Shown here: in pieces, positions 1-64,000 of the stretch | Layout: each line of letters starts with the position of its first letter | Numbering within the stretch: the first letter of the stretch is position 1 | DNA from: Ancylobacter sp. Lp-2 | Lineage (GTDB): Bacteria; Pseudomonadota; Alphaproteobacteria; Rhizobiales; Xanthobacteraceae | Length of the DNA: 64,000 bases | Assembly: GCF_020523795.1 (NCBI RefSeq) | Contig: NZ_JAJALI010000011.1 | Location: 1 to 64,000, forward strand | Reading direction: 5' to 3' | Translations under genes and position numbers: made by a program | The notes under the pieces: model-generated | The model's input: the letters and a program-made list of their open reading frames with translations, nothing else | The model's database searches: none | Told to the model about the DNA's origin: nothing

Positions 1-462
<462 letters not shown>

Positions 463-480
463 AGTAGGAAGCAAATCCCG

Positions 481-511
481 AGGGGCGCCGGTTCGCCTGC
501 GCCCCTTTTTC
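481..511 (+). terminator. Rho-independent terminator after tuf
   Basis: An 8-bp perfect stem (AGGGGCGC at 481-488 with GCGCCCCT at 499-506) encloses a 10-base loop and runs straight into TTTTT. It lies 19 bases after the tuf stop, so it should separate the str operon from the S10 operon and place an rpsJ promoter in the remaining 54 bases. I could not pick a convincing -35/-10 pair there. Confidence 0.85.
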
Positions 512-565
512 GTGGAGCTCGTAATAGAGCCCTATTGGCGAGCCCTCTGGGAGCCTTGAAGTCAA

Positions 566-874
566 ATGAACGGCCAGAACATTCGGATCCGCCTGAAGGC
601 GTTCGATCACCGTATATTGGACGCCTCCACGCGCGAAATCGTCAACACGGCGAAGCGCACCGGCGCCCAGGTTCGCGGACCTATCCCGCTGCCGACGCGG
701 ATCGAGAAATTCACGGTCAACCGCTCTCCTCACGTCGACAAGAAGTCGCGTGAGCAGTTCGAGATGCGGACGCATAAGCGTCTGCTGGACATTGTCGACC
801 CGACCCCCCAGACCGTGGACGCGCTGATGAAGCTCGACCTCGCTGCGGGTGTCGACGTCGAGATCAAGCTCTGA
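566..874 (+). CDS. rpsJ: 30S ribosomal protein S10
   Basis: S10 is a small-subunit head protein that also acts with NusB in transcription antitermination. The 102-residue length is standard for alphaproteobacteria. The start [15 protein letters not shown] and the motif [20 protein letters not shown] are diagnostic. It is the first gene of the S10 operon, just after the tuf terminator, and is followed 21 bases later by rplC. A start further upstream in this frame is not supported, because the ATG at 566 opens with the conserved N-terminus. Confidence 0.97.
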
Positions 875-895
875 GAAAGGCGAGGGGACACGGCC

Positions 896-1639
896 ATGCG
901 GTCAGGCGTCATCGCCCAGAAGGTCGGAATGACCCGCATCTTTACCGATGCAGGCGAGCATATTCCGGTCACTGTGCTGAAAGTCGATAATTGCCAGGTG
1001 GTTGCCCACCGGACGATCGACAAGAACGGATATGTCGCGGTTCAGCTCGGCGTCGGCCGCGCAAAGCCGCAGAACACGACGCGCGCCATGCGCGGGCACT
1101 TCGCTGTGGCGAAGGTCGAGCCCAAGCGCAAGCTCGCCGAGTTCCGCGTCGAGGAAGACGGGCTCATCCCGGTCGGGGCTGAGCTCACGGTGGACCATTT
1201 CGTGGTCGGTCAGTTCGTCGACGTGACGGGGACCTCCACCGGTAAGGGTTTTGCCGGCGGCATGAAGCGTCACAACTTCGGCGGTCTGCGCGCCACCCAC
1301 GGCGTGTCGGTCTCGCACCGTTCGATCGGTTCGACCGGTGGCCGTCAGGACCCGGGCAAGACCTTCAAGAACAAGAAGATGCCCGGTCACATGGGCGTCG
1401 AGACCGTGACCACCCAGAATCTCAAGGTGGTGCTCACGGATGTGGAGCGCGGCCTGATCGCCGTCGAAGGCGCGGTTCCCGGCACCAAGGGTGGCTGGAT
1501 CATCGTCGCCGACGCGGTGAAGCGGGCACTGCCGGCCGAAGCGCCGAAGCCGGGCAAGTTCCGGCTGCCGGGCGAGGCTGAAGCTCCTGCCGCCGACGTC
1601 GCTCCGGCGGCTGAGGCTGCGACCGAGGAGACCGTGTGA
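896..1639 (+). CDS. rplC: 50S ribosomal protein L3
   Basis: L3 binds near the 3' end of 23S rRNA and nucleates large-subunit assembly. The N-terminus [16 protein letters not shown] and the central segment with [10 protein letters not shown] and [23 protein letters not shown] are typical. The protein is 247 residues, longer than the E. coli protein. The extra length is an Ala/Pro/Glu-rich tail after about residue 215, common in Rhizobiales. The TGA stop shares its last base with the rplD ATG, so the two are translationally coupled. Confidence 0.97.
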
Positions 1640-2259
1640 TGGAACTCGCCGTCAAAACTCTCGAAGGGGCCGATGCCGGCTCCGTGACGCTGTCGGACGA
1701 GATCTTCGGTCTCGAGCCCCGCCAGGACATCCTGCACCGCATGGTGGTGTGGCAGCTTGCCCGCCGCCAGGCCGGCACGCACCAGACCCTGTCGCGCGCT
1801 GACGTCAACCGCACCAAGCGGAAGATGTACAAGCAGAAGGGCACTGGCGGCGCTCGCCACGGTGCGGCTTCCGCTCCGCAGTTCCGCGGCGGCGCCAAGG
1901 CGTTCGGCCCGGTGCAGCGCAGCCATGCTTCCGACCTTCCCAAGAAGGTCCGGGCGCTGGCGCTGAAGCACGCGCTGTCGGTGAAGGCGAAGGAACAGCA
2001 GATCATCGTTCTCGATGACGCGACCCTCGCCGAGCCGAAGACCAAGCTGCTCAAGGAGCGGCTGGCGTCTCTCGGCCTGTCCAACGCGCTGGTGATTTCC
2101 GGTGCCGAGGTGGATCCGAACTTCGGTCTTGCCTCGCGCAACATCATCCACCTCGACGTGCTGCCCGTGCAGGGCATCAACGTCTACGACATCCTGCGTC
2201 GCCAGACTCTGGTGCTGACGAAGGCGGCTGTCGACGCTCTGGAGGCGCGCTTCAAATGA
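1639..2259 (+). CDS. rplD: 50S ribosomal protein L4
   Basis: L4 binds 23S rRNA domain I and lines the exit tunnel with its extended loop. It has 206 residues with the tunnel-loop signature [18 protein letters not shown] and the downstream RGGAKAFGP. The ATG at 1639 overlaps the rplC stop by one base (TGATG). A GTG one codon earlier is in frame, but ATG is preferred. The end overlaps rplW by four bases (ATGA). In enterobacteria L4 autoregulates this operon through the S10 leader; no matching leader structure was identified here. Confidence 0.97.
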
Positions 2260-2552
2260 GTCTCGATCCGCGCCACTACGACGTGATCGTGTCCCCGGTG
2301 ATCACCGAGAAGGCCACGGCTGCGTCCGAGCATAACAAGGTCGTCTTCAAGGTTGCTCTGACGGCTACCAAGCCGCAGATCAAGGAAGCGGTCGAGAAGC
2401 TCTTCGACGTCAAGGTCGTGAGCGTCAACACGCTGGTCCGCAAGGGGAAGACCAAGGTCTTCAAGGGCCGCAAGGGCGTGCAGAACGACGTGAAGAAGGC
2501 GGTTGTGACCCTCGCCGAGGGCCACACCATCGACATCACGACGGGTCTGTGA
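2256..2552 (+). CDS. rplW: 50S ribosomal protein L23
   Basis: L23 sits at the polypeptide exit and is the docking site for trigger factor and SRP. The 98 residues show the family pattern: SPVITEKA near the N-terminus, then [15 protein letters not shown] and the basic [12 protein letters not shown] loop. The start overlaps the rplD stop as ATGA, and rplB follows after 22 bases. No anomalies in length or composition. Confidence 0.97.
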
Positions 2553-2574
2553 GCCGGGACAAGGGATCAGAGAC

Positions 2575-3408
2575 ATGGCGCTCAAAACCTTCAAGCCGGT
2601 AACGCCGAGCCTCCGTCAGCTCGTCATCGTCGACCGCTCGGGCCTGTACAAGGGCAAGCCGGTCAAGACGCTGACCGAAGGCAAGACGGAAGCTGGCGGC
2701 CGCAACAACACCGGTCGCGTGACCGTTCGCTTCCGCGGCGGCGGCCACAAGCAGTCGTACCGCCTGGTCGACTTCAAGCGCGCCAAGCGCGATGTGCCGG
2801 CCGTGGTCGAGCGGATCGAGTACGACCCGAACCGCACGGCGTTCATCGCCCTCATCAAGTATGAGGACGGCGAGCTCTCCTACATCCTCGCTCCGCAGCG
2901 TCTCGCTGTGGGCGACAAGGTGATCGCCTCGAAGAGCGTCGATGTGAAGCCCGGCAACACCGCGCCGCTCGGCAATCTGCCGGTCGGCACGATCGTGCAC
3001 AATGTCGAGATGAAGATCGGCAAGGGTGGCCAGATTGCCCGCTCCGCCGGCTCTTATGCGCAGATCGTCGGCCGCGACAACGGCTACGTGATCATCCGCC
3101 TGAACTCGGGTGAGCAGCGTCTGATCCACGGCGAGTGCTGCGGAACGGTGGGTGCGGTTTCCAACCCGGACCACATGAACACCAACCTCGGCAAGGCCGG
3201 CCGCAAGCGCTGGCTGGGCCGCATGCCGCATAACCGTGGTGTGACCATGAACCCGGTCGACCATCCGCACGGCGGCGGCGAAGGCCGCACCTCGGGCGGC
3301 CGTCATCCGGTTACCCCCTGGGGCTTCCCTACCAAGGGCAAGAAGACCCGGAAGAACAAGTCGACCACGAAGTTCATCGTGTCGAGCCGTCACGCCCGCA
3401 AGAAGTGA
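2575..3408 (+). CDS. rplB: 50S ribosomal protein L2
   Basis: L2 is a primary 23S rRNA binder needed for subunit joining and peptidyl-transferase activity. The 277-residue product carries the conserved [19 protein letters not shown] segment near residue 45 and the C-terminal [14 protein letters not shown], whose histidine is implicated in catalysis-linked structure. It starts [15 protein letters not shown], as in other alphaproteobacteria. It is in operon with rplW upstream and rpsS 17 bases downstream. Confidence 0.98.
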
Positions 3409-3425
3409 GCGAGGGAATCTGAATT

Positions 3426-3704
3426 ATGTCTCGATCGGTCTGGAAAGGTCCGTTCGTCGACGGCTACCTCCTCAAGAAGGCGGAAGCCGTGCGCGCCTCG
3501 GGGCGCCACGAGGTGGTCAAGATCTGGAGCCGTCGCTCCACGATCCTGCCCCAGTTCGTGGGGATCACCTTCGGCGTCTATAACGGTAACAAGCATGTCC
3601 CGGTCTCGGTGAACGAGGACATGGTCGGCCACAAGTTCGGCGAGTTCGCCCCGACCCGTACCTATTACGGGCATGCGGCGGACAAGAAAGCCAAGCGGAA
3701 GTAG
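3426..3704 (+). CDS. rpsS: 30S ribosomal protein S19
   Basis: S19 forms a complex with S13 in the 30S head and contacts the A-site tRNA region. The 92-residue length is typical. The N-terminus [19 protein letters not shown] and the motifs [13 protein letters not shown] and [16 protein letters not shown] are diagnostic. It follows rplB by 17 bases and precedes rplV by 11 bases. Confidence 0.97.
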
Positions 3705-3715
3705 AGGCAAGGGTC

Positions 3716-4096
3716 ATGGGAAAGGCAGCTCGTCCGCGCACGCTCGCGGATACGGAAGCCAAGGCGGTTGCGCGTAACCTTCGCGTCAGCCCCCAGAAGC
3801 TCAACCTCGTCGCGGGTCTGATCCGCGGGAAGAAGGTCGCGACCGCGCTCGCCGACCTGCAGTTCTCCCGCAAGCGGATCGCCGGCGACGTCAAGAAGTG
3901 CCTGGAATCGGCGATCGCGAATGCCGAGAACAATCATGAGCTGGACGTCGACGATCTCATCGTCGCGGAAGCCCATGTCGGCAAGGGCCTCGTCATGAAG
4001 CGTTTCGCCGCCCGCGCCCGCGGTCGTGCGAGCCGCATCGAGAAGCCGTTCTCGCATATCACCATCGTGGTGCGTGAAGTCGAGGAGAAGGCCTGA
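3716..4096 (+). CDS. rplV: 50S ribosomal protein L22
   Basis: L22 spans 23S rRNA domains and its beta-hairpin lines the exit tunnel near the macrolide site. The 126-residue protein shows the conserved [18 protein letters not shown] early segment. The tunnel hairpin is [21 protein letters not shown] near the C-terminus. The final base of the stop overlaps the rpsC ATG, so S3 is translationally coupled to it. Confidence 0.97.
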
Positions 4097-4803
4097 TGGG
4101 TCAGAAGGTCAACCCGGTCGGGCTCCGGCTCGGCATCAACCGCACCTGGGATTCGCGCTGGTTCGCCAGCAAGGGCGAATACGGCCAGCTGCTGCACGAG
4201 GACATCAAGATCCGCGAGATGCTGCAGAAGCTGCTCAAGCAGGCTGCGGTCTCCAAGATCGTGATCGAGCGTCCGCACAAGAAGTGCCGCGTGACCATTC
4301 ACTCGGCGCGTCCGGGTGTGGTGATCGGCAAGAAGGGCGCGGACATCGACAAGCTGCGCAAGAAGGTCGCCGAGATGACCAGCTCGGAGGTTTTCATCAA
4401 CATCGTCGAGATCCGCAAGCCGGAAATCGACGCGCGCCTCGTTGCCGAATCAATCGCCCAGCAGCTCGAGCGTCGCGTCGCTTTCCGTCGCGCAATGAAG
4501 CGCGCGGTGCAGTCCGCGATGCGTCTCGGGGCCGAAGGCATCCGTATCAACTGCTCCGGCCGCCTTGGCGGCGCGGAAATTGCGCGTCTGGAGTGGTATC
4601 GTGAAGGGCGCGTGCCGCTTCACACCTTGCGCGCGGACGTAGATTACGGTACTGCCACCGCCTTCACGACCTACGGCACCTGTGGTGTCAAAGTCTGGAT
4701 CTTCAAGGGCGAAATCCTCGAGCACGATCCGATGGCGCAGGATAAGCGTCTTTCGGACAACGAGCCGTCGGGTGGTCGTCCCTCGCGCCGCGACGCGGCG
4801 TGA
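4096..4803 (+). CDS. rpsC: 30S ribosomal protein S3
   Basis: S3 lies at the mRNA entry tunnel and contributes to ribosomal helicase activity. The 235 residues include the N-terminal [16 protein letters not shown] and a KH domain with [15 protein letters not shown] at about 74-88. The C-terminal domain carries [34 protein letters not shown]. The tail after about residue 215 is basic and low complexity, as in relatives. It overlaps the rplV stop by one base; rplP follows after 32 bases. Confidence 0.97.
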
Positions 4804-4835
4804 GTTTTGACGGATAAGGAATTAAGAGGCGCGAC

Positions 4836-5249
4836 ATGCTGCAACCAAAGCGCACGAAGTTCCGCAAGCAGTTCAAAGGCCGTATCCACGGCGTTGCGAA
4901 AGGCGGAACTGACCTCAACTTCGGCCAGTTCGGGCTGAAGGCGATCGAGCCGGAGCGGGTGACCGCTCGCCAGATCGAAGCCGCGCGCCGCGCGCTGACC
5001 CGTCACATGAAGCGTGCGGGCCGGGTGTGGATCCGGGTGTTCCCGGACGTGCCGGTGTCGAAGAAGCCGACCGAAGTCCGCATGGGTAAGGGCAAGGGCG
5101 CTCCCGAATTTTGGGCCGCCAAGGTCAAGCCCGGCCGCATCATGTTCGAGATCGATGGCGTGAGCCAGGAGATCGCCAAGGAAGCGCTGACGCTCGCTGC
5201 TGCCAAGCTGCCGATCAAGACGCGCTTCGTCGAACGTATCGCCGAGTGA
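4836..5249 (+). CDS. rplP: 50S ribosomal protein L16
   Basis: L16 organises the A-site tRNA binding region of the 50S subunit. The 137 residues start [16 protein letters not shown]. They contain [29 protein letters not shown], which includes the arginine hydroxylated in some bacteria, then [29 protein letters not shown]. It is followed by rpmC after 11 bases holding a GGAGG ribosome binding site. Confidence 0.97.
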
Positions 5250-5260
5250 CGGAGGGAAAC

Positions 5261-5470
5261 ATGACCAAGGCTTCCGACATCCGGACCAAGACCGTCGACG
5301 AGCTCAGCGACCAGCTGCTCGGCCTGAAGAAGGAGCAGTTCAACCTGCGCTTCCAGAAGGCGACCGGTCAGATGGAGAATACCGCGCGCGTGCGTCAGAT
5401 CCGTCGCGATATCGCGCGGATCAAGACGATCCAGGCGCAGAAGGCCGCCGCCGCGGCCCAGGCGAAGTGA
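5261..5470 (+). CDS. rpmC: 50S ribosomal protein L29
   Basis: L29 is a small helical protein beside L23 at the exit tunnel. The reading frame is open upstream, but the true start is the ATG at 5261. It follows GGAGGGAAAC and gives the conserved [19 protein letters not shown], then [35 protein letters not shown]. The product is 69 residues with an Ala/Gln-rich end, the usual length. rpsQ follows after 10 bases. Confidence 0.96.
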
Positions 5471-5480
5471 GGAGATAACG

Positions 5481-5729
5481 ATGCCGAAGCGTTTGCTGCA
5501 GGGCGTCGTGGTGAGCGACAAGCAGGACAAGACCGTCGTGGTCCGTGTCGAGCGTCGTTTCACGCATCCGCTGCTGAAGAAGACCGTCCGCCGTTCCAAG
5601 AAGTATCACGCCCATGACGAGGCGAATGCGTGGAAGGAAGGCGATACCGTGTGGATCGAGGAGAGCCGTCCTCTGTCCAAGCTGAAGAACTGGATCGTCG
5701 TCCAGGGCGAGAAGCGGGCGGAAGTCTGA
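5481..5729 (+). CDS. rpsQ: 30S ribosomal protein S17
   Basis: S17 is a primary 16S rRNA binding OB-fold protein. The 82 residues show [30 protein letters not shown]... split here as [19 protein letters not shown], then KKYHAHDE and a C-terminal [10 protein letters not shown]-type segment ([15 protein letters not shown]). It is preceded by AGGAGATAACG. After it the operon has a 98-base spacer before rplN, with no ORF or clear terminator. Confidence 0.97.
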
Positions 5730-5827
5730 GCTTCCAGCCTGGACTCCACGAATGAGCTTCCCGGAAACGGGGTTGAGGGTGCGCCAGCTTCACCGCAGCG
5801 CGCAGTTTTACGAGAAATAGGTGCGTC

Positions 5828-6196
5828 ATGATCCAGATGCAGACCAATCTCGACGTGGCGGACAATTCCGGTGCGCGTCGCGTTATGTGCATCAAGGTGC
5901 TTGGCGGTTCTAAGCGGAAATACGCTCATGTCGGCGACATCATCGTGGTGTCGGTGAAGGAAGCCATTCCGCGTGGCCGCGTGAAGAAGGGCGACGTGAT
6001 GAAGGCGGTGGTCGTTCGTACCGCCAAGGACATCCGTCGCGTCGACGGTTCGGTGATCCGCTTCGACCGCAATGCGGCCGTGCTGATCAACAACAACAAG
6101 GAGCCGGTCGGCACCCGTATCTTCGGGCCGGTTCCGCGCGAGCTTCGCGCCAAGAACCACATGAAGATCATCTCGCTGGCGCCGGAGGTGCTGTGA
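5828..6196 (+). CDS. rplN: 50S ribosomal protein L14
   Basis: L14 contacts 16S rRNA at an intersubunit bridge and is the target of ribosome silencing factor RsfS. The 122 residues are standard, with [17 protein letters not shown] at the start, [15 protein letters not shown], and a C-terminus [18 protein letters not shown]. The stop and the rplX ATG overlap by one base (TGATG). This is the first gene of the spc-type block. Confidence 0.97.
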
Positions 6197-6513
6197 TGGC
6201 GGCGAAGATTAAGAAGGGCGACAAAGTCGTCGTTCTCGCCGGCCGCGACAAGGGTCGCTCCGGCGAGGTCATTTCGGTTCTTCCCAAGGAAGGCACCGCG
6301 AAGGTTCGCGGCGTCAACCTGGTGAAGCGCCACCAGCGGCAGAGCGCGAACCAGGAAGGCGGGATCATCTCCAAGGAGGCCCCGATCGACCTGTCGAACA
6401 TCGCGATCGCCGATCCGAAGGATGGCAAGCCGACCCGCGTCGGTTTCCTTGTGCAGGCTGACGGCACCAAGGTGCGCGTCGCCAAGCGCTCGGGGGAGAA
6501 GATCGATGGCTGA
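6196..6513 (+). CDS. rplX: 50S ribosomal protein L24
   Basis: L24 is an early assembly protein with a KOW motif. From the ATG at 6196 it is 105 residues. The KOW region is [21 protein letters not shown] at about residues 4-24, followed by [16 protein letters not shown] one codon upstream is in frame, but the ATG overlaps the rplN stop and is preferred. The last eight bases overlap rplE, a tight coupling. Confidence 0.96.
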
Positions 6514-7063
6514 GGTTAGCTATAGCCCGCGGCTGAAGTCCTTTTATCAGGACGAGATCCGCAAGCAGATGATCGAGCAGTTCGGCTACAAGAACCCCAT
6601 GGAAGTGCCGACGATCGAGAAGGTCGTCATCAACATGGGTGTTGGCGAGGCTACTGCCGATACCAAGAAGGTGCAGACCGCTGCGGCGGACCTCGCGCAG
6701 ATCGCCGGTCAGAAGCCGGTCGTGACGCGTGCCCGTCAGGCGATCTCGAACTTCAAGCTGCGCGAGAACCAGCCGGTCGGCGCGAAGGTGACCCTTCGCA
6801 AGACCCGGATGTTCGAGTTCATCGACCGCCTGGTCACGATCGCGCTGCCGCGCGTGCGTGACTTCCGCGGCCTGAACCCGAAGAGCTTTGATGGCCGTGG
6901 CAATTTCGCCATGGGCATCAAGGAGCACATCGTGTTCCCGGAGATCAACTACGACAAGGTTGATCAGATGTGGGGCATGGACATTATCGTCTGCACGACG
7001 GCGAAGACGGACGAAGAGGCGCGTGCGCTTCTGAAGGCCTTCAACTTCCCGTTCCGGCAGTAA
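6506..7063 (+). CDS. rplE: 50S ribosomal protein L5
   Basis: L5 binds 5S rRNA and contacts P-site tRNA. The frame is open far upstream, but the family N-terminus [19 protein letters not shown] fixes the start at 6506, inside the end of rplX. The product is 185 residues with [32 protein letters not shown] and the C-terminal [19 protein letters not shown]. The start choice gives the usual length for alphaproteobacterial L5. Confidence 0.96.
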
Positions 7064-7080
7064 GCATCCCCTTCCGGCCG

Positions 7081-7095
7081 TGGGGCACAGCCCCA
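7081..7095 (+). other. Small hairpin between rplE and rpsN
   Basis: TGGGGC (7081-7086) and GCCCCA (7090-7095) can pair around a three-base loop in the 59-base rplE-rpsN spacer. There is no T-run, so it is unlikely to terminate. It may be a processing or translational element, or be without function. Confidence 0.35.
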
Positions 7096-7122
7096 AACGC
7101 GGAGAGCTAGGAGCAAAGGCAT

Positions 7123-7428
7123 ATGGCGAAGAAAAGCGCCGTCGAAAAGAACGAACACCGCCGCACGCTGGTGAAGAATGCCGCCGCGAAGCGCGCGCGT
7201 CTCAAGGCCCTTGTCCAGAACAAGGAACTGCCGATCGAGGAGCGCTTCGCCGCGGTCCTCAAGCTGGCCGAGATGCCGCGTAACTCGTCCAAGACCCGCA
7301 TCCGTAACCGGTGCGAAGTGACTGGGCGTCCGCGCGCGTTCTATCGCAAGCTGAAGATGAGCCGCATTGCGCTCCGCGAGCTCGGCTCGCAGGGCCAGGT
7401 GCCCGGCCTCGTCAAGTCGAGCTGGTGA
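7123..7428 (+). CDS. rpsN: 30S ribosomal protein S14 (zinc-free type)
   Basis: S14 is a 30S head protein. The 101-residue product is the long, C-minus form: it has no CxxC...CxxC zinc ribbon. It shows [24 protein letters not shown] near the N-terminus and [27 protein letters not shown] near the end. An AGGAG site lies eight bases before the ATG. rpsH follows after 13 bases. Confidence 0.97.
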
Positions 7429-7441
7429 GGAGGGTCGACCC

Positions 7442-7840
7442 ATGTCCACGTCCGATCCCATTGGTGATCTGATCACCCGCATCCGCAACGCGCAGATGCG
7501 CCGTAAGGAAAAGATCTCGACCCCCGGCTCGCGTCTGCGTGCGTCGGTTCTCGAGGTTCTCGCGGCCGAAGGCTTCATCCGGGGCTATTCCACCTCGGAG
7601 CCGGTCAACGGCCGCAGCGAGTTCGAGATCGAGCTGAAGTACTATGACGGCGAGCCGGTGATCCGCGAGATCTCCCGCGTCTCGAAGCCGGGTCGCCGCG
7701 TTTATTCGTCGGTGAAGACCCTTCCGCGCGTCGCCAACGGTCTTGGCGTCGCTGTCGTCTCCACGCCCCAGGGCGTGATGGCGGACCACGAAGCCCGCGA
7801 CAAGAACGTGGGCGGCGAGGTCCTCTTCACGGTCTTCTGA
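7442..7840 (+). CDS. rpsH: 30S ribosomal protein S8
   Basis: S8 binds 16S rRNA helix 21 and, in E. coli, represses the spc operon by binding near rplE. The frame is open upstream into rpsN, but the conserved start [22 protein letters not shown] sets the ATG at 7442, preceded by GAGGAGGGTCGACCC. The protein has 132 residues, with the C-terminal [26 protein letters not shown]. Confidence 0.97.
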
Positions 7841-7860
7841 TCGGGAAGGAGAGAGAGCAC

Positions 7861-8394
7861 ATGTCCAAGATCGGCAAAGCTACCATCACCGTCCCGGCTG
7901 GTGTCACCGCCAACATTGACGGCCAGTCCGTCAAGGTTAAGGGACCCAAGGGCGCTCTCGAGGTCAAGATCGTCGACGAGATCGACGCCAGCCTCGATGG
8001 CAACGTCATTTCCTTCAAGCCGCGCGGCGAGACCAACCGTCACAAGGCGATGTGGGGTCTGTCCCGCACGCTGGTGTCGAACCTGGTTGAAGGCGTGACC
8101 AAGGGCTTCGAGAAGAAGCTCGAGATCAGCGGCGTCGGCTACAAGGCGGCGGTGCAGGGCAAGAACCTGAACCTCTCGCTCGGTTACAGCCACGACGTGA
8201 TCTACGCGATCCCGGAAGGCATCCAGATCGTCACGCCGAAGCCGACGGAAATCGTCGTCACCGGCATCGACCGTCAGAAGGTCGGGCAGGTCGCCGCCGA
8301 GATCCGCGATTATCGCGGCCCCGAACCCTACAAGGGCAAGGGCGTCAAGTACGCCGGCGAATTCATCTTCCGCAAGGAAGGCAAGAAGAAGTAA
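7861..8394 (+). CDS. rplF: 50S ribosomal protein L6
   Basis: L6 lies near the sarcin-ricin loop and factor-binding site. The 177 residues form two similar domains. They begin [15 protein letters not shown] and contain VKGPKGALE and the C-terminal [29 protein letters not shown], a signature of the family. GGAAGGAGAGAG precedes the ATG. rplR follows 12 bases later. Confidence 0.97.
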
Positions 8395-8406
8395 CGGATC
8401 GGTACC

Positions 8407-8769
8407 ATGGCAAAGTTTCAGGACGCTACCGAGCGCCGTAAGGCGCGTGTCCGCCGGGCCCTGCGCTCGGCGGCGAACGGGCGGCCGCGCCTCTCGGTGC
8501 ATCGCTCGTCGAAGCACATCTATGCGCAGGTCATCGACGATGCGCGCGGCGTGACCATCGCCGCCGCCTCGACGATCGAGAAGGATCTGCGGGGAAGCCT
8601 CAAGACCGGCGCGGATGTCGCGGCGGCTGCGGCGATCGGCAAGCTCGTGGCGGAACGTGCCGTCGCGGCCGGTGTGAAGGACGTGGTCTTCGACCGCGGC
8701 GCCTTCATCTATCACGGCCGCGTCAAGGCGCTCGCCGAGGCCGCCCGCGAGGGCGGACTCAACTTCTAA
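8407..8769 (+). CDS. rplR: 50S ribosomal protein L18
   Basis: L18 binds 5S rRNA in the central protuberance. The 120-residue protein shows [22 protein letters not shown] at its start, then HIYAQVIDD and a C-terminal [26 protein letters not shown]. It lies between rplF and rpsE, with a 40-base spacer before rpsE. Confidence 0.97.
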
Positions 8770-8809
8770 TCACGAGCGGGATCCCCCGCAGAACGACGAG
8801 GATAAGATC

Positions 8810-9361
8810 ATGGCTCGTGAACGTGAGCGTGAACGCGAAGATCGCGACAACACGTTCGTGGACAAGCTGGTCCACATCAACCGTGTCGCGAAGGTTGTGA
8901 AGGGTGGCCGTCGTTTCGGCTTCGCCGCGCTGGTCGTCGTAGGCGACCAGAAGGGTCGCGTCGGCTTCGGCCACGGCAAGGCCCGCGAAGTGCCGGAAGC
9001 CATCCGCAAGGCCACGGATGCCGCTAAGCGCGCGCTGATCCGCGTGCCGCTGCGCGAAGGCCGTACCCTGCACCATGACGTGCATGGTCACCACGGCGCC
9101 GGCAAGGTGGTGCTCCGCGCCGCCCCGGCGGGTACCGGCATCATCGCCGGCGGCCCGATGCGCGCCGTCTTCGAGACGCTGGGCATGCAGGACGTGGTGG
9201 CGAAGTCGTTCGGCTCGTCCAACCCGTACAACATGGTTCGGGCGACCTTCGATGCGCTGAAGAACCAGGACAGCCCGCGTCTGGTTGCGGCGCGCCGCAG
9301 CCTCAAGGTGTCGCAGCTTCAGTCGCGCCGTCGCATCGACGACGCCGAAGCGACCGATTGA
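8810..9361 (+). CDS. rpsE: 30S ribosomal protein S5
   Basis: S5 contributes to decoding fidelity and mRNA entry. The 183 residues start with an Arg/Glu-rich segment ([11 protein letters not shown]), as in related alphaproteobacteria. The S5 domain then has [23 protein letters not shown] and the downstream [15 protein letters not shown], and the C-terminal domain has [17 protein letters not shown]. The stop lies 29 bases before rpmD. Confidence 0.97.
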
Positions 9362-9390
9362 CGCGCTTCGGACAGGGATTGGAGCGTATC

Positions 9391-9582
9391 ATGGCGAAGA
9401 GCACCAAGACGATCACGGTCGAGCAGGTCGGTTCCCCGATCCGCCGGCCGGAAGACCAGCGGGCGACGCTCGTCGGTCTCGGACTGAACAAGATCGGGCG
9501 TCAGGCGACGCTCGAGGATACCCCGGCCGTGCGTGGCATGATCCAGAAGGTCCGCCACCTCGTTCGCGTCGTCGAAGCGTGA
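9391..9582 (+). CDS. rpmD: 50S ribosomal protein L30
   Basis: L30 is a small domain-II/5S-region protein of the large subunit. The ATG at 9391, after TTGGAGCGTATC, gives the conserved [19 protein letters not shown] and 63 residues. An in-frame ATG-like start at 9358 would add 11 unconserved residues and overlap rpsE. The downstream [25 protein letters not shown] confirms the family. Confidence 0.95.
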
Positions 9583-9604
9583 CGGCGGGTAGAGGAGACA
9601 GGCG

Positions 9605-10096
9605 ATGAGCAACCTCAACGATATCAAGGACAATGACGGCTCGCGCAAGAAGCGCATGCGCGTCGGTCGTGGCATCGGTTCGGGCAAGGGCAAGACCGGC
9701 GGCCGTGGCGTGAAGGGTCAGACCTCGCGCACCGGCGTCGCGATCAAGGGCTTCGAAGGCGGTCAGATGCCCCTGCATCGCCGTCTGCCCAAGCGCGGCT
9801 TCCACAACATCTTCGCGCTGGACTGGAACGAGGTTACCCTCGGCCGCATCCAGACCGCGATCGATGCCGGCAAGCTGGATGCCAAGCAGCCCGTGACCGA
9901 GGCGGCCCTGGTCGCCGCCGGCGCGTTGCGCCGTGCCAAGGCTGGCGTGCGCGTGCTGGGTTCCGGCGAGCTGACCGCGAAGATTTCGCTGGACGTGGCG
10001 CATGCCACCAAGTCGGCGATCGCGGCGGTCGAGAAGGCCGGCGGCACCGTGACGCTGCCGGCGGCGCCGGAGACCACTGGCGAAACGGAGGCCTGA
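9605..10096 (+). CDS. rplO: 50S ribosomal protein L15
   Basis: L15 is a late assembly protein of the 50S subunit. The 163-residue product carries the glycine-rich N-terminal segment [21 protein letters not shown] followed by [17 protein letters not shown]. The C-terminal half, with [12 protein letters not shown], matches the globular domain. The stop codon lies within the stem of a hairpin before secY. Confidence 0.97.
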
Positions 10097-10112
10097 CGCT
10101 TAAGTCAGGCCT
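10089..10112 (+). other. Hairpin spanning the rplO stop codon
   Basis: AGGCCTGAC (10089-10097) and GTCAGGCCT (10104-10112) form a perfect 9-bp stem with a 6-base loop. The stem contains the rplO TGA. No T-run follows, so it is more likely an attenuation, processing or stability element between the ribosomal genes and secY than a true terminator. Confidence 0.5.
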
Positions 10113-10152
10113 TCCGAATTGATACAGGGCACAGGCGAGGAGCGCAGCCACC

Positions 10153-11484
10153 ATGGCGTCCGCAGCGGAACAACTCGCGGCTAACCTCAATTTTGGTGCT
10201 CTGGCAAAAGCCGAAGAACTGAAGAAGCGCATCTGGTTCACACTGGGTGCGCTTCTCGTGTATCGGCTGGGCACCTACATTCCGATGCCGGGAATCAATC
10301 CCGATGCGCTCGCGGACGTGTTCCGCACCGCGCAGCAGGGCATCATCGGCCTTTTCAACATGTTCTCGGGCGGCGCCGTCTCGCGCATGGCCATCTTCGC
10401 CCTGAACATCATGCCGTACATCTCCGCCTCCATCATCGTTCAGCTGCTCACCACCGTCTCGCCGACGCTGGAAGCGCTGAAGAAGGAGGGCGAGTCCGGC
10501 CGCAAGATGATCAACCAGTACACCCGCTACCTGACGGTGGTGCTCGCGGTGTTCCAGTCCTATGGCATCGCCGTGGGCTTGGAAGGCTCGGGCGCCGTGG
10601 TGGCGGATCCCGGCTGGTTCTTCCGCATCTCGACGGTGGTCACGCTGACCGGCGGTACCATGTTCCTCATGTGGCTCGGCGAGCAGATCACGTCGCGCGG
10701 CATCGGTAACGGCATCTCGCTGATCATCTTTGCCGGTATCGTCGCGGAGCTGCCGTCGGCGATCGCCAATACGCTGGAGCTCGGCCGTCAGGGCGCGATC
10801 TCGACCGGCCTGATCATCGCCGTGATCCTGATGGCGGCCGCGGTGATCATGTTCATCGTGTTCGTGGAGCGTGCCCAGCGCCGGCTGCTGATCCAGTATC
10901 CGAAGCGCCAGGTCGGCAACAAGGTGTATGAGGGTCAGTCCTCGCACCTGCCGCTGAAGCTGAACTCCTCGGGCGTCATCCCGCCGATCTTCGCCTCCTC
11001 GCTGCTGCTGATTCCGACCACGGTCGCCAGCTTCATGCAGGGGCAGGGCCCGGCATGGCTGACCACGGTGACGACGCTGATCGGCCACGGACAGCCGCTG
11101 TTCATGCTGCTCTATGTGCTGCTGATCGTGTTCTTCTGCTTCTTCTATACCGCGATCGTGTTCAATCCGACCGAGACCGCGGACAATCTGAAGAAGCACG
11201 GCGGCTTCATCCCTGGCATCCGGCCCGGCGAGCGCACGGCCGAATATATCGACTATGTGCTGACTCGCATCACGGTCATCGGTGCGGCTTACCTAGCGAT
11301 CGTCTGCCTGTTTCCCGAGATCCTGATCTCCTATGCGGCAGTGCCGTTCTATTTCGGCGGTACGTCGTTGCTTATCGTGGTTTCCGTTACGATGGACACG
11401 GTGGCTCAGGTTCAGGGACACTTGCTGGCGCATCAATATGAGGGGCTGGTCAAGAAGGCCAAGCTCAGGGGGAAGCGTCGATGA
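10153..11484 (+). CDS. secY: Preprotein translocase channel subunit SecY
   Basis: SecY is the pore subunit of the SecYEG translocon in the inner membrane. The 443-residue protein has the ten hydrophobic segments expected. It shows [13 protein letters not shown] early on, the conserved [15 protein letters not shown] region, and the cytosolic loop [23 protein letters not shown]. The C-terminus AKLRGKRR is cytosolic. The gene is in its usual spc position, and its stop overlaps the adk ATG (ATGA). Confidence 0.98.
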
Positions 11485-12065
11485 GACTGATTCTTCTTGG
11501 TCCGCCTGGAGCGGGCAAGGGAACTCAGGCACAACGTCTGGTGCAGCGGCACGGCATCGTGCAGCTGTCCACCGGCGACATGCTCCGTGAGGCCGTGCGG
11601 AACGGAACGCCGGTCGGCCTCAAGGCCAAGGAAGTGATGGATGCCGGCAAGCTGGTGTCCGACGAGATCGTCATCGGCATCATCTCCGATCGGATCGACG
11701 AGCCGGATGCCGCCAAGGGCTTCATCCTCGATGGGTTCCCGCGCACCGTGCCGCAGGCCGAAGCGCTCGACACCCTGCTGTCCCGCAAGGGGCAGAAGCT
11801 CGACGCGGTGATCGAGTTCAAGGTCGACCAGGAGAAGCTGGTCGGCCGCATCCTGCAGCGCGCGCAGGAAGCGCGCGAGCGCGGCGAGGCGGTGCGCAAG
11901 GACGACGATCCGGAGATCTTCAAGACCCGGCTCGAGGCCTTCAACCGCGATACCGCCGTGGTGGCTCCCTATTATGCCGAGCGTGGTCTTCTGGTGAGCG
12001 TGGACGGTATGCGCCCGATCGACGAGGTCGAGAAGGCGATCGCCGACGTTCTCGAAACCGTGTAG
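11481..12065 (+). CDS. adk: Adenylate kinase (short-LID form)
   Basis: Adenylate kinase catalyses ATP + AMP = 2 ADP in the cytoplasm. The P-loop [10 protein letters not shown] is at residues 7-16, the AMP-binding segment TGDMLREAV near 31, and DGFPRT near 84. At 194 residues it is the short form: between about 120 and 140 the LID is a brief arginine-rich stretch, not the zinc/long LID. It overlaps secY by four bases, the classical secY-adk coupling. Confidence 0.97.
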
Positions 12066-12092
12066 GCGGCAGGTGAGGTTTCGGCGTGGAGC

Positions 12093-12121
12093 TTGACTCC
12101 GTGCCGGAATCGCACTAAGAG
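12093..12121 (+). promoter_or_regulatory. Possible promoter for the rpsM-rpsK-rpoA-rplQ block
   Basis: TTGACT at 12093-12098 is followed after 17 bases by TAAGAG at 12116-12121, inside the 198-base adk-rpsM spacer. The -35 is good, the -10 poor. A promoter for the alpha operon here is expected from other bacteria, but this one is only a candidate. The rest of the spacer holds no ORF. Confidence 0.3.
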
Positions 12122-12263
12122 CCGCGCTTCACTTAAGCAGGCGTCGTCTTTCGACATCGTCCGCGATGTCGGGCGGCGCCTTGTACGTGTACTCGCATGG
12201 GCCGGCCTCCACCGGACGCGGGTTTGTTTTATTCCGGTTCGCCGGTTCACATGGAGACGGCAC

Positions 12264-12632
12264 GTGGCCCGTATCGCAGGCGTCAATATCCCGACCAACA
12301 AGCGCGTCATCATCGCGCTTCAGTATATCCACGGCATCGGCGCGAAGAACGCCGCCGATATCGTCGAGAAGGTCGGCATTCCTCTGGAGCGTCGCGTCAA
12401 TCAGCTGACCGACCAGGAAGTGCTCCAGATTCGCGAAGCCATTGATCGCGACTACATCGTTGAAGGCGATCTGCGCCGCGAAGTCGCGATGAACATCAAG
12501 CGCCTGATGGACCTCGGCTGCTATCGCGGCCTGCGTCACCGTCGTGGCCTGCCGGTGCGCGGTCAGCGTACCCATACCAATGCCCGCACCCGCAAGGGTC
12601 CGGCCAAGCCGATCGCCGGCAAGAAGAAGTGA
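12264..12632 (+). CDS. rpsM: 30S ribosomal protein S13 (GTG start)
   Basis: S13 contacts the P-site tRNA and S19 in the 30S head. The frame is open upstream, but only the GTG at 12264 gives the conserved N-terminus (M)[25 protein letters not shown] lies a few bases before it, and no in-frame ATG is close. From here the protein is 122 residues, the standard length, ending [24 protein letters not shown]. It opens the alpha operon after a 198-base gap. Confidence 0.95.
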
Positions 12633-12638
12633 GTCGAG

Positions 12639-12660
12639 GCGGGTTTCGGCCCGCTTCTTT
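12639..12660 (+). terminator. Weak terminator-like hairpin after rpsM
   Basis: GCGGG (12639-12643) pairs with CCCGC (12650-12654), then TTCTTT follows. A second hairpin, GCTCGCG/CGCGAGC at 12664-12685, lies immediately after. Being inside the alpha operon, it may act as an attenuator or a partial terminator. Confidence 0.4.
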
Positions 12661-12748
12661 CGTGCTCGCGGCTGCCGTCGCGAGCTTCGCATGCATGTTT
12701 GTCCCGAGCGCCTGGCACTACGGGCGCGTCTGAAGGATCGAGAAGTCG

Positions 12749-13138
12749 ATGGCCAAGGATACTACCCGCATTAAGCGTCGCGAGCGCAAGAACATCGCCT
12801 CCGGCGTGGCTCATGTGAACGCGTCGTTCAACAACACCATGATCACCATCACCGATGCGCAGGGCAACACCATTGCCTGGTCGTCGGCCGGCGCCATGGG
12901 CTTCAAGGGCTCCCGTAAGTCCACCCCTTACGCGGCGCAGGTCGCGGCCGAGGATTGCGCCCGCAAGGCTTCCGAGCACGGCATGCGCACCCTCGAGGTC
13001 GAGGTGTCGGGTCCCGGTTCTGGCCGTGAATCCGCGCTGCGCGCCTTCCAGGCGGCGGGCTTCATGGTGACGTCGATCCGCGACGTTACCCCGATCCCGC
13101 ACAATGGTTGCCGTCCGCGCAAGCGCCGGCGCGTCTGA
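12749..13138 (+). CDS. rpsK: 30S ribosomal protein S11
   Basis: S11 lies on the 30S platform near the Shine-Dalgarno helix. The 129 residues contain [22 protein letters not shown] and the following [21 protein letters not shown]. The C-terminus is [21 protein letters not shown], in which the NG pair is the usual isoaspartate site. It follows rpsM by 116 bases and precedes rpoA by 130. Confidence 0.97.
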
Positions 13139-13150
13139 CGCATTCGTTGT

Positions 13151-13173
13151 CCGGTGGCGCTCGTCGCCACCGG
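13151..13173 (+). other. Perfect hairpin upstream of rpoA
   Basis: CCGGTGGCG (13151-13159) and CGCCACCGG (13165-13173) form a 9-bp stem with a 5-base loop in the 130-base rpsK-rpoA spacer. No T-run follows. It could tune rpoA expression relative to the ribosomal genes, but the function is unknown. Confidence 0.5.
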
Positions 13174-13268
13174 CTCCGCTGCGTTTGGCATTCTCTCCGG
13201 CCTTCGGGCAGGAGCGGCGGTCGCAGGGCAGGGTGCCCGCGGCTCCGTCGAGAGCAAGGGTGACGCAA

Positions 13269-14285
13269 GTGATTCAGAAGAACTGGCAAGAGCTCATCAA
13301 GCCCGAAAAGCTCGAAGTCTCCGCCGGAAGCGATGCGAAGCGGTTTGCGACCGTGGTCGCCGAGCCGCTCGAGCGTGGCTTCGGCCAGACCCTCGGCAAC
13401 GCGCTGCGCCGCATCCTCTTGTCCTCGCTGCAGGGCGCGGCGGTGACCTCGGTCCATATTGACGGCGTGCTGCACGAGTTCTCGTCCATCCCGGGCGTTC
13501 GCGAGGACGTGACCGACATCGTGCTGAACATCAAGGACATCGCCATCAAGATGGCCGGCGATGGCCCGAAGCGCATGGTGGTGAAGAAGCAGGGTCCGGG
13601 CATCGTCACCGCCGGCGACATCCAGACGGTCGGCGACGTGCAGGTGCTGAACCCCGAGCTGGTGCTCTGCACCCTCGATGACGGCGCCGAGATCCGCATG
13701 GAGTTCACGGTCGATACCGGCAAGGGCTATGTCGCCGCCGACCGCAACCGTCCCGAGGACGCGCCGATCGGTCTCATTCCGGTCGACAGCCTCTACTCGC
13801 CGGTCAAGAAGGTCTCCTACAAGGTCGAGAACACCCGTGAGGGCCAGATCCTCGACTACGACAAGCTGACCATGACCATCGAGACCAACGGCTCGATCGG
13901 CCCGGAAGACGCGCTCGCTTATGCCGCGCGCATTCTGCAGGACCAGCTCGAGATCTTCGTGAATTTCGAAGAGCCCAAGCGCGAGGCCGAAAGCCCGGCG
14001 ATGCAGGAGCTGCCCTTCAACCCGGCGCTCCTCAAGAAGGTCGACGAGCTGGAACTGTCGGTGCGCTCGGCCAACTGCCTGAAGAACGACAACATCGTCT
14101 ACATCGGCGACCTGATCCAGAAGACCGAGGCGGAGATGCTCCGTACCCCGAACTTCGGCCGCAAGTCGCTGAACGAGATCAAGGAAGTTCTCGCCAGCAT
14201 GGGCCTGCATCTCGGCATGGAAGTGCCGGGCTGGCCGCCGGAGAACATCGAGGATCTCGCCAAGCGGTTCGAAGATCATTACTGA
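13269..14285 (+). CDS. rpoA: RNA polymerase alpha subunit (GTG start)
   Basis: The alpha subunit dimerises to nucleate RNA polymerase and contacts UP elements and activators. The conserved N-terminus (M)[16 protein letters not shown] begins at the GTG at 13269. The upstream extension of the frame covers the spacer and is not conserved. The product is 338 residues. The assembly domain includes [21 protein letters not shown] near residue 36. The C-terminal domain has [22 protein letters not shown] and downstream [14 protein letters not shown]. rplQ follows. Confidence 0.97.
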
Positions 14286-14358
14286 GCATTGAGCGCGACG
14301 TTCGAGTCGCTCCATCCATCCCCCGGCTCGAAAGCCGTCGCATTGTAGGAATTTTGCC

Positions 14359-14787
14359 ATGAACCACGGCAAGGCATATCGCCGGTTCAACCGGACCGCA
14401 GAGCACCGCAAGGCCATGTTCGCCAATATGGCCCAGGCGCTCATCACTCACGAGCAGATCGTCACCACCCTGCCGAAGGCCAAGGATCTTCGCCCGGTGG
14501 TCGAGAAGCTCATCACCCTCGGCAAGCGCGGCGGCCTGCATGCGCGTCGCCAGGCGATCGCAGAGATCCGCGACGTCGCCGTCGTGCGCAAGCTCTTCGA
14601 CGTCGTCGGCCCGCGCTACAAGGAGCGCAATGGCGGCTACACCCGCATCATCAAGGCGGGGTTCCGCCATGGTGATTCGGCTCCGATCGCGGTGATCGAG
14701 CTGGTGGATCGTGACGAGAGCGCCAAGGGCGCTGCCGATCTGGCCCGCCACGAGGCCTCGAAGTCGGAAGAGAACGCCGCGGCCTGA
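14359..14787 (+). CDS. rplQ: 50S ribosomal protein L17
   Basis: L17 lies beside the exit tunnel. The 142 residues start [24 protein letters not shown] and include [20 protein letters not shown]-like sequence ([21 protein letters not shown]) and [20 protein letters not shown]. The tail is acidic and alanine-rich. It is the last gene of the ribosomal supercluster and is followed by a terminator. Confidence 0.96.
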
Positions 14788-14816
14788 TCGCGCTATCGGT
14801 TTTGGAATGCATCAAG

Positions 14817-14850
14817 CGAAGGGCGGCCTTAGGGTCGCCCTTCGTCGTTC
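14817..14850 (+). terminator. Terminator at the end of the ribosomal supercluster
   Basis: CGAAGGGCG (14817-14825) pairs perfectly with CGCCCTTCG (14836-14844), with further pairing inside. It is followed by TCGTTCT, a weak T tract. It sits 29 bases after the rplQ stop, ahead of the next gene. Confidence 0.65.
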
Positions 14851-14935
14851 TGGCGGTCGCCGATTCGTGACCCGTTTCGTTTTCGCCGCCGGGGCTGCCC
14901 TTTCTCCGCCATGGGTCGGCGCTTATATTTCCGCC

Positions 14936-16372
14936 ATGCAACGCACCATTCTCTCTCTCGCTCTCCTCGCCCTCATCGCCACCTTCCAGCCCGCGGCGGC
15001 GCAGACGCCCCGGGTGCCGACCTCGCGCGCCGAGATATCGCTCAGCTTCGCCCCGGTGGTGGCGCGGACGGCGCCGGCCATCGTCAACGTCTACGCACTG
15101 CGCACGGTGCAGGCGCGGCAGAGCAACCCGCTGTTCGACGATCCGTTCTTCCGCCGCTTCTTCGGCGTGCCGAACGGGCCGGGCGGCCCCGGTGGGCCCG
15201 GCTTCGGCGGCCCGAGCGAGCGGATGCAGCGGGCGCTGGGTTCCGGCGTCGTTGTGGATGCGAGCGGGCTCGTCATCACCAATAATCACGTGATCGAGGG
15301 CGCCGACGAAGTGCGGGTGGCGCTCGCCGACAAGCGCGAGTTCGACGCCGACATCCTGCTCCGCGACCCGCGCACCGATCTCGCCGTGCTGAAGCTGAAG
15401 AGCGGCAAGGGCAATTTCACCTTCGCCGAGCTCGGCAGTTCCGATGACTTGCAGGTAGGCGACATCGTGCTGGCCATCGGCAACCCGTTCGGGGTCGGCC
15501 AGACGGTGACGCAGGGCATCGTCTCGGCGCTCGCCCGCACCCAGATCGGCATCACCGACTACCAGTTCTTCATCCAGACCGATGCCGCCATCAATCCCGG
15601 CAATTCCGGCGGCGCGCTGGTCGACACCGCCGGTCGGGTTGTCGGCATCAATACGGCGATCTTCTCGCGCTCCGGCGGTTCGCAGGGCATCGGCTTCGCC
15701 ATTCCAGCCGACATGGTCCGGGTGGTGGTGCAGTCGGCGCTCGACGGCGGCAAGTCGGTGCGGCGGCCCTGGCTGGGCGCCAAGCTGCAACGCGTGACCC
15801 CGGATATCGCCGAGGGGCTCGACCTGCCGCGCCCGGTCGGCTCGCTGGTGCAGAGCGTGACGCCCGGCAGCCCGGCCGAGAAGGGCGGATTGCGGGTTGG
15901 CGATCTGGTGACGGCGATTGCCGGCCAGGAGGTCGATGACCCCGATGCGTTTGGCTACCGTTTCGCTACCCGGCCGCTCGGCGGCGCCGTGGCGGTGACG
16001 GTGGTGCGGCAGGGCAAGGAATTGGCGGTCAACCTGCCGCTGGAGCCCGCGCCGGAAACCTCGCCGCGCGACGAGGTGACCATCGGCGGGCGTTCGCCGC
16101 TGACCGGCGCCACGGCGGTCAACCTGTCGCCGGCTGTTGTGGAGGAACTGCGCACGGTCGATGTCGACCAGGGGGTGGTGGTTACCGCCATCGAGGAGGG
16201 CTCCCCGGCCGACCGCAGCAGCCTGCGCGTCGGCGATGTGGTGCTGGAGGTGAACGGCCTTCCTATCGCCCGCACCGCCGACCTCTCGCGGGCGACGCAG
16301 ACGCCGTCCCGCGTCTGGCGCATCACCGTGCAGCGCGGCGGGCGCAAGATCTCCGCCATGTTGCCGGGCTGA
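14936..16372 (+). CDS. Periplasmic Do/HtrA family serine endopeptidase
   Basis: This is a periplasmic protein-quality protease of the DegP/DegQ/MucD type. The ATG at 14936 gives a clear signal peptide (residues 1-23, ending AAA-Q); an earlier in-frame start would bury it. The trypsin-like triad is visible as H118 (ITNNHVIEG), D148 (DPRTDLAVL) and S224 (PGNSGG). Two PDZ domains follow: about 260-340, with GSLVQSVTPGSPAEKGGLRVGD, and about 380-470, with VVTAIEEGSPADRSSLRVGD. At 478 residues it is typical. rarA starts eight bases after the stop, so the two are probably co-transcribed. Which Deg paralogue it is cannot be told. Confidence 0.93.
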   Translation: MQRTILSLALLALIATFQPAAAQTPRVPTSRAEISLSFAPVVARTAPAIVNVYALRTVQARQSNPLFDDPFFRRFFGVPNGPGGPGGPGFGGPSERMQRALGSGVVVDASGLVITNNHVIEGADEVRVALADKREFDADILLRDPRTDLAVLKLKSGKGNFTFAELGSSDDLQVGDIVLAIGNPFGVGQTVTQGIVSALARTQIGITDYQFFIQTDAAINPGNSGGALVDTAGRVVGINTAIFSRSGGSQGIGFAIPADMVRVVVQSALDGGKSVRRPWLGAKLQRVTPDIAEGLDLPRPVGSLVQSVTPGSPAEKGGLRVGDLVTAIAGQEVDDPDAFGYRFATRPLGGAVAVTVVRQGKELAVNLPLEPAPETSPRDEVTIGGRSPLTGATAVNLSPAVVEELRTVDVDQGVVVTAIEEGSPADRSSLRVGDVVLEVNGLPIARTADLSRATQTPSRVWRITVQRGGRKISAMLPG

Positions 16373-16379
16373 TCGCGCC

Positions 16380-17696
16380 ATGGCCGACCTGTTCGCACAA
16401 GCTGGAATGGACGCGGGGGCGCCGCGCCCGCTCGCCGACCGGCTGCGTCCGCGTCGGCTCGACGAGGTGGTTGGACAGGAGCATCTGACCGGCCCGGACG
16501 GCATCCTCACCCGCATGGCCGAGGGGCGTTCCATCGGTTCGCTGATCTTCTGGGGGCCGCCCGGCACCGGCAAGACCACGGTGGCCCGGCTGCTGGCACG
16601 GGAAACAGACCTGCATTTCGAGCAGGTCTCGGCGATCTTCTCCGGCGTCGCCGAGCTGAAGAAGGTGTTCGAGGCCGCGCGGGGGCGCCGCGCCGTCGGC
16701 ACCGGCACGCTGCTGTTCGTCGACGAGATCCATCGCTTCAACCGCGCCCAGCAGGACAGCTTCCTCCCGGTGATGGAGGACGGCACCATCACCCTGATCG
16801 GCGCCACCACGGAAAACCCGTCCTTCGAGCTGAACGCGGCGCTGCTGTCGCGGGCGCGGGTGCTGGTGTTCAAGCCGCTCGACGCGCTCGCGATGGAGCG
16901 GCTGCTGGCCCGCGCCGAGGAACTGGAGGGGCATCGTCTGCCGCTGGAGCCGGAAGCCCGCGCTGCCCTCGTCGGCATGGCGGACGGTGACGGGCGCTAT
17001 CTGCTGGGCATGGTCGAGGAGCTGTTCCGCCTGCCGCCGGAGAAGGACCTCGACGTCGCCGGCCTCGCCGCGACCATGCAGAAGCGGGCACCGATCTACG
17101 ACAAGGGGCAGGACGAGCATTACAACCTGCTGAGCTGTTTCCATAAGAGCCTGCGCGGCTCCGACGTGAACGGCGCCATGTACTGGGCGGCGCGGATGCT
17201 CACCGGTGGCGAGGACCCCGGCACGATCTTCCGCCGGCTGTGCTGCGCGGCGTCCGAGGATGTCGGCATGGCCGATCCGCAGGCGATGCCGCAGGTGGTG
17301 GCCGCCTGGACGGCCTTCGATCGGGTAGGCTGGCCGGAGGGCCGGCTGTTCCTGGCGCAGGCCATCGCCTATGTCGCCACCGCGCCGAAATCCAACGCCG
17401 CCTATTCGGCCTTCAACACCGCGCTCGCTTTGGCGCAGAAGACCGGCTCGCTCCAGCCGCCCAAGCACATTCTCAACGCGCCGACCAAGCTGATGAAGGA
17501 GCTCGGCTACCACGAGGGCTACCGGTACGATCACGATTATCCGGACGCCTATGCCGGCCAGACCTTCTTTCCCGACGATCTCGCCGGCGATCGCCGTACC
17601 GATTTCTACGCTCCCAATGAGCGGGGCTTTGAGCGCGAGGTGAAGAAGCGGCTTGAGTACTGGGCGAAGCTGAGGGCGGAGCGGCGCGGACGATAG
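16380..17696 (+). CDS. rarA: Replication-associated recombination protein A (RarA/MgsA)
   Basis: RarA is a AAA+ ATPase of the clamp-loader clade that acts at stalled replication forks. Walker A is GPPGTGKT at residues 59-66 and Walker B LLFVDEIH at 111-118. Sensor sequence GATTENPSFELNAALLSRARV follows. The C-terminal MgsA tetramerisation region includes YDKGQDEHYNLLSCFHKSLRGSD and DVGMADPQA. The 438-residue length is typical. It lies directly downstream of the Do protease, an order common in Rhizobiales. Confidence 0.95.
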   Translation: MADLFAQAGMDAGAPRPLADRLRPRRLDEVVGQEHLTGPDGILTRMAEGRSIGSLIFWGPPGTGKTTVARLLARETDLHFEQVSAIFSGVAELKKVFEAARGRRAVGTGTLLFVDEIHRFNRAQQDSFLPVMEDGTITLIGATTENPSFELNAALLSRARVLVFKPLDALAMERLLARAEELEGHRLPLEPEARAALVGMADGDGRYLLGMVEELFRLPPEKDLDVAGLAATMQKRAPIYDKGQDEHYNLLSCFHKSLRGSDVNGAMYWAARMLTGGEDPGTIFRRLCCAASEDVGMADPQAMPQVVAAWTAFDRVGWPEGRLFLAQAIAYVATAPKSNAAYSAFNTALALAQKTGSLQPPKHILNAPTKLMKELGYHEGYRYDHDYPDAYAGQTFFPDDLAGDRRTDFYAPNERGFEREVKKRLEYWAKLRAERRGR

Positions 17697-17737
17697 GTCG
17701 GCGAGGGCAGGGCAGGGCGGTTTCCGGAGGCGGGGCG

Positions 17738-18118
17738 ATGAATTGGTTGCTGGTTTTTGTCGGTGCCGGACTAGGCGGCATGCTGCGGCATGCGGTGAAC
17801 GTGACCGCGCCGCGAATGATCGGCACCGACTTTCCCGGCGGGACGCTGGCCATCAATGTGCTGGGCTCGTTCCTGATCGGCGTGATCGCCGGCTGGCTGG
17901 CGTTCCGCGCTGGCGAGAGCTGGTCGCTATCGGCGCGCCTGTTCATGGTGACCGGCATATTGGGAGGGTTCACCACCTTTTCCGCCTTCTCGCTCGATGT
18001 GGCGGTGCTGTTTGAGCGCGGCGAAGCCTGGTCGGCGATTGCCTATGTTGTAGGCAGTGTCGGGTTGTCGCTCATCGCCGTGTTCGCTGGGCTCGCGCTT
18101 ACACGCGCATTCGCGTGA
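17738..18118 (+). CDS. crcB: Fluoride ion channel CrcB (Fluc)
   Basis: CrcB/Fluc forms a dual-topology dimer that exports fluoride. The 126 residues have four hydrophobic segments and the family motifs GAGLGGMLRH, FPGGTLAINVLGSFLIG and GILGGFTTFSAFSLD. The FTTFS segment carries the pore phenylalanine/threonine residues. GGAGGCGGGGCG precedes the ATG. No fluoride riboswitch consensus was seen in the 41-base gap after rarA. rluC follows 46 bases later. Confidence 0.95.
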   Translation: MNWLLVFVGAGLGGMLRHAVNVTAPRMIGTDFPGGTLAINVLGSFLIGVIAGWLAFRAGESWSLSARLFMVTGILGGFTTFSAFSLDVAVLFERGEAWSAIAYVVGSVGLSLIAVFAGLALTRAFA

Positions 18119-18139
18119 CGCAAGGGCCCGGCTCGGCTA

Positions 18140-18157
18140 TCTCCTTGGCCAAGGAGA
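18140..18157 (+). promoter_or_regulatory. Palindrome that can mask the rluC ribosome binding site
   Basis: TCTCCTTGG at 18140-18148 is followed directly by its reverse complement CCAAGGAGA at 18149-18157. As RNA it can fold into a 7-bp stem with a GGCC loop. The right arm is AAGGAGA, a near-perfect Shine-Dalgarno sequence seven bases before the rluC ATG. A ribosome finishing crcB 22 bases upstream could open it. Confidence 0.5.
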
Positions 18158-18164
18158 CATCATC

Positions 18165-19250
18165 ATGGCCGTCGAGATACGTACCGTCGCCCGCGACGAA
18201 GATGAGATGCGGCTGGACCGCTGGTTCAAGGCGCATTTTCCCGACCTGTCCTTCGGCCACCTGCAGAAGCTGTTGCGCAGCGGCCAGGTGCGGGTCGACG
18301 GCGGCCGGGTGAAGACCAATACGCGGCTGGCCGCCGGCCAGAGCGTGCGCGTCCCGCCGCTGGAGGAAAAGCCCCAGCCCTCCGCGGCCGATTATCTGGA
18401 AGTTCAGGAGGCTGCCGCCCGTGGCGAGGCCCCGCCCCCTCGCCCTCGTGCGATAGGGGAGGCGGAAGCTCTGGCCGCCCCCGCGGTGAAGCGCGCCGTG
18501 GCTGATGACAAGGACGCGGCCTTCCTCAAATCCATCACGCTCTATGAGGATCGCGACGTGATGGTGCTGAACAAGCCCTACGGGCTGGCCGTCCAGGGAG
18601 GCTCCGGCACCTACCGCCATGTCGACGGGCTGATGGAATCGCTGCGCGCCGAGGATGGCCAGAAGCCGCGCCTGGTCCATCGCATCGACAAGGACACGTC
18701 GGGCATCCTGCTGATCGCCAAGAGCCGGCTCGCGGCGTCGACGCTGGCCAAGACCTTCCGCTCCCGTTCGGCGCGCAAGGTGTACTGGGCGCTGGTGCCG
18801 GGCGTGCCCAAGCCGCGGCAGGGGCGCATCTCGACCTATCTCGCCAAGGACGAGGCGGCCGAGCGCATGCGAGTCGCCCGCCATGGCGACGATGAGGCGA
18901 GCCACGCCGTCTCCTACTACGCCGTGGTCGACCAGGCGGCGCAGAAGCTGTCCTGGCTGTCGATGAAGCCGGTGACGGGGCGTACGCATCAGCTGCGCGC
19001 GCATGCGGCGCATATCGGTCATCCAATTGTCGGAGACCCGAAGTATTTCGATATCGAGAACTGGCCGTTGCCCGGCGGGTTGCAGAATCGCCTGCACCTG
19101 CTGGCGCGGCGGCTGGTGATCCCGCATCCGCGGGAGGAGCGGCTGATCGATGTATCGGCGCCTCTCCCCCCGCATATGCAGCAGAGCTGGAGCGTATTGG
19201 GGTTTGATGCGTCGCAATATGACCCCATTGTCGACGCCCCGGAGACTTAA
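18165..19250 (+). CDS. RluC/RluD-type 23S rRNA pseudouridine synthase
   Basis: This enzyme converts specific uridines in 23S rRNA to pseudouridine. The ATG at 18165, after AAGGAGA, opens an S4 RNA-binding domain (about 15-65, with RLDRWFKAHFP and HLQKLLRSGQVRVDGGRVK). A linker rich in Ala/Pro/Glu follows, then the catalytic RluA domain. The motif HRIDKDTSG places the catalytic aspartate at D175. MKPVTGRTHQLRAHAAHIGHPIVGD is also conserved. The 361 residues and the locus point to RluC, but assignment among RluC/D paralogues is not certain. Confidence 0.88.
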   Translation: MAVEIRTVARDEDEMRLDRWFKAHFPDLSFGHLQKLLRSGQVRVDGGRVKTNTRLAAGQSVRVPPLEEKPQPSAADYLEVQEAAARGEAPPPRPRAIGEAEALAAPAVKRAVADDKDAAFLKSITLYEDRDVMVLNKPYGLAVQGGSGTYRHVDGLMESLRAEDGQKPRLVHRIDKDTSGILLIAKSRLAASTLAKTFRSRSARKVYWALVPGVPKPRQGRISTYLAKDEAAERMRVARHGDDEASHAVSYYAVVDQAAQKLSWLSMKPVTGRTHQLRAHAAHIGHPIVGDPKYFDIENWPLPGGLQNRLHLLARRLVIPHPREERLIDVSAPLPPHMQQSWSVLGFDASQYDPIVDAPET

Positions 19251-19474
19251 TTGAACGTAACGTAATGCTGAACGTTAGGAATTTGTAGAGGTTGCCGGTT
19301 TTTGAGTAAGCACCTGCCTAATTTTAGGGCTTGAAAGTTATGCTGCAATGCGGTGCCATAGGAGGCAGTTGATTTAAGCATATAGGCACCGGCCGCAAGG
19401 TTGGTTGCCAGCCGATCAATACTAGGCTTCTTGAAGCCGGCAGTGATCGTTTGAGCGATTTATATACGCTTGCG
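19251..19474 (+). other. Gene-free leader to an orphan terminator
   Basis: No convincing ORF lies between the rluC stop and the strong terminator 225 bases later. The stretch is AT-richer than its surroundings. It could be a long rluC 3' UTR or the body of a small RNA ending at the terminator; the sequence alone does not decide. No clear -35/-10 pair was found. Confidence 0.3.
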
Positions 19475-19520
19475 GAAAGCTTCGGTCGGCATTGCGGGCG
19501 ACCGAAGCTTTCACTTTTTC
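19475..19520 (+). terminator. Strong rho-independent terminator
   Basis: GAAAGCTTCGGTCG (19475-19488) pairs without mismatch with CGACCGAAGCTTTC (19499-19512): 14 bp around a 10-base loop, then ACTTTTTC. It is oriented for + strand transcripts, and the reverse direction has no T-run. The 281 bases after it, up to the next gene, hold no ORF I trust, only a GCCCGCGC/GCGCGGGC hairpin at 19593-19611. Confidence 0.85.
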
Positions 19521-19801
19521 CAGGACATCGAGTGAGTGGTTGGCGTGTGGCGGTCCTGACCGGATCGTCCAGGTCGTCGGTTCTGCGCGCGAGCCCGCGC
19601 TTAGCGCGGGCAGGGGGCGCCCGGAGCAGACCTGCCGTCTCCGGGCCCCCGGAACGCCACTGTTCGGATCTACACCCTCAACATTCCCGACCGTTCACAT
19701 CGCGCCGAATGAGCAGGTGGCGGGGCAGCCATGTCGCACGCGGCTGGCGGCGCGCACGGCGCTGGAGTAGGAGACGCCGTTCCACGCATTCTGGTGGCGT
19801 C

Positions 19802-20584
19802 ATGCGATTTCTGACCTCTCTGTTGGCCTTGGCTGCGATTCTGCCCGGCCTTTCCATGCCGGTGTTCGCTGCCGGGGACTGTTCCGCCGGGCCGGGTACC
19901 GCACGGGTGCTGGAGGTCGATCCCGCCGGCCTCGAGGTTGGTCTCAAGCATTTTCCGCAGACGCTCGATCTGGCTGAAGGCGAGTTCGTCCTCACCTTCG
20001 ACGATGGTCCCTCCGCGGGCACCACGCCAATGGTGCTGAAGGCGCTGGCTGCCGGCTGCGTCCGCGCCACCTTCTTCCTGGTGGGGACGCGTGCCGCCGA
20101 GAGCCCGGCGCTGGTCAAGCGCATCCTCGCCGAGGGGCATGGCGTCGGCTATCACAGCCAGACGCACCCGATGACGCTGGCGGACATGCCCTATGACAAG
20201 GCGGTTCGGGATATCGAGCGTGGCATCGCCAGCGTCGATCGCGCGGCCTATGGCAATGTGGTGGCCTCGCCGCGCTTTCCCTTCTTTCGCTTCCCCGGCT
20301 TTGGGTCGTCGCCGCAGTTGCTGGCCTATGTCGCCAGCCGGAAGATGGGCGTGTTCGGCGCCGATCTGTGGGCGAGCGACTGGAACACCATGACACCGGA
20401 AGCCGAACTGGATCTGGTGCTGGCGCGCATGGCACATGCCGGACGTGGAATCGTGCTGTTTCACGACACCCGCCTGCAGACCGCCCGGATGGTGCCGGCC
20501 CTGCTCAGGGCGATGAAGGAGCGCGGCTATCGTGTCGTGCATGTGGTGGCCCGCGGTGCGGCTACGGCAGGGGCGCCGCAATAA
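19802..20584 (+). CDS. Secreted polysaccharide deacetylase (NodB-like)
   Basis: This is a carbohydrate esterase family 4 type deacetylase of chitin-like, peptidoglycan or exopolysaccharide substrates. The ATG at 19802 yields a signal peptide (about residues 1-24, MRFLTSLLALAAILPGL...FAA). The catalytic core begins at TFDDGP (65-70, with D67/D68). The metal-binding HxxxH is H118-SQT-H122. Later conserved parts are FRFPGFGSSP and a C-terminal GIVLFHDTR. With 260 residues it is a minimal enzyme. It stands alone between a terminator and a small membrane peptide, so the substrate is unknown. Confidence 0.85.
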   Translation: MRFLTSLLALAAILPGLSMPVFAAGDCSAGPGTARVLEVDPAGLEVGLKHFPQTLDLAEGEFVLTFDDGPSAGTTPMVLKALAAGCVRATFFLVGTRAAESPALVKRILAEGHGVGYHSQTHPMTLADMPYDKAVRDIERGIASVDRAAYGNVVASPRFPFFRFPGFGSSPQLLAYVASRKMGVFGADLWASDWNTMTPEAELDLVLARMAHAGRGIVLFHDTRLQTARMVPALLRAMKERGYRVVHVVARGAATAGAPQ

Positions 20585-20716
20585 GCGACGAAACGCCTCA
20601 GCTCCTTCACCTCTCGATACCGGTGCTGCGACGACACGTGCCGTAGAGGCTCCCGGTCCCCGCTTGTAGTGTGGATCCAGGTCGGCGAGCGCCGCCGTCG
20701 ACGAGGGATCCTGATC

Positions 20717-20833
20717 ATGGCCGACGATCCTGAAGCCAAGCGCGCCCTGATCCGGCTGGTTCTGGTGAACAGCCTGCTGGTTGTCATGGTGGTGGTGGTC
20801 GGTGGCGTCTACGCGGCCTGGTCGATGTGGTGA
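20717..20833 (+). CDS. Small single-span membrane peptide (38 aa)
   Basis: A short ORF reads MADDPEAKRALIRLVLVNSL and continues with a run of Val/Met/Gly to the end WSMW. It has a charged N-terminal eight or so residues followed by one 22-25 residue hydrophobic span, so it is probably a membrane peptide with a short cytosolic head. GAGGGATCCTGATC before the ATG gives a fair ribosome binding site. The coding pattern (G/C at third positions) is good for its length. No function is recognised. It lies between the deacetylase and tRNA-Glu. Confidence 0.6.
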   Translation: MADDPEAKRALIRLVLVNSLLVVMVVVVGGVYAAWSMW

Positions 20834-20976
20834 AGCGGACAGCGCTGGGTCTCGTGGTGGCGGCCGGTTGTGCCGCGTACAGGGCGTGATCTCCGGCGAT
20901 GTTGCGCCCATCTCGGCTCTTTCGCGCCCAGAGCGAAAGCGGCCGCAAAGCTGTGGATGGGCAGGCGGGGGATGAC

Positions 20977-21005
20977 TTGTGCGATCCGTCAAGCGCCCGT
21001 ATAAG
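20977..21005 (+). promoter_or_regulatory. Promoter of tRNA-Glu
   Basis: TTGTGC (20977-20982) and TATAAG (21000-21005) are separated by 17 bases. The tRNA starts 13 bases after the -10 box, a normal distance for a tRNA promoter. Confidence 0.65.
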
Positions 21006-21017
21006 GTGCCCGCCTGC

Positions 21018-21092
21018 GCGCCCTTCGTCTATCGGTTAGGACGCCACCCTTTCACGGTGGAGAGAGGGGTTCGACTCCCCTAGGGCGCGCCA
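21018..21092 (+). tRNA. tRNA-Glu, anticodon TTC
   Basis: The acceptor stem pairs GCGCCCT (21018-21024) with AGGGCGC (21082-21088). The discriminator is G and the CCA end is encoded at 21090-21092. The anticodon stem CCACC/GGTGG encloses loop CTTTCAC with anticodon TTC at 21051-21053. The T arm is AGGGG-TTCGACT-CCCCT. All features fit tRNA-Glu. Genome islands often insert at tRNA 3' ends, and the sparse DNA that follows is consistent with that, though no clean second copy of the tRNA end was found. Confidence 0.97.
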
Positions 21093-21399
21093 GTTGATTT
21101 TCATGTCCATAAGTCATTGAATTTATTCGATATTCGATGACGAGAAAATGGACGTGTCCCCTAGGGGGGCCTAGCGAACGGCTCTCCTGCGCGTCCGAAT
21201 GTCGCCCGGTTGACAGCGGCTCAATCGAGTCGGGTTCCTTATATCGGCTGCTGTTCATTTTCGCGGTCACCGACCAGCGCCGCAGAAGTTCCTCCGGTGC
21301 CGGTCTGAGTCGGTATTGTGGAGCTCGTCGATACGTGCTTGGAAGTCCTCGCCGGTGAGGGCGGCCGGTGTGGGATGTCTCCGAGCAAGTCTTGGGTGC
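21093..21399. other. Gene-free stretch after tRNA-Glu
   Basis: No complete gene is seen. On the - strand, about 21270-21350 encodes LTGEDFQARIDELHNTDSD and then a stop, which looks like the tail of a lost protein but is too short to name. A TCCCCTAGGG block at 21155-21164 repeats ten bases of the tRNA T-arm/acceptor region; this may be chance. Confidence 0.25.
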
Positions 21400-21795
21400 C
21401 TATATCTCAAGCGCGCGCAGCATTCCCACTTGCTCATTTTTGTCGATAAACCCATCAATCCGGTCTCCGATGTCGTCGAGCCTTCCGATTATTCGCGCGA
21501 TTAACTCTTCGTCGTTTGCGTCATATTCGATGACAATGGGATGTATCGCGCCCTTGTTTCTTCCAGCAACGTAGCCGCGCCTGATGAATGACGCCCATTG
21601 CTGAACATTTTCATCATTGTAGGCGCCGCAGCGCCACTCCCTCAACACCCTCACCAAAGCGGCTCGCGAAACCGATAACTGAGCCAGATTTGCAGCGGCA
21701 TCCCGCAGTTCAGCGTGACTAGCGTCTAGAACCATCGGAAGGCCATTCATGTCACCCGCAACGACTGCTGTGACAGCCGCTTTCAGCACCTCCAT
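21400..21795 (-). CDS. Unrecognised 131-residue protein
   Basis: I do not recognise this protein. It starts MEVLKAAVTAVVAGD and is soluble, with no signal peptide or membrane span. It carries the patch EWRCGAYNDENVQQWASFIRRGYV in the middle (about 53-76) and an acidic C-terminal half with IVIEYDANDEELIARIIGRL and then DDIGDRIDG. Regular amphipathic spacing and acidic helices look like a real protein, perhaps a small regulator or immunity-type protein; that is a guess. It is alone, with no ORF on either side for several hundred bases, and its lower GC compared with the core region hints at transfer. Confidence 0.5.
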   Translation of the reverse strand: MEVLKAAVTAVVAGDMNGLPMVLDASHAELRDAAANLAQLSVSRAALVRVLREWRCGAYNDENVQQWASFIRRGYVAGRNKGAIHPIVIEYDANDEELIARIIGRLDDIGDRIDGFIDKNEQVGMLRALEI

Positions 21796-22283
21796 AGAAG
21801 GCTCCCATCATTCTATGAGCTTGGCTGGTGATAAACACGGCCTCGAACGGCTGCAATGAGGTCCGTCGCCTGGCGGGTCTCTTTTTGGCAGCGGTGGGGG
21901 GCTTGTCATGCACATGCAGCCATCCCCTTCCGTAGCCCCTGAGGCCAACTTCACGGAGCCCTTCACAGTCACCGAAGCGGCATTGATGAGGTCGTGCGGC
22001 GGGTGCCCCAGGGACGCCATGCGCCCTTCTGATCGGACAGACGTTCCTGAGGTGGCGCTTGGCGAGGCCTGCCAGGAGGCGAGCTGGGGCTATGTGAGGG
22101 GACGCCCCTCACGGAAGGCGAGGAGGAGGGGCATGCACGGGAAGGGTGAGGCTGCCTCGGCCACCATCCTGCGGAACAACCGTTCCATGTGGTGCTCCCT
22201 GAGAGGCAGGAGAGGGACGGCTCGGGGGCTCCCAGTTCTGCCCACTAGGCTGTCCGTGACGGAGAGCTTGCCGGTTTGATCAG
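21796..22283. other. Apparently non-coding DNA
   Basis: Frames on both strands here are open for up to about 120 codons, but their translations (rich in Arg, Pro, Ser, Cys, with no family motif) do not look like protein. I see no repeat ends or transposase remnants. It may be residue of a deleted mobile segment between the tRNA and the flavoprotein genes. Confidence 0.3.
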
Positions 22284-22622
22284 TTAAGGTTTGACCTTGT
22301 CATCCTCGAACATGCGATAGCTGGTGTCCCTGTGCGTGCCCTTCGGACGGGCACGATCCCAACCCATCCGTTGGCGGAAGCTGCCGAGGAGGCCTCGATC
22401 GGCGAGATCTGCCTCCGAGACCGGCTCGTCGCGATCACGCAGGGGCGATACATAGAGCGCGTCGACGGGGCAGTAGAGTTCGCACAGGAAGCAAGTCTGG
22501 CAGTCTTCCTTGCGCGCAATCACCGGGATGCTGTTCTCGACCGCCTCGAATACGTGGTCGGGGCAGGCCTTGACGCAAAGATTACACGCGATGCAGCGCG
22601 TCGCGGAGAGAAGCTCGATCAT
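22284..22622 (-). CDS. 2[4Fe-4S] ferredoxin, AprB-like partner of the adjacent flavoprotein
   Basis: This 112-residue protein binds two [4Fe-4S] clusters and should pass electrons to or from the flavoprotein encoded just upstream. The motifs are CIACNLCVKACP (about residues 9-20) and CQTCFLCELYCP (about 40-51), with the same order and spacing as the AprB-type dicluster domain. The ATG at 22622 overlaps the flavoprotein stop (ATGA); a longer frame exists but would run into that gene. It closely resembles the ferredoxin at 29238-29564. No transporter gene follows; the next 1.2 kb is nearly empty. Confidence 0.88.
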   Translation of the reverse strand: MIELLSATRCIACNLCVKACPDHVFEAVENSIPVIARKEDCQTCFLCELYCPVDALYVSPLRDRDEPVSEADLADRGLLGSFRQRMGWDRARPKGTHRDTSYRMFEDDKVKP

Positions 22623-24211
22623 TCGGCGGCCAAGCTTTCGAGGGGTGGACGGTCGGTGACATGAGACCACCGCGACCAGACGCGGCCCAACCCGCCGGAA
22701 TGTATCCGCCGGGGCGGCTCGCCGGTCGATGTGGCGTCCTCACGACGATGGATCCCGCGACTCTCCGGTCGCGCCTGCGCACTCGCGACGATCCAGCGCG
22801 CGGTGGCCGTCATGGCAGCGGCTTCATGCGCTTTTTCCTGTCCGGGCAGGCGCCCGTCGAACCGTCGAACCGCTTGCCAGAGATCGTCGAGCCGCCGCGC
22901 CGAGACGGCGAGGCGGGCTCCCGAGCGGTAGAAGCTACGATCGAGTGGCAGCACTTCGTCTTGCACAGCCCGAATGATGCCGGCGATTTCCGCCCGCGCA
23001 TCGGCATGCGCGACATTCGTCCCGAGCGTCTCGGTGGCGGCGCGCGCCGGTCGGCGAGTGGCGAGAGGGCCGAGCGAACGAGCAAAACGGGCCGCGCCGC
23101 CGCCGGCCCACACGCCGGTTGCCAGCGCCCAGGAGGCGTTCGGCCCGCCGCCGCCGGAGGTGGCGCCGCTCATCGGTTCGCGCGCCGCGGCATCGCCAGC
23201 GGCATAAAGGCCGGGCAGGTCGGTCGCTCCATCCTGGCCGATCAGGATGCCGCCCACCCCACGCACCGTACCTTCATAGAGCAGCGTCACCTCGAAGGGC
23301 TGGGTGAAGGGATCGATACCCTGCCGGTCGAAGGGCAGAAAGATATTGGGCTGACCGTGTCGCATGCCCTCGCGGAGCCGCTCGGGGGCCTTGTCGAGCA
23401 CCGCGCGCACCGGCCCCCGGAGGAGATGGCGGGCGACGATCTCCTGCCGGTCGCCGGTCTCCTCGATGCGATTGCCGTCGGCGTCGAAGAGCGTCGCCCA
23501 GAAATAGACGATGCCCTTGGTCACCGAGGATCCCTTGGGGGCGATGCCGTACTGCCCGGTAAAGTCCATGCCTGCGAGGCGGGCGCCGAGCTCCGCCGCC
23601 ATCAGATAGCCGTCGCCGGTGAGGTTATGGGTGCCAAGGGCGCCGCTGAGGAATGCGCAGCCACCTGACGCGATCACGACGGCGCCAGCGTGCACCGTCC
23701 AGCGTTCGCCCGAGCCGCGCCACCAGCCGGAGACACCGGCCGCCGCGCCGTCATGGGCAAGCAATGTGTCGGCCGGAGCGTGGTCCAGGATGGTCACGCC
23801 TGCCTTCAGCAGTTTCCGGCGCATGAAATAGAGATAATCGACGCCGCGCATCGAGCCGCGGAACAGCAAGCCGTTATCGGAGGTAGGAAAGCCGTAGCCC
23901 CAGTCGGTGAGGCGGTCGAGCTGGCGGTGCGTCTCGTCGAGCACCCGCGTGACGATGTCTTCCTCGACGAGGCCGGCGCCCCGCGCGCGTCGCCGCTCCA
24001 ACGCCTCGAACTGCGCCACCGACCCGGGTGCGGCATCGATGATGGTGGTGTTGCCGGCGGCAGTGGCGCCGGAGGTGCCGACATAGCCCTTCTCGACCAC
24101 GACTACGCGCGCGCCTTGCTCGGCGGCGGTGAGGGCGGCCCAGCAGCCGGCCGGCCCGCCGCCGATTACGACGACGTCTGCCTCCAGTTTGGTATCCGCC
24201 TGGGCTGTCAC
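22619..24211 (-). CDS. FAD-dependent oxidoreductase, AprA/fumarate-reductase-like flavoprotein
   Basis: This 530-residue flavoprotein of the FAD_binding_2 type has the dinucleotide fold GGGPAG at about 17-22, the ribose-binding acidic residue near 40, and VEKGYVGTSGATAAGNT. The second FAD segment is DAAAREPMSGATSGGGGPNAS near 345-365. It is soluble and has no signal peptide. The start is GTG at 24211, overlapping the stop of the remnant gene upstream (GTGA). The partner ferredoxin is coupled downstream. The closest match in the window is the protein at 29561-31186. Family relatives include adenylylsulfate reductase alpha and fumarate reductase flavoprotein; the true substrate is unknown. Nearby sulfonate-type importers make an organosulfur or sulfite-type role plausible. 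Confidence 0.85.
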   Translation of the reverse strand: MTAQADTKLEADVVVIGGGPAGCWAALTAAEQGARVVVVEKGYVGTSGATAAGNTTIIDAAPGSVAQFEALERRRARGAGLVEEDIVTRVLDETHRQLDRLTDWGYGFPTSDNGLLFRGSMRGVDYLYFMRRKLLKAGVTILDHAPADTLLAHDGAAAGVSGWWRGSGERWTVHAGAVVIASGGCAFLSGALGTHNLTGDGYLMAAELGARLAGMDFTGQYGIAPKGSSVTKGIVYFWATLFDADGNRIEETGDRQEIVARHLLRGPVRAVLDKAPERLREGMRHGQPNIFLPFDRQGIDPFTQPFEVTLLYEGTVRGVGGILIGQDGATDLPGLYAAGDAAAREPMSGATSGGGGPNASWALATGVWAGGGAARFARSLGPLATRRPARAATETLGTNVAHADARAEIAGIIRAVQDEVLPLDRSFYRSGARLAVSARRLDDLWQAVRRFDGRLPGQEKAHEAAAMTATARWIVASAQARPESRGIHRREDATSTGEPPRRIHSGGLGRVWSRWSHVTDRPPLESLAAE

Positions 24212-24615
24212 GATGCGTCTCGGCCCGTCGACTTCCGCGAAGCGAGCTGGCGGCCCGGTGCATGGAGGCTGCTGTCCATCGTGGTCTCGGACAGGGAGAT
24301 GGCGCGCGCGCCGCGGCCTTGCGCGCCTCGACCTCCGCCGACACGCCGGCTACCTCGCCGCCGGTGGTGATCGGCATGTGCGCCGGGCTGGCGATGTGGA
24401 TCGGGACGTCGCGCGCTTTGAGCGGGATCGTCGGGCTTGATGCCGTCGGCACCGGCATTGGCGCTGCTGAAGGAGCTGGAGGCGCCGACATAATCCTTCT
24501 CGGCGGTCACCATGCGTGCGCGGGCTTCGGCGATGCTGAGCGCCACCCATATGCCGGCCGGTCCTCCACCGATGACCAGCACGTCTGTCTTGAGGCGGAT
24601 CTGTGAAGTTGCCAT
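24208..24615 (-). pseudogene. Remnant of a third AprA-like flavoprotein (truncated, frameshifted)
   Basis: The first 65 codons read MATSQIRLKTDVLVIGGGPAG and continue through a normal FAD-fold start (AEKDYVGASSSFSSANAGADG). The frame then turns into Arg/His-rich nonsense. The better protein continues in another frame (LKARDVPIHIASPAHMPITT and on through EVAGVSAEVEARKAAARA) before returning to the first. The whole is only 135 codons against about 530 for relatives, so most of the gene is gone. Its stop still overlaps the GTG of the intact flavoprotein by four bases. The 272 bases upstream to the next gene hold an AT-rich island and a - strand open patch (24700-24860) that I cannot name. Confidence 0.65.
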
Positions 24616-24628
24616 GGCCGCGTTCCGA

Positions 24629-24663
24629 ATTTATATAAATACGATAGATAATATAATTTATTG
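24629..24663 (-). promoter_or_regulatory. AT-rich control region of the 22-24 kb flavoprotein unit
   Basis: A 35-base island of almost pure A/T stands out in GC-rich DNA just before the remnant flavoprotein. Read on the - strand it contains TTATCTATCG (24642-24651), the same ten bases found before tctC at 48485-48494. TTGACG at 24665-24670 (- strand) could be a -35 box, with TATCGT as a weak -10. This is probably an activator site, inferred from composition and recurrence. Confidence 0.4.
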
Positions 24664-24887
24664 GCGTCAACTCCTTCATTGGTAAAATGTTGAGATGCAG
24701 GCTGAACTCTCGGAAACCCTTGACGCTGGACGGCCGGGCCAAGGTGCCGGACCACGAGCCTCGTCTCAGGTCTTAATTCCGGTTCGGTCTCGGCGCGCCA
24801 TACGGGAACGAGCTGCGAGAACCTCCCAAACGGGAAGTGATCGCAGCCCATCAGTGCCTGCAGCCGGAACGATGGGTCGCCCTTGTG

Positions 24888-25298
24888 CTAGCTCTCGATG
24901 AGGAAGGCGGTATCCACCGGCACCTGGAGCGCGGTAACGAGGGCATTAGTCTGCGCCGCCATGCCGATGATCGCGGTCAGATGGAGGTGCTGCGCGTCGG
25001 TCATGCCTTTGGCCCGCGCGGCGGCGGTGTGCGAGTGAATGCAATAGGAACAGCCATTGGCGGTCGAGACGGCGATGTAGATCAGTTCGCGTGTCAGAGG
25101 ATCGAGTGGCCCCTCGGCGAGCATCACCGCCTTGAGGCTGTCCCATGTCCGCGCCAGCGCCGCCGGATCGTTGGCGAGCGCCCGCCAGAAATTATTGATG
25201 AAATCGGACCTGCGCGTCGTGCGGATGTCGTCGAACACCGCCTTCACCGCGGGATGCCCCTCCACCTCGGCGTCGCTCCATAGCCGGATCGTCGTCAT
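24888..25298 (-). CDS. AhpD-like carboxymuconolactone decarboxylase family protein
   Basis: This is a small all-helical protein of the AhpD/CMD superfamily. The ATG at 25298, after GAGGAGGCGAAGGC, gives 136 residues; the longer frame upstream is Arg-rich and unlikely. The motif CSYCIHSHT, a CxxCxxxH redox site, lies at about 85-93, preceded by PLTRELIYIAVSTANG. Members reduce peroxides or act as redox partners, and some are decarboxylases; the CxxC favours a thiol-redox role. It is divergent from the MFS gene and sits near the flavoprotein unit. Confidence 0.85.
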   Translation of the reverse strand: MTTIRLWSDAEVEGHPAVKAVFDDIRTTRRSDFINNFWRALANDPAALARTWDSLKAVMLAEGPLDPLTRELIYIAVSTANGCSYCIHSHTAAARAKGMTDAQHLHLTAIIGMAAQTNALVTALQVPVDTAFLIES

Positions 25299-25432
25299 GC
25301 CTTCGCCTCCTCTTTCCTCGCGCCGCAGGCTTCCCGCCCGGCGTCTTCCCTTGTACCGCCCGACCCGCGTGCTGCCGGACCGATCCGGACGTGCGCGGCT
25401 CTCGATGCCGAGCCTATGAACGGAACCTACGC

Positions 25433-26677
25433 ATGCCTGACCCAGGTCAGACGACACCGGCCACATCCAGCCGTCCCTTCATTCTCTACGCTGCCGGGCA
25501 GGCCGTCTCCTCCACCGGCAGCTGGATGCAGCGCATGGCGATCGGCTGGCTGGCCTGGGAGTTGACCCAGTCGGTCGCCTGGATCGGTGCCATCGCCCTC
25601 ACCGAACTGGTGGCGGCACTGTGGGTGGCGCCGCTCGCGGGTGTCATCACCGACCGCAGCAATCCCTACCGGCTGAATCTCCTCTTCCAGTGCTGCGGCA
25701 TGGTGGTGACGCTGACGCTGTTCGCCGTCACCGTGACGGGGGCGATGACCATCGAACTGCTTTGGCTGCTGGCGCTGGCGGATGCCAGCTGGCAGGGACT
25801 GAGCCAGCCGGCCCGGGCCGTCGCCATCGGGTTCCTGGCCGACCGCCGCCACATGGCGCGGGCGGTGGCGGCCAATTCCATCGCCTTCAACGTTGCGCGT
25901 GCCGCTGGCCCGGCACTCGGGGGCTTTGTCATCGTCCATGCCGGAACGGCGGTGGTGTTCCTCGTCGACGGCGCCAGCTTCGCGGTGCTGATCTTCGTCC
26001 TCGCTCGCCTGCGCGCCGCTCTGGACCGCCCGGGCGCCGCCAGCGGTCGCAGCGTGCTGCAGGATTTCGTCGGCGGTTATCGCTATGTCGCCCGCACCCC
26101 GGCGGTCGCGACGGTGTTCCTGCTCGCTATCGCGTTCTCGGTGCTCGGTCGTCCCTTCACCGAACTGTTCCCTGCCATCGCCGGCGATATGCTGGGCGGT
26201 GGGCCTGGCGTGCTCTCGACGCTGATGAGCTTGCAGGGCGTCGGCGCCCTCATCGGCGGCAGCTGGATGCTGCGTCGGCGCTCCACCGACCGACTGGTAA
26301 CGGTGACCTATCTCGCCGGCATCGGTATGGCCGGCGCGCTCATCGCCTTCTGCTTCGTCGGGGACCGGACGGTGGCGTTCGTCCTGGTCGCCCTGGCCGG
26401 CCTCTGCCATGTGATGTGCAATATCGGCATGCAGTCGCTGGCGCAGCTGTTCTCCGACTCGATGTTCCGTGGCCGCACCATGGCGCTCTACGGCTTGATT
26501 TTCCGCACCGGTCCGGCCGCCAGCGCCGCGCTCATCGGCATCGCCGCCGGCTGGCTCGGCCTGCCGCTGCTGATCGGCATCGCCGCAGCGCTGTGCGCGG
26601 CAAGCCTCGTCGCGATCGGTCTCGCCCGGCGCCATGCCTTCGCCGACGGACCGCCCGAGACCGGGCAGAAGGTTTGA
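25433..26677 (+). CDS. MFS transporter (EntS/MFS_3-like)
   Basis: This 414-residue protein has about 12 hydrophobic segments and is probably an exporter or drug/metabolite permease of the major facilitator superfamily. The start MPDPGQTTPATSSRPF at 25433 leads directly into TM1; an earlier in-frame ATG adds only unconserved residues. The TM2-3 loop has a GVITDRSNPYRL motif (A-like motif D-R). Long runs such as SVLGRPFTELFPAIAGDMLGGG match the MFS_3/EntS type. It is divergent from the AhpD gene and convergent with the sulfonate ABC operon, so its substrate is not indicated. Confidence 0.85.
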   Translation: MPDPGQTTPATSSRPFILYAAGQAVSSTGSWMQRMAIGWLAWELTQSVAWIGAIALTELVAALWVAPLAGVITDRSNPYRLNLLFQCCGMVVTLTLFAVTVTGAMTIELLWLLALADASWQGLSQPARAVAIGFLADRRHMARAVAANSIAFNVARAAGPALGGFVIVHAGTAVVFLVDGASFAVLIFVLARLRAALDRPGAASGRSVLQDFVGGYRYVARTPAVATVFLLAIAFSVLGRPFTELFPAIAGDMLGGGPGVLSTLMSLQGVGALIGGSWMLRRRSTDRLVTVTYLAGIGMAGALIAFCFVGDRTVAFVLVALAGLCHVMCNIGMQSLAQLFSDSMFRGRTMALYGLIFRTGPAASAALIGIAAGWLGLPLLIGIAAALCAASLVAIGLARRHAFADGPPETGQKV

Positions 26678-26679
26678 TC

Positions 26680-26697
26680 GGCGCGAAAGGTCGCGCC
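26680..26697. terminator. Hairpin between convergent MFS and ABC genes
   Basis: GGCGCGA (26680-26686) and TCGCGCC (26691-26697) form a perfect 7-bp stem with a 4-base loop in the 37-base gap between two converging genes. There is no T-run on either side, so termination would be inefficient or factor-dependent. Confidence 0.4.
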
Positions 26698-26714
26698 TGG
26701 CGGACGCGGCTGGC

Positions 26715-27524
26715 TCAGGCAGCGTGCCGGTGGAGGTGAAGCAGATCGAGGATGTCCTGCTTCACTTCCACGAAGGCGCGCTCCGCCCGTTGGCGTGGCC
26801 GTGCACCGGCAATGTCGAAGATCTGCCGCACCCGTCCGGGGCGCGGGTCCATGACCACCACGCGGTTGGAGAGGAACACCGCTTCCTCGACATCGTGTGT
26901 CACCATCACCATGGCGATGCCTTCGTGCTCCCACAGGCGCAGCAATTCCTCCTGGAGATAGCCGCGCGTGAGCGAATCGAGGGCGCCCAGCGGCTCGTCG
27001 AGCAGCAGCAGGCGTGGGCGTGGCGCCAGCGCCCGGGCGATGGCGGCGCGCTGCGACATGCCGCCGGAAAGCTGGTGCGGCAAGGCCTTCTCGAAGCCGG
27101 AGAGACCGACGAGGCGGATCAGTTCGGCGACGCGGGTACGCTTTTCCTCCGCCGCGCCGGCCACGCTGTTGAGGCTGAGCAGGATGTTGGCCTCCACGCT
27201 CAACCAGGGCAGCAGGCGATGATCCTGGAAGACGATGCCGCGGGTGAGGCTGGGCTTCGTCACCTTCTGGCCGTCAACCGCGACGGTGCCGCTGTCCGGC
27301 ACATCGAGACCGGCGATGAGGCGCAGAAGAGTCGACTTGCCGCAGCCGCTCGGCCCGACGAGGCTGACGAACTCGCCCGGCCGCACGGCGAGCGAGACAT
27401 CCGTCAGCGCCTGCACCGTGCCGCCGTCGACGGCGAAGCTCTTCGAGACGTTGCGGATGTCGATGTCACTGCGATGCGGGCCGGCGGCTGGAGCGGTATG
27501 CGAGGCGTCTAGTGTCTGGACCAT
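26715..27524 (-). CDS. ABC transporter ATP-binding protein, nitrate/sulfonate/taurine type
   Basis: This cytoplasmic ATPase powers the importer encoded upstream in the same operon. Walker A is GPSGCGKST at 57-65, the Q-loop VFQDHRLLPWLS near 98, signature LSGGM at 152-156 and Walker B LLLLDEP at 172-178. It has 269 residues including a short N-terminal extension. SsuB/TauB/NrtD-type proteins share this pattern. The first 16 bases overlap the end of the permease gene. It is the last gene of the SBP-flavoprotein-ferredoxin-permease-permease-ATPase operon. Confidence 0.9.
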   Translation of the reverse strand: MVQTLDASHTAPAAGPHRSDIDIRNVSKSFAVDGGTVQALTDVSLAVRPGEFVSLVGPSGCGKSTLLRLIAGLDVPDSGTVAVDGQKVTKPSLTRGIVFQDHRLLPWLSVEANILLSLNSVAGAAEEKRTRVAELIRLVGLSGFEKALPHQLSGGMSQRAAIARALAPRPRLLLLDEPLGALDSLTRGYLQEELLRLWEHEGIAMVMVTHDVEEAVFLSNRVVVMDPRPGRVRQIFDIAGARPRQRAERAFVEVKQDILDLLHLHRHAA

Positions 27525-28327
27525 GGCAGGGCCCTCCGTGAAAGCAGCACGACGGCGCGGTCGAGCGCCAGCCCGACCACCGCCAGCGAGACGACGCCGA
27601 CGATCACCCGGTCCATGCGGGCAAATTCGCGGGCGGCGGCGAGATAGGCACCGAGTCCGTCGCCCATGCCGTTAATGTAGCCGGTGCCGATCAGGTACTC
27701 GGCGCCGAAGGTGCCGAGCCAGGCGATGTTGAGCGACAGTTCCAGCCCCGCGAGCAGCGCCGGGGTGGCCGCCGGCAGCACGATGCGGCGCAGCGTGGTG
27801 AGCCGGTCGAGCTCCAGCACACGGCCGATCTCGCGATAGGGCACAGGCACGTTGCGGCAGCCGGCCTCCGCCGCCAGCGCCATGGGAAAGAAGGCGCCGA
27901 GCGCGATCAGCGTGATCTTCATCAATTCGCCGTTGCCGAACCAGGCGCTGAGCAGCGGAATCCAAGCGAAGAGCGCGATCTGTCGGGCGCTGTTGATGGT
28001 CGGGTCGCCGATGCGCCGGGCGATGCCGGAGAGGCCGAGCAAGGTGCCGACGAGGAAACCCGCGGAGATGCCGATGGCCGAACCGATCAGCGCCCGCAGC
28101 AACGTCGCCGCCAGGGCGAAGGGCACCGCGCCCGAGGCAAAATCCTCGATGGCGGTGTGCAGTACGACCTGCGGCGGGCTGAAGAGCTCGGGGTTGACGA
28201 GACCCGCGGCGCTGATCGCCGCCCATATCGCGATCAGCGCGATCGGCAGCAGGGCTCCGCGCCAGAGACGGCCGCAGCGGGTCAAGGCCGGCTGTGAGGG
28301 GGAGGATGTGGGGGGGGCGGTGCTCAT
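27509..28327 (-). CDS. ABC transporter permease (SsuC-like), second of two
   Basis: This 272-residue inner-membrane permease has about six transmembrane segments. The cytoplasmic coupling (EAA) loop is near 165-190, with EAGCRNVPVPYREIGRVLELDRL. It resembles the SsuC/TauC/NrtB group. A related permease is encoded immediately upstream (4-base gap). Two non-identical permeases suggest a heterodimeric channel, unlike the homodimer usual for SsuABC. Confidence 0.88.
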   Translation of the reverse strand: MSTAPPTSSPSQPALTRCGRLWRGALLPIALIAIWAAISAAGLVNPELFSPPQVVLHTAIEDFASGAVPFALAATLLRALIGSAIGISAGFLVGTLLGLSGIARRIGDPTINSARQIALFAWIPLLSAWFGNGELMKITLIALGAFFPMALAAEAGCRNVPVPYREIGRVLELDRLTTLRRIVLPAATPALLAGLELSLNIAWLGTFGAEYLIGTGYINGMGDGLGAYLAAAREFARMDRVIVGVVSLAVVGLALDRAVVLLSRRALPWSRH

Positions 28328-28331
28328 CGCC

Positions 28332-29207
28332 TCACCTCACGCTATGGAAGGACCAGCGAGTGGTCCGGTTCTGCAGCTTCAGCAGCCCATGGTCGAGCGC
28401 CCAGCCGACGAGACCGATGACGATCATCGTGGCGAATACCACGTCGAGCTGGAACGATTTGCGCCCCCACATCATGAGGTAGCCGATGCCTGCCGCCGAG
28501 GCGAGCATCTCGACGAGGATGAGCGCTTTCCATCCTTTGGAGAGCGAGAGGCGGAAGCCGGTGGCGATGGCCGGCAGCACCGCCGGCAGCACGATGTGGC
28601 GCAGCCGGGCGCGGCGATCGAGTTCCAATGCCCGTGCGACGTCGTCATATTTCGCCGGCATCGAGCGGATGGCTTCGAACACCCCGACCATCAGCGGCAG
28701 GAAGGCGGTCTTGGCGATCAGGACGATCTTCAGTGTCTCGCCAATGCCGAGCACCAGCATGAAGAAGGGCAGCCAGCCGAGCGAGGGGACCAGGAAGAAG
28801 GCGCGTATGGTCGGCGCGGCATAGGTTTCCAGCGTCCGCGACAGGCCGAACGCGACGCCGACGGCCAGTCCGGCAAGGCCACCAAGCAGGACGCCGGTCA
28901 TCACCCGCGCGAGACTGACCGCGAGTTCGTGTGCGAGCTGGCCGGAAGTGGCGAGCTCCAGACCGGTTTGCCAGACGAGGCTCGGCGCCGGCAGGATCTG
29001 CGGCGCCAGCCATTCCTGGCGGACGGCCACCGACCAGATAAGCACCAGCACCGCCGGCAACGACAAGCCGAGAAGGACGGTGACGGCGAAGCTGCCGCCG
29101 CGCCGCCAGGCCCGCGAAACGGCGTGCGGTGCATCCCAGCTGGTGATGTCGGGCGCCAGGCCACCCGGCACCAAACCCTGGGAACGCTGGATTCCGATAT
29201 CGGACAT
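28332..29207 (-). CDS. ABC transporter permease (SsuC-like), first of two
   Basis: This 291-residue permease has six or so transmembrane spans. The EAA-type loop is FEAIRSMPAKYDDVARALELDRR near 195-215. The start is placed at the ATG at 29207, preceded by GAGGAGAG; an ATG five codons earlier has no such site. It lies between the ferredoxin gene and the second permease and works with the ATPase at 26715-27524. Confidence 0.88.
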   Translation of the reverse strand: MSDIGIQRSQGLVPGGLAPDITSWDAPHAVSRAWRRGGSFAVTVLLGLSLPAVLVLIWSVAVRQEWLAPQILPAPSLVWQTGLELATSGQLAHELAVSLARVMTGVLLGGLAGLAVGVAFGLSRTLETYAAPTIRAFFLVPSLGWLPFFMLVLGIGETLKIVLIAKTAFLPLMVGVFEAIRSMPAKYDDVARALELDRRARLRHIVLPAVLPAIATGFRLSLSKGWKALILVEMLASAAGIGYLMMWGRKSFQLDVVFATMIVIGLVGWALDHGLLKLQNRTTRWSFHSVR

Positions 29208-29237
29208 GGCTGCTCTCCTCACGGTGGCGGGGTGAAA

Positions 29238-29564
29238 TCAAAGAAAGGCGCGCAATTCGAAGGTGGGGTCGTTTTCGGCACCGGCGGCCTTGCCGCGCTT
29301 CCAGCCGAGCGCGCGGGCATAGCTGCCAAACAGCCCGCGCGCGGTGATTTCCGCTTCGTCGATGCCGGTCGGCCTTTCGGCATTCGGATCGACGAATAAT
29401 GCGTCGGCGGGGCAGTAGATCTCGCAGAGAAAGCACGTCTGGCAGTCTTGCTGCCGGGCGATCACCGGAACCCTGCCCGGGCCGCCGTCGAACACATTGG
29501 CCGGGCAGGCCTTCACGCAGATATCGCAGGCGATGCAGCGCGTCGCGGACACGACCTCGATCAT
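29238..29564 (-). CDS. 2[4Fe-4S] ferredoxin, AprB-like, in a sulfonate-type ABC operon
   Basis: This 108-residue dicluster ferredoxin has CIACDICVKACP (about 9-20) and CQTCFLCEIYCP (about 41-52). It shares most of its sequence with the ferredoxin at 22284-22622, including the VIAR-x2-DCQTCFLCE core. Its ATG overlaps the flavoprotein stop (ATGA), so the two subunits are made together. It should be the electron-transfer partner of that flavoprotein. Confidence 0.9.
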   Translation of the reverse strand: MIEVVSATRCIACDICVKACPANVFDGGPGRVPVIARQQDCQTCFLCEIYCPADALFVDPNAERPTGIDEAEITARGLFGSYARALGWKRGKAAGAENDPTFELRAFL

Positions 29565-31186
29565 GACTGCGCCACCCGCAACGGCGAGGCATAGCTCGCG
29601 CGATCGAGAGCTACGCCGATTTCGTCGAGCCCGAAGGTGCGGATGCGATGGGCGAAGTGCGGATCGGATTCCGGAGCGTCGCTACGTCGGTGAAGCCCAC
29701 GGCTTTCATTGCGAAACACGGCGCTGGCGAGCGCCCAGCGCGAGGAGGCGAGCAGCGCGCCGGCTTCGCGGGTGCGAATGGCAGCTGCGCCTTCGCCCGC
29801 GAGGGTGGCCTGGGCGTCGCGCCAAAGCCCGTCCAGCCGGGTCAGGCTGCGTCGCAGTTTCGGGCCGGTTCGGAAAAAGTTGCCGTCGATGGCAAGCATC
29901 TCCTTGCGCACGGCTGCGACGACATCGGTACTCGCTTCCGCCTCGGGACGGGCACTGCGAGCGACCAGCCCAATGCCGCCGAGCCGACGAAGTTTTCCTG
30001 TCACGTCCCGCTTCGAGCTCACCGCCGTGCGGGCCGCCGCCGCACCCGCCCAACGGCCGGAGGCGATAGCCCAGGACGCGTTGGGGCCGCCGCCTCCAGA
30101 GGCCGCGCCGGCAATATCCTCGCGGCTTGCGGCATCGCCTGCGGCGTAGAGGCCGGGAATGCCGGTCCAGCCGCCCTCGTCGAGAAGGCGGATCCCGCCA
30201 ACGCCGCGCACCGTCCCTTCACCGCGCAACGTGATCTCGAAGCGTTGCGTGAACGGATCAACGCCGATGCGGTCAAACGGCAGGAAGCAGTTCGGCTGGC
30301 CGCGCCGCAGCCAGTCCTGGATCTCCGGCCCCGCCTTGTCGAGGCGGGCAAAGACGGGGCCGCGCAGCAGTCCCTTCGCCACCGCGACGTGCCGGTCGCC
30401 GGCGCTCATGTCGAGCGGCTTGCCATCGACATCGAAGAAGCTCGCCCAGCGATAGGGGAGGCCCTTGTTGAGCGAGCTGCCGGCGGGTGCCACGCCGTAC
30501 TGGCCGCAGAATTCCATACCGGAGAGGCTGGCACCCGCCTCGGCGGCCATGAGATAGCCGTCGCCCGTTAGGCCGGTGGCGCCGAGCATGCGTTCGCCGA
30601 AGGCACAGCCGCCGGTCGCCAGCACCACCGCGCCAGCCGTCACCTGCCAGGGACGGTTCTGCTGTCGATCCCATCCCGCCGCGCCGACGATGGCGTCGTC
30701 CGCGCCGAGCAGCTCCAGCGCCGGATGATGGTCCAGCACGATGACGCCGCGCTTCAGGGCGAGGCGGCGCATGTGGCGCATGTAGTCGGGGCCGCGCAGA
30801 TTGGCGATGTAGAGTTCGCCATCGGACTGGCGCGGAAAGGGGTAGCCGTCGTTCCCAAGCATGCGCAGCGCCTCATGGGCGGTATCGAGCATGCGCAGCA
30901 TGACATGCGGATCGGCGAGCCCGAACGCACGGGCGGCGCGACGCTCCACCTGGGCGGCGCGGGCCTCGCCCGGCGGCACGCACCACGTGCCGGTGTTCGA
31001 CGGTGCCGTGGCGCCGCTGGTGCCGAAATAGCCCTTGTCGGCCAGTACCACTCGGCGGCCATTCTCGGCCGCCGTCACCGCCGCCCATGCGCCCGCGGGT
31101 CCGCCACCGAGGACGAGGACATCGGCCTCCAGGGTGAGCGGAGCGGTCCGGTCAGCCGACTTCCGGCGAGGTGAGGTGTGCGGCAT
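29561..31186 (-). CDS. FAD-dependent oxidoreductase, AprA/fumarate-reductase-like, in ABC operon
   Basis: This 541-residue soluble flavoprotein has the FAD fold LGGGPAGAW at about 26-34, then DKGYFGTSGATAPSNTGT. A second FAD/substrate region near 355-375 reads AGDAASREDIAGAASGGGGPNAS. It is a clear paralogue of the protein at 22619-24211, with family resemblance to AprA and fumarate reductase. It is encoded between a periplasmic binding protein and its ferredoxin partner, ahead of two permeases and an ATPase. A cytosolic flavin/Fe-S enzyme acting on the imported compound is the natural inference; the chemistry is not shown. Confidence 0.87.
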   Translation of the reverse strand: MPHTSPRRKSADRTAPLTLEADVLVLGGGPAGAWAAVTAAENGRRVVLADKGYFGTSGATAPSNTGTWCVPPGEARAAQVERRAARAFGLADPHVMLRMLDTAHEALRMLGNDGYPFPRQSDGELYIANLRGPDYMRHMRRLALKRGVIVLDHHPALELLGADDAIVGAAGWDRQQNRPWQVTAGAVVLATGGCAFGERMLGATGLTGDGYLMAAEAGASLSGMEFCGQYGVAPAGSSLNKGLPYRWASFFDVDGKPLDMSAGDRHVAVAKGLLRGPVFARLDKAGPEIQDWLRRGQPNCFLPFDRIGVDPFTQRFEITLRGEGTVRGVGGIRLLDEGGWTGIPGLYAAGDAASREDIAGAASGGGGPNASWAIASGRWAGAAAARTAVSSKRDVTGKLRRLGGIGLVARSARPEAEASTDVVAAVRKEMLAIDGNFFRTGPKLRRSLTRLDGLWRDAQATLAGEGAAAIRTREAGALLASSRWALASAVFRNESRGLHRRSDAPESDPHFAHRIRTFGLDEIGVALDRASYASPLRVAQS

Positions 31187-31210
31187 GTGGCGACTGTTCC
31201 AGTAGTAGGG

Positions 31211-31244
31211 AAGGCGCGTCCGACCCTCGAGCCGAACGCGCCTT
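31211..31244 (-). other. Long hairpin between binding-protein and flavoprotein genes
   Basis: On the - strand AAGGCGCGT and ACGCGCCTT pair for 9 bp and extend inward with wobble pairs to about 13, leaving a 7-8 base loop. No T-run follows. Such a hairpin after a binding-protein gene may protect its mRNA and lower expression of the genes after it. Confidence 0.5.
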
Positions 31245-31263
31245 GCTTCTCTGTTTCAAGCGA

Positions 31264-32340
31264 TCAGCTTTGCGGCTCGCCCTTGGCGTTGCGCGCCGTC
31301 CAGGCCTTCTCGACGCCGAGTTCCTTGATGGCGGCGTTCAGATAGGTCGGGTCGATCCACTGGTTGACGTCGAACGACGTCTTGATGAGCTTGTTCTCCA
31401 GGGCGAAGGTCACGCCGTTGGTGATGTTGGTCTTGTAGAAGTCGTCCAGCAGCGGGCTCAGCCGGTCGGCGAGCTTGTCGCCCGCGAAGTCGTTGGCGAG
31501 GGCCTCGCGCGGCACGCCGGTCAGCGCCCAGATGTCGAGCACGGCGTCGCGGTTCTTTTCGTCGGAAGCGAAGGCGGCGGCCTCGACGAAGGCCTTCACC
31601 ACTCGCTTGGTGGTTTCGGGATATTTGCTGGCGAAGGCCTCGGTGACGATGAAGGAGCCGAACAGGCTGCCGGGCGCCGGGCTGCCCTTGGTGGAGTACA
31701 CGGTCTTCACCGTGCCCTTCTCCACCAACGGCAGCAGATTGTTGCCGCCGAGCACGGCATCGACGTCGCCGGTGGTGACGGCGGCGACCTGGTCGGCCGA
31801 TTGCAGGTCGAAGATGGTGACGTCCTTTTCCGTCAGGCCGCCTTGCGCGAGGACGCGATTGAGCGCCAGCTCGTTGATGGTGCCGCGCGAGACGGCGATC
31901 TTCTTACCCTTCAGATCGGCGATCTTCCCGACGCCGCGGTCGGGACGAGCGACGAGATAGGAGGGGTTGGTGCCGTAGGACGCCAGCACCTTGGTCTTCA
32001 GTCCGGCGCCACGGCCGACGATGTTCGGCAGGCCGCCATAGTTGGCGAAATCGGCCTGTCCGTTCGCCAGCGCCTCGTTGATGGCGGGACCGGTACCGCG
32101 CGGAAACTGCCACTCGATCTTCACGCCGTCCTTGGCGAATTCCTTTTCGAGATATTCCTTGGCACGAACCACGCCGATGACCGCCGAGCCATAGGGCTTG
32201 CCCGCCGCATTCCCCTGGCCGGCGAGGCGGATGACATCGGGCGGCGTTTCCGCGCGCGCCGGGATGGCAACGAAGGCGGCGAGCGCAGCGGCGGCGATCA
32301 GAAGGCGGCGGCCGAATGTCCGGGAGATGGGGTGCGACAT
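31264..32340 (-). CDS. ABC transporter substrate-binding protein, nitrate/sulfonate/taurine type
   Basis: This is a periplasmic ligand-binding protein of the SsuA/TauA/NMT1 type and the first gene of the operon. The ATG at 32340 begins MSHPISRTFGRRLLIAAAAL, a signal peptide cleaved near AIPARAE (about residue 30). Mature features are RGTGPAINEALANGQADFANYGGLPN near 85-110 and the hinge segment KGKKIAVSRGT. The 358-residue length fits. An upstream AT-rich region with TTGACA is the likely promoter. The ligand cannot be told from sequence. Confidence 0.88.
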   Translation of the reverse strand: MSHPISRTFGRRLLIAAAALAAFVAIPARAETPPDVIRLAGQGNAAGKPYGSAVIGVVRAKEYLEKEFAKDGVKIEWQFPRGTGPAINEALANGQADFANYGGLPNIVGRGAGLKTKVLASYGTNPSYLVARPDRGVGKIADLKGKKIAVSRGTINELALNRVLAQGGLTEKDVTIFDLQSADQVAAVTTGDVDAVLGGNNLLPLVEKGTVKTVYSTKGSPAPGSLFGSFIVTEAFASKYPETTKRVVKAFVEAAAFASDEKNRDAVLDIWALTGVPREALANDFAGDKLADRLSPLLDDFYKTNITNGVTFALENKLIKTSFDVNQWIDPTYLNAAIKELGVEKAWTARNAKGEPQS

Positions 32341-32432
32341 GGCAAAATTCCGATGAGATGGAAGCCCGGCGCGCAGCGGCACGAACACGTCTGCGGACCA
32401 GATGGGCATCCCATCGTGCCGTGAAATCGGTG

Positions 32433-32470
32433 AATGTCAATAAATTCTATAAATTTAATATATAATAGAC
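32433..32470 (-). promoter_or_regulatory. AT-rich activator/promoter region of the SBP-flavoprotein operon
   Basis: TTGACA on the - strand (32435-32440) is preceded directly by a 25-base A/T-only stretch (TATTATATATTAAATTTATA within 32445-32467). An activator site abutting a -35 box is the layout seen also before tauA (49545-49578). The -10 (ACGATG, 17 bases on) is weak, consistent with activator dependence. Confidence 0.45.
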
Positions 32471-32548
32471 CCGGCACGGCTCCCAGACGTGTCGCTGGCA
32501 GCATCCGTCCGCGTGTCTCCGGTCGAGGCCAAGGGGCGCGACGGCGGG

Positions 32549-33556
32549 CTACGGGTGTTTTGCGGCCGTTCGCCCCTGAGCTGGCGATGTGTCGTGCATC
32601 CGCTTCCACACGCGGCGAAATTGTCGGCTGGAGGCGAAACCCGCTCTTTCGGCGATGCTCTCCATGTCGAGCCGCGAGCCAACGACCAATTCGCGGGCGA
32701 GGGCGATTCTCACGCGATTCACATAATCGGTGACGCTCATACCCGCATGTTCGTTGAACAGTCGCGACAGGTTGCGGGGGCTCGCTCCGGCACTTCGTGC
32801 GATCTCCTCCACCGACCAGTTTCGAGTTGGGTCGGCAGTGATGTCGTCTTGCGCGCGGTGAATAGCCGGATGGATGTGGTTGCGACCTTCGAGCCATGGC
32901 GACAGTTGCGGATCGGCGCCGCCACGCCGGAGATAGACGACGAGGTAGCGGGCGACGGCAAGGGCCGTCGCGGGTCCTGCTTCCTGCGCGATGACATGCA
33001 GCATGAGGTCGATGCCGGCGGTGATCCCGGCGCTGGTCATCCGGTTGCCATCCTCGACGAAGAGACGGTTCTCGCATATGCGGGCTAACGGTGCGAGGCG
33101 CCTGAGCTCGGGCAGCGCGCCGTGATGGGTGGTGCAGTCATGGTCGTCGAGCAGACCGGCGCGTGCGGCCAGCAAGGCGCCGGAACAGATGGTGATGAGC
33201 CGGACGGATTTGCCGACGGAGCGCGCCAGCCACGTCGTGATCGCCTCCTCCAATTCACGGTCTTCCAACCGAGGCGGGTGGCTTTCGCCAAGCGGCAGGT
33301 CGACGGCTCCGGCGACAATGACCAGCGCATCGTCCGGAAGGCCGTCGGGCAGGGGAGCGATGCCCGACAGAGCAAGCCCTATCGAGCTGCCTATGGCATC
33401 CGCTGGCCCGATATAGGTGACGTCGAAACGCACCTCCGCTTGTTCCAGATTAGCCTTGCGGAGCGCCTCCATCGGGCCGGCAATGTCGAGGAGCAGCGCG
33501 CGCGGAGGCACGACCACGAAAACCGGGATCGTTCTCAACGCCGGCTCCTTGGTCAT
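32549..33556 (-). CDS. GlxA-type transcriptional regulator (DJ-1/PfpI + AraC HTH)
   Basis: This 335-residue regulator has an N-terminal DJ-1/PfpI-like domain (about 1-190, with TICSGALLAARAGLL near the usual nucleophile position) and a C-terminal AraC helix-turn-helix pair (about 230-325). The HTH contains NWSVEEIARSAGASPRNLSRLF and SIAERAGFASSRQFRRVWK. The ATG at 33556 overlaps the stop of the hydrolase gene upstream (ATGA). It lies divergent to no gene but 200 bases from the SBP promoter, so it could control either its own hydrolase operon or the SBP operon. Confidence 0.87.
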   Translation of the reverse strand: MTKEPALRTIPVFVVVPPRALLLDIAGPMEALRKANLEQAEVRFDVTYIGPADAIGSSIGLALSGIAPLPDGLPDDALVIVAGAVDLPLGESHPPRLEDRELEEAITTWLARSVGKSVRLITICSGALLAARAGLLDDHDCTTHHGALPELRRLAPLARICENRLFVEDGNRMTSAGITAGIDLMLHVIAQEAGPATALAVARYLVVYLRRGGADPQLSPWLEGRNHIHPAIHRAQDDITADPTRNWSVEEIARSAGASPRNLSRLFNEHAGMSVTDYVNRVRIALARELVVGSRLDMESIAERAGFASSRQFRRVWKRMHDTSPAQGRTAAKHP

Positions 33557-34140
33557 GCCGCGCTTCGCTCGGCCGAGGAGGCGAGGGCCGCCTCCACCGT
33601 GGCAATGCGGGCAAAGCGCCCGGCCAGGACCAGTTCCGTTCGCGCGCGAATTTCGGCGGCGCTCCATTCGCGTCCCGTGGCATCGGTCATCGGGAAGGTC
33701 AGCGTGGCCTCGCCCACGTAGTCGACGCCGTATCCGAGGTCGGAAGCGTGACGGGTCGTGGTCTCGCAGCATTGTTCGGTGCGGATGCCGGAGACGATGA
33801 TCCGGCGAACGCCGTTCCTTGTCAGCCACACGTCGAGACCGGAGCCGATCAGGGCGCTGTGGCGCCGCTTCTGGAAGACCGCGTCGGCTTCGAGGCGCAG
33901 CGGTGCGAGGGCCGTCAGCAAGCCCGATGCCTCGGAAAAGGGGCCGATTTCCTCGACGTGGAAGATCTGCACCACGGGGATGCCGAGGGTTGCCGCGCCA
34001 TCGATCAGCGCCTGTTGGCGTTCGATATAGGCCGGCAGGCCATCTTCACGGAAATACGGGCGGTGACGGAAAGATTCCTGCGCGTCGATGACGAGCAGAG
34101 CGGTTTGGGCGGACATTCTTGTCGTCTCCATCGTTTTCAC
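33553..34140 (-). CDS. Isochorismatase-like cysteine hydrolase
   Basis: This 195-residue enzyme of the cysteine hydrolase superfamily cleaves amide, ester or vinyl-ether type bonds. The expected triad is visible as D19 (LLVIDAQ), K91 (VFQKRRHSAL) and C124 (RTEQCCETT). The start could be the ATG at 34140, 34131 or 34116; the conserved part begins at 34110. It is translationally coupled to the GlxA-type regulator downstream. GlxA-type regulators are often paired with such hydrolases; the substrate is unknown. Confidence 0.85.
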   Translation of the reverse strand: MKTMETTRMSAQTALLVIDAQESFRHRPYFREDGLPAYIERQQALIDGAATLGIPVVQIFHVEEIGPFSEASGLLTALAPLRLEADAVFQKRRHSALIGSGLDVWLTRNGVRRIIVSGIRTEQCCETTTRHASDLGYGVDYVGEATLTFPMTDATGREWSAAEIRARTELVLAGRFARIATVEAALASSAERSAA

Positions 34141-34372
34141 ATGGAGACATGATGGCTCAGTTCATACAACGTGAAATGGCATTTCCTGACAATCATCGGA
34201 CAGTTCGCGCCATAAGGAGGCCGTGGGGATGGCGGTACTGGAGGCCGTCCGCGCGGCGCCCAAGCGGGCGTCGGTTCCCGCGTCATTCTGCACACGGCAA
34301 GATGGGGTCGTCGCGACCCGTGCCTTCACGATGTGGGGGCGCTGTGTCCGGCGAGCCCCGTCGCTGCTGGCG

Positions 34373-34546
34373 TCAGACGTCGGCGCCAGGCCCCGGTGCC
34401 GCGGCTGCAGGTTTGTGGTGCGGCAGTTCGGCGATGAGCGCTTCGGTCGTGACGGGCAGGCCGGCGCCGGAGGTCGCGTCCCGCAGCGCAGTGCGTGCCA
34501 CCTTGGCTGGATCGACCGGGTGGGGGAGGTCACCCGTGCCGGATCT
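34373..34546 (-). pseudogene. C-terminal fragment of groEL
   Basis: Reading the - strand from about 34546, the sequence encodes [20 protein letters not shown] and goes on [20 protein letters not shown] to a stop at 34373. This matches the GroEL C-terminus (...DPTKVVRTALQ.AASVAGL.ITTEAMVAELP). There is no start codon and nothing upstream resembles the other 480 residues, so it is a stub. The rest of the 34141-34813 gap shows no gene; open frames there have no family features. Confidence 0.8.
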
Positions 34547-34813
34547 GATCGTTATCTTCCCCTTTTGAAGGTGGCCGTTCGAGGTGATCCCATACAGGCA
34601 GGTCGCTGTGCCGGTGTCGTTCTGCTCGGTTGTTGGGCGCGATCAAAAAATCATCGACAGGCACTCCGGTACGCCTTAATGGATGAGCAGCGAGATGCTG
34701 CCGCCCTTGTTTGGAATGGCTTTTTCTCTCGAAACGGACCGGACCGTCCGTTCCGTTTGTATGGATTGGAGAGCGATGCCTGCCTGTCCTGTCATGACCG
34801 ACGCCACGATTGA

Positions 34814-36232
34814 ATGGCAGCTCGTAGCGCGATGACGTCCTTGACTTCGAGCGGGGATAGGTCTCGTCGGGCCGTCATTGTCGGCGGTGGTGCGAACGGT
34901 ACCTGGATGGGCGTGCATCTGGCGAGAGTGCCGGGGATCGAGGAAATCGTACTCATCGACCGGGATGGGCGGTTCGGTCGGGGCGTCGCCTACTCGGCCA
35001 CGGCGGATTGCCACCGGCTCAACGTGCCGGCCGAGCGCATGGGCGGGCGCGACCAGGAGGATGGCGCCGGCTTCGCGACCTGGCTGCAGCGGAACGGATG
35101 GCCGGCCGGTCGAACTTATGAAGACACTTTCGTTCCCCGCCGTCTCTATGGCGATTATCTCTGCGCCGAATTGGCAGCGGTGGAGGCGACCAGGCGCCTG
35201 AGCCGGCTTCGCGACGATGTGCAGGCACTTGAGCGGCGGCCGGGCGGCCACGCGGTCGTTACCGCTTCCGGCAAGACGATCGAGGCCGCCACGGTGGTAC
35301 TGTGTCTCGGCAACCCGCCGCCGGCACCGATCCGGGCAACCGTGCCCGCACCGCGACTCGTACCGGATATCTGGGCGGCTGGCAGCCTCGATCCGATCCG
35401 CGCCTCGGACGATGTGGTCATCGTCGGCACGGGGGCGACCGCCATCGATGCCGTGCTCGAACTCGTCCGGCGCGGCGTCGGATCGCGTATCCGCATGATC
35501 TCGCGCGGGGGGCGGCTGCCCCTTGTCGATGCGCCGGGCCTGCCGTGCGATCCGCTGGACCCTATTCCCGCCGACACGGTGCGCGGCATGATGACGGCCT
35601 TGCGCGCGGCCATCTCCGACCATGCGGAGCGCGGCATCCCCTGGCAGAGCGTGTTCGATGCCTTCCGCGCCCGCGCCGGTGACATATGGCTCGCCCTGTC
35701 GAATGACGAGCGCCGCCGATTCCTGCGCCATCTTCGTTCACCCTGGCTCGTCCACCGGCATCGGTTGGCGCCCGACATCGCCCGTCAGATGGAGAAGCTG
35801 CAGGCGGAGGGGCGCGTCGAAATCATTGCCGCGCGCGTGCTGGGTGGCGAACCGACCCCGGAAGGCTATGCCTTGCGGCTGCATCGGCGCGGCAGGCCCA
35901 TGGAGGCCGGCGAAACGCTGGAGACCGACTGGGTCATCAACTGCACCGGTCCTGACGAGCACTATTCCCGCAGCCGCATTCCGCTGGTGCAGTCCCTGCT
36001 CAGCTGTGGCGTGGCCCGTCCCGGTCCTTTCGGCCTGGGTCTCGATTGCGACCATCGACATCGCTTAGTCGATGCGGATGGGCAGGCCCATGCCGGCCTC
36101 TATCTGGTCGGCCCGCCCGGTCGCGGGCGGTTCTGGGAAGTGACGTCCGTACCCAATGGCCGTGATCAATGTGTGAACGTGGCCAAAGACGTAGCCGCCA
36201 CGCTCGTCCCGGTGGCTTCTCAAACGACTTAA
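34814..36232 (+). CDS. FAD/NAD(P)-binding protein (NAD_binding_9 type)
   Basis: This 472-residue flavoprotein-like oxidoreductase has the N-terminal dinucleotide motif AVIVGGGANGTWMGVHLA (about 20-37) and GVAYSATADCHRLNVPAERM, typical of the HI0933/NAD_binding_9 group. A second Rossmann GxGxxA motif, VVIVGTGATAIDAVLEL, is at about 199-215. An alternative ATG at 34832 would remove six residues. It is encoded 45 bases before an SBP gene in the same direction and appears to lead an ABC/amidohydrolase operon. The reaction is unknown. Confidence 0.82.
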   Translation: MAARSAMTSLTSSGDRSRRAVIVGGGANGTWMGVHLARVPGIEEIVLIDRDGRFGRGVAYSATADCHRLNVPAERMGGRDQEDGAGFATWLQRNGWPAGRTYEDTFVPRRLYGDYLCAELAAVEATRRLSRLRDDVQALERRPGGHAVVTASGKTIEAATVVLCLGNPPPAPIRATVPAPRLVPDIWAAGSLDPIRASDDVVIVGTGATAIDAVLELVRRGVGSRIRMISRGGRLPLVDAPGLPCDPLDPIPADTVRGMMTALRAAISDHAERGIPWQSVFDAFRARAGDIWLALSNDERRRFLRHLRSPWLVHRHRLAPDIARQMEKLQAEGRVEIIAARVLGGEPTPEGYALRLHRRGRPMEAGETLETDWVINCTGPDEHYSRSRIPLVQSLLSCGVARPGPFGLGLDCDHRHRLVDADGQAHAGLYLVGPPGRGRFWEVTSVPNGRDQCVNVAKDVAATLVPVASQTT

Positions 36233-36265
36233 CTCGTATATATCCATCGATTTTATCGACAATAA
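36231..36265 (+). promoter_or_regulatory. AT-rich element before the second SBP gene
   Basis: The 45-base gap between the flavoprotein and binding-protein genes is A/T-rich (CGTATATATCCATCGATTTTATCGACAATAAGG). It contains CATCGATTTTATCG, related to the TCTATCGATTT motif near tctC. It may carry an internal promoter or operator. The end supplies the ribosome binding site GGTGGAG. Confidence 0.3.
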
Positions 36266-36277
36266 GGTGGAGTTTCC

Positions 36278-37309
36278 ATGACCAGCGCCTCCTCTCCCTC
36301 ATTTCTCAGCCGCCGATCCGTGCTGCAACTGGGCGCAGCGGGTGCTGTCGCCTCCGCTCTTCCCTGGGGAGGCGCGCATGCGGCCGATATCAACGCCACG
36401 CTCGCCTATGGCAGCACGGGCTATACATGGGCGCTCACCTTCGTCGCGGAGGCGCTGGGCACGTGGAAGCAGAACGGCGTCAATCTCAACGTCATCGACT
36501 TTCCGACCGGCCGTGAATCCATGCAGGCGCTGCTCGCCGGCTCGGCGGATTTCTCGACCTCGACGGACACGCCCTTCATCTTCGCGGCGCTGCAGGGGCT
36601 GAGGCCGATCGTTCTCGTCAATTACAGCCGCTACACCCGCGACATGAAGGTGGTGGTTAGCAAGGCCAGCGGCATCGACCCGAAGTCTCCGGCGAGCCTC
36701 AAGGGCAAGAAGATCGCCACCCGCGTGGGCACCAGCGGCCAGTACATGCTGGCGAAATATCTGGAGATGGCCGGCCTCGGCCTTGGCGACGTCACCGTCG
36801 TCGACCTCTCGCCCAACGACATGACGGTCGCCACGGTGCGTGGCGATGTCGACGGCTTCGCCTGGACCGGACAGGCGGCGAACGTGGCGCTCAAGCAGTC
36901 CGGCGGACAGGTCGAGGTGATGACCCAGGAAGGCTTCGAGAAGTTCTTCCAGAGCCATCAGCTGCTGCTCACCTCCGAGAAGGTGATCAAGGAGAATCCG
37001 GCGCTGCTCGCCGCTGCGGTGAAGTCGCTGTTCGGCGCGGAGGAGCGCATCAATTCGGACCCGAACTGGGCCACGCTCATTTCGGAGCGCGTGCGCGCGC
37101 CGGCTGAGGAGATCAAGGACGCCACCAGCGTGTTCGAGTTCAAGATCGGCTTCGACGAGCGATTCCTCGACGATCTCGTAGCGCAGGCGGAATGGGCCAT
37201 CGCCGCCGGGCTCTCCAAGCGGCCGGAGGGCGATCTGCGCGCCCTGCTGCGCGGCCTCATCTATGAGGGACCCGTCAAGGCGGCAAAGCCCGACCGGGTC
37301 ACGATCTGA
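36278..37309 (+). CDS. ABC transporter substrate-binding protein (NMT1/SsuA-like), Tat-type signal
   Basis: This 343-residue periplasmic binding protein has an N-terminal signal containing FLSRRSVLQLGAAG, a twin-arginine motif, cleaved near AHAAD (about 35). Mature features are GRESMQALLAGSADFSTSTDTP and KGKKIATRVGTSGQY, the two lobes of SsuA/TauA-like proteins. The GTG of the ATPase gene follows two bases after its stop. It works with the ATPase and permease that follow. Confidence 0.88.
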   Translation: MTSASSPSFLSRRSVLQLGAAGAVASALPWGGAHAADINATLAYGSTGYTWALTFVAEALGTWKQNGVNLNVIDFPTGRESMQALLAGSADFSTSTDTPFIFAALQGLRPIVLVNYSRYTRDMKVVVSKASGIDPKSPASLKGKKIATRVGTSGQYMLAKYLEMAGLGLGDVTVVDLSPNDMTVATVRGDVDGFAWTGQAANVALKQSGGQVEVMTQEGFEKFFQSHQLLLTSEKVIKENPALLAAAVKSLFGAEERINSDPNWATLISERVRAPAEEIKDATSVFEFKIGFDERFLDDLVAQAEWAIAAGLSKRPEGDLRALLRGLIYEGPVKAAKPDRVTI

Positions 37310-37311
37310 CC

Positions 37312-38061
37312 GTGGCCAGCCTGATCGAAGTCGAAGGCGTCTCGCAAATCTTCGAGACGCGCGAGGGCCAGGCGAACTGGGCGCTCTGGCAGGTATCCCT
37401 TGAGATCGAGGCAGGCGAATTCGTCTGCCTCATCGGCCCTTCCGGCTGTGGCAAGACCACGCTGCTCCATTTGATCGCCGGCTTCATGAAGCCGTCGGAG
37501 GGCCGCGTGCGCTTTGCCGGCGCCCCGGTCGGCGAACCCGGGCCGGATCGCGGCGTCGTCTTCCAGGAATACGCTCTGTTCGGGTGGATGACCGCCCGGC
37601 AGAACGTGGAGTTCGGCCTGCGCATGCGCGGCATGGGCCGGGCCGAGCGGCGTGAGCGCGCCCGCGAGGCGCTCGCCCGCGTCGGGCTCGAGCGCGCGCT
37701 CGACCGCTACCCGCACGAGCTGTCCGGCGGCATGCGCCAGCGCGTCGCCGTGGCCCGTGCCCTGGTCAACGAACCGAGGGTGCTGCTGATGGACGAGCCG
37801 TTCGCCGCAGTCGATGCCATCACCCGCACGACCTTGCAGGACGATCTGGTGCGGCTGTGGCAGCAGACCGGCGTCTCGGTGGTGTTTGTCACCCATAATG
37901 TGGACGAAGCCGCCTTTCTGGCGCAGCGCGTCGTGGTCATGCGCCCGCATCCCGGCAGCGTGAAGCGCTCCATGACCATCGACCTGCCGTATCCGCGTCA
38001 ACGTTCCTCCGCCGAGTTTGCGGGGCTTTACGCCGATATCGGCGCGGCGCTCGGAGAATGA
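37312..38061 (+). CDS. ABC transporter ATP-binding protein, nitrate/sulfonate/taurine type (GTG start)
   Basis: This 249-residue ATPase has Walker A GPSGCGKTT at 42-50, Q-loop VFQEYALFGWMT near 83, signature LSGG at 137-140 and Walker B VLLMDEP at 157-163. The GTG at 37312 gives (M)ASLIEVEGVSQIF and is the only start compatible with the tight spacing to the binding protein. The last base of the permease start overlaps its stop (ATGA). SsuB/TauB-like. Confidence 0.9.
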   Translation: MASLIEVEGVSQIFETREGQANWALWQVSLEIEAGEFVCLIGPSGCGKTTLLHLIAGFMKPSEGRVRFAGAPVGEPGPDRGVVFQEYALFGWMTARQNVEFGLRMRGMGRAERRERAREALARVGLERALDRYPHELSGGMRQRVAVARALVNEPRVLLMDEPFAAVDAITRTTLQDDLVRLWQQTGVSVVFVTHNVDEAAFLAQRVVVMRPHPGSVKRSMTIDLPYPRQRSSAEFAGLYADIGAALGE

Positions 38062-38909
38062 GCATGGAAGCCAATCGCCTGGCGACCGAGAGCGCGCATC
38101 GCCTCGAACTGGAAGCCGCCTTCCTGCACGCTCAGCAACGCCGCCGGCGGTGGCTGTTCCTCATGCGGCTGACGCTCAATCTGTGCGGAGTGGCGCTGTT
38201 TCTTCTCCTGTGGGAGAGCGTGCCCTGGCTGTTCCCCACCATCAACAAGGTGCTGTTCCCCACACCCTCGGTGGTGTTCAGCGCCTTCTGGCCAATGCTG
38301 CTCTCGGGCGAGATCGTGCTCAATATCGGCGTGAGCGTGCGCCGCGCGGCGACCGGCTTCGTGCTGGCGGCCTTCGTCGGCATCGCCGCCGGCGTGTTCA
38401 CGGCGCGCTCGCGCGTCGCCGACTATCTCACCGAACCGCTGCTGCACGGCTTCCGCTCGGTGCCGGTCATCGCGCTGGTGCCGCTTTCCGTGCTGTGGTT
38501 CGGCATCGGCGAAGGGGCGAAGATCGCCCTGGTGGCGACGGGGGCGTTCTTCCCGATCTGGATCGCTACTTTCATCGGCGTGCGCGACGTGAACCTCGTC
38601 TATCTGCGCTCGGCGGCCTGCCTCGGCGCGGGCAAGCTCGCCACCATGTTCCTGGTGGTGTTGCCGGCGGCGTTGCCGCTGATCCTCGCCGGGCTCCGGC
38701 AGGCCATGGCGATCTCGCTGATCGTGCTGGTCGCGGCGGAGCTGTCGGGTGCCACCTCCGGCGTCGCCTACATGATGTCGATGGGCCACCAGCTGTTCCG
38801 CGTGGACATCATGTTCATCGGGCTCATGCTGCTGGGCACGCTCGGCTTCGTATTCGACCGCCTCTTCGTGTGGCTCACGCGGCGGCTGTTCCCCTGGTAC
38901 GTGAACTGA
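38058..38909 (+). CDS. ABC transporter permease (SsuC-like)
   Basis: This 283-residue inner-membrane protein has a charged N-terminal region of about 40 residues and then six hydrophobic segments. The coupling loop is IGVRDVNLVYLRSAACLGAGKL near 175-196. It is paired with the ATPase and binding protein upstream. A single permease gene suggests a homodimeric channel here. The amidohydrolase gene follows after 10 bases. Confidence 0.9.
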   Translation: MSMEANRLATESAHRLELEAAFLHAQQRRRRWLFLMRLTLNLCGVALFLLLWESVPWLFPTINKVLFPTPSVVFSAFWPMLLSGEIVLNIGVSVRRAATGFVLAAFVGIAAGVFTARSRVADYLTEPLLHGFRSVPVIALVPLSVLWFGIGEGAKIALVATGAFFPIWIATFIGVRDVNLVYLRSAACLGAGKLATMFLVVLPAALPLILAGLRQAMAISLIVLVAAELSGATSGVAYMMSMGHQLFRVDIMFIGLMLLGTLGFVFDRLFVWLTRRLFPWYVN

Positions 38910-38919
38910 ATGGCGTGAC

Positions 38920-40596
38920 ATGACCGAGCCGGCCGAGCTGATCCTGCATAATGGCGACATCCTGACCTTCGATCCGACGCGGCCGCGCGTGCAGGCGCTG
39001 GCCGTTCGCGGCGGGCGCATCGTGGCCACGGGGGGAGACGATCTCGTCGCGGCGTTTTCCGGCCCGGCAACGCGGCGGATCGACCTTCAGGGCCGGTTCG
39101 CCATGCCCGGCTTCAACGATACCCATGCCCATATGGAGAGAGAGGGGCTGAAGCAGCAGCGCCTGTCGCTCGCAGGTGCGGGCTCGGTGGCCGAAATTCT
39201 CCGGCGCATCGCGACCGCGACCGCCGCCGCGTCTCCGGGTGACTGGATCGTCACCATGCCCGTAGGCGAGCCACCCTATTATTTCGATGGGGTGACCAAG
39301 CTCGCCGAAGGCCGGATGCCGACGCGCGAGGAGCTCGACCGCGCCGCGCCGGAGAACCCCGTCTATATCCCCGGCCATTTCGGCAATTGGGGCGTGCCAC
39401 CCGGTCACACGGCACTAAATTCCCGCGCCATCGCCCTCAACGGCCTCAGCCGCCACAGTTGCCCGCGCTGCCGCGGCATCGACTTCATCTGCGACGAGGT
39501 GACCGGCGAGCCCACTGGCGCCATTGTCGAGCGCAATGGCCGCCCGGCGGTCGAGTTCGACATGCTTCGCGCCGTGCCGCGCTTCGGCTTCGAGGAGCGG
39601 CTGGAAGGCTTGCGGCGCTCGATCGAGCTCTACCACGCCTGCGGTACCACCAGCGTGTATGAAGGGCATGGTTCCGCGCCCGAGACCATCTCGGTCTATC
39701 GTGCCCTGTGGGAGCGCGGCGAGCTGACCATGCGCACCGGGCTGTGCGTCAGTCCGAGCTGGTCCGGCGTCGGCGAGGCGCAGCGCGCGATGCGCGACTG
39801 GCTGGCCTATGCGCGCGGCAAAGGGCTCGGCGATCCCTGGCTCAGCATATCCGGCGTTCATGTCGCCTATGGCGGCGACAAGCTGGTCGCGGAGCTCGCC
39901 CGCGCCGACCTGCCCAATACCGGCTGGTCCGGCTTCGTGGAGCAGGCCTACACGCCCGAGGAGTTCCGTGAGGTGTGCTTCCTCGCCGCCGAGCACGATC
40001 TGCGGCTGAACACCATTGTCGGCGACCACCTGCACGAGATCGTGCCGGTGCTGCAGGCGATCAATGAACGGCACCCGCTCGCCGGCAAGCGCTGGGTGAT
40101 CCAGCACATCGCACGGGCGCGCCTCGAGGATCTGAAGGCCCTCAAGGCGCTCGGCGTGATGGTAACGACGATCCCGACCTATTTCCTCTGGAAGGGCGGG
40201 CACGCCTATCTGAACGAACCCGACGGCGGCGACCTGGTCGTGCCGCACCGGCATATGCTCGATCTCGGCCTGCCGCTGGCCATCGCCACCGACAACATCC
40301 CCTACGACCCCTTCTTCACCCTATGGGTTGCGATGGCGCGGCAGGAGCGCGTCACCGGGCGGCAGATCGGCCCCGGGCAGGCGCTCGACGTTGAGACGGC
40401 GCTGCGGCTGTTCACCGCGGCGGGCGCGGCGCTCACCTTCGACGAAGGCTGGAAGGGGCCGTTGATGCCGGGCTTCGCCGCCGACATTGCCGTGCTGTCG
40501 CGCAACCCCTTGTCACTCGACGCGGGGGAGGTGCGGGGGCTCGAATGTCTGATGACGCTGGTCGATGGAAGAATTGTCCACGCCCAGCCATTCTAG
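38920..40596 (+). CDS. Amidohydrolase family protein (amidohydrolase 3, YtcJ-like)
   Basis: This 558-residue metal-dependent hydrolase has the composite N- and C-terminal beta-sandwich typical of the family (LILHNGDILTFDPTRPRVQALAV and GFAADIAVLSRNPLSL). The metal-binding NDTHAHM is at about residues 66-72. Later histidines lie in VIQHIARARLEDL, and the catalytic aspartate is probably in IATDNIPYDP. It has no signal peptide. Encoded last in the flavoprotein-SBP-ATPase-permease operon, it probably opens an amide or cyclic bond of the imported compound; the substrate is not known. Confidence 0.85.
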   Translation: MTEPAELILHNGDILTFDPTRPRVQALAVRGGRIVATGGDDLVAAFSGPATRRIDLQGRFAMPGFNDTHAHMEREGLKQQRLSLAGAGSVAEILRRIATATAAASPGDWIVTMPVGEPPYYFDGVTKLAEGRMPTREELDRAAPENPVYIPGHFGNWGVPPGHTALNSRAIALNGLSRHSCPRCRGIDFICDEVTGEPTGAIVERNGRPAVEFDMLRAVPRFGFEERLEGLRRSIELYHACGTTSVYEGHGSAPETISVYRALWERGELTMRTGLCVSPSWSGVGEAQRAMRDWLAYARGKGLGDPWLSISGVHVAYGGDKLVAELARADLPNTGWSGFVEQAYTPEEFREVCFLAAEHDLRLNTIVGDHLHEIVPVLQAINERHPLAGKRWVIQHIARARLEDLKALKALGVMVTTIPTYFLWKGGHAYLNEPDGGDLVVPHRHMLDLGLPLAIATDNIPYDPFFTLWVAMARQERVTGRQIGPGQALDVETALRLFTAAGAALTFDEGWKGPLMPGFAADIAVLSRNPLSLDAGEVRGLECLMTLVDGRIVHAQPF

Positions 40597-40646
40597 CCCA
40601 CGCGACGCCTGATGATCAGGGTTTCCGACGAACGAGGTGCGGGGCG

Positions 40647-41189
40647 CTAAGCCTTGCCTGAATCAGGTTGACCGCCTGGCGCCTTGTGGATCGGGTCGAC
40701 CCAGTAAACCGCCTCCGGCTTCTCGACCGGGTCGACATCGGTGATGTTCACCACCACCGCCTCGTTGTCCGAGCGCACCAGCACGCATTCCAGCGGCTGG
40801 TTCGGGTCGGCGTTGATCTCCTGGTGCGGCACGAAGGGCGGCACGAAGATGAAGTCGCCGGGCTCGGCCTCGGCGACATATTCAAGCCGGTCGCCCCAGC
40901 GCATGCGGGCGCGCCCGCGCACCACATAGATGACGCTCTCCAACTCGCCGTGATGGTGCACGCCGGTCTTGGCGTCCGGCTGGATAGTCACCGTGCCGGC
41001 CCAGATCTTCTGCGCACCGACGCGGGCATGATTGATGGCGGCCTGACGGTACATGCCGGGCGTCTGGGCGGTGTTGTCGTCGAGCCGGTCGCCCTTGATG
41101 ACGCGCACGCCATTGTGCTTCCAGCGGTCCTCCGCGTGATCATGGTGGTGATCGTGATCATGCGGATGGTCGTGTGAAGGCTCGCTCAT
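40647..41189 (-). CDS. Cupin protein with His-rich N-terminus
   Basis: This 180-residue protein has a cupin_2 barrel at about 60-155, with TGVHHHGELESVIYVVRGRARM (metal-site histidines) and PPFVPHQEINADP. The first 20 residues are mostly His and Asp (MSEPSHDHPHDHDHHHDHAE) and look like a metal-buffering arm. The gene lies 24 bases after the glutathione S-transferase gene and is likely the last gene of the tctCBA operon. Cupins of this type may be dioxygenases, isomerases or sensors; no function is assigned. Confidence 0.83.
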   Translation of the reverse strand: MSEPSHDHPHDHDHHHDHAEDRWKHNGVRVIKGDRLDDNTAQTPGMYRQAAINHARVGAQKIWAGTVTIQPDAKTGVHHHGELESVIYVVRGRARMRWGDRLEYVAEAEPGDFIFVPPFVPHQEINADPNQPLECVLVRSDNEAVVVNITDVDPVEKPEAVYWVDPIHKAPGGQPDSGKA

Positions 41190-41213
41190 TGTCTTGTCCT
41201 GTGCTCGACCCGT

Positions 41214-41837
41214 TCACGCGGCCAGCGGCTGTGGTGCGCGGGTCGCCTCAAGGCTCGGATGCGCCGAGACCGCCGCGAACCAGTCGGCCGCTCCCCGATG
41301 GGCGGCGCGCCAATTGTAGTCGGGAAAGCGCAGGTCGAGATAGCCGAGGGCGCAGCCAAGCGTGATGGTGCCGATGGTGAGGTCGGGCGTCAGGGCCGGA
41401 GACCACTCCTCGATCCGTGCCAGCGCCGAACCGATCTTGTCGAACTGGCGCTGCTGCCAGAGATCCCAGCGATGCTCGGCGGGGCGGGCCGTCTGCTCGT
41501 AACGTATCAGCAGCGCGGCATCGAGGAGGCCGTCGCCGAGCGACTGCTGGGTCAGCGCCGTCCAGCGCGCCGGTCCTTCGGCCGGAAACACCCGGCGCCG
41601 GCGCGTATGGGCGTCGAGATATTCGGCGATGACCCGGCTGTCGAACAGCGTCAGCCCGTCATCGGTGACCAGCGTCGGAACCTTGCCGAGCGGATTGGCG
41701 GCGACCACCTGCGCATCGCGGTCGATGGGATGCGGCGCGGCGGCGAGGCGTTCGATGGCCGCCTCGTGACCGGTCTCGATCGCGACAATGGCGACCTTGC
41801 GGGCATAGGGCGAGGTCGAAGAGTAATAGAGCTTCAC
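41214..41837 (-). CDS. Glutathione S-transferase family protein (GTG start)
   Basis: This 207-residue protein has a thioredoxin-like N-terminal domain starting (M)KLYYSSTSPYARKVAIVA. The N-terminal serine in SSTSPYARK is in the usual catalytic position. It then has NPLGKVPTLVTDDGLTLFDSRVIAEYLD and a helical C-terminal domain with ERWDLWQQRQFD-like sequence. The GTG at 41837, with AGGGA before it, is chosen because it gives the standard N-terminus; an ATG at 41870 would overlap the upstream gene. It may conjugate or cleave thioethers in the organosulfur operon. Confidence 0.85.
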   Translation of the reverse strand: MKLYYSSTSPYARKVAIVAIETGHEAAIERLAAAPHPIDRDAQVVAANPLGKVPTLVTDDGLTLFDSRVIAEYLDAHTRRRRVFPAEGPARWTALTQQSLGDGLLDAALLIRYEQTARPAEHRWDLWQQRQFDKIGSALARIEEWSPALTPDLTIGTITLGCALGYLDLRFPDYNWRAAHRGAADWFAAVSAHPSLEATRAPQPLAA

Positions 41838-41856
41838 GGCAAGGTTCCCTGGCGGA

Positions 41857-43011
41857 TCATTCGGCGGCAAGCGTGGCGGCGCTCGCGCGCTCGGCGATCA
41901 CCTGCCGGGCGCGCGGCAGCAATTCGCGGCCGTACTGGATGGCGTCGGCCAGCGGATCGAAGCCCCGGATCAGGAACTTGCTGATGCCGAGTTCGGCATA
42001 GTCGGCGAGCGCATCGGCCACCTGATCGGGCGTACCCACCAGTCCGGTCGAATTGCCGCTGGCGCCGGTCAGCGCGGCGATGCCGGTCCACAGGCACTTG
42101 TCGAGCCGTGCCCCCTTCGCCGCCGCCTCCAGCAGCCGGCGCGAGCCCTCGTTCGGCGGGGCGACGCCGGGATCGCGCGACTTGCGGGCGTTGTTCGGGG
42201 CGCGGCCGTCGCCGCCGCCGGCTCGCAACGCCTTGGCGCGGGCCAGGATGTCGTCGGCCTTGGCCCAGGCCTTTTCCTCAGTGTCGGCCAGCACCGGGCG
42301 CAGCGAAAGGCTGAATTCCGGCGTGCGCCCGTGCTCGGCCGCTGCCGCGCGAACCCGGCCGACCAGCTCGGCGACCTGCTCATAGGTTTCGCCCCATAGG
42401 GCGTAGACGTCGGCATGGCGGCCGGCGACCTTCAGCGCCGCCGGCGAGGCGCCGCCGAAGAAGATCGGGATGCCCGCCGGGTTCACCGGCTTCACGTCGC
42501 CGAAGCCGCCGCGCACCTTGTAGTAGCGACCGTCGAAGTCGAAGGGCTCGGGGCTGGTCCATTCGCGGCGCAGCACCTCGATATATTCGTCGGTGCGGGC
42601 ATAGCGCTCGTCCTTGGTGAGGTGATCACCATCCTGCGCCAGCTCGGTGTCGTTGCCGCCGGTGATGATGTGCACCGCCACCCGGCCGCGCGAGAACTGG
42701 TCGAGCGTGGCGAGCTGGCGTGCCGCCAGCGTCGGGGCGGTGAAGCCGGGGCGATGGGCGATCATCAGCTTCACCCGCTCGGTGACGCTCGCGACATGCT
42801 GGCCGATCAGGATGCTCTCCGCCGAGGTCGAGTGGAAGGCGACCAGCACCCGATCGAATCCGGTATAATCCTGCGCTTTCGCCACCGCCTCGATATAGGG
42901 GATGTCGAGCGCCGGGCCGGTGCGGCGCAGCGCCTCCGAATTGCTGAAATGGCCGACATAGCCGATGAATTCGAGGCCGGTCGGTCCGGGGGCGGTTGAT
43001 CCGAGGGTCAT
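41857..43011 (-). CDS. SsuD-like FMNH2-dependent monooxygenase, copy 2
   Basis: This is a 384-residue protein of the bacterial luciferase (LLM) superfamily, alkanesulfonate monooxygenase type. Landmarks are GFDRVLVAFHSTSAESILIG, KLMIAHRPGFTAPTLAARQLAT, HIITGGNDTELAQDGD, and GIPIFFGGASPAALKVAG. SsuD relatives take reduced FMN from an NAD(P)H:FMN reductase and cleave C-S bonds of sulfonates; no such reductase was seen in this window. It is nearly identical to the gene at 43045-44160 over most of its length. GGAG lies eight bases before the ATG. GST follows after 19 bases. Confidence 0.9.
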   Translation of the reverse strand: MTLGSTAPGPTGLEFIGYVGHFSNSEALRRTGPALDIPYIEAVAKAQDYTGFDRVLVAFHSTSAESILIGQHVASVTERVKLMIAHRPGFTAPTLAARQLATLDQFSRGRVAVHIITGGNDTELAQDGDHLTKDERYARTDEYIEVLRREWTSPEPFDFDGRYYKVRGGFGDVKPVNPAGIPIFFGGASPAALKVAGRHADVYALWGETYEQVAELVGRVRAAAAEHGRTPEFSLSLRPVLADTEEKAWAKADDILARAKALRAGGGDGRAPNNARKSRDPGVAPPNEGSRRLLEAAAKGARLDKCLWTGIAALTGASGNSTGLVGTPDQVADALADYAELGISKFLIRGFDPLADAIQYGRELLPRARQVIAERASAATLAAE

Positions 43012-43044
43012 GGAGCAGTCTCCGCGCTGGCGGTGAAAAGGGGA

Positions 43045-44160
43045 TCAGGCGGCGGCGCGGGTGTCGCGCTCGGCGACCAGCGCGCGGATGCGCGGTAGCA
43101 GCTCGCGGCCATACTGGATGGCGTCGACCAGCGGGTCGAAGCCGCGAATGAGGAAGCGCCGCACGCCGAGGTCGTAGTAATCGAGCAGCGCGTCGGCAAC
43201 CTGGTCGGGCGTGCCGACCAGCGCGGTGGTGTTGCCCTGCGCGGCGGTGAGCCAGGCGATGCCGGTCCACAGGCATTTGTCGAGCCGCGCTCCCTTCGCC
43301 GCCGCTGCCAGCAGCCGGCGTGAGCCCTCGTTCGGAGGGGCCTCGCCGGTCGCGCGCTTGCGGCGGATATTGTGCGGCGATTGCTGGTTGCCGCCGGCAT
43401 TGCGCAGCGCGGTGGCGCGGGCGAGGATGTCCTCCGCTTTGGCCCAGGCCTTTTCCTCGGTGTCGGCGAGAACCACGCGGAGCGAGACCGAGAAGCCAGG
43501 CGAGCGGCCATGCGGCCCGGCCGCGGCGCGCACCCGGCCGATCAGCTCGGCGACCTGCTCCAGCGTCTCGCCATAGAGGGCGTAGACGTCGGCTTGGCGG
43601 CCGGCGATCTCGATCGCCGCCGGCGAGGCGCCGCCGAAGAAGATCGGGATGCCCGTCGGGTTCACCGGCTTCACGTCGCCGAAGCCGCCGCGCACCTTGT
43701 AGTAGCGGCCGTCGAAGTTGAAGGGCTCGGGGCTGGTCCATTCACGGCGCAGCACCTCGATATATTCGCCCGTGCGGGCATAGCGCTCGTCCTTGGTGAG
43801 GTGATCGCCATCCTGCGCCAGCTCGGAATCGTTGCCGCCGGTGATGATGTGGGTGACGATGCGCCCGCGCGAGAACTGGTCGAGCGTGGCGAACTGGCGC
43901 GCCGCCAGCGTCGGGGCGGTGAAGCCGGGGCGATGGGCGATCATCAGCTTGAGCCGCTCGGTGACCCCAGCCACATGCTGGCCGATCAGGATGCTTTCGG
44001 CCGAGTTCGAGTTGAAGGCGACCAGCACGCGGTCGAAACCGACATATTCATGCGCCTTGGCCACCGCCTCGATATGGTCGATGTCGAGCGCCGGCCCGGC
44101 GCGGCGCATGGTCTCCGACGAATTGAAATGGCCGACATAGCCGATCAGTTCGACGCTCAT
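43045..44160 (-). CDS. SsuD-like FMNH2-dependent monooxygenase, copy 1
   Basis: This 371-residue luciferase-type monooxygenase of the SsuD group starts MSVELIGYVGHFNSSETM at 44160, overlapping the upstream acyl-CoA-dehydrogenase-like gene stop (ATGA). It has the same landmarks as copy 2 (LMIAHRPGFTAPTLAARQFAT, HIITGGNDSELAQDGD, TGIPIFFGGASPAAIEIAG). Divergence is concentrated at the N-terminus and in a central Lys/Arg-rich loop (about 245-260). It should cleave C-S bonds using FMNH2 and O2. Tandem copies suggest two substrate ranges or dosage. Confidence 0.9.
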   Translation of the reverse strand: MSVELIGYVGHFNSSETMRRAGPALDIDHIEAVAKAHEYVGFDRVLVAFNSNSAESILIGQHVAGVTERLKLMIAHRPGFTAPTLAARQFATLDQFSRGRIVTHIITGGNDSELAQDGDHLTKDERYARTGEYIEVLRREWTSPEPFNFDGRYYKVRGGFGDVKPVNPTGIPIFFGGASPAAIEIAGRQADVYALYGETLEQVAELIGRVRAAAGPHGRSPGFSVSLRVVLADTEEKAWAKAEDILARATALRNAGGNQQSPHNIRRKRATGEAPPNEGSRRLLAAAAKGARLDKCLWTGIAWLTAAQGNTTALVGTPDQVADALLDYYDLGVRRFLIRGFDPLVDAIQYGRELLPRIRALVAERDTRAAA

Positions 44161-45377
44161 GACGATGTCTCCGATGAAGAGGGGGCGAGCGCCGCCGACA
44201 GGGCGGTTTTGCCGGCGGCGACGAGCGCGGCATCCTCCTGCGGCGTGTGGATGCGTCCGCACAGGACGTTGCGGTGGTGGCGCTCGAGCGGGTTGGCGCG
44301 AGCGATGCCGTGATTGGCGGACAGCCTCAGCGCGATGTCGACGGCGGCGATGGCGTTCTCGGTGACGGTGAGCTTGGCGAGGCCGGCCTGCTCGGGCGTC
44401 GGCAGCCGGCCCTCGTCGACGGCGCGGGCGAGCCCCTGCGACAGCGCCTCGTTGACTTGCAACAGCCGCTCGATCCGCCCCATCTCCTCCTGCACGCGCG
44501 GCAGGGTGGCCAAGGGCGCGCCGAGGCCGGTGGGCACCCGTTCGTTCAGGAAGCCGGCGACCCAGTCGCGGGCGGCGCGGGCGATGCCATCATAGACCGC
44601 GCCGAGCAGCACGCCGTGCCAGGCGGCCTGAAGGGGCTCCTTGCCGGTCCATTCCTCCGGTCGGCGCAGATCGGCGGCGTAGCGCGCCGGCACGGCGACC
44701 GCGTCGAACACCACGTCGTGGCTGCCGCTGGCACGCATGCCGAGTGCGTTCCACGTCGGCTCGATGACGATGCCGGGGCTGGACACCGGCACGGCGAAGC
44801 GGCCGACCCGCACCTCAGGCTCGTCGGTGCGGGCCCAGACGATCATCCAGCCGAGCACGCTGGAGCCGGTCGAATAGATCTTGCGCCCGCTGATCGACCA
44901 GCCGGCCGCGGTGCGCCGGGCGAGCGTCGCCGGCAGGCCGCCGCGGGTCGGCGAGCCGAGTTCCGGCTCGACCCGCAGCGAGTTGATCATGCCGCCGGTG
45001 GCGACCGCCTGCGTCAGCACCTCGCTTACCAGCGCCGGATCCCAGCGCCCATGCGGCAGGGTGGCGAGGTTGAGATACTGCATGAACAGGATCAGCGCCG
45101 TGGAGGGCTCGCCCTGCGCGAGGATGCGGATCACCTCCACCGCCTCGGCGAGGCCGGTACCGGCGCCACCATGGGCGGGAGACGCGGTAAGCCCGCTCAA
45201 CCCTTCGGCGTGCAGCGCGGCGAAGTTCGCGACCGGCACCTCGGCGGTGGTGTCGTAATGCGCGGCGGTGCGCGCGAATTGCGCGGCCAGCTTCCGCGCC
45301 CGGGCGAGCGCTGTGCCGTGCCGGGCGAGCCGCGCCAGCCGAGACGGCGGCGCGTCGGATAGCAGCGCTTCAGACAT
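44157..45377 (-). CDS. Acyl-CoA-dehydrogenase-like flavoprotein (SfnB/DszC-type family)
   Basis: This 406-residue flavoprotein of the acyl-CoA dehydrogenase fold has an N-terminal helical domain, a central beta domain with YSTGSSVLGWMIVWARTDEP, and a C-terminal helical bundle with IALRLSANHGIARANPLERHHRN. Sequence such as LGMRASGSHDVVFDAVAVPA is typical of monooxygenase-type members (DszC, SfnB) that act on non-acyl substrates. The ATG at 45377 overlaps the TctA gene by eight bases. Genuine dehydrogenase activity cannot be excluded. With the SsuD-like genes it suggests organosulfur oxidation. Confidence 0.83.
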   Translation of the reverse strand: MSEALLSDAPPSRLARLARHGTALARARKLAAQFARTAAHYDTTAEVPVANFAALHAEGLSGLTASPAHGGAGTGLAEAVEVIRILAQGEPSTALILFMQYLNLATLPHGRWDPALVSEVLTQAVATGGMINSLRVEPELGSPTRGGLPATLARRTAAGWSISGRKIYSTGSSVLGWMIVWARTDEPEVRVGRFAVPVSSPGIVIEPTWNALGMRASGSHDVVFDAVAVPARYAADLRRPEEWTGKEPLQAAWHGVLLGAVYDGIARAARDWVAGFLNERVPTGLGAPLATLPRVQEEMGRIERLLQVNEALSQGLARAVDEGRLPTPEQAGLAKLTVTENAIAAVDIALRLSANHGIARANPLERHHRNVLCGRIHTPQEDAALVAAGKTALSAALAPSSSETSS

Positions 45378-46893
45378 CGGCTGCTTCCTCGACGAATACC
45401 CGCCCACCACGTGCCTTGAGCAGGCTCGGCACCACCAGCGCCGCCGCGAGCGCGAGCACGCTGAGCACCAGGAACAGGATGGCGAGGCCGCTCGACACGA
45501 AGATCGAGAGATCGCCGCCGGAAATGGTCATCGACTGGCGGAACGACTGCTCCATCATCCCGCCCAGCACCAAAGCGAGCACCAGCGGCGCGGTCGGGAC
45601 GTCGAGCTTGCGGAAGGCATAGCCGAGCAGCCCGAAGCCGAAGACGATGTAGAGGTCGAACACGCTGCCATTCACCGCGTAGACGCCGATCGAGGCGATG
45701 GCGATGACCAGCGGGAACAGGATGCCGGTCGGGATGCGCAGCAGCTGCACGAACAGGAAGATCAGCGGCAGGTTCATCACGAACAGCACGACATTGCCGA
45801 CATACATGCTGTTGACGAGGCCCCAGAACACCTCCGGATGCTGGTTGATCAGCAGCGGCCCGGGCTGGATGCCGAGGATGACGAAGGCGCCGAGCAGCAC
45901 GGCGGTCGCGCCCGAGCCCGGCAGGCCGAGCGCCAGCAGCGGCACCATCGAGCCGGCGGCGGAGGAGTTATTGGCCGCCTCCGGTCCGGCGACGCCCTCG
46001 ATCATGCCGGTGCCGAACTTCGCCTTGTCCTTCGAGAGCGCCCGCTCCAGGCTGTAGGACAGCATGGTGGAGACGGTGGCGCCGCCGCCGGGCAGCACGC
46101 CCTTGACGAAGCCGATGGCGGTGCCGCGGATGATCGGGCCGACGGAGCGGCGCCATTCCTCGCGGGTGAGCCACAGCCGGCCCTTGATGCCGATCAGCTG
46201 CGCCGGATTGCGGAAATGATCCTCCAGACTGACGAACACCTCGGAAAGCGCGAACAGCCCCACCGCCGCCAGGATGAAGTCGACGCCGTCGAGCAGTTGC
46301 GGGAAGCCGCCGGTGAAGCGCGGCATGCCGCTCTGCAGGTCGATGCCGACGGTGGCGATGACGAGGCCGATGAGCATGGACAAAAGCCCGCGCGCCACCG
46401 TGCGGCCGCCCAGCGAAGCGGCCGACAGCATCGAGAACACCATCAGGGTGAAGTATTCAGGCGGGCCGAATTGTAGCGCGAACTGCGCCAATGGCCGCGA
46501 CAGCGCGCTCAGCAGCACGATGCCGACCGTGCCGGCGATGAAGGAGCCGATGGCGGACACCGCCAGCGCCGCGCCGGCCCGGCCGTTGCGCGCCATCTGG
46601 TAGCCGTCGAGCGTCGTCATCACCGAGGAGGCTTCCCCCGGCGTGTTGAGCAGGATCGAGGTCGCCGAGCCGCCATACATGGCGCCGTAATAGATCGCGG
46701 CGATCATCATTAGCGCGCTGGTCGGATCCATGCCGAACACGATCGGGATCAGCAGCGCCATGCCGGCCGAGGGACCGAGGCCGGGCAGGATGCCGACCAC
46801 GGTGCCGAGCAGGCAGCCGACGACGATGTAGCCGAGATTATGCGGCTGCAGCGCGACCGTGAGGCCGTGCAGGAAAAGGTCGGCGCCGTCCAT
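45370..46893 (-). CDS. tctA: Tripartite tricarboxylate transporter large permease TctA
   Basis: TctA is the large membrane subunit of the TTT family of secondary importers. The 507-residue protein has many hydrophobic segments and the family hallmarks ILPGLGPSAGMALLIPI, YGGSATSILLNTPGEASSVMTTLDGYQMAR and ALGLPGSGATAVLLGAFVI. The ATG at 46893 overlaps the tctB stop by one base; a longer upstream frame is spurious. It acts with TctB (small permease) and TctC (binding protein). The operon's enzymes suggest an organosulfur or carboxylate substrate rather than citrate. Confidence 0.92.
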   Translation of the reverse strand: MDGADLFLHGLTVALQPHNLGYIVVGCLLGTVVGILPGLGPSAGMALLIPIVFGMDPTSALMMIAAIYYGAMYGGSATSILLNTPGEASSVMTTLDGYQMARNGRAGAALAVSAIGSFIAGTVGIVLLSALSRPLAQFALQFGPPEYFTLMVFSMLSAASLGGRTVARGLLSMLIGLVIATVGIDLQSGMPRFTGGFPQLLDGVDFILAAVGLFALSEVFVSLEDHFRNPAQLIGIKGRLWLTREEWRRSVGPIIRGTAIGFVKGVLPGGGATVSTMLSYSLERALSKDKAKFGTGMIEGVAGPEAANNSSAAGSMVPLLALGLPGSGATAVLLGAFVILGIQPGPLLINQHPEVFWGLVNSMYVGNVVLFVMNLPLIFLFVQLLRIPTGILFPLVIAIASIGVYAVNGSVFDLYIVFGFGLLGYAFRKLDVPTAPLVLALVLGGMMEQSFRQSMTISGGDLSIFVSSGLAILFLVLSVLALAAALVVPSLLKARGGRVFVEEAADV

Positions 46894-47441
46894 CAGCGGA
46901 ATCCGAACAGAGTGCCGGCCGGCAGGAAGACGTCCAGCAGGTTGTTGAACAGATAGAAGCTCGCCACCGCGAAGGTGGGTGCGACGGTGAGGGTGGTCCA
47001 CAGCCGGCGGCCGTCGAACACGTAGATCAGGCCAGCCAGGAACAGGCCAGTGGCGAGCATGTAGCCTAGCGGTCCGAACGCCAGATAATAGGCCAGCGTC
47101 CAGCCCATTACCCCGGCGGCGATGCGGTAGCGCGGGTCGGCGAGATCGAAGCCGGCGCCAGCGACCGCCGGCTCGTCGCGAAACAGCACAAGCCCCTCGA
47201 CCAGCAGCCCGGCGGCGCAGATGAGCAGCCCCGCGCCGATCAGGTAGGGAAAGGCGCGCGGCCCCACCGGATCGACCAGTTGCGGGGTCGGCAGCGCGGC
47301 GGCGGCGCGGATGTAGCCGATGGCGAAGATCGCGGTGGCGGCGGACAAAGCGAGACTGATCCTCGCCTGTGCCCCGAGCCGGCGGAACAGCGGCACCGCC
47401 GGCGCGCCCAGCGTCACGGCGCTATTGCTGCTTGGCGACAT
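46893..47441 (-). CDS. tctB: Tripartite tricarboxylate transporter small subunit TctB
   Basis: TctB is the small membrane subunit of a TTT importer. It has about four hydrophobic spans, with ALSAATAIFAIGYI early, PVGPRAFPYLIGAGLLICAAGLL and GPLGYMLATGLFLAGLIYV. The start is uncertain: the ATG at 47441 overlaps the tctC stop by 20 bases and gives 182 residues, while a GTG at 47417 gives 174. Neither has a good ribosome binding site. It is coupled to tctA through a one-base overlap. Confidence 0.82.
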   Translation of the reverse strand: MSPSSNSAVTLGAPAVPLFRRLGAQARISLALSAATAIFAIGYIRAAAALPTPQLVDPVGPRAFPYLIGAGLLICAAGLLVEGLVLFRDEPAVAGAGFDLADPRYRIAAGVMGWTLAYYLAFGPLGYMLATGLFLAGLIYVFDGRRLWTTLTVAPTFAVASFYLFNNLLDVFLPAGTLFGFR

Positions 47442-48453
47442 CGAGGCCGAGCCCGCCATAGATGTCGGCATAGCGCTTGTTCTCATTCTCGAAGAACTTC
47501 GCCGTATCGGCACTGTTGAGGTAGCGCGGGTTGAGGTCGCTCTTCTTCACTTCCTCCTCCCATGCCGGCGTCTTGACGAGGGCGGCGAAGGTATCGTCCC
47601 AGAACTTAATCTGCTCCGGCGTCAGGCCCTTGGGCGCGACGATGGCGCGCCAGGCATAGATGACGGAATCGATGCCGTATTCCTTCCAGGTCGGCACATC
47701 CGCCAGGAAGCCGCCGGCACGCTCGCGGCTGGCGACGGCGATGGGGCGCAGGTCGCCCGACTGCACGAAAGGCAGCACCGGCTGCGGCGACGACACCACT
47801 ACGTCGATGCGCCCACCGAGGGCGGCGGTGATCGCCTCGGCATTGCCGTTGGAGAAATTCACCGTCTTGAGCTTGCCGCCCTTGATGTCGACGCCCACGC
47901 CCTTGGCGAGCGCGAGGGTGGCGATGTGCTGCACGGTGCCGAGGCCGGTGGCTGTGGAGAACACCACCGAGGACGGGTCCTGCTTCAGCCGGTCGATCAG
48001 GTCCTGCGCGGTCTTGATGCTGGACTTCGACGGCACCGAGAACACCACCGTCTCGTCATAGAGCAGCGCGATGGGGGTGAAGTCCTTGTAGGTGATCGGG
48101 CTGCGGCCGAGCAGATTGTTGGTGATCAGCGGCGTGTTGACCAACTGGATGGTCTCGCCCGAGCCGACCTGGCTCGCCGTATAGGTGAGCGCCAGTGCGT
48201 GCCCGCCACCCGGCTTGTTCACCACGACGCTCGACGGCGGGATGGTGCCGTCCTTGACCAGCCAGTCGAGGATGAGGCGGGCATTGCGGTTCAGCCCTTC
48301 GCTGGCGGAAACACCGAGGACGATCTCCACCCGCTTCTCCGGCTTCCAGCCCTCGGCGATGGCCGGCGCCGAGAAAGCCGCCAGCACGCCAGCGGCAGCC
48401 AGCAGGCCCATCGCCTGCCGACTCATCCCCTTCAATGGATTGCGAATGAACAT
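47422..48453 (-). CDS. tctC: Tripartite tricarboxylate transporter substrate-binding protein (Bug family)
   Basis: TctC-type Bug receptors bind the substrate in the periplasm. The 343 residues include a signal peptide (MFIRNPLKGMSRQAMGLLAA...AIAEGW, cleaved near 33). Mature Bug features are VVVNKPGGGHALALTYTAS, FSTATGLGTVQHIATL and APKGLTPEQIKFWDDTFAAL. It is the first gene of an eight-gene operon and is divergent from a LysR gene across a 141-base control region. The ligand is not evident. Confidence 0.9.
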   Translation of the reverse strand: MFIRNPLKGMSRQAMGLLAAAGVLAAFSAPAIAEGWKPEKRVEIVLGVSASEGLNRNARLILDWLVKDGTIPPSSVVVNKPGGGHALALTYTASQVGSGETIQLVNTPLITNNLLGRSPITYKDFTPIALLYDETVVFSVPSKSSIKTAQDLIDRLKQDPSSVVFSTATGLGTVQHIATLALAKGVGVDIKGGKLKTVNFSNGNAEAITAALGGRIDVVVSSPQPVLPFVQSGDLRPIAVASRERAGGFLADVPTWKEYGIDSVIYAWRAIVAPKGLTPEQIKFWDDTFAALVKTPAWEEEVKKSDLNPRYLNSADTAKFFENENKRYADIYGGLGLDVAKQQ

Positions 48454-48481
48454 GAATCCTCACTCGTGGCATTGTCGCCAC

Positions 48482-48576
48482 TAATTATCTATCGATTTAA
48501 GAGAGTATTGGATCTATCCATTTTGGCAAATTGATTCTGCGTCCCGATACTTTTATAAAATTGATGAATTGATGGA
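48482..48576. promoter_or_regulatory. tctC-lysR divergent control region
   Basis: This A/T-rich segment in the 141-base space between tctC (-) and the LysR gene (+) contains TTATCTATCGATTTAA at 48485-48500, ATTGGATCTATCCATTTTGG near 48517-48536 and ATACTTTTATAAAATTGATG near 48548-48567. LysR proteins usually bind T-N11-A sites in such regions and activate the divergent operon. Ten bases of the first site recur at 24642-24651. Confidence 0.45.
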
Positions 48577-48594
48577 GCCGCCGCGTCGCAACCC

Positions 48595-49494
48595 ATGAAC
48601 CTTCGTCCCTCGGCAGAACCGCGTCCTCCGGCCCGCGGCAATCTCGACATGGATCTGGTACGCACCTTCGTTACGGGGGTGCGGCTCGGCAGCTTCGCGC
48701 GCGCGGCCGAGCGGGTGGGGCGCAGCCAGTCGGCGGTGAGCCTGCAGATGCGCCGGCTGGAACAACAATTGGGCGTGCGCCTGTTCCATCGTGAAGGACG
48801 CGGCCTCGGGCTGAGCGACAGCGGGCGCACCTTCTTCGCCTATGCCGAGCGGTTGCTCGACCTGAACGACGAGGCGCTGGAGGCGCTCTCGCCGCGCGAC
48901 GAGGCCGGCGAGGTACGGCTCGGCATCCCGCCCGATCTCGCCGAGACCTGGCTGCCGCAGATGCTGGGGCGCTTCAGCCGCTCGCATCCCGGCGTGGCCA
49001 TGGAGGCGCGCGTCGATCGCAATTCCGCGCTGCTCGACGACATCGCCGGTGGTCGCCTCGACATCGCGCTGGTCTGGGATCGCAATCCGCCGGCTGTCGA
49101 GGCGCCCGGGGAGTTCGTCGCCGAGCTGCCGATTCTCTGGATTGGCCCAGATGGTCCCTTCCAGCCGGAAGAGGGGGCGGTGCCGCTGGTGGTGATGGGC
49201 GAGCCCTGCCTGTTCCGGGCCCATGCGCTGGCGCGGCTGGCGGAGAGCGGTCGGGACTGGCGCGTCACCTTCACCAGTTCGAGCCTCGCTGGTCTCTGGG
49301 CGGCGACATCCGCCGGGCTGGGGTTGACCATACGCACGCCTTTCGGCCTGCCTCGGGGGCTGACGGCGCTCACGCATCCCGGCCTGCCGCCGCTCGGCAC
49401 GGTATGCCTGCGCGCCTGTCTCGCCGAGGCGCCGTCATCGGCGGTGAAACGTTTCGCCGCCATCCTGACGCAGACCATTCGCGAGGCGCTCTAG
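48595..49494 (+). CDS. LysR-family transcriptional regulator
   Basis: This 299-residue LysR regulator has an N-terminal winged HTH at about 19-78 with FVTGVRLGSFARAAERVGRSQSAVSLQMRRL and the linked LFHREGRGLGLSDSGRTF, followed by a periplasmic-binding-type effector domain. A second in-frame ATG at 48649 (MDLVRTFVTGVRL) fits the usual LysR start and may be the real one. It is divergent from the tctCBA operon and is the obvious candidate for its regulator. Confidence 0.88.
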   Translation: MNLRPSAEPRPPARGNLDMDLVRTFVTGVRLGSFARAAERVGRSQSAVSLQMRRLEQQLGVRLFHREGRGLGLSDSGRTFFAYAERLLDLNDEALEALSPRDEAGEVRLGIPPDLAETWLPQMLGRFSRSHPGVAMEARVDRNSALLDDIAGGRLDIALVWDRNPPAVEAPGEFVAELPILWIGPDGPFQPEEGAVPLVVMGEPCLFRAHALARLAESGRDWRVTFTSSSLAGLWAATSAGLGLTIRTPFGLPRGLTALTHPGLPPLGTVCLRACLAEAPSSAVKRFAAILTQTIREAL

Positions 49495-49544
49495 CGCAAG
49501 CCGGCCGGAATGATGCGGGGAGGCGGAGAGGCTGGCGCATCGGA

Positions 49545-49601
49545 AATAATCTACAATACTAATATAAAATTATTGACACCCTCCGCGCTCTGCCCTCACA
49601 T
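49545..49601 (+). promoter_or_regulatory. AT-rich activator site and promoter of tauA
   Basis: AATAATCTACAATACTAATATAAAATTA ends directly at TTGACA (49573-49578). This is the same layout, an AT block abutting the -35 box, as before the SBP gene at 32340. TCACAT 17 bases on is a weak -10. Poor -10 plus upstream AT block suggests a sulfur-starvation activator of the CysB/SsuR kind, an inference. The rest of the 281-base gap after the LysR gene has no ORF. Confidence 0.45.
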
Positions 49602-49775
49602 AGAAAAATCAACGCTGAAGCCTCGCCTTCTCGGCCAAAGGGCAGCGTTGGAAATGGGGGGCGCAAAATGACCTGGACCTGTCGACGCCGCTGATATCCC
49701 GGCACTGCCGATTTTCCGCACATAGTCCAATCCGGCCGTGATGCCGGCGCTACGCGGCGCCGCGACGGCTTTGTC

Positions 49776-50792
49776 ATGGAATTTCCGATGTCTTTCCTGT
49801 CCCGCCGCGCTCTGCTCGCGGCCACGGCCGTGCTTGGCCTTTTTACGGCGAGCCTTGCTCACGCCGCCGATGTGACCATCGCCTATCAGACCGGCGCCGA
49901 TCCGGCCAAGGTCGCGCAGGCCGACGGCTCCTATGAGAAGGCGACCAAGGCCTCCATCGACTGGCGCAAATTCGATTCCGGTGCCGATGTCATCGCCGCT
50001 ATCGCCTCCGGTGCCGTGCAGATCGGTTATGTCGGATCGAGCCCCCTCGCGGCGGCGGCGAGCCGAGAGGTGCCGATCGAGACGATCTATGTCGCTGCGC
50101 TGCTCGGCGACGCCGAGGCGCTGGTGGTGCGCAACGGAGCGGGCATCGCCAAGCCGGAAGACTTCAAGGGCAAGAAGATCGCCGTGCCCTTCGTCTCCAC
50201 CACGCATTATTCCCTGCTGGCGGCGCTGAAGCATTGGGGCGTCGATCCCAAGAGCGTGGAGATCCTGAACCTGCGGCCACCGGAGATCGCGGCGGCCTTC
50301 GCGCGCGGTGACATCGATGCCGCCTATGTCTGGGATCCCGCGCTCGGCAAGATCAAGGAGAGTGGCAAGGTGTTCGCCTCCTCGGCGGATGTGGCGAAGT
50401 GGGGCGCTCCCACCTTCGATGCCTGGATCGTGCGCAAGGACTTCGCGGAAAAGCATCCGGAGATCGTCGCGCAGTTCGTCAAGGTGACGGCGGATGCCTA
50501 CGCCGACTATGCGAAGAACGGTGCCACCTGGACGGCTGCCTCGCCGCAGGTGGCGGCCATTGCCAAGCTCACTGGCGCCAAGCCGGAGGAGATTCCGGAG
50601 CTGCTCAAGGGTAACCAGTTTCCGGTGCTGAAGGACCAGCTCTCCGAAGCGCTGCTCGGTGGCGGCTCGGTCGAGGCGCTGGTGAGGACGGCCGGTTTCC
50701 TGAAGGAGCAGGGTCGGATTGACGCCGTGCTGAAGGATTACGGCCCCTATGTCAGCCGCACGCCGGCGGAGCAGGCGGCCAAGATCAACTGA
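49776..50792 (+). CDS. tauA: Taurine-type ABC transporter substrate-binding protein TauA
   Basis: This periplasmic taurine/aliphatic sulfonate receptor has 338 residues from the ATG at 49776 (334 from the ATG at 49788, which has GGAA before it). The signal peptide ends near SLAHAAD (about 31). TauA-type features are YQTGADPAKVAQADG, IGYVGSSPLAAAASREVPI and AYVWDPALGKIKESGKVF. It is followed by tauB and tauC, but separated from tauB by a terminator-like hairpin, so it can be made in excess. Confidence 0.9.
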   Translation: MEFPMSFLSRRALLAATAVLGLFTASLAHAADVTIAYQTGADPAKVAQADGSYEKATKASIDWRKFDSGADVIAAIASGAVQIGYVGSSPLAAAASREVPIETIYVAALLGDAEALVVRNGAGIAKPEDFKGKKIAVPFVSTTHYSLLAALKHWGVDPKSVEILNLRPPEIAAAFARGDIDAAYVWDPALGKIKESGKVFASSADVAKWGAPTFDAWIVRKDFAEKHPEIVAQFVKVTADAYADYAKNGATWTAASPQVAAIAKLTGAKPEEIPELLKGNQFPVLKDQLSEALLGGGSVEALVRTAGFLKEQGRIDAVLKDYGPYVSRTPAEQAAKIN

Positions 50793-50845
50793 TCCCCGAC
50801 GAGGTTCCCGAGCGCCGTCTTCGAGGCTACCGAACGGCGTAACTT

Positions 50846-50896
50846 GACCCGGCTTTCCGCTGCATCTCGACGCTGCGAAGCCGGGTCATTTTTCTC
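50846..50896 (+). terminator. Terminator/attenuator between tauA and tauB
   Basis: GACCCGGCTT (50846-50855) pairs perfectly with AAGCCGGGTC (50878-50887): 10 bp, with a 22-base loop, then ATTTTTCTC. It stands in the 134-base tauA-tauB spacer. Partial read-through would give more binding protein than transporter. Confidence 0.65.
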
Positions 50897-50926
50897 GGGA
50901 AGCCCGTTCCGTACAGGCTGAACGCG

Positions 50927-51703
50927 ATGAAGCTCACGATCGACGGACTGACCGTCCGCTTCCCCACCCCCAACGGCACGACGGCCACCATTCTCGAGGA
51001 CATTACCCTTGCCGTTCCGGCGGGAGAGCTGGTGGTGTTGCTCGGCGCTTCCGGTTGCGGGAAATCGACGCTGCTCAATGCCGTCGCCGGGTTCAATCAG
51101 GCATATGACGGAGTGATCCGTGTCGAAGGCCGTCAGGTGCACGCGCCGGGGGCCGATCGCGGCGTGGTGCTGCAGACGGACGCGCTTTACCCTTGGCTCA
51201 ACGCCCGGGAAAATGTCGGCTTCGGATTGCGGATCAAAGGACTGCCGAAGCGGGAGCGGGACGCGCGGGCGGAAGAGGCGCTTGCTCTCGTCGGCCTAGC
51301 CGGCAAGGGCGATCACGCGAGCTGGCAGCTTTCGGGCGGGCAGCGCCAGCGGGTGAGCCTGGCGCGCGCGCTCATCGCCGATCCGGAAATCCTGCTGATG
51401 GACGAACCGCTCGGCGCTCTCGACGCGCTCACCCGCGAGCAGATGCAGGATCTCGTTCTCGACGTCTGGCGCCGGACCGGCAAAACCATTCTGTTCGTCA
51501 CCCATGGCCTCGACGAGGCGCTTTACCTCGCCACCCGGCTGATCGTCCTCGCCGGGCGGCCGGGGCGGATCGTGGTGGACGAGCCGTCGGACTTCGGTCG
51601 CCGGTCGCTGGCAAAGGGCGTCGGCGCCAGCGTCAAATCGGCCCCGGATTTCTCCGCCGCCCGCGAACGACTGCGTGCCGCGCTCTTCGAGGGGACGGTC
51701 TGA
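50927..51703 (+). CDS. tauB: Taurine-type ABC transporter ATP-binding protein TauB
   Basis: This 258-residue ATPase has Walker A GASGCGKST at 40-48, Q-loop LQTDALYPWLNARENVGFGL near 82-101, signature LSGGQRQ at 135-141 and Walker B ILLMDEP at 155-161. The TauB-like DRGVVLQTDALYPWLN segment supports taurine rather than SsuB. It lies between tauA (after a hairpin) and tauC (one-base overlap, TGATG). Confidence 0.9.
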   Translation: MKLTIDGLTVRFPTPNGTTATILEDITLAVPAGELVVLLGASGCGKSTLLNAVAGFNQAYDGVIRVEGRQVHAPGADRGVVLQTDALYPWLNARENVGFGLRIKGLPKRERDARAEEALALVGLAGKGDHASWQLSGGQRQRVSLARALIADPEILLMDEPLGALDALTREQMQDLVLDVWRRTGKTILFVTHGLDEALYLATRLIVLAGRPGRIVVDEPSDFGRRSLAKGVGASVKSAPDFSAARERLRAALFEGTV

Positions 51704-52599
51704 TGTCCGCGCCGGTACCGGTGTCCGAACTCGCCTTGCCCTTCGTTGTCCCGGCCGAGGGGCTACCGCGTGGCGCGGTGCCCGTGGAGCCGGCGGAGCC
51801 AGTGGGGCCGGCGAGGCGGCCACGCGGTGACGGGTCGTCCCTTCGGCTCGCTGTATCCCTCGCAACTATCGTCGGGCTGATTGCCCTGTGGTGGGCGGCA
51901 AGCGCGTCCGGGCTGGTCGGCAAGCTGTTCCTGCCTTCGCCGGCGGTGGTGATCGAACGACTCGGGCGCATCGCCACGGAGGGCTTCGTCGATGCCACCC
52001 TGGCGCAGCATCTTGGCGCCAGCCTGGCCCGTGTGTTCGCGGCACTCATCGCGTCGCTGGCGATCGGCATACCCGCCGGCTTCGCCATCGGCCTGTCCAC
52101 GGTCGGACGGGGCGTGCTGGATCCGATTGTCGAGTTCCTCCGGCCGATTCCGCCGCTGGCCTATCTGCCGCTGGTGGTCATCTGGGCCGGTATCGGCGAG
52201 ACCACCAAAGTATTGGTCATCGCCTTGGCCATGCTGCCGCCGATCATCATCGCCACCTCGACCGGCGTGCGCGGCGTGGCGCGCGACAGGCTCAACGTCG
52301 CACGCGCGCTCGGCGCTACGCGGTGGCAGGTGCTGCGGCTCGTCGTGCTGCCGTCCGCCCTGCCGTCGATCTTCACCGGCACGCGCATCGCACTCGGAGC
52401 CGGCTGGTCGACGCTGGTGGCCGCCGAACTGGTGGCGGCGACGCGCGGCGTGGGCTTCATGATCCAGTCCGCCGCCAATTTCCTCGCCACCGATGTCGTG
52501 GTGGCCGGCATCCTGGTCATCGCAGCCGTGGCCTTCGCGCTGGAGTTCGCCATCCGTCTCCTGGAGCGGTCACTCGTCGGTTGGGCGACATATGGGTGA
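51703..52599 (+). CDS. tauC: Taurine-type ABC transporter permease TauC
   Basis: This 298-residue permease starts at the ATG overlapping the tauB stop. After a Pro/Ala/Glu-rich N-terminal arm of about 45 residues it has six transmembrane segments. The coupling region is STGVRGVARDRLNVARALGATRWQ and the conserved LVAATRGVGFMIQSAANFLATD follows. No tauD dioxygenase lies in the window. The 204 bases after the gene hold only a GGGCCG/CGGCCC hairpin near 52650. Confidence 0.88.
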   Translation: MSAPVPVSELALPFVVPAEGLPRGAVPVEPAEPVGPARRPRGDGSSLRLAVSLATIVGLIALWWAASASGLVGKLFLPSPAVVIERLGRIATEGFVDATLAQHLGASLARVFAALIASLAIGIPAGFAIGLSTVGRGVLDPIVEFLRPIPPLAYLPLVVIWAGIGETTKVLVIALAMLPPIIIATSTGVRGVARDRLNVARALGATRWQVLRLVVLPSALPSIFTGTRIALGAGWSTLVAAELVAATRGVGFMIQSAANFLATDVVVAGILVIAAVAFALEFAIRLLERSLVGWATYG

Positions 52600-52803
52600 G
52601 GAGCCGGGCGGACACTGTGGCCTTCATTGTCTCGGCCAATGGCAGGAGGGCCGGCAGTTGCCGTCGGCCCGCTAGGACGTGGCGGCTATTCCGGGAGAAA
52701 GAGGGCGCGGCCGGGACTGATCCGGGAGTCGACTGCCCTCCGGCATGCTGCTGCCCTGCGTCCTGTTCGAGCACAAGGCGCCCGCTGCTGCTGGCCCACG
52801 CCA

Positions 52804-53631
52804 TCAGCCGTCGGTGGACGTAGTCACGGACCTCCAAGCCTCGATTTCCTGCCTGAGACGGTCGAGCCTGTCCGACACAAGTTCGAAGGCGTCGCTGCCG
52901 AGCAGAAGCTGGGGCGGCGGGTTGCCGGACTCGACCAGACCCAAGACGGCCGCCGCGAGTTTGTCGGGGTCGCCAAGTTGCTTGCCGCTCTTGGCTTGCC
53001 GCGCCAGCCGGATCGGATCGAAGAGCGCGTCATAATCCGCGATCGATCGCTCACTCCGGATCATCGAGCGTCCGGCCCAGTCCGTCCGGAAGGATCCGGG
53101 GCATAGTGCGGTGACGTGGACACCGAACGGCGCCATCTCCGCCCGCATGACTTCTGAAATGCCCTGAAGGGCGAACTTGCTTCCGCAATAATAGGCGATG
53201 CCGGGCATGGTGATCATGCCGCCCATCGAGGTCATGTTGACGATGAAACCGTGGCGCCTTTCGCGGAACCGCGGCAGGAATGCCTTGGCGACGGCGACGG
53301 CACCGAAGACGTTGACATCGAACTGGCGCCTCATCTCCTCTAGAGACGATTCCTCAAGAATGCCCTCGTGACCGTAGCCGGCGTTGTTGATCAGCACGTC
53401 GATCGGTCCATGATCCTCTTCGGCCTGTGCGACGATGTCGGTTATCCGGTCGAACTCCGTCACGTCGCACAGCACCGACCGAGCTGCCGGCAGGCGTTCC
53501 ACAAGAGCGGCTCGCGCCTGTTCCGAGCGGACGGCACCGATGACCAGATGGCCCTGTTTGATCGCGGCTGCGGCGATCGCGAATCCGAAGCCGGAATTCG
53601 CGCCGGTGATGAAGAAGCTCTTGGCTGCCAT
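52804..53631 (-). CDS. Short-chain dehydrogenase/reductase
   Basis: This 275-residue classical SDR has a NAD(P)-binding motif TGANSGFG at 9-16 and INNAG near 81-85. The active site is S135 and Y148-x3-K152 (YCGSKFALQG). The ATG at 53631, after AAGGAGAGGA, is well placed; the upstream frame is spurious. It oxidises or reduces a hydroxyl/carbonyl of an unknown substrate. It is divergent from an AraC regulator that may control it. Confidence 0.9.
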   Translation of the reverse strand: MAAKSFFITGANSGFGFAIAAAAIKQGHLVIGAVRSEQARAALVERLPAARSVLCDVTEFDRITDIVAQAEEDHGPIDVLINNAGYGHEGILEESSLEEMRRQFDVNVFGAVAVAKAFLPRFRERRHGFIVNMTSMGGMITMPGIAYYCGSKFALQGISEVMRAEMAPFGVHVTALCPGSFRTDWAGRSMIRSERSIADYDALFDPIRLARQAKSGKQLGDPDKLAAAVLGLVESGNPPPQLLLGSDAFELVSDRLDRLRQEIEAWRSVTTSTDG

Positions 53632-53707
53632 GGATGCTGTCCTCTCCTTGATAGGCGATGCCCATGACTGATAGTCTGCGCGCGGGCAGCCATCGATCGT
53701 GAAAACT

Positions 53708-54643
53708 ATGAATGTCTTGCCAAATCCTATGGCATCGGAGCGCGCCAAGCCGGGGCGCGACGAGATGGTGGAACTGGCCGGGCTTCTTGCCCCTCGCCAC
53801 GGTTACAATCCGACCGGGCTCGATGGGGTCCGCATTCTCAGGACCGAGGCGGTGCTTCACGACGTCCCGGTGCTCTACAGGCCGGGCGCGGTATTCGTGC
53901 TGCAGGGCCGCAAGCAGGGCATGCTCGAGGGGGAAGTCTATCGCTACGACGAGGAGCACTATCTGGCCGTTTCGGTCCCAGTTCCATTCCGGATGGAATC
54001 CGTGGCGAGCGCAGCGCGCCCCTTGCTCGCCGTCTATGTCGAGTTCGACATGCGTCTGGCTGCCGAGATCGCCTCGGAGGTGGGCGCGGGGCGTTCCGAA
54101 CCGGCAGTCGGCGAGGTGAAGGGGCTGGTGTCCAGCCGCATGGAGCCGAATATCGAAGACGTCGTGCTGCGCCTGTTACGGGCGTTGCGCGACCCTGTGG
54201 AGCTTGCCGTTCTGGGAACCAGTATCCTGCGCGAACTGCATTACCGGGTGCTCGTCGGCCCGCAAGGCGGGGCGATGATCGCCGCCTTGCAGCAGCGGGG
54301 CGCGTCCGGGAGGATCGTGAAAAGCCTCACCCGGCTGCGCGAAACCTACGCGTCGCCGATCTCAGTGGCCGCGCTTGCGAGTGAGGCCGGCATGAGCGTT
54401 CCCTCCTACCACGTCCATTTCAAGGCCCTGACAGGCAGCACTCCGATACAATATGTGAAGGCGATGCGCCTCCACGAGGCACGCCTGATGATCGCGCGCC
54501 AGGGCAGGACGATCGCGGAAGTCGCGGCATCGGTCGGCTATGCCAGCCCTGCCCAGTTCAGTCGTGATTTCAAGCGACACTTCCGGCGTACGGCATCGGA
54601 AGAGGCCCAATGGATGCGCCGGCATCTCGGCGAGCTTGCCTGA
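53708..54643 (+). CDS. AraC-family transcriptional regulator
   Basis: This regulator has an N-terminal AraC_N-type sensory domain (with PVLYRPGAVFVLQGRKQGML and YLAVSVPVPFRMESVA) and two C-terminal helix-turn-helix motifs (SVAALASEAGMSVPSYHVHFKAL and TIAEVAASVGYASPAQFSRDF). Starts at GTG 53699, ATG 53708 (chosen, 311 residues) and ATG 53729 are possible. It is divergent from the SDR gene, 76 bases away, so an SDR promoter/operator probably lies between them. The effector is unknown. Confidence 0.86.
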   Translation: MNVLPNPMASERAKPGRDEMVELAGLLAPRHGYNPTGLDGVRILRTEAVLHDVPVLYRPGAVFVLQGRKQGMLEGEVYRYDEEHYLAVSVPVPFRMESVASAARPLLAVYVEFDMRLAAEIASEVGAGRSEPAVGEVKGLVSSRMEPNIEDVVLRLLRALRDPVELAVLGTSILRELHYRVLVGPQGGAMIAALQQRGASGRIVKSLTRLRETYASPISVAALASEAGMSVPSYHVHFKALTGSTPIQYVKAMRLHEARLMIARQGRTIAEVAASVGYASPAQFSRDFKRHFRRTASEEAQWMRRHLGELA

Positions 54644-54705
54644 ACGCTTCGACAGAAGAGGGGCCTGCCCGTCTAGCCGCTCGCTTGGAGGCGTTTGACA
54701 GGCTG

Positions 54706-54721
54706 CCTACTAGAAGGTAGG
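54706..54721 (+). promoter_or_regulatory. Palindromic operator just before the TetR gene
   Basis: CCTACTAGAAGGTAGG is an imperfect palindrome (CCTAC ... GTAGG) ending one base before the tetR ATG. A related sequence (13 of 16 bases in reverse complement) lies before the membrane-protein gene at 55665-55680. It is the expected place and shape for a TetR self-repression site. Confidence 0.55.
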
Positions 54722-54722
54722 T

Positions 54723-55376
54723 ATGGGCATGGGCAATATTTCCACTACCTCTGATGACATTCTGGCTTGCGCGCGCGCTCTGATCGTCGCTGGTGGATAT
54801 AATGGCTTCAGCTATGCCGACATCGCGAATGTGGTCGGCATTCGCAAGGCGAGCATCCATCACCATTTCCCAAGCAAAGTCGATCTGGTCCGCACATTGA
54901 TTGCGCGGTATCGGGAAGAAGCTAAAGCGGGGATGGCGAGGCTCGAGCTTCAAGTCTCCGATCCGGTGGAACAGCTTCGATCCTATGTAGGATATTGGGA
55001 AGCTTGTATCGCGGACGCCAGCGCTCCGTTTTGTGTCTGTGCGCTGTTGGCCAGCCAACTCCCCGTCTTGCCCGAGGGAGTTGTCGTGGAGGTGCGCGCG
55101 CATTTCCGCTCTCTGTCGGAGTGGTTGACATCCGTGCTGGAGCGCGGCGCGCAGCACGGCCAACTTCAACTGACGAATAGCCCTCATGCCGAGGCCGAAG
55201 CCTTCATGGCGACGGTTCACGGCGCGATGCTTTCGGCACGGGCTTATGGCGATCCGAAGATATTCGCTGTCGTGACAGGCCAACTCATGGAAGGGCTCAT
55301 TTCGCGATCTCTCCGTGACGATAGCCACGGGAAGGATGATCGCCGTCGTGATCAGGATGAAACGACGTCAAACTGA
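54723..55376 (+). CDS. TetR-family transcriptional regulator
   Basis: This 217-residue repressor has a TetR N-terminal HTH at about 25-52 (FSYADIANVVGIRKASIHHHFPSK) and a helical ligand domain that includes FCVCALLASQLPVLPEGV. Its C-terminus is hydrophilic (DDSHGKDDRRRDQDETTSN). An operator-like palindrome overlaps the region just before the start, consistent with autoregulation. The same palindrome before the gene at 55690 suggests that gene is its target. Confidence 0.87.
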   Translation: MGMGNISTTSDDILACARALIVAGGYNGFSYADIANVVGIRKASIHHHFPSKVDLVRTLIARYREEAKAGMARLELQVSDPVEQLRSYVGYWEACIADASAPFCVCALLASQLPVLPEGVVVEVRAHFRSLSEWLTSVLERGAQHGQLQLTNSPHAEAEAFMATVHGAMLSARAYGDPKIFAVVTGQLMEGLISRSLRDDSHGKDDRRRDQDETTSN

Positions 55377-55664
55377 TTGTTGTCGGTCCAAGTTCCAGGG
55401 GCGCGATGGATGTGATTGTAGGTGGCTTCGCCGTCTTCGAACTAATCGCATGACTGCTGAAAATCGCCGACGCGGCGGGTTCGCGATCTGCGAAGTAATG
55501 GCATGTCGGGGTCGAGAAATCGTTATGATTCATGACCGGAAGAGACGAGCCCGGTTGTGGTTGCCCTTCGCTGAGTGACCTCGGGCGATATTCACTGATC
55601 ATCGATGTGCCGTGCTTGGCCGAGACCGTTTCGGCGTGATGTTCCGTAAAACGTGCGCTCTGAG
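55377..55664. other. Gap between TetR and membrane-protein genes
   Basis: Open frames here (up to about 100 codons on each strand) have no family features. The composition is less GC-rich than the surroundings. I see no repeat or RNA structure. It may hold the promoter of the membrane-protein gene. Confidence 0.3.
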
Positions 55665-55680
55665 CCTACCTACTGGTTGG
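55665..55680 (+). promoter_or_regulatory. TetR-operator-like site before the membrane-protein gene
   Basis: CCTACCTACTGGTTGG; its reverse complement CCAACCAGTAGGTAGG matches the site before tetR (CCTACTAGAAGGTAGG) at 13 of 16 positions, including GGTAGG. It ends nine bases before the start codon at 55690, where bound repressor would block transcription or translation initiation. Confidence 0.5.
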
Positions 55681-55689
55681 AAGAGTGGT

Positions 55690-56217
55690 ATGGAGATCGA
55701 TATGTTTGGAATTTCCCCCCTAGGCTGGGTGCATACGCTTGGCAGCCTGCCTGCCATCCCTCTGGCCATCTACATGTTCGCCCGCCACGGACGCATCGTG
55801 CCTCGGTCAGCGCCCGGCGTGGTTTATTTCGTCTCGATGATGATTGGTGCGGTCACGGTGTTCCTCGTCGCGCATCAGCCGGTGAGCTACGGCATTGGCG
55901 CCGTGACGATTCTGCTCCTGCTCGCCGGATATGGCGTCGGTCGTGTTTCGAGTTTTGGACGCGCGGGAACGTATCTCGAAACGATTTTCCTCAGCCTGAC
56001 GGCGTTTCTGCTGATGTTGCCGACGGTGACGGAAGTCCTGCGCCGTGTTCCGGATGGCCATCCCTTCGTGACGGATCTGAATGCACCGCTTCTGCTCGGC
56101 TCTCAAGCCAGTCTCCTCGTCATTCTCATTGTCGGGCTGGCTGCCCAGATCATTCATTTGCGGAGGCAAGGCGGGCGCGCCTCGCTCGTCTCGCTGGGCA
56201 AGGCGTCGATCAAATGA
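55690..56217 (+). CDS. Small multi-span membrane protein, probable TetR target
   Basis: This 175-residue protein has five hydrophobic segments, starting MEIDMFGISPLGWVHTLGSL. It includes PAIPLAIYMFARHGRIVPRS, typical of DUF2306-like membrane proteins, but the assignment is loose. The ATG at 55690 follows GGAAGAGTGGT; the longer open frame upstream would run through the operator-like site, so it is rejected. It lies alone after the TetR gene, with no partner enzymes. Confidence 0.65.
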   Translation: MEIDMFGISPLGWVHTLGSLPAIPLAIYMFARHGRIVPRSAPGVVYFVSMMIGAVTVFLVAHQPVSYGIGAVTILLLLAGYGVGRVSSFGRAGTYLETIFLSLTAFLLMLPTVTEVLRRVPDGHPFVTDLNAPLLLGSQASLLVILIVGLAAQIIHLRRQGGRASLVSLGKASIK

Positions 56218-56611
56218 TGGGGCAGGGCAAACGATACGGATGAGGCGAGCGAGTGCCGCCGGCGCCGATCTGCCGCACCTCGTCGAAGGCGGGGCGGCGA
56301 TACAGGGAAGGTATGGAGACCGGTTCTCGTCCGGCGGCCTCGCCTTCTTCTGACGCGGAGGGAGGCGAGGTGACGGATGCCGCCGGGAAACGTACGGCTC
56401 GGAGGTCGGGCCCGCGATGCGGACCGAGCCAGATATTGATCGGTTGGATAGCTGGCTGAAGTTCGTGTCAAAAAGATCACATATTCAAAACAAGTCGCGA
56501 TTATTTCTCGAGGGTTGGTTGCCTCAGAGGCAGTCAAATGGATCATGTGCCGCACGCCAAATCGGGTGGGGCAATGTGTGACCTCCCGTTACGACGCAGG
56601 GGAGGGCAACC
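56218..56611. other. Gap before the Hint-domain gene
   Basis: No ORF with coding character. It contains GGGAAACGTACGGCTCGGAGG, superficially like the end of a group II intron, but no reverse transcriptase or domain V follows. The last 150 bases are A/T-richer and probably carry the promoter of the next gene; GGGGAGGGCAACC before its ATG is a good ribosome binding site. Confidence 0.3.
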
Positions 56612-57838
56612 ATGGCGACGATCGACATCGACCTCAGTGATTCCGACCAGACCGTAGGCTCGGGGTCGGTCGAGTATGATCCCAATTCCGCCACGACCCT
56701 CGACATCATAGATATCGGCGGGAATTATACGCTGATCATCGACGGGATCGATGCAACGGTGGTCTTCACGCGCCTTGGGGTCGATGTACTGGCGCATACG
56801 ACTTTCGAGGCGATCAACGGTGCCAATGTCTATATTTGGCAGAACGGGCTGAGCCTCTCGGTTGGCAGCAGTTTGCGCTATGAGGTGAGCGGCGCGTCCA
56901 GCATCACGGTTCACCCGGGTGACTTCAATTACGAAATCCTGAGCAGTCACTCCGTGGATTTCGTCGGGGACGAGGCAGGAAGCTTCACCTACGACTTCAC
57001 GTCGTCGAGCGCCGAAACACCCAGCTTCACCGTCAACGGCTTCAGCTACGGCGACTCGTTGAATGTTGTCGGGCTAAGCTATGACCGCTTCACCTACGAT
57101 GCCGGAACGGGCGATGCCGTTCTCGTATATGACAACGACGCGGGCGGCAGCGTCACCTTCAACCTCGAGGATATGGACCCGGCTTTGGCGGAGCTCATCG
57201 CGGCAGACCCGAGCGCCTACATCGATGAAACGACCGGCGCCTTCGTGGCTCCCATGTGCTTCCTGGCCGGTACCCGCATCGCCACGCCGGATGGCGAGCG
57301 TCTCGTGGAAGATCTCGTTATCGGCGATCTCGTCAGCGTCGCCTCTGGCGAGACGCGACCCGTGCGCTGGATCGGCCGGCAGACGATGCACCGCCATTTC
57401 GGGGAGCCCGACCGCGTCTGGCCGATCCGGATTTCCGCAGGTGCCCTGGATCACAACCTGCCTCGGTCCGACCTGTTCGTATCGCCCGACCATGCATTGA
57501 TGATCGATGGCGTGCTCGTGCAGGCCGGTGCGCTCGTCAACGGCACGTCGGTGACCCGTCATCGGCCGTCAGAGGTTCGGTTCACCTATTACCATATCGA
57601 GTTGGAGGACCACGCACTCGTCCTTGCCGAGGGTGTTGCGGCGGAGACCTTCGTGGACAATGTGACCCGGCGCCGCTTCGATAACTATGCCGAGTTCGAG
57701 GCGCTCTATGGCGAGCCGAGACAGGCGATCGCCGAAATGGATATGCCGCGCGTGAAATCGGCTCGGCAGCTTCCGGCCAGCATCCGCGAACGGATCGAGA
57801 GGCGAGGGGCAGAACTCAGCGTTTCGGCCGCCGCCTAG
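56612..57838 (+). CDS. Hint-domain protein with beta-rich N-terminal region
   Basis: This 408-residue protein has an acidic, beta-rich, repeat-like N-terminal half (1-205) of Asp/Ser/Thr/Gly-rich sequence that resembles secreted adhesin or calcium-binding segments. It is followed by a Hint (hedgehog/intein) domain of the Hint_2 type. The Hint domain starts at C216 (CFLAGTRIATPDG) and includes VRWIGRQTMHR, and the SPDHALMIDG motif places a histidine at 294. No intein-type C-terminal HN-C/S/T and no endonuclease are seen, so cleavage without splicing is possible. There is no classical signal peptide; the N-terminus looks like a type I secretion substrate. Confidence 0.78.
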   Translation: MATIDIDLSDSDQTVGSGSVEYDPNSATTLDIIDIGGNYTLIIDGIDATVVFTRLGVDVLAHTTFEAINGANVYIWQNGLSLSVGSSLRYEVSGASSITVHPGDFNYEILSSHSVDFVGDEAGSFTYDFTSSSAETPSFTVNGFSYGDSLNVVGLSYDRFTYDAGTGDAVLVYDNDAGGSVTFNLEDMDPALAELIAADPSAYIDETTGAFVAPMCFLAGTRIATPDGERLVEDLVIGDLVSVASGETRPVRWIGRQTMHRHFGEPDRVWPIRISAGALDHNLPRSDLFVSPDHALMIDGVLVQAGALVNGTSVTRHRPSEVRFTYYHIELEDHALVLAEGVAAETFVDNVTRRRFDNYAEFEALYGEPRQAIAEMDMPRVKSARQLPASIRERIERRGAELSVSAAA

Positions 57839-57956
57839 CGGTTGCCCTGGAGGGCGAGAGCGCTTGGCGACTGCTGGCGCGGCTTTTTCATGCGGGGCGC
57901 TTCGGTGGTCCGCGTTGCGTTTCGGAAGGTCTCTTCAGGGTCCGCGAACGCCGCGC

Positions 57957-58817
57957 TCATCGTTTCGGGTTGAGCGCGTCGTTCAGCCCATCGCCGATGA
58001 GGTTCAGGCTCAGGGTCGCCAGAAACAGCGCGAAGCCGGGGAAGGCCGCCATCCACCAGGCGCGGTTGAAGAACTCCTGCGCGTTGTGAAGCATGGTGCC
58101 CCAGCTCATGATGTTGGGATCGCCTAGGCCGAGAAAGGCGAGGCTGGTCTCCAGCAGGATGGCGCCGGAGATCTGCAGCGTGCCGTTGACGATGATCGGC
58201 GGCAGCGCGTTGGGCAGGATCTCGCGGATGATGATGTCGCGATCCGACATGCCAAGGCTGCGCGCGGCCTCCACGAAATCGCGCCGCTTCAGGGTGAGGA
58301 ACTCGGCGCGGATCAGGCGGGCGGTGACCGGCCAGGCCAGGATCCCGATGACCAGCACGATATTCCAGATGCTGGAGCCGAACAGCGCCACGATCACGAT
58401 GGCGAGGAAGAACTGCGGCAGGATCTGGAACAGCTCGGTCAGGCGCATCAGCGCGTCGTCGACCCAGCCGCCAAAATAGCCGGCAATGCTCCCGAGCGTG
58501 ATGCCGATGACGGAGGAGGTCGCCATGGCGAACACCCCGACGATCAGCGAGGTCCGCGCGCCGTAGATGATGTTGGACAGGACATCGCTGCCGAGGCTGT
58601 CGGTGCCGAGCCAGTGCTCGGGCGAGGGCGGCACGAAGGAATCGCCGATGTCGAGCAGGCCGTAGGGGGCGAGCCACGGGGCGAAGACGGCGGTGAACAG
58701 GAACACCGCCGTGACGATCATGCCGAACATCGCCGCCTTCTGGCGGCGCAGCCGTCGCCAGGCGCGCCGCCCCGGTGTGAGGGGCAGGCTGGTCGGTACG
58801 GGAACGCTCATCGACAT
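57957..58817 (-). CDS. Dipeptide/oligopeptide ABC transporter permease (DppC-like)
   Basis: This 286-residue inner-membrane permease has the N-terminal OppC-type arm (RRLRRQKAAMFGMIV) and WLGTDSLGSDVLSNIIYGARTSL. The coupling loop EAARSLGMSDRDIIIREILPNA is near 178-200. It pairs with the DppB-like permease encoded seven bases upstream. It is the last gene of the operon and converges with the Hint gene. Confidence 0.9.
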   Translation of the reverse strand: MSMSVPVPTSLPLTPGRRAWRRLRRQKAAMFGMIVTAVFLFTAVFAPWLAPYGLLDIGDSFVPPSPEHWLGTDSLGSDVLSNIIYGARTSLIVGVFAMATSSVIGITLGSIAGYFGGWVDDALMRLTELFQILPQFFLAIVIVALFGSSIWNIVLVIGILAWPVTARLIRAEFLTLKRRDFVEAARSLGMSDRDIIIREILPNALPPIIVNGTLQISGAILLETSLAFLGLGDPNIMSWGTMLHNAQEFFNRAWWMAAFPGFALFLATLSLNLIGDGLNDALNPKR

Positions 58818-58824
58818 GGCCGTC

Positions 58825-59796
58825 TCATTGGTAGCGGATGCGGGGATCGAGCAGCCCGTAGATGAGGTCGACGAGCAAATTGGCCACGATCACGAAGAAG
58901 GAGATGAAGATGAACATGCCCATCAGCAGCGGATAGTCCCGTGCGGTGATGGCATCGAAGGTCAGCCGGCCGAGCCCCGGCCAGGCGAACACCGTTTCGG
59001 CGAGCACGGCGCCAGCGATCAGGCCGGGAATCTCCAGGCCCACCACCGTCACCACCGGCAGCAGGGCGTTGCGCAGCGCATGGTGCAACAGCACGGTGCG
59101 CTCCGAATGCCCCTTGGCATAGGCGACCTTCACAAAGTCCTGCCCGACCACCTGCAGCATGCTGGCGCGGGTGAGGCGCATGATGAGGCCGAGATTGAAG
59201 ATGGTCAGCGTCACCACCGGCAGCACCATGTGGTAGGCGACGTCGAGCGCGTAGCGCCAGCCGGTGTAGCCCTCGCGCAGATTGCTCATGCCCTGGATCG
59301 GGAACCAGTCGAGGTGATAGCCGAAGGCGAGGATCATCATCTGGCCGAGCCAGAAGATCGGCAGCGAGAAGCTGGTCAGCGACAGGAAGGTGAGGGCGGT
59401 GTCGAGGGGCGAGTTCGGCCGCCGCGCCGCCAGCACGCCGAGCAGCACGCCGATGATGGCGGAGAGCGTGTACTGGCTCGCCATCAGCAGCAGGGTGGCG
59501 GGAAAGCGTTCGAGGATGAGGTCGAGCACCGGGGCGCTCGACACCAGCGAGTAGCCGAGATTGCCGCTCAGCACCTGCAGCACGTAGCGCCAGAGCTGGA
59601 TGGGGAGCGGCTGGTCCAGTCCCATCTCGGCCCGCAGTCGCGCCACCAGCTCGCTGTCGGCGCCAGCCTCGCCGATGATGTAGTCGATCGGATTACCCGG
59701 CGCCGAATGCACGAGTATGAAGATCACCGTTACCGCGCAGACCAGCAGCGGCACGGTATAGATCAGCCGTCGGATGACGAAGATCAGCAGGCTCAT
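58825..59796 (-). CDS. Dipeptide/oligopeptide ABC transporter permease (DppB-like)
   Basis: This 323-residue permease begins MSLLIFVIRRLIYTVPLL, with TM1 followed by HSAPGNPIDYIIGEAG, and has six or so spans. The coupling loop is AYAKGHSERTVLLHHALRNALLP near 220-242, and the C-terminus LIYGLLDPRIRYQ matches the DppB/OppB end. It is in operon with DppC downstream and two binding proteins upstream. Confidence 0.9.
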   Translation of the reverse strand: MSLLIFVIRRLIYTVPLLVCAVTVIFILVHSAPGNPIDYIIGEAGADSELVARLRAEMGLDQPLPIQLWRYVLQVLSGNLGYSLVSSAPVLDLILERFPATLLLMASQYTLSAIIGVLLGVLAARRPNSPLDTALTFLSLTSFSLPIFWLGQMMILAFGYHLDWFPIQGMSNLREGYTGWRYALDVAYHMVLPVVTLTIFNLGLIMRLTRASMLQVVGQDFVKVAYAKGHSERTVLLHHALRNALLPVVTVVGLEIPGLIAGAVLAETVFAWPGLGRLTFDAITARDYPLLMGMFIFISFFVIVANLLVDLIYGLLDPRIRYQ

Positions 59797-59830
59797 ACTC
59801 TACTCCCGTCCGGCGCCGGAACTGCCGCGG

Positions 59831-61411
59831 TCATTTCGCGGAAATCTGGTCAAGCGTGCCATAGCCCGTCACGTCGTCGGTGATGCCGACCACATTGGCG
59901 TTGAAGGCGATGGGATAGTAGCGGTCCCACAGCCACCAATGCGGCACGTCCTCGGTGATGAGGGCGGCGGCCTGATGATAGAGTTGCACCCGCTTGGCCT
60001 CGTCGAGTTCCTGAGCGGCGGTATTCAGCAACTCGTCGACCTTGGGATTGCAGTAGCCCGAGGCGTTGCGACCGAACAGCGGCTCGATGCGCGAGCACAG
60101 GAAGAAGGTCTGGGCGCCGATCGCCGGATCCGGGCCACTGGCGAACGAGCCCATGGTGATGTCGAAGTCCCATTTGACGAAGGCGCTGTCGCGCCAGGCG
60201 CCGGCGTCCATGCCCTGGTCGATCAGTTCGACGCCGACCGCGGCGAAATTGGAGCGCATCAGTCGTGCCACGTCGTTCAGCGGGCCTTCCGCCAGCGAGT
60301 AGCTGACGCGCAGCGGGAACCTCTTGCCGTCGGCGCCACGTGGGAAGCCGGCTTCGTCCAGCATCTTGTTGGCGAGGGCGGGATCGAAATCATATTGCCG
60401 GACCTTCTCGGTGTAGAAGATCGGCTGCTCGGAGGAGATCGGCCCGCCCCTCGAGACCTTGCCGAAGCCGAAGCCGGCCTTTTCCAGCATGGCGTTGCGG
60501 TCCATCGCGTAATAGAGCGCCTGGCGCACTTCCTTCTTGGCGAGCGGACCCTTGCGGGTGTTGAGGAACGCCTGGTACTGGCCAGCGATCACCCGCTTCT
60601 GGAAGGCGACGGTGACGTTCTTCGCCTGCTTCAGGCGGTCGACCTCGCCGAGCGGCATCGAGTTGTAGGTGATGAAGTCGATGTCGCCCTTCTCGATAGC
60701 GAGGCCGCGCGAGGCTTCATTGGGGATGATCTGGAACACCAGCCGCTCGATATGCGGCTGCCCCTCGACGTGATAGGCGGGGTTCTTCTCCAGCGTGATG
60801 TAGCTGCCCTTCTTGTATTCCTTGAACAGGAAGGGCCCGGTGCCGACCGGCTTCAGGTTGGACGGGTTCTTCCGCGGATCCTGGCCGTCATCGAAAATGT
60901 GCTTGGAGACGATAGTCGACGAATTGAAATAGGCGAGGCCGCGTAGCAGCGGCGGGTAGGGGTATTTCAGCTTGAACACCGCCGTCGTCTTGTCGGTTGC
61001 GGTGATCGATTCCACCGCCTCCAGCAGGCCCGCCGCCGGACCGTTATACTTCTTGTTGACGTTCCACAGGCTCCAGGCGACGTCCTCGGCGGTGAAGGGC
61101 ACGCCGTCGTGCCACTTGATGTCGTCATAGAAGTGGAAGGTATAGGTGAGGCCGTCGGGCGCGATCTCCCATGATTTCGCCAGCGACGGGACGACGTTGC
61201 CGTCCTTGTCGAGACGAACGACGGTGCTGTAGACCTGCCCACCGACGATGCTCGACGAGATGTCGGTGGTGATAGTCGAGTTGATCACCGCGACATCGCC
61301 GGGGATGCCGACCACGAAGGTGCGGATCGGCTTGCCCTCTGAGAAGGCGGCGGTGGAGCCGAGGGCGCAGAGCGCGGCGGCCATCAAGAGCGAACGACGT
61401 TTCATCAGCAT
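59831..61411 (-). CDS. Extracellular solute-binding protein family 5, second copy
   Basis: This 526-residue periplasmic peptide/opine-type receptor has a signal peptide at 1-24 (MLMKRRSLLMAAALCALGSTAAF). SBP_bac_5 landmarks are SLAKSWEIAPDGLTYTFHF, KWHDGVPFTAEDVAWSLW, NPAYHVEGQPHIERLVFQI and KEVRQALYYAMDRNAML. It is a clear paralogue of the next protein (61487-63100). Residues that line the ligand pocket differ between them, suggesting related but different ligands. The ligand is unknown. Confidence 0.9.
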   Translation of the reverse strand: MLMKRRSLLMAAALCALGSTAAFSEGKPIRTFVVGIPGDVAVINSTITTDISSSIVGGQVYSTVVRLDKDGNVVPSLAKSWEIAPDGLTYTFHFYDDIKWHDGVPFTAEDVAWSLWNVNKKYNGPAAGLLEAVESITATDKTTAVFKLKYPYPPLLRGLAYFNSSTIVSKHIFDDGQDPRKNPSNLKPVGTGPFLFKEYKKGSYITLEKNPAYHVEGQPHIERLVFQIIPNEASRGLAIEKGDIDFITYNSMPLGEVDRLKQAKNVTVAFQKRVIAGQYQAFLNTRKGPLAKKEVRQALYYAMDRNAMLEKAGFGFGKVSRGGPISSEQPIFYTEKVRQYDFDPALANKMLDEAGFPRGADGKRFPLRVSYSLAEGPLNDVARLMRSNFAAVGVELIDQGMDAGAWRDSAFVKWDFDITMGSFASGPDPAIGAQTFFLCSRIEPLFGRNASGYCNPKVDELLNTAAQELDEAKRVQLYHQAAALITEDVPHWWLWDRYYPIAFNANVVGITDDVTGYGTLDQISAK

Positions 61412-61486
61412 GGCGGTTCTCCGGGGAACGGAAGGGCGAAGCGATAGGGCGGGCGCGGAGGTTCCGCGCCCGCCAGCGTCGGCGGT

Positions 61487-63100
61487 TCAGTTCTTCCAGT
61501 AGACGACGTCGAAGGCGCCGTAGCCGGTCGGATCCTCGAGCAGCCCGTCGATCTTCGCGCTGAAGGCGATCGGGTAGTAGCGGTCCCACAGCCACCAGTG
61601 CGGAGCGTCCTCGACCAGGATCTTCTGCGCCTGGCGATAGAGGTCGACGCGCTTGGCTTCGTCACCCTCGCGGCCGGCCTTGTCGAAGATCTCGTCGAGG
61701 GCCGGGTTACAGTAGCCGGAGGCGTTGCGGGCCATCAGCCGCTCGATGTTGCGGCAGACATAGATGCGCTCGACGCCGACCGCCGGGTCCGGGCCGGTCG
61801 AGAAGCTGCCCATGGTGATGTCGAAGTTCCAGTCCTTGAAGGCGGTGTCGCGCCAGGCGCCGCTGTCCATGCCCATGATCTCGAGGTCGACGCCGACGGC
61901 GGCGAAGTTCAGGCGCATCAGCCGCGCCACGTCGTCCATCGGGCCTTCCTTGACGTCGAAGCTGACGCGCAGCTTGAAGCGCTTGCCGTCGGTGCCGCGC
62001 GGGAAGCCGGCCTCGTCCAGCATCTTGTTGGCGAGGGCGGGGTCGTAATCGTACTGCCGCACGTCCTGGGTGTAGAAGATCGGCTGCTCGGAGGAGACCG
62101 GGCCGACCGCCACCTTGCCGTAGCCGAAGCCGGCCTTGTCGAGCATGGCCTTGCGGTTCATCGCGTAGTAGAGCGCCTGGCGCACCTCCTTCTTGGCGAG
62201 CGGACCCTCGCGGGTGTTGAGGAACGCCATGTACTCGCCGGCGATCATCCGCTTGGCGAAGGTCACGACCAGCTTGTCGTTCTTGCGCAGCCCCTCGGTC
62301 TGCCCGAGCGGCATGGCGTAATAGGGGATGAAGTCGATGTCGCCCTTCTCCAGCGCGATGGAGCGCGCGCCCTCGTTCGGGATGATCTGGAACACCACGC
62401 GGTCCAGATAGGGCAGGCCCGCGAGATGGTAGTTGGGGTTCTTCTCCAGAATGATGTGGCTGCCCTTCTTGTATTCCTTGAACACGAAGGGGCCGGTGCC
62501 GATCGGCTTCAGGTTGGCGGGGTTGTTCCGCGGGTCCTGGCCGTTGTCGAAGACATGCTTGGGCACGATGGTCGACGAGTTGAAATAGGCGAGCCCGCGC
62601 AGCAGCGGCGGCGAGGGGTATTTCAGCTTGAACACCACGGTATTGGGGTCGACGGCGACGATTTCCTCCACGGGTGCCAGCAGGCCGGAGGATGGGCCGT
62701 TATACTTCTTGTTGACGTTCCACAGGCCCCACGCGACATCCTCGGCGGTGAACGGCGCGCCGTCGTGCCATTTGATGCCTTCATAAAGATGGAACGTGTA
62801 GGTCAGCCCGTCCGGCGAGATGTCCCAGGACTTGGCGAGCGACGGCAGCACCTTGCCATTGGCGTCGAGGCGGACGAGCGTGCTGTAGACCTGCCCGGAG
62901 ATGTTACTGGACGAGATATCGGTGGTGATCGCCGAATTGATCACTGGCGGATCGCCCGGCAGGGCAACCACCATAGTGCCGCCATCCTTGCCGCCGGGCG
63001 GTGCCGCCGAGCCCGGGGCGGCGAACAGAGCCAGTGAGACGAGAGCGATGCAGGCGCCGAGAGCGCCACGTCGCAAGCTTTCCATCATCATGGATTTCAT
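61487..63100 (-). CDS. Extracellular solute-binding protein family 5, first copy
   Basis: This 537-residue periplasmic receptor has a signal peptide ending near PGSAAPPGG (about 33). It shares with its neighbour LAKSWDISPDGLTYTFHLYE, AEDVAWGLWNVNKKYNGP, RGLAYFNSSTIV and GRNASGYCNP-type (ARNASGYCNP) segments. The ATG at 63100 overlaps the ATPase stop (ATGA); internal ATGs at codons 4-6 are less likely. Two tandem receptors feeding one permease pair is a duplication seen also for the SsuD genes in this window. Confidence 0.9.
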   Translation of the reverse strand: MKSMMMESLRRGALGACIALVSLALFAAPGSAAPPGGKDGGTMVVALPGDPPVINSAITTDISSSNISGQVYSTLVRLDANGKVLPSLAKSWDISPDGLTYTFHLYEGIKWHDGAPFTAEDVAWGLWNVNKKYNGPSSGLLAPVEEIVAVDPNTVVFKLKYPSPPLLRGLAYFNSSTIVPKHVFDNGQDPRNNPANLKPIGTGPFVFKEYKKGSHIILEKNPNYHLAGLPYLDRVVFQIIPNEGARSIALEKGDIDFIPYYAMPLGQTEGLRKNDKLVVTFAKRMIAGEYMAFLNTREGPLAKKEVRQALYYAMNRKAMLDKAGFGYGKVAVGPVSSEQPIFYTQDVRQYDYDPALANKMLDEAGFPRGTDGKRFKLRVSFDVKEGPMDDVARLMRLNFAAVGVDLEIMGMDSGAWRDTAFKDWNFDITMGSFSTGPDPAVGVERIYVCRNIERLMARNASGYCNPALDEIFDKAGREGDEAKRVDLYRQAQKILVEDAPHWWLWDRYYPIAFSAKIDGLLEDPTGYGAFDVVYWKN

Positions 63101-64000
63101 GGAGCCAACCCTGTTCTCTGGAAGTTGTTGTTGTGTTTGGAGATGTCGCTGGGGAGCGCACTGTCCTGAGCGGAAGGTACGTCGAGAAGCGGATAATGGC
63201 AGGCAGCCAGCCGGCCGGGCGCATGCTCGCGCAGTTCAGGGGTCTCGACCGCGCAGCGGTCGCGCCGCTGCGGGCAGCGCGGATGGAAGGCGCAGCCGCT
63301 GGGCGGGTTTATTGGCGAGGGCATGTCGCCTTTGAGCACGATGCGCGTAGCGCCGGTGCGCGGGCCAAGGCGCGGCAGGGCTGAAAGCAGAGCTTCCGAA
63401 TAGGGATGCAGCGGACGCCGATAGAGCGAGGCCGTGTCGCTCAGTTCCACGAGGCGGCCGAGATACATGACCCCAACTCGGTCGCTGATGTGCCGCACCA
63501 CCCGCAAGTCGTGGGAGATGAACACATAGGTGAGCCCCAGGCGCTTCTGCAGCGTCACCATCAGGTTCAGCACCTGGGCCTGCACGGAGACATCAAGGGC
63601 GGAGACCGCCTCGTCGGCGACGATCAGTTTGGGATCGAGCGCGATGGCGCGCGCGATGCAGATGCGCTGGCGCTGGCCGCCGCTGAATTCATGCGGGTAG
63701 CGGTGGATGTGCTCGGTGCGCAGCCCGACCATGTCGAGCAGGGCGCGCGCCTTGTCCATCCGTTCGGCCGGCATGTAGAGGCCGTGGATGCGGTAGGCCT
63801 CGGTCAGGATGGAGCCGACCGTCTTGCGCGGGTTGAGCGCCGAATAGGGATCCTGGAAGACGATCTGCATCTCGCGGCGGCGGCGGCGCATCTCCTCGGC
63901 CGAGAGCGTCGCCAGATCCTGTCCGTCGAACAGTACCTGGCCGGCGGTTGGCGGCTCGAGATGCAGGATGCAGCGTCCGAGCGTGCTCTTGCCGCAACCC
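63097..64000 (-). CDS. Oligopeptide ABC transporter ATP-binding protein (OppF/DppF-like), cut by window end
   Basis: This is the C-terminal 300 residues of an OppF/DppF-type ATPase; the N-terminus lies beyond 64000. The Walker A end GCGKST is visible at the very edge (63983-63999). Then come VFQDPYSALNPRKTVGSILTE, signature FSGGQRQRICIARAIAL and Walker B LIVADEAVSALD. The C-terminal oligo_HPY extension has INPPSGCAFHPRCPQRRDRC, whose cysteines resemble the Fe-S motif of DppD/DppF. It precedes two binding proteins and two permeases, an order with the ATPase first. Confidence 0.93.
   Translation of the reverse strand, partial: GCGKSTLGRCILHLEPPTAGQVLFDGQDLATLSAEEMRRRRREMQIVFQDPYSALNPRKTVGSILTEAYRIHGLYMPAERMDKARALLDMVGLRTEHIHRYPHEFSGGQRQRICIARAIALDPKLIVADEAVSALDVSVQAQVLNLMVTLQKRLGLTYVFISHDLRVVRHISDRVGVMYLGRLVELSDTASLYRRPLHPYSEALLSALPRLGPRTGATRIVLKGDMPSPINPPSGCAFHPRCPQRRDRCAVETPELREHAPGRLAACHYPLLDVPSAQDSALPSDISKHNNNFQRTGLAP

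Follow-up and report, generated by a model that had tools for sequence, protein, structure and literature searches.

AsfAB-type flavoprotein and ferredoxin genes with a sulfonate-type ABC importer in Ancylobacter sp. Lp-2

The closest described system is asf. In the accessible text of PMC4267179, the asfRABC cluster encodes a flavoprotein (AsfA), a ferredoxin (AsfB), a substrate-binding protein (SBP), an ABC importer and a LysR-type regulator (AsfR). Pseudomonas putida S-313 depends on it for using arylsulfonates, and it acts on top of ssu; asfA mutants of this strain lose the use of aromatic sulfonates and retain that of aliphatic ones. AsfA and AsfB are given the roles of reductase and ferredoxin. 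In Cupriavidus metallidurans they are Rmet_4334/5 on CHR2 (PMC2864759, available in part). The PAPS reductase of Methanothermococcus (MtPAPSR, 8a8o) likewise combines a flavoprotein (alpha, 571 aa) with an iron-sulfur protein (beta, 104 aa). Its substrate, unlike that of asf, is PAPS in sulfate assimilation (PMC10322725, available in part), and its sequence similarity to AsfAB is low.

The window, that is, the whole stretch of 64,000 nucleotides analysed here, contains two loci that encode an FAD protein and a 2[4Fe-4S] ferredoxin (Table 1). As the preliminary description reported, each gene pair shares a four-base ATGA overlap (22619-22622 in locus 1, 29561-29564 in operon 2), and each ferredoxin has eight Cys. 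ORF layout and Pfam families bear out its placing of the second pair inside one operon with an SBP, two permeases and an ATPase. The order is SBP-FAD-Fd-TMD-TMD-ATPase, with gaps of at most 77 bases and an overlap between the last two genes. All eight genes (both pairs and the importer) are under purifying selection, with dN/dS of 0.05-0.16 against Ancylobacter sonchi. A search of the whole genome for AsfA gives two intact copies, one fragment and two weak matches (E of at least 2.5e-4). The module had been called duplicated. Two pairs are indeed present, but they are 51% identical to each other and fall in different subclades of the tree, so they do not come from a recent duplication.

Table 1. 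Features of the window discussed in the text
Feature	Position	Strand	Basis or remark
Ferredoxin, locus 1, AsfB-type 2[4Fe-4S], 112 aa (counted from the ATG inside the overlap)	22284-22622	-	Fer4 families; 8 Cys; dN/dS 0.05
FAD protein, locus 1 (FAD1), AsfA-type, 530 aa	22619-24211	-	FAD_binding_2; tree; dN/dS 0.16
ORF with third asfA-like remnant, N-terminal part only	24208-24615 (remnant ~24419-24615)	-	homology
ABC ATPase	26715-27524	-	PF00005 (ABC_tran); dN/dS 0.12
ABC permease b	27509-28327	-	PF00528 (BPD_transp_1); dN/dS 0.13
ABC permease a	28332-29222	-	PF00528 (BPD_transp_1); dN/dS 0.07
Ferredoxin, operon 2 (Fd2), AsfB-type 2[4Fe-4S], 108 aa	29238-29564	-	Fer4 families; 8 Cys; ATGA overlap; dN/dS 0.11
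FAD protein, operon 2 (FAD2), AsfA-type, 541 aa	29561-31186	-	FAD_binding_2; tree; dN/dS 0.16
SBP, periplasmic, SsuA/NMT1 type, AsfC position	31264-32409	-	PF09084 8e-22; dN/dS 0.06
AraC-type regulator, FtrA/GbdR-like, below cut-offs	32549-33829	-	directly upstream of SBP gene
Neighbouring cluster: FAD/NAD(P)-binding protein, second SsuA-like SBP, ATPase, permease, amidohydrolase	34814-40596	+	FAD/NAD(P) protein, SBP and amidohydrolase called from families; ATPase and permease by eye
Two SsuD-like FMNH2-dependent (LLM) monooxygenase genes	41857-44262	-	PF00296; TIGR03565 224 and 217 bits, cut-off 518
LysR gene	48595-49494		16 kb from operon 2

Families and profile comparison place the FAD proteins in the SdhA/FrdA/AprA/NadB superfamily, as had been proposed. 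Their best curated-profile matches are of SdhA/FrdA/NadB types, at scores far below the family cut-offs. FAD/Rossmann-type Pfam matches begin at the N-terminal FAD site of AsfA, and the Pfam scan finds no separate NAD(P)H-binding domain in the window proteins. The earlier label "AprAB-like" stands as far as superfamily membership goes; beyond that it does not hold. The AprA model TIGR02061, which at 1e-100 has matches in 38 of 299 genomes of the phylum, has none in this genome at 1e-20. The APS-reductase-alpha model gives 71 and 42 bits, its cut-off being 557, and profile comparison from small alignments puts AsfA closer to SdhA/FrdA than to AprA. Two substitutions relative to FrdA are shared with five AprA rows: Gly for the FAD-binding His and Tyr for H232. 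The AsfB-type ferredoxin is smaller than AprB. The AsfA profile matches MtPAPSR alpha over nearly its full length (2.1e-30); Fd2 matches MtPAPSR beta at 1.2e-5, ranked below many other ferredoxins. Seven AsfA proteins were run against NCBIfam release 20, and no model reaches its cut-off with them. Of eight sequence records, seven are annotated; in all of these AsfA is called 'FAD-binding protein', and AsfB has either the name 'ferredoxin family protein' or one with 4Fe-4S.

In the tree, one group of 109 rows holds both window FAD proteins and AsfA of C. metallidurans (locus L027). It is separate from AprA, SdhA/FrdA and NadB with an SH-aLRT of 89, on very long branches. One protein (L030:19667-21196) was counted as AsfA at first and then shown to be a different FAD_binding_2 protein; it is excluded from the 109 rows. 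A 1229-aa open frame (L038) is outside the tree and inside the 79-locus counts given below. L027 is most similar to FAD1 (50%) and to Fd2 (50%), with 44% to FAD2. Its pair, at 928 kb, is the sole CHR2 match at E <= 1e-30 among the matches listed. A squalene-hopene-cyclase-like ORF lies at ~725 kb of the same replicon and agrees with the Rmet numbering, in which sqhC is Rmet_4148 (PMC2864759, available in part). From map position, we infer that the L027 pair is Rmet_4334/5. Kinship with asf was judged against this AsfA of C. metallidurans.

With L027 as reference, the window pairs are homologous to named AsfA and AsfB, and operon 2 supplies an SBP and ABC transporter with the pair. The genome also has ssu genes: a full SsuD (621 bits, cut-off 518.2) is adjoined by an SsuE-like gene (99.6 bits, under its cut-off of 164). 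The order AsfA then AsfB is that of asfRABC in P. putida S-313 and asfRAB in C. metallidurans. Unlike those clusters, the window has an AraC-type gene in place of AsfR, two permease genes, and two intact pairs plus a remnant. No LysR-type gene is seen beside operon 2. At L027, too, a single LysR query has no match in ~19.5 kb, and none of the three ORFs that precede asfA is of LysR type; AsfR is therefore treated here as part of the type cluster and not as a defining part of AsfAB. What is claimed for the window is accordingly kinship with AsfAB and not the full asfRABC set. That its genes belong to the asf kind is very probable from homology, phylogeny, gene content and co-occurrence. The combination that the preliminary description could not name matches asfABC, already in print (PMC4267179, in its accessible text). 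Most of the finding is ordinary, since the system, which obtains sulfur from aromatic sulfonates, is already known, if poorly understood.

SsuABC/TauABC models or Sao/nitrate ABC models give the importer proteins (SBP, permeases and ATPase) their highest or nearly highest scores, but every part is under the curated cut-offs set for named sulfonate models (SBP against TIGR01728, 145.5 bits of 163.5; permeases against SsuC models, 128 and 116 bits of 347), so the models do not fix the substrate. The SBP has 0.28% Cys+Met (read from 32343), the 3.4th percentile among 265 ORFs of this genome. TauA and the first LLM protein are at the 3.8th and 6.0th percentiles. Such poverty in Cys and Met is expected of sulfur-starvation proteins. 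The FAD proteins (27th and 47th percentiles) are not clearly poor, and the permeases are not low either. The background takes in other organosulfur genes on contig C27, which makes the percentiles conservative.

The proposed tie between the pair and a sulfonate-type importer is supported by operon 2 and by the recurrence of ABC genes near AsfA in relatives. A ferredoxin lies directly downstream of AsfA in 73 of 79 genome loci; the six others are all Nostocaceae, according to the sequence records. This count supersedes stricter criteria (motif, 87/103 ORFs; ORF start, 63/79). An SBP is found within 6.5 kb of AsfA in 63/79 loci, and a full set of SBP, TMD and ATPase on the same strand within that distance in 44/79. 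A short oxygenase library has no matching gene in 47/79 loci, in stretches of up to ~21 kb. SsuD is present in 12/13 AsfA genomes against 11/48 without AsfA in a first sample, and in 11/12 against 71/385 in a second, overlapping one (Fisher 1.7e-7, kinship ignored). In the first-look step of the second sample at most 3 and 5 candidates were scored per genome, so absences are softer than presences. G009, the AsfA genome without a full ssuD in both samples, has an ssuD fragment near asfA. In the relative G002 the order is asfA-asfB-ATPase-TMD-SBP-Rrf2-ssuD, with ssuD 4 kb from asfA. A fatty-acid-desaturase-type ORF, of an O2-using family, directly precedes asfA in C. metallidurans. It was rejected as the cognate oxygenase, as it is found beside no other AsfA locus examined. 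Ancylobacter sp. Lp-2 has one homologue of it, at another place in the genome.

Positions 24419-34214 show synteny with A. sonchi (93%). The remnant at the edge of this segment has 43% identity to FAD2 over ~70 residues, and 47/65 residues are identical to the start of a longer A. sonchi homologue (L030:16596-18212); its intact neighbour is 94% identical to A. sonchi. Homology to the A. sonchi gene is limited to about the first 65 codons of the ORF, the remainder being non-homologous, and ~6.1 kb of A. sonchi sequence has no counterpart at that point. A dN/dS of 0.80 for the third copy was discarded: about half of the 132 codons compared are non-homologous. By homology, the third copy is a truncated remnant. 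Upstream of operon 2, the neighbouring cluster has relatives at other asf loci. In C. metallidurans an SBP-ATPase-permease-amidohydrolase set (52-68% identity) adjoins AsfAB, and in Azospirillum a comparable set and an FAD/NAD(P) protein follow it. The SsuD-like genes lie ~9.4 kb upstream of operon 2. The earlier statement that this operon has no oxygenase holds, but these two genes are in the same window and the full SsuD is elsewhere in the genome.

The site residues of fumarate reductase, which we take to be H232, T244, E245, R287, H355 and R390 of FrdA, were compared with the 109 AsfA rows by sequence alignment. H232 is replaced by Tyr in 100/109 rows, E245 by Lys/Arg in 102 and H355 by Glu in 102, and R390 is a gap in all 109. 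Thr is kept at T244 in 73 rows (Asn in 26). The R287 column is mixed, with Arg in 46; a window protein has Arg one column away, where an alignment shift is possible. Set against fumarate-type enzymes, the FAD proteins appear to retain at most one or two of the six residues.

On balance, these comparisons lean towards AsfAB carrying out a redox step on imported sulfonates alongside SsuD-type monooxygenases. The SBP/TMD-TMD/ATPase importer would carry a sulfonate, probably aromatic, into the cell. AsfA, with AsfB as relay ferredoxin, would perform the redox step, which would let an FMNH2-dependent monooxygenase encoded elsewhere in the genome (SsuD or an SsuD-like LLM enzyme) release sulfite. 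Several observations count against this reading: the AraC-type gene where asf has a LysR-type regulator, the loci without a library oxygenase, the FAD proteins that are not clearly poor in Cys and Met, G009 with its lack of a full ssuD, the very long branches behind the separation in the tree, and the importer scores under the cut-offs. AsfA may be the subunit that acts on the substrate and AsfB the electron relay; this assignment is tentative, and more likely than AsfAB as a mere electron supply for an oxygenase. Characterised superfamily relatives act on substrate at FAD which, with the lack of an NAD(P)H domain, favours it. More speculatively, AsfA might be a new member of the fumarate-reductase fold that acts on the substrate itself rather than a reductase that serves an oxygenase. 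Low-potential electrons from AsfB would then drive hydride transfer onto, or another reduction of, a sulfonate that is aromatic or unsaturated, and its inert aryl C-S bond would become alkyl-like and open to cleavage by SsuD. In place of the fumarate-binding residues there would be a conserved set (Tyr, Lys/Arg and Glu/Arg) that fits a different anion. The somewhat unlikely converse is a pure electron-transfer chain, in which AsfA as reductase and AsfB as ferredoxin would supply the electrons with which an oxygenase opens the C-S bond. This role is stated in PMC4267179 and suggested in PMC2864759 (accessible parts of both), and is consistent with the co-occurrence of SsuD and with the desaturase-type neighbour in C. 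metallidurans. The absence of that neighbour from the other AsfA loci examined argues against it, as do the domain and superfamily points above; moreover, SsuD obtains reduced flavin from SsuE (PMC4267179, accessible text), which leaves no need for a ferredoxin at that point.

The preliminary description had favoured an oxygen-independent step, in which AsfAB alone would split or reduce the imported compound. The oxygenase-free operon 2, the loci without a library oxygenase and the near full-length match to MtPAPSR alpha, for which attack on sulfur by the FAD N5 has been proposed (PMC10322725, part available), are in its favour. The presence of SsuD in nearly all AsfA genomes of both samples, its clustering with asfAB in G002 and the published requirement for ssu (PMC4267179, accessible text) speak against it and make it improbable. 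Another point against it is that the named AsfA-bearing genera among the matches listed, which are biased to near relatives, are aerobic or facultative. An APS/PAPS reductase of sulfate assimilation is very improbable: the distant kinship with AprAB and MtPAPSR is offset by the AprA and APS-reductase-alpha results, by the tie to an importer and by two PAPS_reduct-family genes already in the genome, a family that covers CysH and CysD. Least credible of all is an enzyme of fumarate reductase, succinate dehydrogenase or aspartate oxidase type for an imported dicarboxylate; the best profile matches are of these types, but fall far below cut-offs, and in the alignment the FrdA site residues are largely replaced.

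In the accessible parts of the literature, asfA serves as a marker gene for the release of sulfonate sulfur in soil (PMC9694294, PMC4267179), PMC3506598 and PMC4070957 cite asfA work only, and no description of the AsfA reaction is found. The residue comparison and the co-occurrence with SsuD make it directly testable whether AsfA acts on the substrate or donates electrons.

The two flavoprotein/ferredoxin pairs of the window form a real, conserved and functional-looking unit, and it belongs to an already known kind: the asf genes, which serve arylsulfonate sulfur scavenging. The gene arrangement set out in the preliminary description is seen in the window genes. An ATGA overlap couples flavoprotein and ferredoxin genes in both pairs, and the second pair belongs to a compact importer unit of six genes (operon 2), together with a periplasmic substrate-binding protein (SBP), two permeases and an ATPase. 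Compared with Ancylobacter sonchi, both pairs and the importer genes are under purifying selection (dN/dS 0.05-0.16); the operon-2 flavoprotein (FAD2) is 94% identical to its counterpart there. Between the pairs, in a region syntenic with A. sonchi, lie a gene of carboxymuconolactone-decarboxylase type and, by eye, an MFS-like ORF.

On the second replicon of C. metallidurans, the sole AsfA match at E <= 1e-30 among the matches listed lies at 928 kb, with a ferredoxin gene directly behind it. An ORF at about 725 kb is, we assume from its motifs, squalene-hopene-cyclase-like. These two positions fit the Rmet numbering. The genome paper names Rmet_4334/5 as reductase-ferredoxin AsfA/AsfB, places asfRAB on the second replicon and gives Rmet_4148 as squalene-hopene cyclase (PMC2864759). 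Mutants of P. putida S-313 in asfA lose the use of aromatic sulfonates and keep that of aliphatic ones, according to a review (PMC4267179). The arrangement, which the preliminary description could not name, is therefore already published. A fatty-acid-desaturase-type gene lies directly 5' of asfA in C. metallidurans (L027); none was found beside the other AsfA loci searched.

Coordinates of the features discussed (window positions unless a locus is named)
Feature	Position	Strand	Remarks
Locus-1 FAD protein gene	22619-24211	minus	partner of the ferredoxin at 22284-22622
Locus-1 ferredoxin gene	22284-22622	minus	small, eight cysteines
Third AsfA-like gene, N-terminal remnant	inside ORF 24208-24615		between the two pairs
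Decarboxylase-type gene and MFS-like ORF	24888-26677		between the two pairs
Operon-2 ferredoxin gene	29238-29564	minus	small, eight cysteines
Operon-2 FAD protein gene	29561-31186	minus	partner of the ferredoxin at 29238-29564
Amidohydrolase cluster	34814-40596		FAD/NAD(P)-binding protein (NAD_binding_9); SBP, ATPase, permease and amidohydrolase (36278-40596)
Organosulfur-looking genes	41214-51703		GST, two SsuD-like LLM enzymes, SfnB-like acyl-CoA-dehydrogenase-type protein, TctA/TctB/TctC-type transporter genes, LysR regulator; TauA over its cut-off, then an ABC-ATPase-like ORF (by eye)
ssuD fragment, genome G009	L146:5044-5325		93 residues, C-terminal; adjoins intact asfAB
Redoxin gene	L022:8373-8960		annotated as thioredoxin family
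Desaturase-type gene	L027:7837-8868		C. metallidurans
Rokubacteriota open frame	L038:7904-11593		1229 aa

For neither flavoprotein did any of its 25 listed NCBIfam models reach the cut-off; the best scores, all below it, were for aspartate oxidase, CoM/CoB fumarate reductase and SdhA/FrdA. Profile-profile comparison of the family gave 7.5e-27 with SdhA/FrdA (2 sequences) and 3e-14 with AprA (7 sequences). Among solved structures, the family profile matched SdhA at 3.9e-36, FrdA at 2e-33, AprA at 3e-20 and, over nearly the full length, the alpha subunit of M. thermolithotrophicus PAPS reductase at 2.1e-30. A tree of 118 rows, with AprA, SdhA/FrdA and NadB as outgroups, places both window flavoproteins and C. 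metallidurans AsfA in one 109-row group apart from the outgroups (support 89; outgroup branches are long). This group spans Alpha-, Beta- and Gammaproteobacteria, Cyanobacteria, Bacillota, Actinomycetota and Myxococcota. FAD2 falls in a 29-row subclade (support 99) and the locus-1 flavoprotein in a 6-row one (95). An open frame in a Rokubacteriota MAG has an AsfA-like C-terminal end; it is either a fusion or overlong.

The third-copy remnant is homologous to a longer A. sonchi gene over its first ~65 codons only (47/65 residues identical). By coordinates, ~6.1 kb of A. sonchi DNA from the remnant to the first pair has no counterpart in the window. Within the portion listed are the remainder of that third gene, genes for a ferredoxin and a binding protein, and a further FAD protein gene whose product was found not to be AsfA.

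Gene neighbourhood was compared across 79 named loci of one genome-collection scan, taken from the best 80 of at least 496 relatives and biased to near relatives. A ferredoxin lies directly 3' of AsfA in 73 of these, and the remaining six are all Nostocaceae. At least one same-strand ABC gene occurs no more than 6.5 kb away in 64/79 loci, and all three ABC parts in 44/79. An AhpC/TSA-type redoxin, which might deal with peroxide, is located 5' of asfA in at least 13/79. Genes matching a short oxygenase library (LLM, TauD, 2-oxoglutarate or acyl-CoA-dehydrogenase types) occur somewhere in 32 of the 79 locus stretches; 47 have no match to this library. When eight plasmid loci are included (87 loci), AsfA, ferredoxin, SBP, both permeases and ATPase share one strand in ten, not side by side in L058 and L098. 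Co-occurrence of the six genes elsewhere, raised in the preliminary description, holds for the gene types; among these ten, A. sonchi alone has the window's order.

The SBP, ATPase, permease and amidohydrolase set near operon 2 has a counterpart adjoining AsfAB in C. metallidurans and behind AsfAB in Azospirillum (L024). The FAD/NAD(P) protein accompanies the set and AsfAB in Azospirillum and is missing from that of C. metallidurans.

An oxygen-independent step on the imported compound had been proposed; the distribution of the FMNH2-dependent monooxygenase SsuD speaks against it. AsfA is carried by 13 of 61 related genomes, and SsuD exceeds its cut-off in 12 of these 13 versus 11 of the 48 others (Fisher 8e-6, ignoring kinship). 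Among 397 genomes drawn from the order, a sample sharing genomes with the first, 12 carry AsfA; SsuD is present in 11 of them versus 71/385 others (1.7e-7, again ignoring kinship). By coordinates, 6/13 AsfA genomes have an SsuD-model match (1e-40) no more than 20 kb from AsfA. In genome G002 the asf cluster reads asfA, asfB, ATPase, permease, SBP, Rrf2 regulator, full-length ssuD, FAD/NAD(P) protein; G009, the sole AsfA genome without SsuD, has the same cluster with ssuD reduced to a fragment. The window genome has a full SsuD and an SsuE-like gene, and two SsuD-like genes lie ~9.4 kb from operon 2. This co-occurrence, the clustering and the SsuD genes of the window genome argue for AsfAB working together with a flavin monooxygenase rather than in an oxygen-free pathway.

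Computation gives family, gene content and co-occurrence; the AsfA reaction itself we infer. The 109 AsfA rows were aligned with E. coli FrdA, at a distance where columns may shift by a few. At the six positions that we take to bind dicarboxylate in FrdA (residue numbers and roles assumed), they have Tyr in 100, Thr in 73 or Asn in 26 (the FrdA Thr is retained in part), Lys/Arg in 102, a mixed column (Arg in 46), Glu in 102 and a gap in all 109; the window protein has an Arg one column off the mixed one. The FAD-binding His of FrdA aligns with Gly in AsfA, as in AprA. Characterised relatives in the superfamily act on their substrate at the FAD, and a Pfam scan revealed no separate NAD(P)H domain in AsfA. 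For these reasons AsfA would be the substrate-acting subunit and AsfB an electron relay, a reading slightly favoured from sequence over the published role of AsfAB as mere electron supply, which ranks a close second.

Cys+Met content was ranked against 265 ORFs of the window genome. The operon-2 SBP has 0.28% (3.4th percentile), TauA 0.30% and the first LLM enzyme 0.52%. Both flavoproteins are unremarkable at 1.70% and 2.59%, and the amidohydrolase cluster ranges from the 27th to the 88th percentile. A second very Cys/Met-poor gene group lies on contig C27 at ~20-100 kb (L121-L124); it includes LLM-like proteins and an SsuA over its cut-off with 0.31%, close to the SBP, TauA and LLM values. 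Such poverty may help to detect sulfur-starvation genes in this genome. The asf unit is of value in that AsfA chemistry lends itself to easy testing.
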